Shown here piece after piece: positions 1-32,193 of a stretch of DNA of 32,193 nucleotides. The translations under genes were made by a program, and so were the position numbers. The DNA is from Gammaproteobacteria bacterium (GTDB taxonomy: Bacteria; Pseudomonadota; Gammaproteobacteria; Steroidobacterales; Rariloculaceae). Where the stretch lies: positions 1 through 32,193 of the forward strand of contig JAOTTJ010000006.1 of assembly GCA_029864465.1 (NCBI GenBank). Reading direction: 5' to 3'. The notes under the pieces were generated by a model. The model made no database searches. It worked only from the letters and a program-made list of their open reading frames with translations, and was not told the origin of the DNA. Within the stretch, counting starts at the first letter, position 1. Every line of letters starts with the position of its first letter.

Positions 1-1
1 T

Positions 2-1249
2 GTGTTGTCGGCCGAGGAAATCGAGCAACTGCGGGCGCAGGCTGAGGCGCTGCTCGCCGAGCTACTTCCACAGCAGGCGCGCCTCGGGGAGCTATCGGCG
101 GCGAACTGGGGTGAGGAGACTTGGGCGGAGTACGAGGCCTCTGCGCGTGCCGGCGATGATGCCTATCTCGCGAATGATTTTCAGGACGCGGTTCCGGCTT
201 ACGCGCGCGCGCTCGAGGTCGGCGAGCTGTTGCTCGCGCGGTCGGTCAGCATCATCGATGCGGCATTACAGGCCGGCAGCGCCGCGCTCGTTGCGGGCAA
301 CGCAGTATTGGCAGCGGAGCAATATCGGATCGTGCTCGAGATCGAGCCCGAGAACACAACGGCCCATCGCGGGCTCGAGCGTGCTGAGCGGCTGCCCGAG
401 GTCTTGCGGCTGACGCGCCAGGGGGAGATCTTCGAGCGCGACGGTGCGCTCGAGGATGCGGCCAGTGCTTTTCGCGATGCGTTAGCGATCGATTCGGAAT
501 GGGATCCTGCGCGCTCGTCGCTCGCGAATGTCGAAAACCGGTTACGAAACCGCAGCTTCGATCAGCTGATGTCGCAGGGGTTCAGCGCACTCGCGCAAGA
601 GGATTTCGACGAGGCGTTGGAACGGTTCACGGCTGCGCTTGCGGCCCGCCCGAGCTCGGAAGAGGCGATGGCGGGTAGACTGCAGGCCGAGCAGGGCCAG
701 CGGCTCGCCCAGATCGCGCTCATCGAAGCCAGGGCGATCGTCGCTGAGGCCACCGAGCGTTGGGCTCGAGCCATCGAGTTCTACGAGAGCGCGCTGGAGA
801 CAGATGCGACGCTCGTGTTCGCACGAGAGGGCCTGGAGAGGGCGCGGCGCAGAGGCGACCTCGACTCGAAGTTGGTTTATCTGCTCGAGAACCCGAATCT
901 GCTCTTCGACGATACCGTTCTGGCCGATGCGCAGGCTTTGCTTGCTGATGCGCGAACTGTTACCGAGGCTGGGCCGCGTCTTACCGAGCAAAGCGCCGAG
1001 CTCGAGCGGCTCCTCCGCTTGGCCTCGACGCCGATCGCGATTGAGCTGCAGTCCGACGAGCGCACCGAGGTCACGGTCTACCGCGTCGGCAAGCTCGGTA
1101 CTTTCGCGCAGATGACGCTCGAGCTGCGGCCTGGGACCTATACGGCCATCGGCAGCCGCGACGGCTATCGCGACGTTCGACAGACGTTCACGATCCTTCC
1201 CGGTAGAACGCTCGAGCCGGTCCGCGTTGAATGTAGGGAGACGATTTGA
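2..1249 (+). CDS. TPR-repeat protein with C-terminal PEGA-like domain (probably 5'-truncated by the window edge)
   Basis: Long ORF with TPR-like helices (e.g. DFQDAVPAYARALEV, DGALEDAASAFRDALAIDSEWDPA, EDFDEALERFTAALAARPSSEEA). C-terminus TEVTVYRVGKLGTFAQMTLELRPGTYTAIGSRDGYRDVRQTFTI is PEGA-like. Stop overlaps the next start (TGATG). Confidence 0.8.
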   Translation: MLSAEEIEQLRAQAEALLAELLPQQARLGELSAANWGEETWAEYEASARAGDDAYLANDFQDAVPAYARALEVGELLLARSVSIIDAALQAGSAALVAGNAVLAAEQYRIVLEIEPENTTAHRGLERAERLPEVLRLTRQGEIFERDGALEDAASAFRDALAIDSEWDPARSSLANVENRLRNRSFDQLMSQGFSALAQEDFDEALERFTAALAARPSSEEAMAGRLQAEQGQRLAQIALIEARAIVAEATERWARAIEFYESALETDATLVFAREGLERARRRGDLDSKLVYLLENPNLLFDDTVLADAQALLADARTVTEAGPRLTEQSAELERLLRLASTPIAIELQSDERTEVTVYRVGKLGTFAQMTLELRPGTYTAIGSRDGYRDVRQTFTILPGRTLEPVRVECRETI

Positions 1250-3681
1250 TGGTCAGCGACGAGTGGATCGTGCACACGCGCGTCGACGATCAGCAGCGCC
1301 GGTTCGCGCGGGAAGCGCTGCCGCTTACGATCGGCGCGGAGTCGAATGCCGACGTTCGACTACAAGATGTCACCGGCTCCGTGCAAATCGGTGAACTGGA
1401 TGGCGCTTTCTTCATTCAGCCGGGTCGTGACACACGCAACCTGCGCATCGACGGCGAGCTCGTCAGAGGCTCACGCTGGCTGCGCGGTGGGGAGACCGTG
1501 GCCCTCGATACCGCTCGGCTCGTTTGCAGGGTCGACGGCGGGCAGCTCACGTTGACGATCGACGGACACGTGACGGGCGGTGATACGGCGCCGCCTGATC
1601 TCGATGAGCTGGCGCGGGAAACTGCGGATATTGGTGCGCTGGAGATCAAGCCGATCGCGTTTCGCCCGCAGGCTGATACCGTGACTGACGCACCGTCAAC
1701 GCGCGCGCGGGCCGCGACGATAGGCGTTGGAAGCGCGTTCGCTGTGCTGGCCGTCCTCGGATGGTTCGCATTTACGGCGAAATCGGTGGAGATTACCGTC
1801 ACGCCGGCACCCGTTGAGCTCAGTCTGCCTGATACGCTCTTTAAGCTGAGATTGACCGATCGGTATCTTCTGCGCTCGGGCTCGCATCGCGTGGCAGCGA
1901 CGCTGCCTGGTTACTATCCGCTCGATACGGAAATCGACGTTGGGTTCTCATCGGATCAATCGTTCGAGCTCGAGCTCGTCAGGCTACCTGGGCTCATCAC
2001 GCTCACGACGATCCCCGACATCGGCGCCGAGGTGCGCGTCGACGGTGAACCGCTCGGCGTCACACCGATCACCGACGCGGAGATTCGGCCGGGCGCCCAT
2101 CGCATCGAGTTCGTCGCGGACCGTTATCTGGCGGAGGTTCGCGAGCTCGATGTGGTCGGCGGCGGCGAGCGGCAGAGCCTCGACGTTGCGTTAACACCCA
2201 ATTGGGCGCCCGTCACGGTTGCAAGCCAGCCGGCTGGCGCTGAGATTCTAGTCGACGGCACGGTGATGGGTGTGACGCCGCTCGACGTGGAGATCACGGC
2301 TGGCCAGCACGATATCGAGCTGCGGCTGCGCGGCTACAACGCCTGGCGAGATTCGATTTCCGTGCTCGCCGACCAGCCGCAGGTGCTGCGGCCGGTCGAG
2401 CTCACGCAGGCTGATGGGCGAATCGAGCTCGTCACTGATCCGGAGGGCGCGGCGGTCAGCGTCAACGGCGAGTTTCGCGGCCAAACTCCGTTAACCTTGC
2501 GGCTCGACCCTGGCAGGCAGCACTCGCTGAGCTTGACGAAGCCGGGCTATGAATCGATTTCGCAGACGTTGTCTGTCGAGGCCGACAGCGGCCGCCGGCT
2601 CGCACTCTCGCTCGTGGCGCAAATCGGCGTCATCGATATCGTCAGTGAGCCGGTCGGGGCGCAGATATTCGTCGACGGTGTCGGCGCTGGAACAACGCCT
2701 CAGCAGCTGACCCTCACGGCGTTGCCGCACGATCTGGAAATTCGCCTCGATGGATACGCTGTCCAGACCCGAGAGATCACTCCGCGTCCAGGCTTTCCAC
2801 AGGAATGGCGTGTCGACCTCGAGCAGCTTGACGCACTGACCGGGTCTGGTTATGCGCGAACAGTGCAGACGGGCCTTGGCCAGGAGCTCAGACTCATTTT
2901 GCCGGGCGAGTTCACGATGGGTTCGTCGCGGCGTGAGCAGGGGCGGCGCACGAACGAGGTATTGCGACCGATTCAGCTCAGCGAGGCGTTCTACCTCGGT
3001 GTGAAGGAGGTCTCCAACGCCGAGTTTCGGGCCTTTGCGGCCGATCACGACTCGGGGAGTTTCTCTGGAGTGAGTCTCAACGACGACGAGCAGCCCGTCG
3101 TGCGCGTGGCTTGGGAACAAGTTGCGCAGTATCTCAACTGGCTCAGCATTCGGGACGGTTTTCAGCCGGTGTACGCAGAGACGAACGGCGTGTGGGCGCC
3201 CGTACGCCCGCTGCGCAGCGGTTACCGGCTACCGACCGAGGCCGAGTGGGCATGGGCAGCTCGATTCGCCGAGCAGGAGCAGCCGCTGGTTTATCCGTGG
3301 GGACTGGAGTTCGACCCTCCGGACCGTCACGGTAACTATGCCGATATTGCGGCTGCCGAATTACTGCCTACGGCACTAGTCACGTATAACGATGATTTCG
3401 CCGTCGCCGCGCCCGTCGGTAGCTTCGAGCCCAACGCCGTCGGTATTTTCGATCTCGGTGGCAACGTCGCCGAATGGGTCCAGGACTACTATGAGATCGG
3501 TAGCAGTGCGACCACGCAGGTGCTCGTCGATCCGCTCGGACCTACCGAGGGGCGGGCGCATGTCGTGCGCGGCTCGAGCTGGCGCAGCGCCACTCTGCCC
3601 GATCTTCGGGTGGCGGCGCGAAATTACAGCACCGAAGCCAGAGAGGACATCGGTTTTCGGATCGCAAGAAACTTGGAATGA
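1249..3681 (+). CDS. FHA-like N-terminus, single TM helix, 4-5 PEGA repeats, C-terminal SUMF1/formylglycine-generating-enzyme-fold domain
   Basis: N-terminal FHA-like LPLTIGAESNADVRLQD; TM IGVGSAFAVLAVLGWFAF; repeated PEGA signatures (GAEVRVDGEPLGVTP, GAEILVDGTVMGVTP, GAAVSVNGEFRGQTP, GAQIFVDGVGAGTTP); SUMF1 motifs (GEFTMGS, YRLPTEAEWAWAAR, DLGGNVAEWVQDYY, VVRGSSWR, IGFRIAR). ATG at 1249 preferred over TTG at 1246. Confidence 0.87.
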   Translation: MVSDEWIVHTRVDDQQRRFAREALPLTIGAESNADVRLQDVTGSVQIGELDGAFFIQPGRDTRNLRIDGELVRGSRWLRGGETVALDTARLVCRVDGGQLTLTIDGHVTGGDTAPPDLDELARETADIGALEIKPIAFRPQADTVTDAPSTRARAATIGVGSAFAVLAVLGWFAFTAKSVEITVTPAPVELSLPDTLFKLRLTDRYLLRSGSHRVAATLPGYYPLDTEIDVGFSSDQSFELELVRLPGLITLTTIPDIGAEVRVDGEPLGVTPITDAEIRPGAHRIEFVADRYLAEVRELDVVGGGERQSLDVALTPNWAPVTVASQPAGAEILVDGTVMGVTPLDVEITAGQHDIELRLRGYNAWRDSISVLADQPQVLRPVELTQADGRIELVTDPEGAAVSVNGEFRGQTPLTLRLDPGRQHSLSLTKPGYESISQTLSVEADSGRRLALSLVAQIGVIDIVSEPVGAQIFVDGVGAGTTPQQLTLTALPHDLEIRLDGYAVQTREITPRPGFPQEWRVDLEQLDALTGSGYARTVQTGLGQELRLILPGEFTMGSSRREQGRRTNEVLRPIQLSEAFYLGVKEVSNAEFRAFAADHDSGSFSGVSLNDDEQPVVRVAWEQVAQYLNWLSIRDGFQPVYAETNGVWAPVRPLRSGYRLPTEAEWAWAARFAEQEQPLVYPWGLEFDPPDRHGNYADIAAAELLPTALVTYNDDFAVAAPVGSFEPNAVGIFDLGGNVAEWVQDYYEIGSSATTQVLVDPLGPTEGRAHVVRGSSWRSATLPDLRVAARNYSTEAREDIGFRIARNLE

Positions 3682-3725
3682 TCGCTGGTTGTTAGGGTCT
3701 AAATAACGGAGAGTTCGAGACGGAG

Positions 3726-3959
3726 ATGCCATTTATGAGCGCAAATCGATGGATGCTCGCCGCGCTGCTATGGGGAGCGCTCGCGCTAGCCGTCTCGGCG
3801 CAGGAGTCGCAGGAGGAGGCGCCGCCGGCCGAGCCTGCGCCGCCGCCGGCCGAGCCTGCGCCGCCGCAGGCCGATGAGGAACGGACTCTCGAGGAGATAT
3901 TCATTCCTAGTGAGGAGATCGGCGCGGACGAGGAAGTCACATTTCCGATCAATATCTAA
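3726..3959 (+). CDS. short secreted or membrane-anchored acidic Pro-rich protein
   Basis: 77 aa with signal-like N-terminus (MLAALLWGALALAVSA) followed by PPAEPAPPPAEPAPPQA and an acidic tail. Lies in the cluster on the same strand. A start at 3735 is also possible. Confidence 0.6.
   Translation: MPFMSANRWMLAALLWGALALAVSAQESQEEAPPAEPAPPPAEPAPPQADEERTLEEIFIPSEEIGADEEVTFPINI
3824..3865 (+). repeat. two perfect copies of a 21-bp tandem repeat (gccggccgagcctgcgccgcc) encoding AEPAPPP units
   Basis: Identical 21-mers at 3824-3844 and 3845-3865. Confidence 0.9.
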
Positions 3960-4011
3960 CCCGGTCGACGATCGGTCCGGCTACCAAGGAACGGCGGAGT
4001 GATAGGAGCCT

Positions 4012-4812
4012 ATGAAGCGTACATTTCCGACAGAGTTTCTCTACCAGGTATTCGCGTTGATCATTGCGGTTATCGTCGTGCACGCTGTCTATGTGACGGT
4101 GGTACGCCCGCGTGCGACCGAGGTGATGGCAGAGCAGACGCTACGCATTCAGGAGGAGGAGAACTACACGGCCGAGCGTTCCATATGGGTCTTGATCCGA
4201 GATTTCGAGCAGGAGTCCTGCTTCGTGCTCATGATATGGGCGTTCTCGATCATGGGGTTCAAGGCGACCACGTCGTTGTCCGAGCGCGCGCTGCTGCAGC
4301 GCGAGCTTATTCCCGTACCGGACGGCGTGCGCATCTTGCCCGAGGACAGTCGCGAATACGCGCGTACGATCCAGGCATTGCCGGATCGCATGCGTGGCAT
4401 GTTGTTGCCACGCGTGTTGCTCTCGTCGCTCGAGCGGTTCGGCTCGACACGCAACGTGCAGGATGTCTCTTCAGTAGCCAATACACTATGCGAGTCGGAA
4501 GGTGAGCGGCTCGAGTCCGAGTTATCGATGATCCGCTACATCGCATGGGCGATCCCGTCAGTCGGGTTTATTGGCACGGTACGCGGTATCGGTGACGCGC
4601 TCGGGCAGGCCCACCGCGCCGTGGATGGCGATATCGCCGGGGTCACGCAGAGTCTGGGCACCGCATTCAACTCGACGTTCATCGCGTTGCTCATATCGAT
4701 TGTCGTCATGTTCCTCGTGCATCAGCTACAGCTTCTGCAGGAGCGTCTCGTGTTCGATACGCAGACCTATATCGATCACAATCTCATTCGCCACATGCAG
4801 GCGCGGGATTAG
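4012..4812 (+). CDS. MotA/TolQ/ExbB-family proton-channel protein
   Basis: N-terminal TM, second TM, cytoplasmic region, then IPSVGFIGTVRGIGDALGQA and LGTAFNSTFIALLISIVVMFLVHQLQLLQE, typical of the MotA/TolQ/ExbB domain. RBS taggag upstream. Confidence 0.9.
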   Translation: MKRTFPTEFLYQVFALIIAVIVVHAVYVTVVRPRATEVMAEQTLRIQEEENYTAERSIWVLIRDFEQESCFVLMIWAFSIMGFKATTSLSERALLQRELIPVPDGVRILPEDSREYARTIQALPDRMRGMLLPRVLLSSLERFGSTRNVQDVSSVANTLCESEGERLESELSMIRYIAWAIPSVGFIGTVRGIGDALGQAHRAVDGDIAGVTQSLGTAFNSTFIALLISIVVMFLVHQLQLLQERLVFDTQTYIDHNLIRHMQARD

Positions 4813-4832
4813 CGGTAGGCAGGACGGGTACG

Positions 4833-6242
4833 ATGTCGACTATCGCCATTGACATCAACGATGCGGGTATCGTTCTTGCTGACGAGTCGGGCATCGTCGC
4901 GGATGAGCCCGGCTATGCCTTCGTTGAAGGCCAGGCGATTCTTACCGGCCGGGACGCCTATGCGAAGGCGCGGCTGCATCCACGCCAGAGCAGCAACCGC
5001 TATTGGGATAGCCTGACGCTCGAGCCGGGGAGTGCGGGCGTCGACGGTGTCGGTAGCGCTGCGGAGCTCGCGTATGCGCAGCTCAAAGCGCTTTGGGAGA
5101 ACTACGGCGGCAACCGTAACGATGCGTTATTGCTCGTTCCAGGTTATTACGGCCGTGATGAGCTCGGTGTATTGCTCGGATTGGCTCATGAATGTGACAT
5201 CCCAGTACGCTCGATGCTGAGCTCGGCGGCCGCAGCCGCAGCTGCCCCGTACCCCGGTCGCCAACTCGTGCACGTCGACGCCGGGTTGCACCGTGTGTCG
5301 GTGACGCCGCTTGCGCAGGGCGAGGATGTCGCGGCCGATATGGAAAGATCGCTCGGCAACACCGGGCTCGCCTCGATTTCGGATCTGCTTGCGAAGCGCG
5401 TTGCGGAGCTCTTCGTGCTCGCGACACGCTTCGATCCGTTTCACAGCGCTGCGAGCGAGCAGCTTGTCTATGATCGCCTGCCGGCGTGGCTCGGCGAACT
5501 CGAACGGCACCCGGACTCAGTCGAGCTCAAGCTGCCGCGCGGCGGCGAGGATTTAACCATCGAAGTCGAAGGCGCGCAGCTCATTGGCGTCATGACGGGT
5601 TTCTACAAAGCTATTGTCCAGCTCATCGCCCAATGTCGAGAGCCCGGTGCGGAGCTCGTCGTGCTGTTGTCCGATCGTCTGGCAAGGATGCCCGGTATTG
5701 TCAGTGAGCTCGAGCGACTCGATGATGCGCTTGTCGTGACGTTGCCTGCCGGGCAGGCTGCGCTTGGCGCTGTGAGTCAGTCAGAGGCGCTCATCGGGGA
5801 TTCAGGCAACGTGCGGCTGCTCAAGCGCATGCCGTGGCGGGAGCCGCCCGCCGAGCCCGCGCCCGCCCGGCGCACTCTGGAGCCCGATGCGCCCGAGCCC
5901 GCACCCGCAGCCTCGACGGCCGACGATCCGGCCAGCCACATCGTCTATCGTGGAATCGCTTACCCCGTGGATTCGAGCGGCATTGTGATCGGCAGGGAAC
6001 CGATACCGCAGCGGCGCACGATCGTACTGAACGGCGGGCAGGGCGGCGTCTCTCGGGCACATTGCGAGCTCGTCAGGCAGAACGGTGAGCTCAAGCTCGT
6101 CGACAGGAGCCGCTTCGGCACGTTCGTGAACGAGAAGCGCATCTCAGGCGAGATCGCGTTGCAGCCGGCGGACGTGATCCGCATCGGCTCACCGGGTGAG
6201 CAGCTCCAGGTCATCCGTATGGAGGCCGCCGATGGCACGTAA
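4833..6242 (+). CDS. actin-like/Hsp70-like ATPase domain fused through a Pro/Ala-rich linker to a C-terminal FHA domain
   Basis: N-terminal MSTIAIDINDAGIVLAD and LVHVDAGLHRVSVTPLAQGE resemble actin/Hsp70 phosphate-binding segments. C-terminal FHA: IVIGREP..GGVSRAHCELV..GELKLVDRSRFGTFVNEKRI. Linker PPAEPAPARRTLEPDAPEPAPAAS. Confidence 0.75.
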   Translation: MSTIAIDINDAGIVLADESGIVADEPGYAFVEGQAILTGRDAYAKARLHPRQSSNRYWDSLTLEPGSAGVDGVGSAAELAYAQLKALWENYGGNRNDALLLVPGYYGRDELGVLLGLAHECDIPVRSMLSSAAAAAAAPYPGRQLVHVDAGLHRVSVTPLAQGEDVAADMERSLGNTGLASISDLLAKRVAELFVLATRFDPFHSAASEQLVYDRLPAWLGELERHPDSVELKLPRGGEDLTIEVEGAQLIGVMTGFYKAIVQLIAQCREPGAELVVLLSDRLARMPGIVSELERLDDALVVTLPAGQAALGAVSQSEALIGDSGNVRLLKRMPWREPPAEPAPARRTLEPDAPEPAPAASTADDPASHIVYRGIAYPVDSSGIVIGREPIPQRRTIVLNGGQGGVSRAHCELVRQNGELKLVDRSRFGTFVNEKRISGEIALQPADVIRIGSPGEQLQVIRMEAADGT

Positions 6243-7323
6243 GCGCCTTAATGTCTTCTCTCTCGCGTTTCTCGACGCAATGACGTGCGGCTTCGGTGCG
6301 GTCATTCTATTTTTCATGATAATCAACGCGAACGTCGATCAACGTCGCACCGTGATCCTCGACGATTTGTCGGCCGAGGTCGATCGCATGGAGCTGAAGG
6401 TTCTCACGGGGCGTAAGAATCTCGTTCAGCTCAAGCAGGACCTGGCCGAGCTCATCGAGCAGTGGGCTGTGCTTCGTGGCATGCGCCAGGAGATCGTCAG
6501 CGAAGTGCAGCAGACCGAGTCCGAATTCAGCATCATGACGGCCGACACGGAGTCGCAGACCGAGATCATCGAGCGGCTGCGTTCCGATCTCGAGCAGCTT
6601 CAGGCTGAAACGGAGCGTTTGTCAGCCGCTAGCATTACTCCGGACGATGCCGGCAATCGAATTCGCAGCTTCATAGGCGACGGCAATCGGCAGTATCTAA
6701 CGGGCTTGCGCATGGGCGGCGAGCGCGTCGTCGTTCTGGTGGATGCGTCCTCGAGCATGCTCGATCGAACGATCGTCAACATCATCAGGCGGCGCAATAT
6801 GCCGCTGCAGCAGCAGATCAATTCGCCGAAGTGGCAGCAGGTCGTCAACACGGTCGACTGGCTGACGACGCAGATTCCGCCCGGGACCCAGTTTCAAGTC
6901 ATCGCGTTCAATGACACGGCCTGGTCGCTCATCGAGGGCACCGACGGGGAGTGGCTTACTGTTCGCGACGGCGCCCAGCTCGAAGAAGCCGTACAGGCAC
7001 TACGCAACATGGCGCCGAGCGGGCCGACAAGCCTGCACATGGCGTTCGAAGCGATGCGCCCACTCGATCCGAAGCCTGACAATATCTATCTGCTCGTCGA
7101 TGGCTTGCCGACGATTGGCGAGGTGATTCCGATCAAGGCCGGCGTGACGGGCCGAGAGCGCATGGGGCATTTCAACCGTGCAGTTCGTGATCTACCCTTC
7201 AACGTGCCCGTTAATATTATCTTGTATGCGATGGAAGGCGATCCACAAGCAGCGCCCGCCTATTGGTGGCTTGCGCTGCGGACCGGCGGATCCATGATGG
7301 CGCCATCGGAGGATTGGCCATGA
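6232..7323 (+). CDS. N-terminal TM, coiled coil and VWA-domain protein (paralogue A)
   Basis: Start ATG 6232 overlaps the previous stop. N-terminal FSLAFLDAMTCGFGAVILFFMIINANV; long heptad-like region; MIDAS VLVDASSSM, SGPTSL and LLVDGLPT. Confidence 0.85.
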   Translation: MARKRLNVFSLAFLDAMTCGFGAVILFFMIINANVDQRRTVILDDLSAEVDRMELKVLTGRKNLVQLKQDLAELIEQWAVLRGMRQEIVSEVQQTESEFSIMTADTESQTEIIERLRSDLEQLQAETERLSAASITPDDAGNRIRSFIGDGNRQYLTGLRMGGERVVVLVDASSSMLDRTIVNIIRRRNMPLQQQINSPKWQQVVNTVDWLTTQIPPGTQFQVIAFNDTAWSLIEGTDGEWLTVRDGAQLEEAVQALRNMAPSGPTSLHMAFEAMRPLDPKPDNIYLLVDGLPTIGEVIPIKAGVTGRERMGHFNRAVRDLPFNVPVNIILYAMEGDPQAAPAYWWLALRTGGSMMAPSEDWP

Positions 7324-8324
7324 GCAAGAAACGCCGCGACACCGAGAGCATGAACTTGTCGTTCCTCGACGTTATCACGTGCGGCTTCGGCGGCATCATC
7401 CTGTTGCTCGTTATAACGAAGATGTTCGAGCCGATCCGACTGGAGGAAAGCCACACCGAGCTCGAGGGGCTCATCACGCGTTACCAGGAGGAGCTCAACG
7501 ACATTCTCGGTGAGACCGATGTCGTGCAACGCGAACGGTTGATGACGGCCGAAAATGTCGAGCAAGACGAAATTCAAATTGCCCAGTTGCAGGAGGAGCT
7601 CGTTCGCATCCGTGCCGCCGTTCTCGCCAGCGAGGACGACGCGAGTGTGTCGTCGGAGCTCGCCGGACAGCTCGCGCAAGCCAAGCAGCGCCTGACCGAA
7701 GAGATGCAGCGGTTGCTCACGGATTACCGGCCTGATCCCGATGAATACATGGTTGGCGGTATTCCGGTCGACAGTGAGTACATCATCTTCATCATCGATA
7801 CGTCGGGCAGCATGCAACGCTATGCCTGGGACCGTGTCCGTCGTCAGATCAGCGAGACGCTTGCTGTCTACCCGCAGGTGCGTGGCATCCAGGTCATGAA
7901 CGACATGGGCGAGTACATGTTCAAGAGCTACCGGAACGAATGGATTCCGGATACGCCGGGTCGGCGCGAGGCAATCAACGATGCGCTCTCGAGCTGGAAT
8001 GCGTTCTCCAACTCGAGCCCCCGTGAGGGTATCCTCGCGGCGATCGAGGCGTTCTATGATCCGACGAAGAAGATCAGCCTCTATGTGTATAGCGATGATT
8101 TCTCTGCCGGGTCGATCAACGCGGTCGTACGCGAGGTAGATCGCCGCAATCTGGCTGGCGCCGACGGCACGCGCAGGGTGCGCATTCACGCCGTTGCGTT
8201 TCCTGTCTACTACGAGGTCGCCAACGGCGAGCTACTGTCCTCGGCCCGGTTCGCGATCTTGATGCGCGAGCTCTGCCAGCGAAACGGCGGAACCTTCGTC
8301 GCGCTGCCCTCGCTCAGACGCTAG
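7320..8324 (+). CDS. N-terminal TM, coiled coil and VWA-domain protein (paralogue B)
   Basis: ATGA overlap with the previous stop. N-terminal MNLSFLDVITCGFGGIILLLVITKMF; coiled-coil stretch; VWA MIDAS FIIDTSGSM. Confidence 0.85.
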   Translation: MSKKRRDTESMNLSFLDVITCGFGGIILLLVITKMFEPIRLEESHTELEGLITRYQEELNDILGETDVVQRERLMTAENVEQDEIQIAQLQEELVRIRAAVLASEDDASVSSELAGQLAQAKQRLTEEMQRLLTDYRPDPDEYMVGGIPVDSEYIIFIIDTSGSMQRYAWDRVRRQISETLAVYPQVRGIQVMNDMGEYMFKSYRNEWIPDTPGRREAINDALSSWNAFSNSSPREGILAAIEAFYDPTKKISLYVYSDDFSAGSINAVVREVDRRNLAGADGTRRVRIHAVAFPVYYEVANGELLSSARFAILMRELCQRNGGTFVALPSLRR

Positions 8325-8545
8325 CGGCTAGTCGTTACAGCTGGTGACAGCGTTGCGCTCTGCGTAGCGGCCACCCCATGACGACGCCCCCTCAGGGCAT
8401 GGCTGGCGAAATCGCCCGTCCGGTGCCCGCCATTATTCGTCATTTTTCAGCCGCTCAGCGTCATTCTTTGGCATCGACTCGCCAGCCCCGCGCGCTCCAA
8501 TGAGTCCGTGCACTAAGGCACAGGGCGATCGTAAGGAGCGAAGTC

Positions 8546-9268
8546 ATGATCAGAAAAATCATTATCACGGGAATTTCAGCAACGATGATGACGAGCGTCG
8601 GCTGGACCGCGGAACAGGACCAGGAGCCGACGAAGGAGCGGATCGGTGTCGCGAGTGGCGCCGTTTTGGGAGGCCTGGCGGGTGGGCCGATCGGTGTCGT
8701 CTTGGGTGCGGCGTTCGGCGGTTGGCTCGGGGACGAGTTCGACGTGCAGCGCCGCGAGCGGGACGACTTCGAGCAGCGCTGGGCGTTGGCCAGCGAAGAG
8801 GTTGCCAATCTCAATGGCCTTGTCCAGGGCAGCGAACGTGAGCTCGAGCGACTCAGGGCCGATTTCAGCCGTGACGCGACGACGATGCGCGAGAAAGTTC
8901 GGGAGGCGCTCGATGTACAGGTGCTTTTCAAGACCGGGGATACGTCTCTGGCCGAGGAGACAGGCAATCGGCTCACACGGCTCGCAGAGCTCGTCGCGGA
9001 CATGGACGGAATGCTGCTGCGTATCGAGGGTCATGCCGACGCGCGTGGTGCTGCGGAGTTCAACGAGCAGCTTTCGGCGCAGCGTGCGGCCACGGTCAGG
9101 GATGTGCTGATTCGGGCCGGCGTGCCGTCGGCACGAATCGTCATCGATGCACTCGGCGAGCGCGAGGCACATGCTGTCGGTGAGGATGTCGACGGCATGG
9201 CGCTCGATCGCCGCGTGCAGCTGACGTTGATCCCGTCAGCCGCCGAAGGCCGGATGGCGCGCGAGTAG
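8546..9268 (+). CDS. OmpA-family protein with glycine-zipper segment (resembles PdsO-type sortase-associated OmpA-like proteins)
   Basis: RBS aaggag at about 8532. Signal-like N-terminus; GAVLGGLAGGPIGVVLGAAFGGWLGDEF glycine zipper; OmpA C-terminal motif LLRIEGHADARGAAEFNEQLSAQRAATVRDVLIRAGV..DALGE. Confidence 0.83.
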   Translation: MIRKIIITGISATMMTSVGWTAEQDQEPTKERIGVASGAVLGGLAGGPIGVVLGAAFGGWLGDEFDVQRRERDDFEQRWALASEEVANLNGLVQGSERELERLRADFSRDATTMREKVREALDVQVLFKTGDTSLAEETGNRLTRLAELVADMDGMLLRIEGHADARGAAEFNEQLSAQRAATVRDVLIRAGVPSARIVIDALGEREAHAVGEDVDGMALDRRVQLTLIPSAAEGRMARE

Positions 9269-9285
9269 CCCCGTGCGCATCTTGG

Positions 9286-9320
9286 GCGGTGTCGCGCCGG
9301 TCACGGCGGTGCGACACCGC
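9286..9320 (+). terminator. inverted repeat, putative terminator hairpin after the OmpA-family gene
   Basis: Perfect 10-bp arms gcggtgtcgc (9286-9295) and gcgacaccgc (9311-9320) followed by a pyrimidine-rich tccttcttct. Confidence 0.5.
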
Positions 9321-9434
9321 TCCTTCTTCTGGTCATGGCGAGCTACAGCCTCGGTAGCGTCAACGTTCAGTCAGAAGCGGACGATATCTCGATTCCAACT
9401 CGTATTTTACGCGCCGCTGATCTCTTCGGGCACA

Positions 9435-10043
9435 TCAGCCTGGCGGCTTCGTCGCTTTTACTTCCTTGACAGTATCCCTTTCACTGATTCGTGACTGCCA
9501 GTTGATAACGTTCTTGTAAGGGGATAGGTCAAAGTCAAACATCGGCGACCAGCTACAGACGATAAATAGATAGGCATCGGCGACCGTGAATTTGTCTCCC
9601 AGCAAGTAGTCTCTGTCCTTGAGTTGGGAATCTACGTAGGCGAAGCGACCATTGAGTCGTTGGGTCACGAACCTTCGCATTTCTTCGGGAAGATTCGGAT
9701 TGAAGAAATTGGAAAAGCCCTTGTGTATCTCTGAGTTGATGAAGCCCAGCCATTCGTGCAACCTGGTTCGCTCGATAGTTCCGTTCGGCGGGGCCAGTTC
9801 AGAGTCGGGATACCGGTCAGCGATGTACTGCAATATCGCAACATTCTCCGTTAGCAATTCGCCGTCGTCGAGCTCCAAGACCGGAACATAGCCCTTCGGA
9901 TTGATATCGTTAAGGTGTCGGCCATCTGGGAGGATCCGATCGGTCTTCAAGTTCAATTTCACGAGCTCGAAATCGGCGCCGGCTTCCAGCAAGGCGATGT
10001 GAGACGCGGAAGAACAGGATCCGGGAGAGGTATAAAGTTTCAT
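9435..10043 (-). CDS. glutathione S-transferase
   Basis: MKLYTSPGSCSSASHIALLEAGADFELVKLNL..NPKGYVPVLELDDGELLTENVAILQYIADRYPD: GST N-domain similar to E. coli GstA; C-domain KFTVADAYLFIV. Confidence 0.92.
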   Translation of the reverse strand: MKLYTSPGSCSSASHIALLEAGADFELVKLNLKTDRILPDGRHLNDINPKGYVPVLELDDGELLTENVAILQYIADRYPDSELAPPNGTIERTRLHEWLGFINSEIHKGFSNFFNPNLPEEMRRFVTQRLNGRFAYVDSQLKDRDYLLGDKFTVADAYLFIVCSWSPMFDFDLSPYKNVINWQSRISERDTVKEVKATKPPG

Positions 10044-10176
10044 TCATTTACTCCGCCACGTGCTGAGATGAGCGTCACTCAGCCTCCGTATCGTCGAATT
10101 ATGTGGCCTGAGACGGCGTGTATATAGACTAAACGGCCACGAGCGGACGTACCCTTAATAGAGAACGAGGTTTTTT

Positions 10177-10848
10177 CTAGCGAGAAAGGCCGAGCTGCGT
10201 CAATAAGTTCGGTGCACCGACGCTGTCGCGCAGCCGCGGCACCACGACGACGGGGCAGCCGTTGCTGAAACGCTCGATGCTGAGTGCGGTTTCACTGGCG
10301 GCAACGGGCTGACTTTCCGACTCACTGACAATAATCCCGCATACAGGGATGTCGCGTGCCTTGAGTACCTCGAACGCGGTCAGCGTGTGACTGATCGCGC
10401 CGAGATAGCTGCCGGTCACAAGCAGTGCAGGCACTTCGAGTGCGGCGATCCAGTCGGTCACGGTGTGTTCGTTATCGAGCGGCACGAGAACGCCGCCGAC
10501 GCCTTCGATCAGTGTTGCGCCTCGTCCGGCGACGTTGCGGCAATAGTCGACGAGCTCCGTGTAGGGTAGGGATCGTCCCTCACGCGCTGCCGCCATGTCC
10601 GGCGAGAGGGGCGCTTGGAACCGCCATGGGCTGATCTTATCCAAATGACTGCGATCGAGAGGCCGGCCGAGGGCAGTGAGCAGAACGCCGGAATCGCTCG
10701 CAGCGGCGTCATTCTCGTCGAACCCCGTGACGACGGGTTTGAGCACGTCGACATACGTGCCACGTTCTCGAAGCTGCTCGATCAGCAATCTCGTGACGAA
10801 AGTCTTGCCGACGCCCGTGCCCGATGCCGTGACGAACGTCGTGTTCAT
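10177..10848 (-). CDS. bioD: dethiobiotin synthetase
   Basis: MNTTFVTASGTGVGKTFVTRLL P-loop, LKPVVTG, EGVGGVLVPLD; directly downstream of bioF with ATGA overlap. Confidence 0.93.
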   Translation of the reverse strand: MNTTFVTASGTGVGKTFVTRLLIEQLRERGTYVDVLKPVVTGFDENDAAASDSGVLLTALGRPLDRSHLDKISPWRFQAPLSPDMAAAREGRSLPYTELVDYCRNVAGRGATLIEGVGGVLVPLDNEHTVTDWIAALEVPALLVTGSYLGAISHTLTAFEVLKARDIPVCGIIVSESESQPVAASETALSIERFSNGCPVVVVPRLRDSVGAPNLLTQLGLSR

Positions 10849-12005
10849 AGCCTGGCAAGCACTGCAGTCATTGCCCCGGCCAGTCCCTCGATGTCTTCAG
10901 CTGAATGCGCAGCCGAGAACGTCACGCGCAATCTCGCCGTGCCTTCGGGCACGGTCGGCGGGCGAATCGCGACGACGAGGAAGCCCAGCTCCTCGAGCGC
11001 GGCACTCGCCTGCACGGCACGCTCCGGCGTTCCCAGCACGATCGGGACGATCGGGCTCTGCGGTTCCGGAATCTTTAATGCCGCGGCAAAGGCCGCTGCA
11101 TTAGCCAACGGTTTCGCCACGAGCGCGGGGTCGCTAGCGATGATTTCGAGCGCTTTAGTTGCTGCGGCGACGACACCCGGTGGCAAGCCCGTCGTATAGA
11201 TCAGGCTGCGCGCTCGGTTGCGCAGCAAGTCGGCCACGGCCCGGCTCGTGCACACGTAACCCCCGTAGCTTCCGACGGCTTTTGAGAGCGTGCCCATCTG
11301 CACTGCGATTTCGAGCGGCACGCCGTCAACAAACCCTGAGCCACGACCGTCACCGACTACGCCGAGGCCGTGCGCGTCATCCGTCATGAGCCACGCATCG
11401 TGTCGCCGCGCGCTTGCCAGAAGCGCAGGCAATGGCGCTAGATCGCCGTCCATGCTGAACACGCCCTCGGTCAACACAAGACAGTGGTGGTGTTGCCCGC
11501 GGTGCCCCGCGAGCAGTGCTTCGGCCTGCGCGGCATCGTTGTGCGCGAAACGGAGCACATGGCTTCTGGCGAGCGTAGCACCCGCGAACAAGCAGCTGTG
11601 GCAGTGCTCGTCCATGACGATCAGATCCTCGGATCCGACGAGTGCGGGAATTACGCCGACGTTGGCCAGGTAGCCGCTGCCGAAAACAACGGCATCTTCG
11701 GTGCCCTTGAGATCCGCGAGGCGCCGCTCCAGTGCTGCGTAGAGCGGATGGTTGCCCGTCACGTGCCGTGATGCCCCCGCGCCGGCGCCGAAATCGTGTG
11801 TTGCCCGGCAACTCGCCTCGATCACGTCTGGATGCTGCGATAAGCCGAGATAGTCGTTGCATGCAAACGAGACGAGCTCGTGAGAGCCACGCAATGCATG
11901 GGCTTCGCTCTTGCGGCCCGTCTCGATCAGCGTGCGTCTCAGCTTACGCGTTTCGAGGCTCGCGAGTTTGCCGGTCGCGAAGCGCTGTAAGGAGTCGTCG
12001 CTCAA
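10845..12005 (-). CDS. bioF: 8-amino-7-oxononanoate synthase
   Basis: FACNDYLGLSQHPDV, GSGYLANVGVIPAL, TDDAHGLGVVGDGRGSG, GTLSKAVGSYGGYV (PLP lysine motif). Confidence 0.94.
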   Translation of the reverse strand: MSDDSLQRFATGKLASLETRKLRRTLIETGRKSEAHALRGSHELVSFACNDYLGLSQHPDVIEASCRATHDFGAGAGASRHVTGNHPLYAALERRLADLKGTEDAVVFGSGYLANVGVIPALVGSEDLIVMDEHCHSCLFAGATLARSHVLRFAHNDAAQAEALLAGHRGQHHHCLVLTEGVFSMDGDLAPLPALLASARRHDAWLMTDDAHGLGVVGDGRGSGFVDGVPLEIAVQMGTLSKAVGSYGGYVCTSRAVADLLRNRARSLIYTTGLPPGVVAAATKALEIIASDPALVAKPLANAAAFAAALKIPEPQSPIVPIVLGTPERAVQASAALEELGFLVVAIRPPTVPEGTARLRVTFSAAHSAEDIEGLAGAMTAVLARL

Positions 12006-12028
12006 CTGCAGAATTCCGGGGTAGGCTG

Positions 12029-12050
12029 CCGATCATGGTGCCACGATCGG
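12029..12050. promoter_or_regulatory. imperfect palindrome in the bioF/nrdJ divergent intergenic region (possible operator)
   Basis: ccgatcatggtgccacgatcgg: outer 6-bp arms and inner TGG/CCA pair symmetrically. Confidence 0.3.
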
Positions 12051-12085
12051 AGAAGTAGGTCAGTATAGCGGGATCTGCGATTCCG

Positions 12086-12099
12086 GCTGGTCGACCAGC
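12086..12099. promoter_or_regulatory. perfect 14-bp palindrome gctggtcgaccagc upstream of nrdJ
   Basis: Self-complementary over its full length; lies about 30 bp upstream of the nrdJ start. Confidence 0.3.
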
Positions 12100-12129
12100 G
12101 TATCGGCACAGCCCTGGTGGAGATGCGAT

Positions 12130-13938
12130 GTGACGAACGAAAATGTCTTCGAGACTCGGCTCGCCAAGGATATTTGGGAAACCAAGTACCGGTATGCCCG
12201 TGGGCCGGTGCCCGAGGTTTCCGTCACAGACACGTGGCAGCGAGTCGCCCGCGCGATCTCGCGCGTCGAGGCTAACGACCCGGATGGATGGCGCGCGCGT
12301 TTCCTCGGCGTTCTCGAGGGATTTAAGTTCCTGCCCGGCGGGCGCATTCTCGCCGGGGCGGGTACCCGCCATTCCACGACGCTCTGCAACTGTTTCGTCA
12401 TGGGCTTCATCGATGACTCGATGGAGAGCATCTTCGAGCGGCTCAAGGAAGGCGCGCTGACGATGCAGTGGGGCGGAGGTATCGGTGTCGATTTCTCGAC
12501 GCTGCGGCCGCAGGGTGTGGCTGCCGCAACGCGTAATACGACGGCTTCGGGGCCCGTGTCGTTTATGAGCGTCTGGGATGCAATGTGCGGCGCGTTGATG
12601 TCGACCGGCTCGCGCCGCGGCGCCATGATGGGGACACTGCGTTGCGATCATCCGGACGTCCGGACTTTCGTCAACGCCAAACGTACGGCTGGTGTGCTGA
12701 GTAATTTCAACCTCTCGCTGCAGGTGACGGACGAGTTCATGGCTGCTGTCGCTGCCGACGCGTCGTTGCCGTTGTGCTTCCCTCTCGCGGGGAGCGAGAC
12801 GGCCGCGCAGATGCGCCTGCTACGCTGGCCTGGTGCCGATGCCGAGCTGCCGTGCCGGGTGTTCGCCTCTGTGAGCGCCACCGATCTCTGGCACGAGATC
12901 ATGAGCGCGGCGTTCGAGACGGCCGAGCCCGGGGTGTTGTTCGTTGACCGCATCAACCAGCTCAATAACCTCTATTACTGTGAGCACATTACGACGACGA
13001 ATCCCTGCGGCGAGATTCCTCTGCCGCCGTATGGGGCCTGTGTGCTCGGCTCGCTGAACCTGACCGCGTTCGTCCGCGATCCGTTCTCGCGCGGTGCCGA
13101 GTTGCAGCTCGAGGAGCTCGGGCACGCCGCTGCCGTGGCCACGCGCTTTCTCGATAACGTCATTGACTGCTCCGCATTTCCGTTGTCCGAGCAACGTGAG
13201 CAGGCACAAGGGGCGCGGCGCATCGGCCTCGGGCTAACGGGGCTCGCCGATGCGCTCATGATGCTCGGACTCGATTATGCGAGCGATGCCGGTCGTGGGC
13301 TTGCCGAGACGACGATGCGCTGCGTTCGCGATGCGGCCTATCGTGCCTCGATCGGGCTCGCCGAGGAGAAGGGCAGCTTTCCGTTCTACGATCGTGATGC
13401 GTACCTTGCAGGTGAATATGTCGGTGACCTGCCGGACGACCTGAGAGACGGAATCGCCCGGTCCGGCATTCGCAACAGCCATCTGCTCGCAATCGCTCCG
13501 ACGGGGACGATCAGCTTGCTCGCGAACAATATCTCCAGTGGGATCGAACCCGTATTCGCGTACGAGGGCCAGCGCCGAGTCCTCGATCGCACGGGCGAGC
13601 CAGAGGCTCGAGAGGCGATCGACTATGCCTATGCGTTGTGGCGCGCGCGGAACTCGAGGCAAACTCGATTGCCGGCGTATTTCAAAACGGCTCAGGAAAT
13701 TTCAGCCGAAGATCATCTGCAGATGCAGGCGACCATGCAGCCGCTTGTCGACAACTCGATTTCGAAGACGATCAATGTGCCCGAGCATATTTCGAAGGAA
13801 GATTTCGCGTTCATCTATGCACGTGCGCACGAATTGGGGCTCAAGGGGTGCACGGTATTTCGGCCGAATGCTGTCAGGGGAAGCGTGCTCTCGCGGTCGA
13901 GCGGCGAGGCGATCCCGGGTTGCCCACTAGAGAGATAG
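12130..13938 (+). CDS. nrdJ: adenosylcobalamin-dependent (class II) ribonucleotide reductase
   Basis: FKFLPGGRILAGAGT, LCNCFVMG, MQWGGGIGVDFSTLRP, TNPCGEIPLPPYGACVLGSLNLTAFV, APTGTISLLANNISSGIEPVFA, TINVPEHISKEDF..GCTVFRPN. GTG start. Confidence 0.92.
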   Translation: MTNENVFETRLAKDIWETKYRYARGPVPEVSVTDTWQRVARAISRVEANDPDGWRARFLGVLEGFKFLPGGRILAGAGTRHSTTLCNCFVMGFIDDSMESIFERLKEGALTMQWGGGIGVDFSTLRPQGVAAATRNTTASGPVSFMSVWDAMCGALMSTGSRRGAMMGTLRCDHPDVRTFVNAKRTAGVLSNFNLSLQVTDEFMAAVAADASLPLCFPLAGSETAAQMRLLRWPGADAELPCRVFASVSATDLWHEIMSAAFETAEPGVLFVDRINQLNNLYYCEHITTTNPCGEIPLPPYGACVLGSLNLTAFVRDPFSRGAELQLEELGHAAAVATRFLDNVIDCSAFPLSEQREQAQGARRIGLGLTGLADALMMLGLDYASDAGRGLAETTMRCVRDAAYRASIGLAEEKGSFPFYDRDAYLAGEYVGDLPDDLRDGIARSGIRNSHLLAIAPTGTISLLANNISSGIEPVFAYEGQRRVLDRTGEPEAREAIDYAYALWRARNSRQTRLPAYFKTAQEISAEDHLQMQATMQPLVDNSISKTINVPEHISKEDFAFIYARAHELGLKGCTVFRPNAVRGSVLSRSSGEAIPGCPLER

Positions 13939-13948
13939 GCGGGCCAGT

Positions 13949-14455
13949 CTAGTCGTCTCTGCGCCAGGCTAGACGGATGAAGTAGCCTTCCTCGTCGTAA
14001 TGCATGTCGAGCTCGCCGTTCCAGGCGCTATTCAGCGCTTCGGCAATACGTCGCGGCAAGTGGACGTCGGTCGTCGTGATGCGCAGGCCGTCATCGAGCT
14101 CTTCGATGTCCATGATGCGATTCAGGGGATGTTCGGTCTTTTCCGTCTCCTCGATATTCTTCGCGAGATTCAAGATCTCCTGCTTATGCGCGGCGACGAA
14201 AGCGCCTTGAATAGCCAGCTCACCTGCCGGGTAGCGGTCCGCGATGCGTTGACACGCCTGGCACAGCTGACTGTTGGCCTCGCCGTCCGGGACCTCGTCC
14301 CACGTCCAGCGGCCCTTTCGATAACTCGCGCCGCATTGCGGGCATACCGTCGGCTCCTGCAGCTTGCCGCGGAGCTTGTAGGTGTCGTGCCGCCGTTCCT
14401 GAACGTTGCGAATGCGCGCGGGTCCTTGCGGTGCGCGATCGTCGACTTTGCTCAT
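13949..14455 (-). CDS. BCAM0308-family protein (Zn-ribbon, NMD3-like)
   Basis: DTYKLRGKLQEPTVCPQCGASYRKGRWTWDEVP..LCQACQRIADRYPAGE: two CxxC pairs typical of this family. Confidence 0.75.
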   Translation of the reverse strand: MSKVDDRAPQGPARIRNVQERRHDTYKLRGKLQEPTVCPQCGASYRKGRWTWDEVPDGEANSQLCQACQRIADRYPAGELAIQGAFVAAHKQEILNLAKNIEETEKTEHPLNRIMDIEELDDGLRITTTDVHLPRRIAEALNSAWNGELDMHYDEEGYFIRLAWRRDD

Positions 14456-14658
14456 TTATTTGTCACCTGCCGAAATAGTTTCATGTCAATGCTAGTTCGA
14501 GCAATCGGCCACGCGCGGTTGGCTCGACCGGGGACCTTCGCGCTCGTGTGTCCAAGTAAGTATCAATTCGGATATCCGCGAGGTGCTGCACTGGCCTAAA
14601 GTACGAGACTGTCATTCTCTGCTAGGCGCCCCTATTACGGCGATACGTAGTTGTCACG

Positions 14659-15579
14659 ATGAAAGAAAAGATCAAGCGAGTCCTGGTGGCGCTCAAACCC
14701 TGGCAGGGCGGGACGCCGCTGTCCGTTTACCATGCGCGCTTCCTGGCCGAGAATCTCGGCGCCGAGCTGCGGTTGTTGAGCTGCGTCTTCGAGCCGGAGA
14801 TCTCGCTCGGCGTTTTCAACGAAGAGCCCGAGGCTGCGGCTGCGCAGGTCGGGCTGGTCGAGTCCGAACGCAGCGTGCTGGCGGATCTTGCCGCATCGCT
14901 GGCCGACTGGGGCATCTACGCCCAGGTCGAGGTGCGCTGGGGTTACCCGGCTGAGGAGGTCGTTCTCGCCGAGATCGAGAGCTGGCAGGCGGATCTGCTC
15001 GTCGTCGGCACGCATCAAGCCGGATCCAGGCCGTATACGCGGCTTGCCCAAGTCGATTGGCAGCTGATGCGTAGCTGCCCCTGCCCGATGCTCCTCGCGC
15101 GCGACCCGCAGTTCGAGGGATACACGAAGGTGCTCGCGGCCGTCGATCCGCTCCACCGCCATGCCGAGCCGTCCGGGCTGGATCAGAGCGTTCTCGAAGC
15201 CGCGTCTCTGCTCGCCAAGGCTTCGGAATCAGAGCTGCTCGTCGCCCATGTGCATCCCGATCCCCAAGACTATGCGTTGGCCTCCGCCGTCGAGGTGTTG
15301 CCGGGCGTCTATTACGGCAACGAAAATATCGAGGATGTGCACAGAAAAGCGCTTATGGAGCTCGTCGAAAACTTCGGAATCAGGCGTTCGCAGGTTCTGT
15401 TGACGTCGGGAGATCCAGCCGAGCAGCTCGGCAATTTGATTGTCGAGAATGACGTTGATCTCGTCGTCCTCGGTGCGCTCAAGCGCGGCAGGCTCGAGCA
15501 ATGGCTGCTGGGCAGCACGGCGGAGCGAGTCGTCGCGGAGGTTAGCTGCGATGTCCTATTGATCAAGCCAGAAGCTTGA
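14659..15579 (+). CDS. universal stress protein with two Usp domains
   Basis: Two repeats of the Usp fold; second ends NDVDLVVLGALKRGRLEQWLLGSTAERVVAEVSCDVLLIKP (Usp ATP-binding signature). Confidence 0.88.
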   Translation: MKEKIKRVLVALKPWQGGTPLSVYHARFLAENLGAELRLLSCVFEPEISLGVFNEEPEAAAAQVGLVESERSVLADLAASLADWGIYAQVEVRWGYPAEEVVLAEIESWQADLLVVGTHQAGSRPYTRLAQVDWQLMRSCPCPMLLARDPQFEGYTKVLAAVDPLHRHAEPSGLDQSVLEAASLLAKASESELLVAHVHPDPQDYALASAVEVLPGVYYGNENIEDVHRKALMELVENFGIRRSQVLLTSGDPAEQLGNLIVENDVDLVVLGALKRGRLEQWLLGSTAERVVAEVSCDVLLIKPEA

Positions 15580-15604
15580 TCGGCGCCGGTGCGGTTAGCG
15601 GGTA

Positions 15605-16783
15605 ATGCGCGGCAAGGGGCTCAGACTCGGCGAAGTGCACGGTATCGAGATCCGGCTCGACCTCAGCGTCGCAATTATCTTCTTTCTTGTCGTTTACAGC
15701 CTCGGTGCGGGATTGTTTCCGCAATGGCACGGTGATTGGAGTCCGGGGCTCAGCTGGGCGACGGCCCTAGCGGCCGCATTGCTGTTTTTCGCGTCATTGC
15801 TTGCGCATGAGCTCGCGCACTCGATCATGGCGCAACGCCATGGCATCGTCGTGCCGCGCATCACGTTGTTCGTCTTCGGTGGCGTTTCGGAGCTCGAGAC
15901 AGAACCGCGTACGCCGAGCATGGAGTTCAGCATCGCGATCGTCGGGCCGCTGACGAGCTTGGCGCTTGGCTTGCTGTTTGCGATTCTCGGACTCGATCTC
16001 GCCGGTGCCGGCTTTCTCGACGAGCTCCAGGCCGACCCAGAAGCCGCGATGGCTTCGCTCGGGCCGGTGGCGACGCTGCTGATGTGGCTCGGCCCGGTCA
16101 ATCTCATGCTCGCGATCTTCAATCTCGTGCCGGGCTTCCCGCTCGACGGCGGGCGCGTACTCAGAGCTGCTCTGTGGTGGCTCGGCGGGGATCTGCGGCG
16201 CGCGACGCAGAGAGCGTCTCAGGTCGGTAGCGGCTTCGCTTGGGCGCTCATGGCCTGGGGGGCATGGGAGGCGCTCGGGGGCGCTGTTATCCAGGGGTTG
16301 TGGCTCCTGTTGATCGGCTGGTTTCTGAACAACGCCGCGCGCGCGAGTTATCTGCAGCTGTTGCTGGTGCAGGCAATGGAGTCGCTCGAGGTCGCCGACC
16401 TCATGCGAACGCGTTTCGAGAGCATTCAAGCCGACGCCCCGTTGCAGGATTTCATCGACGACAAGTTGTTGCGCAGTGATCAGGTCGCGTGGCCCGTCCT
16501 CGAAGGCGGGCATCCCGTCGGGCTCATCGGCCTCGACTCCATTCGTGCCCGCCTCAAGGAGGAAGCGCAGCCCCGAACCGTCGCAGAGGCCATGGGCGGC
16601 ATCCACGAGTCCGTTTCGCCGCATCTACGTGGCCGCGAGGCGTTGCAGCTGTTGCTCGAGTCGCGGCGTGATCCCATTCCCGTTCTCGAAGCGGGCCGGC
16701 TCGTGGGGCTCCTGTATCATGCCGACCTCATGCGCTGGTTGGCGCTCCACGAGATCGAGACCCGACAGAGAATTCATTTCTAA
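15605..16783 (+). CDS. site-2 protease (M50 family) with C-terminal CBS domains
   Basis: LLAHELAHSIMAQRHG (HExxH) and NLVPGFPLDGGRVLRAALWW, multiple TM helices, followed by CBS-like region VADLMRTRFESIQADAPLQDFI..VLEGGHPVGLIGLDSI. Confidence 0.9.
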   Translation: MRGKGLRLGEVHGIEIRLDLSVAIIFFLVVYSLGAGLFPQWHGDWSPGLSWATALAAALLFFASLLAHELAHSIMAQRHGIVVPRITLFVFGGVSELETEPRTPSMEFSIAIVGPLTSLALGLLFAILGLDLAGAGFLDELQADPEAAMASLGPVATLLMWLGPVNLMLAIFNLVPGFPLDGGRVLRAALWWLGGDLRRATQRASQVGSGFAWALMAWGAWEALGGAVIQGLWLLLIGWFLNNAARASYLQLLLVQAMESLEVADLMRTRFESIQADAPLQDFIDDKLLRSDQVAWPVLEGGHPVGLIGLDSIRARLKEEAQPRTVAEAMGGIHESVSPHLRGREALQLLLESRRDPIPVLEAGRLVGLLYHADLMRWLALHEIETRQRIHF

Positions 16784-16798
16784 CGAAGAGATATAGCA

Positions 16799-17173
16799 AT
16801 GGACCTTAACCCGGATACAGTGCGTTTCATTATCGACAAAGCTCGTGAATTCCACGTCAAGGAAGAGGTGACGATACCCGAGGAGCCGTTGAGTCCTAGC
16901 GACGATTGGGCCAGACAGATACTCGCCGATCATGCCGATGACCCGTCGTATCAGGAGGTCAAGGCCACGATCGACGATCTCGAGCCCGACCAGCAGGTGA
17001 CCTTGGTGGCGCTGATGTGGCTCGGCCGCGGCGACTACGCCGCCGACGAGTGGGACAACGCCGTCGAGAATGCGCAGGATAGCTGGAACGAGCGAACGGC
17101 GGAGTATCTGCTCGGAACACCGCTCGTCGCCGATTATTTATCGGAAGGCCTCGATGAGCTCGGCTACGATTGA
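16799..17173 (+). CDS. DUF3775 domain protein
   Basis: DLNPDTVRFIIDKAREFHVKE..LEPDQQVTLVALMWLGRGDY..TAEYLLGTPLVADYLSEGLDELG. Confidence 0.75.
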   Translation: MDLNPDTVRFIIDKAREFHVKEEVTIPEEPLSPSDDWARQILADHADDPSYQEVKATIDDLEPDQQVTLVALMWLGRGDYAADEWDNAVENAQDSWNERTAEYLLGTPLVADYLSEGLDELGYD

Positions 17174-17189
17174 GCGGCCGATTCCGGCG

Positions 17190-18047
17190 TCAGTTTTTCG
17201 GGGCCGATCTCGCGATCATGATCGAGCAACGCGTGAGCCGCAGTAGCTCACGAACGAGACCCGCGTTGGACCGCGTAAGGTGCGCAGGGGCGACGAGCGC
17301 CCGCGCGTTGCCGGCCTGCGCGAGAAAGGCCAATGTATGCGCGCCGAGGCTCGCCGCACGTAAACGCTCGACTCTGACCACAGCGTCTCGGCTGTGCCGG
17401 CGCAGCGCAGCCTCGACTTCGGCCTCATGCGATTGCGATCGCTCGCCGAGTAGCACCGTAAGCGAACTATTGCCCGCACGCGCAAGGCTCGCTGCGGCTC
17501 GGCCACTCGTTTCCACATCGGCCGCCTCGTCAATGATCGCAAGCACGGTGCTGCCCGTCGTCCAGCCCTCGCGTGCGTAGAGCACGTTCGGTAAATCGGT
17601 GCGGCAAAGTTGCTCTAATTGACTGGCCCATATCGACGGCGCGCCAGTCGCAAGCTGGGCGAGTTCGATCACGAGCATCTCGGCGTCTGCGGCAGCAATG
17701 GCGAGCTCGCCGACGAGTTGCCCGCGTAGTGTCCTGAACGCGTGCGGCAGACCGAGGCGCGCGGCTTCTCGCTCAAAGATCCGCCTGATTGCGAGCGATT
17801 GGGCGTTCAGCTGGCGTTCGAGCTGCGTGAAGTCGAGCGGTCGCGCAGCGCCCGACAGCATGACCTCTGTGGCTAGGCGACTCTGCGCGTGTGCGAGCAG
17901 CTCGGTATCCTCAATAAATAGGCCCAGCAGCTTGCAGCTTTGCTCGATCGCGACGTCCCGAAGTAGCTCGAGGCCCGCGCTTCCGGGCGCCGCCGGGTCC
18001 AGCGCCACGATGATCGCGCGCCGCTTGTCGTCGGCGTCGATCAACAT
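17190..18047 (-). CDS. divergent universal-stress-protein-like protein
   Basis: Usp-like opening (RRAIIVALDPAAPGSAGLELLRDVAIEQSCKLLGLFIED) and ending (ARALVAPAHLTRSNAGLVRELLRLTRCSIMIAR); last gene of a minus-strand operon. Confidence 0.6.
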   Translation of the reverse strand: MLIDADDKRRAIIVALDPAAPGSAGLELLRDVAIEQSCKLLGLFIEDTELLAHAQSRLATEVMLSGAARPLDFTQLERQLNAQSLAIRRIFEREAARLGLPHAFRTLRGQLVGELAIAAADAEMLVIELAQLATGAPSIWASQLEQLCRTDLPNVLYAREGWTTGSTVLAIIDEAADVETSGRAAASLARAGNSSLTVLLGERSQSHEAEVEAALRRHSRDAVVRVERLRAASLGAHTLAFLAQAGNARALVAPAHLTRSNAGLVRELLRLTRCSIMIARSAPKN

Positions 18048-18064
18048 GTCTGTGCGCGCGACAT

Positions 18065-20500
18065 CTACGTCGACTCCCCTTCGGATTCGGTCTCGTCCTT
18101 CTTGGCGTGGTCGAACTCCCGGCGCAGCTCTGCAAGCTCGATGAGCCGTTTTTCGACACGACCGTTGATGCTGTCCTCTGGAAACTGGCCTTCTTCATCC
18201 CGCTGACCTGCAGCGATACCGGTCAGCAGCGCGAGCGCCTCGTCGACTGTCGCGACGGGATAGATCGCAAACTGGCCGTTGCGTGCCGCCTCGACGACAT
18301 CGGCACGCAACATCAAGTGTTTGGCGTTGTCCGCAGGAATCAGAACACCTTGGTCACCTGTGAGTCCACGGGTCCTGCAGATGTCGAAAAATCCTTCGAT
18401 CTTTTCATTGACGCCGCCGATTACCTGAACTGTCCCATGTTGATTCATCGACCCGGTTACCGCGAGCGTCTGCCGAATCGGTGCATTTGCCAATGCGGAG
18501 AGCAGCGCACAGGTTTCGGCGATCGTTGCGCTGTCGCCCTCGACGCCACCGTAGCTCTGCTCGAATACCAGGCTCGCAGCGAAGGATAGCGGCGTCTCGG
18601 GAGCAAACGTCGCGCTGACGTAAGCGGATAAGATCAAGACGCCTTTGGAGTGTATCGGGCCGCCAAGCTCGGTTTCTCTCTCGATATCCACGATCTTGCC
18701 ATCGCCGATGCTGACGTTGGCCGTAATCTTCGACGGCTGACCGAAGGAAAATCGGCCCAGATCGATGACCGACAAGCCGTTCACTTGACCGACCCTCGTG
18801 CCTTGCGTGTCGATGAGAATGTCGTCGCGTTGAATCTCCTCGTGCATCTCCGAGCGCAGGCGGTCGAGACGATGAATTTGCGCGTCGATCGCTACCTGAA
18901 CGTGCTCGGCATGCACGGTATCGCTGTCTACCCGCCGTGCCCAGTAGTCGGACTCTCGAATGAGGTCGGAGACATCACGGAGCCGCGTGCTGAGTTTCTC
19001 GGCATCGCCCAGTAGTCGCGAGCTGTGCTCGATGATGCGCGCGACGGCGCGCGGAGTCAGAGGTAAGAGCCCTTCGCGCTGCGCGAGTGTCGCGATGAGT
19101 CTGCCGTAGAGCTGGATGTTGTCGTCTGTGCGGTCGATCCGGTTCTCGAAATCAGCCGCGACCTTGAAAAGTTCTTGGAAGTCCGGGTCGAGCTCGCAGA
19201 GGAGAAAATACAGGACACGGCTGCCGAGGAGGATGACCTTGCAGTCGAGCGGAATCGGGTCGGGCTCGAGCGACACCGTCGTTACGAGACTAAGCTGTTG
19301 CCCGAGCGACTCCATCCGGACAGCTTTCTCGAATAACGTGCGCTTCAGGGACGTCCAGGCATACGGCTCAGTGAGGAGCCGATCCGCGTCGAGAATCAGA
19401 AAGCCGCCATTGGCTTTGTGCAGCGCACCGGGCCGGATCATCGAAAAATCCGTGACCAGCGCGCCGAACTGGGGCACGTGCTCTATGCGACCGAGCAAGT
19501 TCTGATAAGTAGGGTTGCTTTCGTAGACGATCGGGACGCCACCGTCTTCCGGTTGCTCGACAACCACGTTGACCTGATAGCGCTGCAGTGAGCGAGACGG
19601 GTCGGCGCCGAACAATGTCTGCCGCGTTTCTTCGGGCTGGAAATCGGGCGCGTGCGCTAGCACGTCCTCGCGCATGTCCTCGAGGAATCGCAGCACCTCG
19701 GGAAACTTCCTATACGCTGCAGTCAGCTCGACGAACGGACCGCGTATTGCGAGCTCGGTGACCTCCCGGTCCAAGGTTCTGATTCGTTCTCGGCGCTGCT
19801 TGTGCCACTCGGGCAATTCTTCGATGTGCGCCCTGAGCTTCTCCGTCATGGCTTCCATGGCCGTGGTCGTGCGGTCTTTCTCCTTGTCCGAGAGCTTCTC
19901 GAAATCCTTGTCCGAGAGCAGCTTGCCAGTTCGCATCGGCGCGATTGCGAAGCCGTGCGGTGTCGGTACGAGGCTGACATCGTGTTGCTGTGCCTCCTGC
20001 TGCAGTGCTTCCATCGTCGCGCGGTGCTTTTCCTCGTACTCCTGCGTAATCTCGGCGACCTGATTACGATAGTGTTCGCTCTCGAAAGCAGCTGGTATTG
20101 CGGCGAGCAACTCATCGACGATGCTTGCCACGTCTTGCTTCAGCGTCGCACCTTTTCTGGCTGGCAGGCGCAGTGCGATAGGCTTGCGCTCGTCATTGAA
20201 ATTGTTGACGTAGCACCAATCCGACGGCGCGGCCTCGGTTCTCAGAGACTCGAGATATTCCTTGACGATACGGCGCTGGTGACTGCCGTCCGGTCCGAGA
20301 ACGAACAGGTTGTAGCCATCTCCGGTCATGCGAACGCCGAACTCAAGCGCCGACAATGCCCGCTGCTGGCCCACGGCGATATCGAGTTCAGCAAGCTCGG
20401 CGGTCGTGCCGAAGGCAAAGGCGCTCGCGTCACAGTGGTTGTAGAGCGACTCTGCGGCCAACGGCTGAGGACTGTTAATCGCTGGTATTTCTTTCGGCAC
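18065..20500 (-). CDS. Lon-like ATP-dependent protease / AAA-family ATPase (AAA_32 + Lon_C type)
   Basis: GQQRALSALEFGVRMTGDGYNLFVLGPDGS; LHKANGGFLILDADRLLTEPYAWTSLKRTL; Lon protease domain GVEGDSATIAETCALLSALANAPIRQTLAVTGSMNQHGTVQVIGGVNEKIEGFFD (Ser/Lys dyad). Confidence 0.9.
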   Translation of the reverse strand: MPKEIPAINSPQPLAAESLYNHCDASAFAFGTTAELAELDIAVGQQRALSALEFGVRMTGDGYNLFVLGPDGSHQRRIVKEYLESLRTEAAPSDWCYVNNFNDERKPIALRLPARKGATLKQDVASIVDELLAAIPAAFESEHYRNQVAEITQEYEEKHRATMEALQQEAQQHDVSLVPTPHGFAIAPMRTGKLLSDKDFEKLSDKEKDRTTTAMEAMTEKLRAHIEELPEWHKQRRERIRTLDREVTELAIRGPFVELTAAYRKFPEVLRFLEDMREDVLAHAPDFQPEETRQTLFGADPSRSLQRYQVNVVVEQPEDGGVPIVYESNPTYQNLLGRIEHVPQFGALVTDFSMIRPGALHKANGGFLILDADRLLTEPYAWTSLKRTLFEKAVRMESLGQQLSLVTTVSLEPDPIPLDCKVILLGSRVLYFLLCELDPDFQELFKVAADFENRIDRTDDNIQLYGRLIATLAQREGLLPLTPRAVARIIEHSSRLLGDAEKLSTRLRDVSDLIRESDYWARRVDSDTVHAEHVQVAIDAQIHRLDRLRSEMHEEIQRDDILIDTQGTRVGQVNGLSVIDLGRFSFGQPSKITANVSIGDGKIVDIERETELGGPIHSKGVLILSAYVSATFAPETPLSFAASLVFEQSYGGVEGDSATIAETCALLSALANAPIRQTLAVTGSMNQHGTVQVIGGVNEKIEGFFDICRTRGLTGDQGVLIPADNAKHLMLRADVVEAARNGQFAIYPVATVDEALALLTGIAAGQRDEEGQFPEDSINGRVEKRLIELAELRREFDHAKKDETESEGEST

Positions 20501-20571
20501 GGTCTAGCTCGAACGTTTCATCAGGTGGTTGCAGCATAGTACCAGTGTGGCGATGGGCTCGTGCACGGGGT

Positions 20572-22122
20572 TTATCGAACGGCCAGGATCTGCTCGAGAA
20601 CCCGTTGACTGTTCCGGATACCCTCCGTATCGATAACGACGGTTCGCCGCCGCTCGGTATCGGTGAGACAGTCGCTCGTCTCGAGTTGGTATTCCAGCAC
20701 ACTGATGTCAGCCTCGGAGACGTCCGCGCCCGCGGCTTGCCGTGCAGCGATCCGGTTGCGTAACGTCTCGGGCTCAGCCGCGCACTCGAGAATCACGAAA
20801 TCCGCCTCGGCCCGATTGGCGAGCTTCGCAAACAACTCGCGCTGCTCGCCGAGTAGAAATGCCGCGTCGACGATAACGTTTAGCCCGGCCCCAAGCCCAG
20901 TCTCGGCATGGCGCGCAAGCGTTGCGTATGTCAGAACCGACATGTCCTCAGCGTAGATACCGCCGGCAACGGGCGAGCCGCTGCGTTGGCGCTCCGAGAA
21001 TCCCGCAAGGCGTTTTCTCTCGACGTCGGATCGGAGCCTGATCGCGGGCAATGTCGGAATCAGATCCCCGCTCCAGGTGGTCTTGCCGCTGCCCGAGTAC
21101 CCGCGCGTGATCACGAGCAGCGGACGGTTCGTCACGACGAGATCGTCCGCTAGCGTGAGGTACGGACCTGCCTCTGTGGCCGGATTCAGGTCGTCAGTCT
21201 GAGCTGCCTTGATCGCGCGAACCTTGGCGCGTACGAGTGCCCGGTGAACGAGGTAGTAGCGCAGCACCGAGAGACCGTCGTAATCGCCCGTGATCTCGAG
21301 ATAACGATTCAAGAACGTGAACGCGAGATCCTTTGAGCCGTGGGCCACCAGATCCATGACGACGAAAGCCGCCTCATCGATGACGTCGATCCAGCGCAAT
21401 TCAGGATCGAACTCCAGTGCGTCGAACGGCAGAAGCCGATCGCGCCAGCGCACGAGATTTTCGAGGTGCAGATCGCCGTGGCCTTCCTTGATTGCGCCCG
21501 CTTGCTTGCGCTGCGTCAGTGCATTCCTCAGGCGCTTGCCTTGATCGCGCACGTATCGGTGCACGACGCTATCTGGCCCGAGGGTGGCCGGCACGGCTGC
21601 TGCGGTTTCGGCAAGATTCTTCTCGACCGATCTGATGATCGCCGCGGCCGCGCCATAGTCCGAATGAATCGGTGCCGCCGGCAACTGCGCATGAAACTCG
21701 CCGATGAGCTCCGCCAGTTCGGCTATCTCGGCCGATCTGACGGCTCCGTTTGCGATTTGTCGGTCGAGACGCGCGTCGGCGGGGAACTCGCGCATGCGGA
21801 CTGCGTAGTCGATCGCCGGCTCGTCATCCAGGATCGGATCGTCTCGAGTACCGCCGATCGAGACGACGTCGAGATAGATTTCAGGTGCGAGGCGACGGTT
21901 GAGCCGGATTTCTTCTTCGCAGTAGCGCCGTCGTGCATCTGCTGAACTGAAATCGAGAAACGGCAGTGTCACGGGTTTTTTGATCTTGAGCGCAATCTCT
22001 CCCGTCAACAGCACCCAGGAGATATGTGTCTCGACGAGCGTTACAGCCGTCACGCCTTTGCCGTGTCGATCCGGATTCAGTAACGCTTGGATCAGCGGAT
22101 CGATGGTCTCACGCGGGCCCAT
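20572..22122 (-). CDS. bifunctional aminoglycoside phosphotransferase-like / P-loop ATP-binding protein
   Basis: KIKKPVTLPFLDFSSADARRRYCEEEIRLNRRLAPEIY, KEGHGDLHLENLV (APH catalytic), and C-terminal Walker A ITRGYSGSGKTTWS. Confidence 0.9.
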   Translation of the reverse strand: MGPRETIDPLIQALLNPDRHGKGVTAVTLVETHISWVLLTGEIALKIKKPVTLPFLDFSSADARRRYCEEEIRLNRRLAPEIYLDVVSIGGTRDDPILDDEPAIDYAVRMREFPADARLDRQIANGAVRSAEIAELAELIGEFHAQLPAAPIHSDYGAAAAIIRSVEKNLAETAAAVPATLGPDSVVHRYVRDQGKRLRNALTQRKQAGAIKEGHGDLHLENLVRWRDRLLPFDALEFDPELRWIDVIDEAAFVVMDLVAHGSKDLAFTFLNRYLEITGDYDGLSVLRYYLVHRALVRAKVRAIKAAQTDDLNPATEAGPYLTLADDLVVTNRPLLVITRGYSGSGKTTWSGDLIPTLPAIRLRSDVERKRLAGFSERQRSGSPVAGGIYAEDMSVLTYATLARHAETGLGAGLNVIVDAAFLLGEQRELFAKLANRAEADFVILECAAEPETLRNRIAARQAAGADVSEADISVLEYQLETSDCLTDTERRRTVVIDTEGIRNSQRVLEQILAVR

Positions 22123-22146
22123 CGGAGGTTCTGAGATAGGTGTTAG

Positions 22147-22596
22147 TCACTCTCTGAACGAACGTTCTCGCTCGATCTGTTTTGCGGAAATCTCAGCGAT
22201 GAAGCTCAGTTCCTTCGTTAGAATGCTCATGACGTCGTCCACGCTAAGCACGCCAAACAGCCCGCCATCGTCGTCGAGCACGGGGATGCGGCGCACACCT
22301 TTTATGCCCATGAAACGCAGTGTCTCGAATACGTCTGCGTCATGCGGCGCGGTCACGAGCGTGGCGCTCATGACGTCGCCGACATCGACCGTGCCGAGCG
22401 CTACTTCTTCTGCTAGAAGTTCGATGACGATGTCGCGATCGGTGACGATACCGAGCGGCTTCTCGATGCCGTCGGTGTGTTCGGTCACGATGATGTCGCC
22501 GATGTGATGCTTGCGCATCTCCCGGACGACTTCGAGGATCGAGGCATTCTTGGAAACCGTGATGACACTGCGGTTGCAGATTTCGCTGATCTTCAC
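22147..22596 (-). CDS. CBS-domain pair protein
   Basis: VKISEICNRSVITVSKNASILEVVREMRKHHIGDIIVTE..PLGIVTDRDIVIELL..VGDVMSATLVTAPHDADVFETLRFMGIKGVRRIPVLDDDGGLFGVLSVDDVM. GTG start at 22596 preceded by TTGGAG; the listed ORF start at 22659 is less likely. Confidence 0.87.
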   Translation of the reverse strand: MKISEICNRSVITVSKNASILEVVREMRKHHIGDIIVTEHTDGIEKPLGIVTDRDIVIELLAEEVALGTVDVGDVMSATLVTAPHDADVFETLRFMGIKGVRRIPVLDDDGGLFGVLSVDDVMSILTKELSFIAEISAKQIERERSFRE

Positions 22597-22757
22597 TTTG
22601 GGTTCTCCAAAAAACCTGGTGGCTGACGCATAGGTCGGACGTGCCCTGCAGTCTGGCATAGCTTTTCGAGGCAGCGAATCTTGGATTCTACCTACCCGAA
22701 GCGCGGCGCAGCTTCTCGGATTGGCTCGTCACGAAGCGCCGACCGGGCTTCGACCAC

Positions 22758-24116
22758 TCAGCCCGGATCGCCGCCGACCAGTGCGAGAAGCTCCTCGGTT
22801 TTCGCTTCCATGAGGTCGGGCTTTCCCCGGCTTTCCACGTTGAGGCGCACGAGCGGTTCGGTGTTCGACGCTCTGAGATTGAAGCGCCAGTCTTCGAATT
22901 CCATGCTCAAGCCGTCCACGTGCTCGATGCAGATCGCAGAATCGCGATACCGATTCTCCAGCGTGTTCAGCGCAACCGCTGCGTCGGCGACCTTGCGGTT
23001 GATCTCGCCACTGGCCGGAAAAGTCGCCATACGTTCGTCCACGAGCTGTGATAATGGGCAGGCGCGCGCGCTCATAATCTGGGCCACGAGCAGCCACGGG
23101 ATCATGCCGCTGTCCGCGTAAGAAAAATCACGAAAATAGTGGTGTGCGCTCATCTCGCCGCCATAGACAGCGTTACTGACACGCATCGTCTCTTTGATGA
23201 AGGCATGCCCCGATTTGCTCTGGATAGTCGTTCCGCCCATCTGGCCGACGATATCGAGCGTATTCCACGTCAGTCGCGGATCATGAACGATACGCTCGTC
23301 TGCTGATTTTTCTAAAAAGGCCTGCGCGAGCAGGCCTACGATGTAATAGCCCTCGATGAAGCGGCCGGTTTCATCGAAGAAAAAACAACGGTCGAAGTCG
23401 CCGTCCCATGCAAGTCCGAGATCGGCACCGAGCCTGACGACAGGTTCCGCCGTGCTGGCACGGTTCTGTTCGAGCATTGGATTCGGCACGCCATTGGGAA
23501 AGGTGCCATCGGGCTCGTGATTGACCTTGATGAACTCGAACGGTAGATGTGGCTCGAGTCGATCGATGATCGGCCCGGCGCCGCCGTTGCCGGCGTTAAC
23601 GACGACCTTCAGCGGCGCGAGCGCAGATCTATCGACGTAGCCGAGAAGGTGATCGATGTAGTCGGCCATGATGTCGAGTGTTTCGACGTTTCCGGATCGG
23701 TCGGCGGGTGCAAAGTCGTTTTTCTCGGCGAGCGCGCGAATCTCGGCCAGGCCGGTGTCCTCGCTAATCGGTCGCGCTTTCTCGCGAACGAATTTCATGC
23801 CGTTGTAATTCGGCGGATTATGGCTGGCCGTGACCATGACGCCGCCGTCGAGCTCGAGGTGGGCTGTGGCGAAGTAGACGAGCTCCGTGCCGCCTATGCC
23901 GATATCGATGACATCGACGCCGGAATCGGTGAGTCCTCGCTGAAGCGCAAGGCTCAGGGCGGGGCTCGTCAAGCGGATATCGCGGCCGATGACGATCTTG
24001 CTCGGTGAGAGGAAATCCGCGTAGGCACGGCCGATGCGATACGCTACATCTTCGTCGAGGTCTTCCGGGACGCGGCCACGGACGTCGTACGCCTTGAAGC
24101 AAGTGATCTTAGTCAT
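22758..24116 (-). CDS. phosphomannomutase/phosphoglucomutase
   Basis: [49 protein letters not shown] (active-site Ser), [16 protein letters not shown] (metal-binding), [22 protein letters not shown]. Confidence 0.94.
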
Positions 24117-24165
24117 ACGGTATATGGTAGCGGAGAAAACCCGACGATACCTATACTTCTGAGTT

Positions 24166-24199
24166 TGTCGCCGTCACCCTGCGCAGGGTGACGGCGACA
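24166..24199. repeat. perfect 34-bp palindrome in the divergent pmm/bioA intergenic region
   Basis: tgtcgccgtcaccctgc|gcagggtgacggcgaca; both 17-nt halves are exact reverse complements. Confidence 0.92.
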
Positions 24200-24234
24200 C
24201 AGGTTCGCATGAGGGTAAACGATACCGGTGTCGA

Positions 24235-25488
24235 ATGGCGCGTGAAAATTTATGGCTGCCGTATCGTCAGGCGCAGACTGCACCAGCGCCGCAGGTCGCT
24301 ACTCGAACGGAAGGCGCGAGAATAATCCTGGAAGATGGCCGCAGCCTGGTCGACGGCATTTCGTCATGGTGGACGGCTTGTCACGGTTACAATCACCCGG
24401 TGATCGCTGCAGCAGTATCTGCGCAACTGGCGCAGATGCCGCACGTGATGCTCGGCGGTCTCGTGCACGAGCAGGCATGTCAGCTTGGAGGCAGGCTCGC
24501 GGCTGCGCTTCCCGGCGAGCTCGAGCACGTATTTTTCTCCGAATCCGGCTCGGTGGCGGTCGAAGTCGGTATGAAGATCGCCGTCCAGTACTGGCTCAAT
24601 CGAGGCGTGTCCGGGCGAACGCGATTCTTGAGTTTTCGTCACGGTTACCATGGAGACACGTTTGCCGCAATGTCGGTTTGCGATCCAGAGGAGGGCATGC
24701 ATCGACTTTTCGGCGAGCTCGTTGCCGGCCAGCTCATCGTCGATCTGCCGCGCAACTCGACTGAGCTTACCGAGTTCGACAAGACACTGGAGCGACACCG
24801 CGACGAGCTTGCCGGTGTAATCCTCGAGCCGCTCGTACAGGCTGCAGGCGGCATGAAATTTCATTCACCCGAAATGCTCGCGGCCATTGCAGAGACGGTA
24901 TCCAAGCATGGCGTGCTTTTATTGCTCGATGAAATCGCGACGGGCTTCGGTCGTACCGGTAGCCTGTTCGCCTGCGAGCAAGCTGGCGTTACCCCAGACG
25001 TGATCATGCTCTCCAAAGCGCTGACAGGCGGAACGCTGCCGTTGGCAGCGACGGTTGCATCGGAGCGGGTCCACTCCGTGTTTCTTTCGGATACCTATGA
25101 GCATGCGCTCATGCACGGACCGACCTTCGCGGGTAACGCGCTAGCCTGTGCTGCCGCCAATGCATCGCTGACGCTATTCGAGACCGAGCCGCGCCTGGAG
25201 CAGGTTGCGGCGATCGAGGAACGGCTCACTGAGGGCCTTGCTCCGTGCAGTGGGCTCGCGCACGTGGCCGACGTACGCGTCAAAGGCGCAATTGGCGTCG
25301 TCCAGCTCGATCGTGTGCCGGATCTCGATGCGCTGCGTCAAGCATTTCTCGATGAGCATGTCTGGATTCGGCCGTTCCACGATGTGGTCTATCTGATGCC
25401 GCCGTTCGTGATTTCCGAGGATGAGCTCGAGACGTTGATGCGCGCCGTCTGTCGTGTCGTTGAGCGCTGGAGCCGAGCCCCATCGTAG
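24235..25488 (+). CDS. bioA: adenosylmethionine-8-amino-7-oxononanoate aminotransferase
   Basis: NLWLPYRQ, GISSWWTACHGYNHPVI, FSESGSVAVEVGMKIAVQYW, FRHGYHGDTFAAMSVCDP, LLDEIATGFGRTG, LSKALTGGTLPLAATV. Confidence 0.93.
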   Translation: MARENLWLPYRQAQTAPAPQVATRTEGARIILEDGRSLVDGISSWWTACHGYNHPVIAAAVSAQLAQMPHVMLGGLVHEQACQLGGRLAAALPGELEHVFFSESGSVAVEVGMKIAVQYWLNRGVSGRTRFLSFRHGYHGDTFAAMSVCDPEEGMHRLFGELVAGQLIVDLPRNSTELTEFDKTLERHRDELAGVILEPLVQAAGGMKFHSPEMLAAIAETVSKHGVLLLLDEIATGFGRTGSLFACEQAGVTPDVIMLSKALTGGTLPLAATVASERVHSVFLSDTYEHALMHGPTFAGNALACAAANASLTLFETEPRLEQVAAIEERLTEGLAPCSGLAHVADVRVKGAIGVVQLDRVPDLDALRQAFLDEHVWIRPFHDVVYLMPPFVISEDELETLMRAVCRVVERWSRAPS

Positions 25489-25599
25489 CCGCGCTCTCGA
25501 CGAAGACTTTTCGGTAAAGGTCGGCATCGCATCGTGCGGCAGCGGCCGTGTCAGACCTCTGCCTCGCGCACCGAGAGGTATCGTGCGCGGGACCTCGCC

Positions 25600-25620
25600 A
25601 TCTGGTGACGTCCAGATTTT
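25600..25620 (+). terminator. putative intrinsic terminator downstream of bioA
   Basis: atctgg-tgacgt-ccagat hairpin running into TTTT. Confidence 0.4.
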
Positions 25621-25633
25621 CTAGCTTTATCGG

Positions 25634-27493
25634 CTAGAACATCTCCGAGGCGCCGGGCTGCGTGCCGTCGCCGCCGTCATAGCGATTCGGAATGAAATCG
25701 CCGGTGACCATGTCGCGGTACGACAGGCCTGGCGGGACCATCGGGTAAACGCTGGCTTCGGGATCGATAATGACCTCGAGGAAAGCCGGACCCTCGAACG
25801 CGAGAAATTCCTCGATGACGCGCGGGACGTCGTCCTTGCGCTCGAGCCGTTTTGCGTACTCGAAACCATCTGCCTCGGCTGCTTTGATGAAGTTCTTTTT
25901 GCGCAGTGACTTTTCGCTGCCGGACAATCGGCCTTTGAAGAACATGCGCTGCCACTGCATGACCATGCCGTCGCCAAAATTGTTGAGCACGACGATCTTC
26001 ACTGGCAGATTGTAGGTCGTCACCGTCTCGAGCTCGCCGAGATTCATGCGGATGCTCGCGTCGCCGTCGACGTCGATGACGAGCCTGTCCGGACATGCAA
26101 ACTGCGCGCCGATGGCTGCGGGTAGGCCGAAGCCCATCGTTCCCATGCTGCCCGAGGTGAGCCACAGGCGCGGCCGGCGAAAATCGAAATATTGCGCCGC
26201 CCACATCTGATGCTGGCCCACGCCCGTCGTGATGATCGCCTCGCCACGCGTGATTTTGTTGATTGTCTCAATGACGTAGTTCGGTTGAATCAGCGCGGTG
26301 TCGCGATCGTAATTCATCGCGTAGGTTGTCTTGAGCTCAGCGATTTCTTCGAGCCACGCAGTATGCTCGAGTGAGATCGAATTGCGGCGTCCATAGGCAA
26401 GCAGTGCCTCGAGCGCGTCACGGAGCCGGCCGATATGAAACCAGTCGGCCGGTTTGACCTTATGAATCTCCGACGGATCGATGTCGAAGTGCAGCACGTA
26501 CTTTGCGGACGGTGCGAATTTCGGCGGATCGCCTGCGACGCGGTCATCGAAGCGCGCCCCAATCGCAATCAGTAAATCGCAGTCATCGACTGCGTAATTC
26601 GCAAATGCTGCGCCGTGCATCCCTAGCATGCTCAGGGATAGATCGTGCGTCGTGTCGAAGCTGCCAAGTCCCATGAGCGTGGAGACGACAGGGATCTCGT
26701 AGGTGAGCGCGAGCTCACGCATGAGATCGCTTGCCTCGGCATTGACGACGCCGCCGCCGACATAGATGAGCGGGCGCTTGCTGTTGGCCAGATGCCCGAA
26801 GAATTCCTTGCAGCGCTCATCATCGAGAACGTTCTTGCGCATGACCTCCAGCCGGTGGAGATGACCGGGCATGGACAACAGACCTTCGCCCTGAAATGAT
26901 CCGGTCCAATTCTGCACATCCTTGGGGACGTCGATGACGACTGGGCCAGGTCGGCCGGTCCGGGCGATCTCGAACGCTGAGCGCATCGTCGACTCCAGGC
27001 GCTCAGGTTCGGTGACGAGGAAGACGTGCTTTGCGACCGAGCCCATGATCGCGGACACGGGTGCCTCTTGGAACGCATCCGTGCCTATCGAGCCAGTAGC
27101 GACCTGGCCGCAGATCACGACGATCGGAATCGAGTCAGCCATGCAGTCGCGAACGGACGTTACACAGTTCGTCGCGCCGGGCCCGGACGTGACAATGACA
27201 ACGCCGACGCGGCCCGTAGCACGCGCGTAGCCTGACGCCATGAACGCGGCGCCTTGCTCGTTGGCTGGCACGATGAGCGGCATCGGGTCAGCGTCGTCGG
27301 TTTTATGGTGTTCGTTGTAACGAAATACGGCATCGAAGGTTGGCAAGATCGCGCCGCCGCTGTAGCCGAAGATCGTTTCCACGCCCTCGTCGGCCAACAC
27401 CTGGACGATCGTGTCCGCCCCACTCATCTCGGTCCCGGCGAGAGGGTGGGCGCGAGCCACGGCAGCTTGCGTTTGAGGTTTCATGAGCGTCAT
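25634..27493 (-). CDS. ilvI: acetolactate synthase large subunit
   Basis: GADTIVQVLADEGVETIFGYSGGAILP, ANEQGAAFMASGYARATGRVGVVIVTSGPGATN, GTDAFQEAPV, TPP-binding VIDVDGDASIRMNLGELETVTTYNLPVKIVVLNN. Confidence 0.94.
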   Translation of the reverse strand: MTLMKPQTQAAVARAHPLAGTEMSGADTIVQVLADEGVETIFGYSGGAILPTFDAVFRYNEHHKTDDADPMPLIVPANEQGAAFMASGYARATGRVGVVIVTSGPGATNCVTSVRDCMADSIPIVVICGQVATGSIGTDAFQEAPVSAIMGSVAKHVFLVTEPERLESTMRSAFEIARTGRPGPVVIDVPKDVQNWTGSFQGEGLLSMPGHLHRLEVMRKNVLDDERCKEFFGHLANSKRPLIYVGGGVVNAEASDLMRELALTYEIPVVSTLMGLGSFDTTHDLSLSMLGMHGAAFANYAVDDCDLLIAIGARFDDRVAGDPPKFAPSAKYVLHFDIDPSEIHKVKPADWFHIGRLRDALEALLAYGRRNSISLEHTAWLEEIAELKTTYAMNYDRDTALIQPNYVIETINKITRGEAIITTGVGQHQMWAAQYFDFRRPRLWLTSGSMGTMGFGLPAAIGAQFACPDRLVIDVDGDASIRMNLGELETVTTYNLPVKIVVLNNFGDGMVMQWQRMFFKGRLSGSEKSLRKKNFIKAAEADGFEYAKRLERKDDVPRVIEEFLAFEGPAFLEVIIDPEASVYPMVPPGLSYRDMVTGDFIPNRYDGGDGTQPGASEMF

Positions 27494-27575
27494 CGATACT
27501 ACGTTTCTGGTCCGGTCAAAGGCCGCGCCGGCTCACGCCGCGCTAGCTGCTGTGCACAATATGCCACCTTGAGTG

Positions 27576-27604
27576 TTGACGAAAAATTTGTGCATTGCAA
27601 TAGT
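27576..27604 (+). promoter_or_regulatory. putative sigma70-type promoter for ilvH
   Basis: TTGACG, 17-bp spacer, then AATAGT, in the ilvI/ilvH divergent intergenic region. Confidence 0.3.
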
Positions 27605-27670
27605 TGTTGTTCTACGCCAACATTTACGGCTGCCGACTACCGCTACGCCGGGTAGCCTCGAGCGGTCAAG

Positions 27671-28168
27671 ATGCGACACATAATCTCCATACTGCTGCAG
27701 AACGAAGCCGGTGCGCTCGCACGCGTCGCAAATATGTTCTCGAGCCGCGGATTCAACATCGAGAGCCTCAACGTCGCACCGACGAACCAGCCGGGCGTTT
27801 CCCGGCTCACGCTCGTAACGATCGGATCCGACGAGGTCATCGACCAGATCTCAAAGCAGCTCGGTAAGCTCGTCGACATCGTCAATATCGTCGACATGAC
27901 CGAGGGCGATCACATCGTGCGTGAGCTCGCTTTGTTCAAGCTCCATATCGCAGCGGCCAAGCGAGCTAAGCTCGAGGCACTGGTTAATGAGTCAGGCGGG
28001 CGAATTCTCGACGATCATGAGGGTCATTTCACGGTCGAGCTCATCGGTGGCGCTCAGGATATCGATCGATTCATGATCAAGGTCGGCAAGCTTGCCGAGA
28101 TCTTGACCGTCGTGCGCAGCGGTGCAATGGCCGTTGCGCGAGGCATGCCTATCCTATCGCCAACCTAG
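27671..28168 (+). CDS. ilvH: acetolactate synthase small (regulatory) subunit
   Basis: MRHIISILLQNEAGALARVANMFSSRGFNIESLNVAPTNQPGVSRLTLVT (ACT domain), GHFTVELIGGAQDIDRFM. Confidence 0.94.
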   Translation: MRHIISILLQNEAGALARVANMFSSRGFNIESLNVAPTNQPGVSRLTLVTIGSDEVIDQISKQLGKLVDIVNIVDMTEGDHIVRELALFKLHIAAAKRAKLEALVNESGGRILDDHEGHFTVELIGGAQDIDRFMIKVGKLAEILTVVRSGAMAVARGMPILSPT

Positions 28169-28185
28169 CCCCTGGCAGGGCTTTT
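28167..28185 (+). terminator. small hairpin plus T-tract between ilvH and proB (terminator or attenuator candidate)
   Basis: agccc-ctggca-gggct followed by ttt; overlaps the end of ilvH and ends 4 bp before the proB ATG. Confidence 0.35.
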
Positions 28186-28189
28186 ACCC

Positions 28190-29353
28190 ATGCACGACGA
28201 TACGAACACTTTGAGCGGTCAGCGCCTGAGCCAAGCGCGTCGCGTCGTGATCAAGATAGGCTCGGCGCTGCTCGTCGATCAGTCCAGCGGCGCACTGCAT
28301 CGTGAATGGCTCGAGGCCTTGTGCACTGACGTCGTCGCGCTGCGCGAGCAGGGCAAGGAGGTCATTCTAGTATCCTCGGGCGCCGTTGCCCTGGGCGCGC
28401 GGCGGCTCGAAATCGACGTCAGGCGGTCCAGGCTTCCCGATCATCAAGCCGCGGCCGCTGTCGGACAGATTCAGCTCGCGCACGCATACGAGGAAGTGCT
28501 CGGCCAGTTCGGGTTCACGGCCGCGCAAGTACTGTTGACGCTCGATGACAGCGAGAGTCGGCCTCGCTATCTCAACGCCGTCAATACCTTGTTTACCTTG
28601 CTCAAGCTCGGCGTCATACCGGTCGTGAACGAAAACGATACCGTGGCGACGCAGGAGCTTCGCTACGGCGATAACGATCGGCTCGCGGCGCGCGTCGCGC
28701 AGATGATCAGCGCAGACTGCCTGATCCTGCTGTCCGACGTCGACGGTTTGTATACCGCAGATCCGCAGACGAATCCGGACGCACGCTACATCCCCGAGGT
28801 CACCGCGCTGACCGACGATTACTGGGCGATGGCCGGCGGGCCGGGCTCCGATCTCGCGTCCGGCGGAATGCGCACGAAGCTCGACGCGGCGCGCATCGCA
28901 CTCGACGCCGGGTGCCAGATGCTGATTACGTCAGGTCACATCATGCGGCCGCTGCAGGCCCTCGAGGCAGGGGCCAGGGCCACGTGGTTCTTACCGGACT
29001 CCACGCCTCGTGCTGCACGCAAACAATGGATCGCGGGAACGCTGCAGCCGAAGGGCAGGCTCAAGGTCGATGCCGGTGCTGTCGAGGCACTGTCGGGCGG
29101 GCGCAGCCTTCTGCCAGCTGGCGTCACAGGCGTCGAGGGTAGCTTTGTCCGCGGTGATGCGGTCAGCCTGCTCGACCCCCACGGCAACGAGCTCGGGCGA
29201 GGCCTGATCGCCTATGCGGCCGACGAGGCGCGGGCGATCATCGGCCAGCAGTCGGCTGCAATACCTGAGATCTTGGGTTATCGTGGCCGCGACGAAATGA
29301 TTCACCGGGACGACCTCGTCCTCGTCCGGCAGCGGCCGGGAACATCGACATGA
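28190..29353 (+). CDS. proB: glutamate 5-kinase (with C-terminal PUA domain)
   Basis: [89 protein letters not shown]-terminal PUA-like region. Confidence 0.95.
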
Positions 29354-30636
29354 CGACGGCAGAGCAGGAAATCAGGGCCGATCTGCGCATTCAGATGCGC
29401 CGGCTCGGCCAATCCGCGCGAGCGGCAGCGGCAGTGTTGGCGCGTACCGGCACTGCTGCGAAGAATCACGCGCTCGAGCGAGCCGCCGCGTCGCTGCGCG
29501 CGCGCCAAGCCGAGGTGCTTCACGCAAATGCCCGCGACCTGGATGCAGCTGGCGCGCTCGGCTTGTCTCAGGCCATGCTCGACCGCCTGACACTGAATCC
29601 GGATCGGATCGAGGCAATGGCTCGTGGCCTCGAGGAGATCGTTGCGCTACCTGACCCTGTGGGCAGCGTAATCGCCGACTGGGACAGGCCCAGTGGGCTC
29701 AGGATCCAGCGCGTGCGTGTGCCGCTCGGCGTCATCGGCATTATTTATGAGAGCCGACCGAACGTCACGGCCGACGCCGGTGCGCTGTGCCTGAAGAGTG
29801 GCAACGCCGTAATACTGCGCGGCGGCTCCGAAGCGATTCACTCGAATGCTGCCATTCACGCTTGTCTGCTCGATGGACTCAGGGCCGCCGAGCTCCCCGA
29901 GACCGCAATTCAGAGGGTGCCGACCCAGGATCGCGAGGCTGTCGGTATTCTGCTGCGCGATATGGCCGAATTCGTCGACGTCATCGTGCCGCGCGGCGGG
30001 AAACGCTTGATCGCGAGGGTTCAGGAGGATGCGCGGGTGCCGGTCATGGGTCACCTCGAGGGCATTTGTCACACTTATATTCACAGCGGAGCCGATCTCG
30101 AGATGGCACGGCGGGTGACTCTGAACGCGAAGATGCGCCGTACCGGGATCTGCGGGGCCACAGAGACGGTTCTCGTCGATCGGGCAATTGCCGATTCGCA
30201 TCTTTGCGCGATTGTCGCGGACCTGATTGACGCCGGTTGCGAGGTCAGAGGAGACGATCGCACTCAGCAGTGTGACAGTCGCGTGCGAGCTGCCACTGCC
30301 GAGGACTGGGGCCACGAGTTCTTGGACTCGATCGTCGCCATCCGAGTCGTCGACGACATCGATACGGCGCTAGAGCATATCCGGCGCTACGGCTCGGGGC
30401 ACACTGAAGCGATTATCACGGACGATTCGGCGGCCGCCGAGCGGTTTTTGAGCGAGCTCGACAGCGCGATACTCATGCATAACGTCTCGACGCAGTACGC
30501 CGACGGTGGAGAGTTCGGTCTAGGCGCCGAGATCGGGATCGCGACGGGGCGCGTGCACGCGCGTGGCCCGGTCGGTGCCGAGCAGCTGACGAGCTACAAG
30601 TATCTCGTGCGCGGAAGCGGTCAGGCCCGACCCTAG
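29350..30636 (+). CDS. proA: gamma-glutamyl phosphate reductase
   Basis: [109 protein letters not shown] overlap with proB. Confidence 0.96.
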
Positions 30637-30672
30637 GTCGTTTGTCTCACCACGCAGCGGTACTTGTCCGCG

Positions 30673-30924
30673 CTATTTCTCTATCTGCTCCAGCGGCTCG
30701 AAGAGGAGTCGCGGGCGGTCGCCGCGCCGCGAATAGAGGTGCTCGCTCGCCATGTCTTCCAAGGCGCGGTCACGCTCGAGTTCCGTGGCGTACCAATGCA
30801 AGCGCTCCCAGTTCTTACCGAGCAACGCTTGAAAGCTGTCGCCGGCCGGTAGACGGATACGGATTCCGTAAGGTCGATCCGTGTCGAGATTTCGATTCAA
30901 GTTGTGGGCGTGACAAGTATTCAT
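30673..30924 (-). CDS. small conserved-looking hypothetical protein (~83 aa)
   Basis: MNTCHAHNLNRNLDTDRPYGIRIRLPAGDSFQALLGKNWERLHWYATELERDRALEDMASEHLYSRRGDRPRLLFEPLEQIEK. AAGGAC RBS-like sequence upstream of ATG at 30924; the track's longer start (31014) is less likely. Confidence 0.55.
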   Translation of the reverse strand: MNTCHAHNLNRNLDTDRPYGIRIRLPAGDSFQALLGKNWERLHWYATELERDRALEDMASEHLYSRRGDRPRLLFEPLEQIEK

Positions 30925-31146
30925 CGTGCTGTCGTCCTTGCGACTCCCGATCGAGAGAGGATTGAAGCGTGTCGGGGGCTGAGCCGGTGTTTGGCCGGTC
31001 CCGCCGCAGGGCATTATAGCCGCGAGACCGGTGCGCGTGCGGAGACATTATTGTTTAATCAATACAGTGAGTTACGTCACGTGGGCTCGACTCCCTGGGG
31101 CGTATGGTGCGCGGGCCCTGCTACAATTCGTCCGAGCCCCGACTGA

Positions 31147-32193
31147 GTCGAAACGGTTTTCCGCGAATCCGCAAATGGGGATACTGAGATAGGTTCTAGA
31201 ATCGTCCAAAGCGGAGAGTTTTTCGTAGTCGGGGGACCCGTCCAGCCTGACCGCGCCTGCTATCTTGAGCGTGCCGCTGACGAAGCCCTGCGGCAGGGGC
31301 TGCTGGATCGGCAGTTCTGCTATGTCCTCGGTCCGAAGGCCAGCGGCAAAACGAGCTTGATGGCTCGAACGATACGCGCGCTTCGCGCCGAGGGACAGCT
31401 CGCAGCCGTCGTAGATCTGACGCAGATTGGCGCTCGCGGAGAGAGCACCGAAGCGGGTCGTTGGTTTTATAGCATCGCGTATCGCATTGTTCGCGAGCTG
31501 CGAATCAAGGTCGACCTTCAGACCTGGTGGCAAGAAAAGAGCGTGCTCATGAGAGAGCAGCGGTTGTCAGAATTCTTCTGGGAAATCGTGCTCGCGAATA
31601 CGACTGCGCCGGTCACCGTATTCTACGACGAGATTGAGCGTGCGCTGGATCTGCCATTCTCAGGCGAGCTGTTTGCCGCATTGAGCAATTGTTACAACGG
31701 CCGCGTCACCGAACCCGACTACCAACGTCTGAACTTTGCCGTCCTGGGCGTCGCAACGCCGCGCCAGCTTGGCCGTGGCGTGACCTTACCGCTGTTTCTA
31801 GACGGTCTTGCCGTCGAACCGCGCGATTTCTCGCTCGAGGAGACCTATGGGCTCGATCAAGGATTCAGTACTAGCGAGGAGCAGGCGCACGCGACGCTGA
31901 AGCGCGTGCACTATTGGGTGAAAGGCCAGCCGTATCTTACCCAGAAGATCGCAAGGGCCGTCGCGCGGCGCGGCGGAACGGCCGATGCTGTCGACACTAT
32001 CGTCCGCGAGCAATTTCTGACACAAGGCGCTCGTGACGAGGAGCCGCTACTCAACCACGTTGCCGGTTTGCTCACAGGAGGCGGTGTGCCCAAGCGCCGC
32101 GCACTCGTGTTGCTGAAGAAACTCGGTAAAGGCGCACCGATCGTTGCCGACCCGGATTCCCCGGCGCAGGAATCGCTTCGCCTGGCGGGCATC
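31147..32193 (+). CDS. AAA-like (AAA_35-type) P-loop ATPase, 3'-truncated by the window; start codon unresolved
   Basis: Manual translation in frame 1 gives VETVFRESANGDTEIGSRIVQSGEFFVVGGPVQPDRACYLERAADEALRQGLLDRQFCYVLGPKASGKTSLMARTIRALRAEGQ..APVTVFYDEIERALD..YWVKGQPYLTQKIA, open to the window end. Absent from the supplied track, which lists only antisense ORFs here. Confidence 0.8.

Follow-up and report, generated by a model that had tools for sequence, protein, structure and literature searches.

A conserved gammaproteobacterial operon predicted to encode an envelope-spanning, ion-driven machine with a paired VWA axle

The window analyzed here, a stretch of 32,193 nt, is the beginning of contig C308 in an assembly of 496 contigs, and ORF calling fills its positions 2-8324 with a set of seven co-directional genes (Table 1). 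A preliminary description of the sequence had taken these genes for a single operon with overlapping stop and start codons, and we confirmed three such junctions: 1 nt between the first and second genes, 11 nt between the fifth gene and VWA-A, and 4 nt between VWA-A and VWA-B. Both VWA genes begin at conserved starts, each an ATG (at 6232 and 7320), and small ORFs resembling the one that precedes the channel gene are found at the equivalent position in several relatives.

Table 1. Genes of the operon within the window
Feature	Position	Strand	Evidence
TPR protein, 5' end lost at contig start	1..1249	+	TPR_2 4.3e-12 (Pfam)
TM protein, 4xPEGA + C-terminal SUMF1/FGE-fold domain	1249..3681	+	PEGA 2.5e-47, FGE 2.3e-39 (Pfam)
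Small secreted Pro/Glu-rich protein, 74 aa, hydrophobic N-terminal segment	3735..3959	+	ORF, hydropathy
MotA/TolQ/ExbB-family channel	4012..4812	+	PF01618 (MotA_ExbB) 8.1e-14, above cut-off
Cytoplasmic Hsp70-fold + C-terminal FHA protein	4833..6242	+	FHA 2.2e-13 (Pfam); Hsp70 fold from model
VWA-A	6232..7323	+	VWA_2 3.8e-6 (Pfam)
VWA-B	7320..8324	+	VWA score 0.0011, below Pfam cut-off

The window begins mid-operon, and the upstream part, two lipoprotein genes and a Ser/Thr kinase gene, was recovered from C416 and C335, contigs of this genome that overlap one another and the window. The preliminary description had called for inspection of the region upstream of position 1, and these three genes are additions to its gene list. 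C416 ends in 82 bases that recur unchanged at the start of C335, and C335 in turn ends in 116 bases (1927-2042) that match window positions 21-136 exactly. An ORF start at base 2, as first read, is not genuine: the missing 5′ part of the TPR gene lies on C335, starting downstream of the kinase gene and encoding an N-terminal transmembrane (TM) helix (1632-2042 of locus L067). On the strength of these overlaps, which are its only joins, the full operon is reconstructed as lipoprotein A, lipoprotein B, kinase, TPR protein, PEGA/SUMF1 protein, small protein, channel, FHA/Hsp70-fold protein, VWA-A, and VWA-B. The operon of relatives also starts with two lipoprotein genes, plus the kinase gene in some. 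Immediately 3′ of the operon, within the family and at a small number of loci elsewhere, lies an OmpA-domain gene with a glycine zipper (8546-9268), whose best NCBIfam match, below cut-off, is PdsO, a sortase-associated OmpA-like protein; being outside the widely conserved set, this gene was rejected as a missing MotB-like part.

The channel gene had been described as having no ExbD/TolR/MotB-type neighbor, and indeed no ExbD/TolR gene was found on this contig, with 11 of that type elsewhere in the same genome. Its pore-lining threonines are encoded at 4576-4578 (residue 189) and 4675-4677 (residue 222). The Thr of GFIGTVRG and the Thr of FNSTFIAL are invariant among channel homologs, and both align with columns of the TolQ/ExbB/MotA paralogs from the same genome (hhalign probability 95.9, E 5e-9), columns known to hold the pore threonines. 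The partner-like topology initially ascribed to the VWA proteins also stands, each of them having a basic N terminus, a single Asp-bearing TM segment, a long helical or coiled-coil-like stretch, and a VWA domain. The TM motif FLD is found in both, with the Asp in every readable sequence (for this count, VWA starts in a second class were read allowing a non-standard start codon); the invariant Asp codons are at 6274-6276 in VWA-A and 7368-7370 in VWA-B. The MIDAS of VWA-A is complete (D, S, S, T, D) and its residues are invariant, and VWA-B, which is homologous to VWA-A across nearly the entire length, has an invariant DxSxS and later Asp despite its sub-cut-off Pfam score. Among solved structures, neither the channel profile nor that of lipoprotein B found a match, and VWA-B found only troponin, by a chance coiled-coil resemblance. 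Judged by sequence, three hallmarks of a 5:2 motor are present: a MotA/TolQ/ExbB channel, pore threonines, and a partner with a single Asp-bearing TM helix. It is highly likely that the operon encodes an ion-driven motor core, and the VWA-A/VWA-B pair is likely to be its axle.

The channel and the VWA pair occur together. In an even sample of 369 genomes of the class, the channel profile matched 31, from about 17 families, and the VWA-B profile matched 30, every one among those 31; one genome thus had the channel only, none had VWA-B only, and 338 had neither (Fisher p 2.7e-43, a descriptive value, the genomes being related). The channel profile was found in 16 of 399 genomes across the phylum, 13 of 78 in the second class, and 120 of 147 in the order to which this genome belongs, and VWA-A was found in all 22 genomes of the family and at 20 loci of GTDB species genomes. 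A plasmid search with VWA-B gave no matches. Conservation of the neighborhood, raised in the preliminary description as a check, was also evident at the level of gene order: at all 46 readable loci with channel and VWA pair, the recognized parts lie on one strand, in an order common to all except two. The kinase is missing at many of the 46 loci and the FHA/Hsp70-fold protein at several. VWA-A and VWA-B are paired at every one of them, which favors a heterodimer. The two rearranged loci (L061 and L062, family f94) have the channel gene after VWA-B rather than before VWA-A. In another genome (G234) the channel gene is on contig C39 (L060) and the VWA, FHA, and SUMF1 genes are on C5 (L074), naturally unlinked with both kept.

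The preliminary description had proposed a new stator-like machine; co-occurrence, gene order, the TM Asp, and the pore threonines support the machine, but the idea is not new. A paper dated June 2025 (Mol Biol Evol 2025 msaf138; PMC12204202, Fig. 4c-d) predicts, with support from AF3 models, heterologous TM-vWA pairs in which the Asp of the transpore helix enters a pentamer of TolQ-like subunits; tolR/exbD is absent from the neighborhood, and the distribution is mainly in Proteobacteria and Verrucomicrobia. All features named for those motors are present here, namely a TolQ-like gene, a heterologous TM-vWA pair, a TM Asp, no tolR/exbD nearby, and a mainly proteobacterial distribution, the likeness being one of features rather than of families compared by sequence. 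The difference is in what surrounds the core: the main text of PMC12204202 describes no PEGA/SUMF1, FHA/Hsp70-fold, kinase, or lipoprotein genes, the terms PEGA and kinase not occurring in it at all, and it associates TPR with the other of its vWA families. The topic of vWA is absent from a 2026 review on Ton/Tol motors that cites the paper, and nothing beyond PMC12204202 was found on the full gene set in a search of open-licence papers. The preliminary description had named a published account of this exact gene set as grounds for refutation; among the papers searched, this applies to the core and not to the PEGA/SUMF1, FHA/Hsp70-fold, kinase, and lipoprotein components.

Pfam matches uphold the initial assignment of the TPR and PEGA/SUMF1-fold proteins (Table 1). 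The TPR protein consists of a periplasmic TPR domain and a C-terminal PEGA-like tail. At four loci (L044:2630-5092, L046:4673-7111, L058:11145-13613, and L059:10619-13048) kinase and TPR protein are fused in a single chain, joining a cytoplasmic kinase to a periplasmic TPR domain via a TM helix. The PEGA/SUMF1 protein, with a TM segment at residues 153-177 and its N-terminal about 150 residues in the cytoplasm, is probably a periplasmic scaffold. Structures of SUMF1 and of PorK from the T9SS are relatives of its SUMF1 domain; the domain was rejected as an active formylglycine-generating enzyme since the catalytic cysteine pair is missing, no Cys being found in the active-site segment in any of 15 sequences checked. 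An FHA domain at the N terminus of this protein had no Pfam support in the window or five relatives. The product of 4833-6242, initially labeled an FHA-ATPase, keeps its C-terminal FHA domain and loses the ATPase label: its model (pLDDT 87) has the fold of Hsp70 nucleotide-binding domains (Foldseek 1.1e-17, TM 0.67 by target length), but the nucleotide motifs are degenerate, the second phosphate loop being DAGLH or DLLQQ and not the Gly-rich DxGGG. The kinase keeps most catalytic motifs. In lipoprotein B the lipobox Cys is invariant, and the N-terminal part of the model is weakly like TolB/LptE (Foldseek 3.6e-4, TM-score about 0.16-0.18, a partial match). Contig C342 of the same genome encodes another lipoprotein B outside the operon (L070:5894-7030), a divergent copy with no channel or VWA gene beside it on that contig.

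We propose, with a probability of about 0.78, that the operon encodes an envelope-spanning, ion-driven machine of the MotAB/ExbBD/TolQR (5:2) kind with a VWA axle. A pentamer of the channel would enclose one TM helix from VWA-A and one from VWA-B, two proteins that probably form an obligate heterodimer; their Asp residues would be turned toward the pore's two rings of Thr and would carry the ions. Ion flow would rotate or shift the VWA axle, the helical stalks would pass this motion to the periplasm, and the VWA domains would grip periplasmic partners via their metal-dependent (MIDAS) sites; we infer pore insertion, axle motion, and MIDAS gripping alike. These partners are likely to be the TPR protein, the catalytically dead PEGA/SUMF1 scaffold, and the two lipoproteins, one of them TolB-N/LptE-like in its N-terminal part. 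The cytoplasmic FHA/Hsp70-fold protein, with the kinase in some lineages, probably sets engagement of the motor, as in the T6SS threonine-phosphorylation pathway. By this analogy, phospho-control of the motor has about an even chance of being correct; the absence of the kinase from many lineages and of the FHA protein from some indicates that such control is not essential.

The task of the motor would be constitutive upkeep of the outer membrane or envelope, as a Tol-Pal-like force transducer, an assignment that we hold tentatively, at slightly under even odds, on the basis of distribution. Retention in 22/22 family and 120/147 order genomes, including small genomes without detectable TolB, favors envelope housekeeping over phage defense. 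In family f266, the TolB N-terminal domain was undetected in all 11 sampled genomes (G778, G790, G802, G812, G821, G828, G834, G839, G844, G849, and G853; 1.1-1.6 Mb, several incomplete), and the channel was kept in 10 of the 11. Like Tol-Pal (TolQRA-TolB-Pal), the system has a channel of the superfamily with both pore threonines, a predicted outer-membrane lipoprotein with weak TolB-N likeness, and a housekeeping distribution. Unlike Tol-Pal, it has a VWA pair in place of TolR/TolA, with no ExbD/TolR gene on the contig, and additional PEGA/SUMF1/TPR and FHA/kinase proteins. Most other carriers examined possess TolB as well as the VWA motor, so the motor is not simply a Tol substitute, and simple replacement of Tol-Pal was rejected. 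A bolder claim is doubtful at present: that this is a phosphorylation-controlled, ion-driven machine across the envelope, separate from the Tol, Ton, Mot, Gld, and Zorya systems, that it has a VWA heterodimer for an axle and a lipoprotein/PEGA/SUMF1 scaffold of its own, and that in the small TolB-less genomes it has assumed some of what Tol-Pal does.

The same motor might instead drive the secretion of proteins or their display on the cell surface, in the manner of the T9SS or under T6SS-like regulation, and this is the alternative to which we give most weight, while judging it unlikely. The GldLM/PorLM motor and GldK/PorK of the T9SS likewise combine an ion-driven motor with a SUMF1-fold ring or scaffold protein, and the SUMF1-fold domain here is related to PorK/GldK; it is, however, part of an inner-membrane PEGA protein, and T9SS outer-membrane parts were not seen. 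The kinase and FHA protein recall the T6SS threonine-phosphorylation pathway (PMC10482370), and the TagQRST-PpkA-Fha system shares with this operon an outer-membrane lipoprotein, a periplasmic protein, a Ser/Thr kinase, and an FHA protein, which there act together as a control circuit; the likeness is one of parts only, and no T6SS genes are present here. Cargo or adhesin would be an unlinked protein or lipoprotein A, a candidate by virtue of its long, variable, low-complexity Gly/Gln/Ser-rich sequence and conserved C-terminal motif. Nevertheless, no recurrent outer-membrane channel or T6SS core gene was found at the examined loci, and retention of the channel in genomes as small as those of f266 favors a general task over secretion.

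Another arrangement would have the VWA pair bound to the side of the motor as a force transducer like TolA/TonB, the channel taking its axle from an ExbD/TolR protein encoded elsewhere. The other vWA family of PMC12204202 binds the motor edge via an SHLS/His motif, and the 11 ExbD/TolR-type genes of this genome could provide a borrowed axle. Against this, the VWA TM helices bear FLD with an invariant Asp, like axle proteins, and at all loci examined the VWA pair and channel stay together with ExbD absent from the operon, making a side-bound pair improbable. Least probable is a Zorya-type phage-defense system, which shares the 5:2 motor channel superfamily and was suggested by a weak ZorA match (E 0.017) but was rejected: PADLOC matched no other part, except ZorB through the OmpA domain shared by the neighboring gene; a partner of the ZorB type carries an OmpA-like domain that binds peptidoglycan and not a VWA domain; effector genes are absent; and near-universal retention in family and order, with many family loci adjoining bioD/bioF, makes defense unlikely, defense genes being patchy and mobile.

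If the VWA-axle motor reading is correct, the 5:2 motors include a branch in which metal-dependent VWA domains form the end of the axle, found in about 8% of evenly sampled genomes of the class and, within one large order, in most genomes. The full operon offers testable partners for a motor core known so far as structure prediction only, and in a motor-bearing lineage without detectable TolB, nature provides a test of whether Tol-Pal functions can be covered by other motors. Farther along the window, at 12130-30636, Pfam matches point to commonplace genes of metabolism and housekeeping: ribonucleotide reductase large subunit, Usp, M50 peptidase, LonB-like protease, AAA_33 protein, phosphomannomutase, class-III aminotransferase, TPP enzyme, amino-acid kinase with PUA, and aldehyde dehydrogenase.

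Follow-up and report, generated by a model that had tools for sequence, protein, structure and literature searches.

The window analyzed here, a stretch of 32,193 nucleotides at the start of a gammaproteobacterial contig, carries an operon on its forward strand (Table 1), which includes the genes of two proteins that we refer to as VWA-A and VWA-B. VWA-A is laid out as a short basic N-terminus, a single transmembrane helix with an invariant aspartate, a long helical stalk and a vWA domain, while VWA-B has a putative axle helix paralogous to that of VWA-A, a stalk and a vWA domain that keeps the DTSGS sequence. A transmembrane motif with an aspartate had been noted in both genes by a sequence-only reading of this DNA, and both the motif and its Asp codons are present there. 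The membrane segment common to the N-termini of VWA-A (MARKRLNVFSLAFLDAMTCGFGAVILFFMII) and VWA-B (MSKKRRDTESMNLSFLDVITCGFGGIILLLVIT) has the form S/A-F-L-D-x-x-x-C-G-F-G, and the two N-termini are clear paralogues by profile-profile comparison (probability 99.5%, E 5e-23). When the window's own genome was searched with a degenerate DNA pattern of the motif, only these two sites matched, and a reversed-pattern control gave 0 matches. Both proteins are predicted to have an N-in topology, because the N-terminal side of the helix is basic (net charge +3.0 and +2.4 in VWA-A and VWA-B, respectively) and the far side is acidic (about −1.9).

Table 1. Features of the operon at the start of the window.
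Feature	Position	Strand	Evidence and remarks
TPR protein, 5' end lost at contig start	2..1249	+	TPR_2 E 4e-12; synteny
PEGA-repeat and FGE-sulfatase-fold protein, one TM	1246..3681	+	PEGA E 2.5e-47; FGE-sulfatase E 2.3e-39; synteny
Small secreted protein, signal-peptide-like N-terminus	3726..3959	+	Homologues in 65 loci
MotA/TolQ/ExbB-type channel protein	4012..4812	+	PF01618 E 8e-14
FHA-domain protein, FHA C-terminal	4833..6242	+	FHA E 2e-13; synteny
VWA-A	6232..7323	+	Pfam VWA_2 E 3e-6; ATG at 6232
VWA-A putative axle-helix segment FSLAFLDAMTCGFGAVILFFMII	6256..6324	+	Asp15 codon 6274-6276
VWA-B	7320..8324	+	Pfam VWA E 9e-4, below curated cut-off; ATG at 7320
VWA-B putative axle-helix segment LSFLDVITCGFGGIILLLVIT	7356..7418	+	Asp17 codon 7368-7370

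Conservation of the aspartate among homologues had been set beforehand as a point on which the motif was to be judged, and the residue was kept in 85/85 VWA-A and 83/83 VWA-B sequences of our first sets and, among the distinct sequences of the extended set that retain the segment, in 105/105 for VWA-A and 107/107 for VWA-B. The counting pattern itself demands the D, so that five matches lacking the motif, all of them fragments missing the N-terminus or broken frames, are the complete list of possible exceptions. Relatives of both proteins have F, L/I and D nearly fixed at positions −2, −1 and 0. Downstream of the aspartate, C at +4 was found in 98/105 VWA-A and 101/107 VWA-B sequences, G at +5 in 105/105 and 93/107, and F at +6 in 76/105 (the remainder having L) and 105/107. 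The earlier suggestions that the threonine of "TCGFG" is a shared residue and that C-G-F-G is invariant and could define the family were not borne out: the threonine occurs in only 23/105 VWA-A and 7/107 VWA-B sequences, and C-G-F-G is mostly conserved only, giving way to S-G-L-G or S-A-F-A in a single distant clade (family f55), where VWA-A can read FLDIMASGLGA and VWA-B FLDIISSAFAA. We rejected CGFG as a family definition on account of this decay. As the distant clade loses CGFG and keeps the Asp, the aspartate is the constrained residue and CGFG is secondary; that clade thus sets the residue under strict constraint apart from the remaining motif.

The channel protein scored well above the curated threshold of PF01618 (51.9 bits, cut-off 22.9), and in profile comparison by hhalign it matched TolQ-like proteins of related genomes (probability 81%, E 1.2e-5). 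Two hydrophobic segments precede its PF01618 core. Two of its threonines, T189 (GFIGTVRG) and T222 (AFNSTFIAL), were invariant in 45/45 sequences (alignment A3) and align with the threonines of GLFGTVWG and EALVATAMGL in the TolQ-like proteins, which we take to be the pore threonines of ExbB/TolQ. The protein is probably a pentamer. A search of PDB sequences with the channel alignment matched no solved structure at E 0.01. The channel protein also has an invariant D64-x-E66-Q67-E68-x-C70 where its second hydrophobic segment begins, and H24 and R32-P33 are invariant around the first.

Linkage between the channel gene and the pair was nearly constant. Among the 63 loci with at least 2.6 kb of DNA upstream of VWA-A, 62 have a MotA/ExbB-like gene there, and in the 63rd (L033) a masked stretch intervenes, with the channel gene beyond it in the same open frame; PF01618 positions likewise placed a channel gene near VWA-A in 20/20 relatives. 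So that loci were not picked by homology, we also scanned 369 genomes of the same class with a looser DNA pattern for the motif alone, which gave 51 places in 31 genomes (control, 1), mostly tandem pairs ~1.05–1.17 kb apart. Twenty-nine of the 31 genomes were opened, of which 27 carry the operon and two have chance FVD motifs. The channel gene adjoins the pair in 25 of these 27 loci, in two of them 3' of VWA-B. Of the two non-adjacent cases, one is at a contig edge, with a channel gene near the end of another contig, and in the other (G672) the pair has no neighboring channel gene and the channel gene is on another contig. The co-occurrence with MotA/TolQ/ExbB genes that the sequence-only reading proposed to check is therefore present, and the opposite outcome that it named, a motif common in genomes without an adjacent channel gene, is not what these loci show. 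In three loci, L023 (G003:C59), L241 and L242, the channel gene is shifted to the 3' side of VWA-B and is still adjacent.

No locus contained an ExbD-like ORF (best E 1.9), and the 11 ExbD matches in the window's own genome all lie on other contigs. These results bear on a reading in which the vWA proteins bind the exterior of the ring, as TolA and TonB do, and another protein is the axle. None of the loci offers an ExbD/TolR-type gene for that role, and the helix has no SHLS motif and carries its invariant Asp at an ExbD/MotB-like place, so we consider exterior binding very unlikely, even though vWA transducers with a TolA/TonB-like SHLS helix have been described beside tolQR genes (PMC12204202).

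The sequence-only reading had likened the motif to the ExbD/TolR pore helix, and this was supported, with some reservations. The aspartate stands at the start of the transmembrane helix and is followed by 16–17 mostly hydrophobic residues, as in ExbD and MotB of related genomes; the proline that precedes the Asp in ExbD/TolR is missing, and no profile score was significant. Pfam searches of VWA-A and VWA-B found no ExbD (PF02472) or MotB_plug (PF13677) match, and hhalign scores of the VWA helices against ExbD and MotB fell within column-shuffle nulls. With VWA-A and the MotB set, which consisted of four sequences only, hhalign placed D on D with a score that was not significant. The positive control, ExbD versus MotB, failed the same test (probability 3%), and because of this the profile test has little power either way. 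This fits a survey of MotAB relatives in which ExbD and TolR were usually below sequence-detection thresholds (PMC12505986). The non-significant profiles, together with the small residues C/G/G that are typical of helix packing, would suit a different explanation, that the Asp and CGFG serve helix packing or membrane insertion only and that the proteins are sensors or anchors that use no ion. We give this explanation little credence, as packing hardly explains a buried, strictly invariant Asp beside a protein of an ion-channel family with invariant pore threonines.

For each of the two proteins, AlphaFold2 predicted a vWA domain at the end of a helical stalk of ~127 residues. In VWA-A (mean pLDDT 84.5), one continuous helix spans residues 8–134, and in VWA-B (mean pLDDT 78), helices span residues 9–103 and 108–135. 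The part of the stalk beyond the membrane, about 100 residues, would be near 15 nm long if each residue adds 0.15 nm. The predicted heads of both proteins matched vWA structures in Foldseek and have the Rossmann-like vWA fold, with the full MIDAS (D-x-S-x-S, T, D) in VWA-A only: as read from the alignment, VWA-A has D171, S173, S175, T266 and D290, and VWA-B has DTSGS and D259 and lacks the usual MIDAS Thr.

The distance from the putative axle Asp to the MIDAS Asp was 134–156 residues in VWA-A and 132–146 in VWA-B, and the two lengths covary between clades (134–136 with 133–137, and 155–156 with 142–145; Spearman 0.67 over 133 pairs, uncorrected for relatedness). ExbD and TolR are homodimers in their known structures, and by that precedent VWA-A and VWA-B could each be a homodimeric axle, in separate motors that share one common ring protein. 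We regard this arrangement as unlikely, since the two genes are adjacent as a pair in essentially every locus and their stalk lengths shift together between clades.

Overall, our best reading of these data is that the VWA-A/VWA-B pair takes the place of ExbD/TolR/MotB, and it is quite likely that the two proteins are the B-subunits, or axle, of a proton-driven 5:2 rotary motor. This is because the conserved Asp of the helix and the nearly constant company of a channel gene make the pair probably the turning axle of an envelope motor. Five copies of the MotA/TolQ/ExbB-type protein would form the ring, and its pore would hold a single helix from each of VWA-A and VWA-B, the two proteins most likely pairing as a heterodimer. 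In each helix, the Asp close to the cytoplasmic end would face the invariant threonines of the ring, and its protonation and release would turn the pair. Beyond the membrane, the vWA heads would reach deep into the periplasm on the stalk of ~100 residues, and there they may bind or pull a partner in the envelope. Points against an axle role are the lack of significant similarity of the helix profiles to ExbD/MotB, the missing ExbD/TolR proline, the channel protein without a PDB match, and the G672 locus.

The other genes of the operon suggest an envelope task for the system, the conserved neighbors being the PEGA-FGE, TPR, small secreted and lipoprotein-like proteins and often the FHA protein. 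The C-terminal part of the PEGA-FGE protein is likely periplasmic. The small secreted protein matched no Pfam family; its C-terminal tail has the form F-x-P-S-E-x-I-x-x-D-x-x-V-x-F-P-x-D/N-I-stop, and the prolines at −4 and −17 were present in all 72 distinct sequences. The FHA gene is accessory, being missing from some relatives, and the N-terminal ~330 residues of its protein look actin/Hsp70-like by eye. The TPR protein of one relative (L082 3-2195) carries a fused protein kinase domain (Pkinase E 6.5e-9), a combination that would agree with the presence of an FHA protein in the operon. Relatives also have, upstream of the TPR gene, a protein of ~400 residues with a lipobox-like N-terminus, with matches in 57 loci (e.g., L093 741-2084 and L100 348-1808) and a gene present in 8/8 loci with enough DNA upstream; it matched no Pfam family, and in the window it would fall before the start of the contig. 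Downstream of the operon are a PdsO-like OmpA-family gene (8546-9268), kept only in close relatives, and, on the minus strand at 9435-12005, genes that read as glutathione S-transferase-like, bioD-like and bioF-like and have no apparent relation to the operon. We rejected membership in the PdsO sortase system via the OmpA gene (116.6 bits, cut-off 152.2; gene in close relatives only) and also membership in a known defense system, for which PADLOC gave weak matches only. A literature search on the operon neighbors by their annotation names found no description of them.

More tentatively, the window may contain most of a machine that spans the envelope and has as many as eight proteins. Its motor would be asymmetric: the axle would be an obligate heterodimer of VWA-A and VWA-B, in which the stalks are of almost constant length and one head is MIDAS-competent while the other is MIDAS-altered, and the cytoplasmic FHA protein would be a possible control. 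The secreted small protein, whose tail is invariant and acidic, would bind as a ligand to the VWA-A head and so connect the motor with the PEGA-FGE protein and the upstream lipoprotein.

Protein searches of 58 related genomes gave matches in 52, and scanning a public genome collection with VWA-B gave 70 loci, mostly from Gammaproteobacteria and Desulfobacterota, plus a Myxococcales MAG, going by the deposited record titles. Among the relatives with the operon is the cultivable Desulfogranum marinum (L100). The system was present in only 15 of 399 genomes that thinly sample the phylum, and its distribution is therefore widespread but patchy. A search of plasmids with VWA-B gave no match. Two genomes have a second, divergent copy of the system (L195 and L196; G028:C132 and G041:C9), whose VWA-A is about 31% identical and which has its own channel, PEGA-FGE and TPR genes.

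Proton motors of the 5:2 type power flagella, Ton/Tol, gliding, type IX secretion and Zorya defense. With ExbD/TolR and its partner ExbB/TolQ, the system shares an N-in single transmembrane helix, an Asp near the cytoplasmic end and a ring partner of the PF01618 family with two threonines; it differs in having no detectable sequence similarity to ExbD/TolR, in lacking P-x-[LI]-D in VWA-A and VWA-B, and in bearing a vWA head on a long stalk where ExbD has a small domain. The start of the VWA helix, D-x-[MV]-T, resembles the [YF]AD[FA][VA]T of MotB in related genomes, and the two hydrophobic segments ahead of the PF01618 core are shared with MotA and ZorA. Unlike MotB and ZorB, however, VWA-A and VWA-B do not themselves carry a peptidoglycan-binding domain of the OmpA type, and the ring protein matches ZorA only weakly (PADLOC E 0.017). 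Type IX secretion likewise has a motor driven by protons, GldL/GldM, whose long shaft lies in the periplasm, beside the FGE-fold protein GldK. The PEGA-FGE protein matches the GldK model (E 1e-30) but falls far short of the model's cut-off; GldM has no vWA head, and no type IX secretion genes were seen among the operon genes.

The closest likeness in the features that we examined is to the TPH-vWA proteins of Williams-Jones et al. (2025, Mol Biol Evol msaf138, PMC12204202, Fig. 4c-d), a second vWA family occurring as heterologous pairs with tolQ and distinct from the SHLS-helix transducers of the same paper. Those pairs have no tolR/exbD and a conserved Asp in a "transpore helix", and in AF3 models with the pentamer their two Asp residues lie within the ring of threonines (PMC12204202). 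Shared with them are the transmembrane-anchored heterologous vWA pairs, the tight co-occurrence with a tolQ-like gene, the Asp of a helix without SHLS motif, and two different tandem vWA genes beside a tolQ-like gene with no tolR/exbD/motB gene. The window fits every TPH-vWA feature examined, the likeness being judged by the features that the paper, whose query sequence is from Idiomarina, describes. The text of that paper makes no mention of PEGA, FGE or FHA neighbors, a secreted small protein or an upstream lipoprotein. An axle role for such pairs is thus already in print (PMC12204202), and the conserved operon around them is the new part. For a widespread type of motor with vWA heads and no ExbD, whose prediction dates only from 2025, the genes conserved beside it provide concrete candidate partners.
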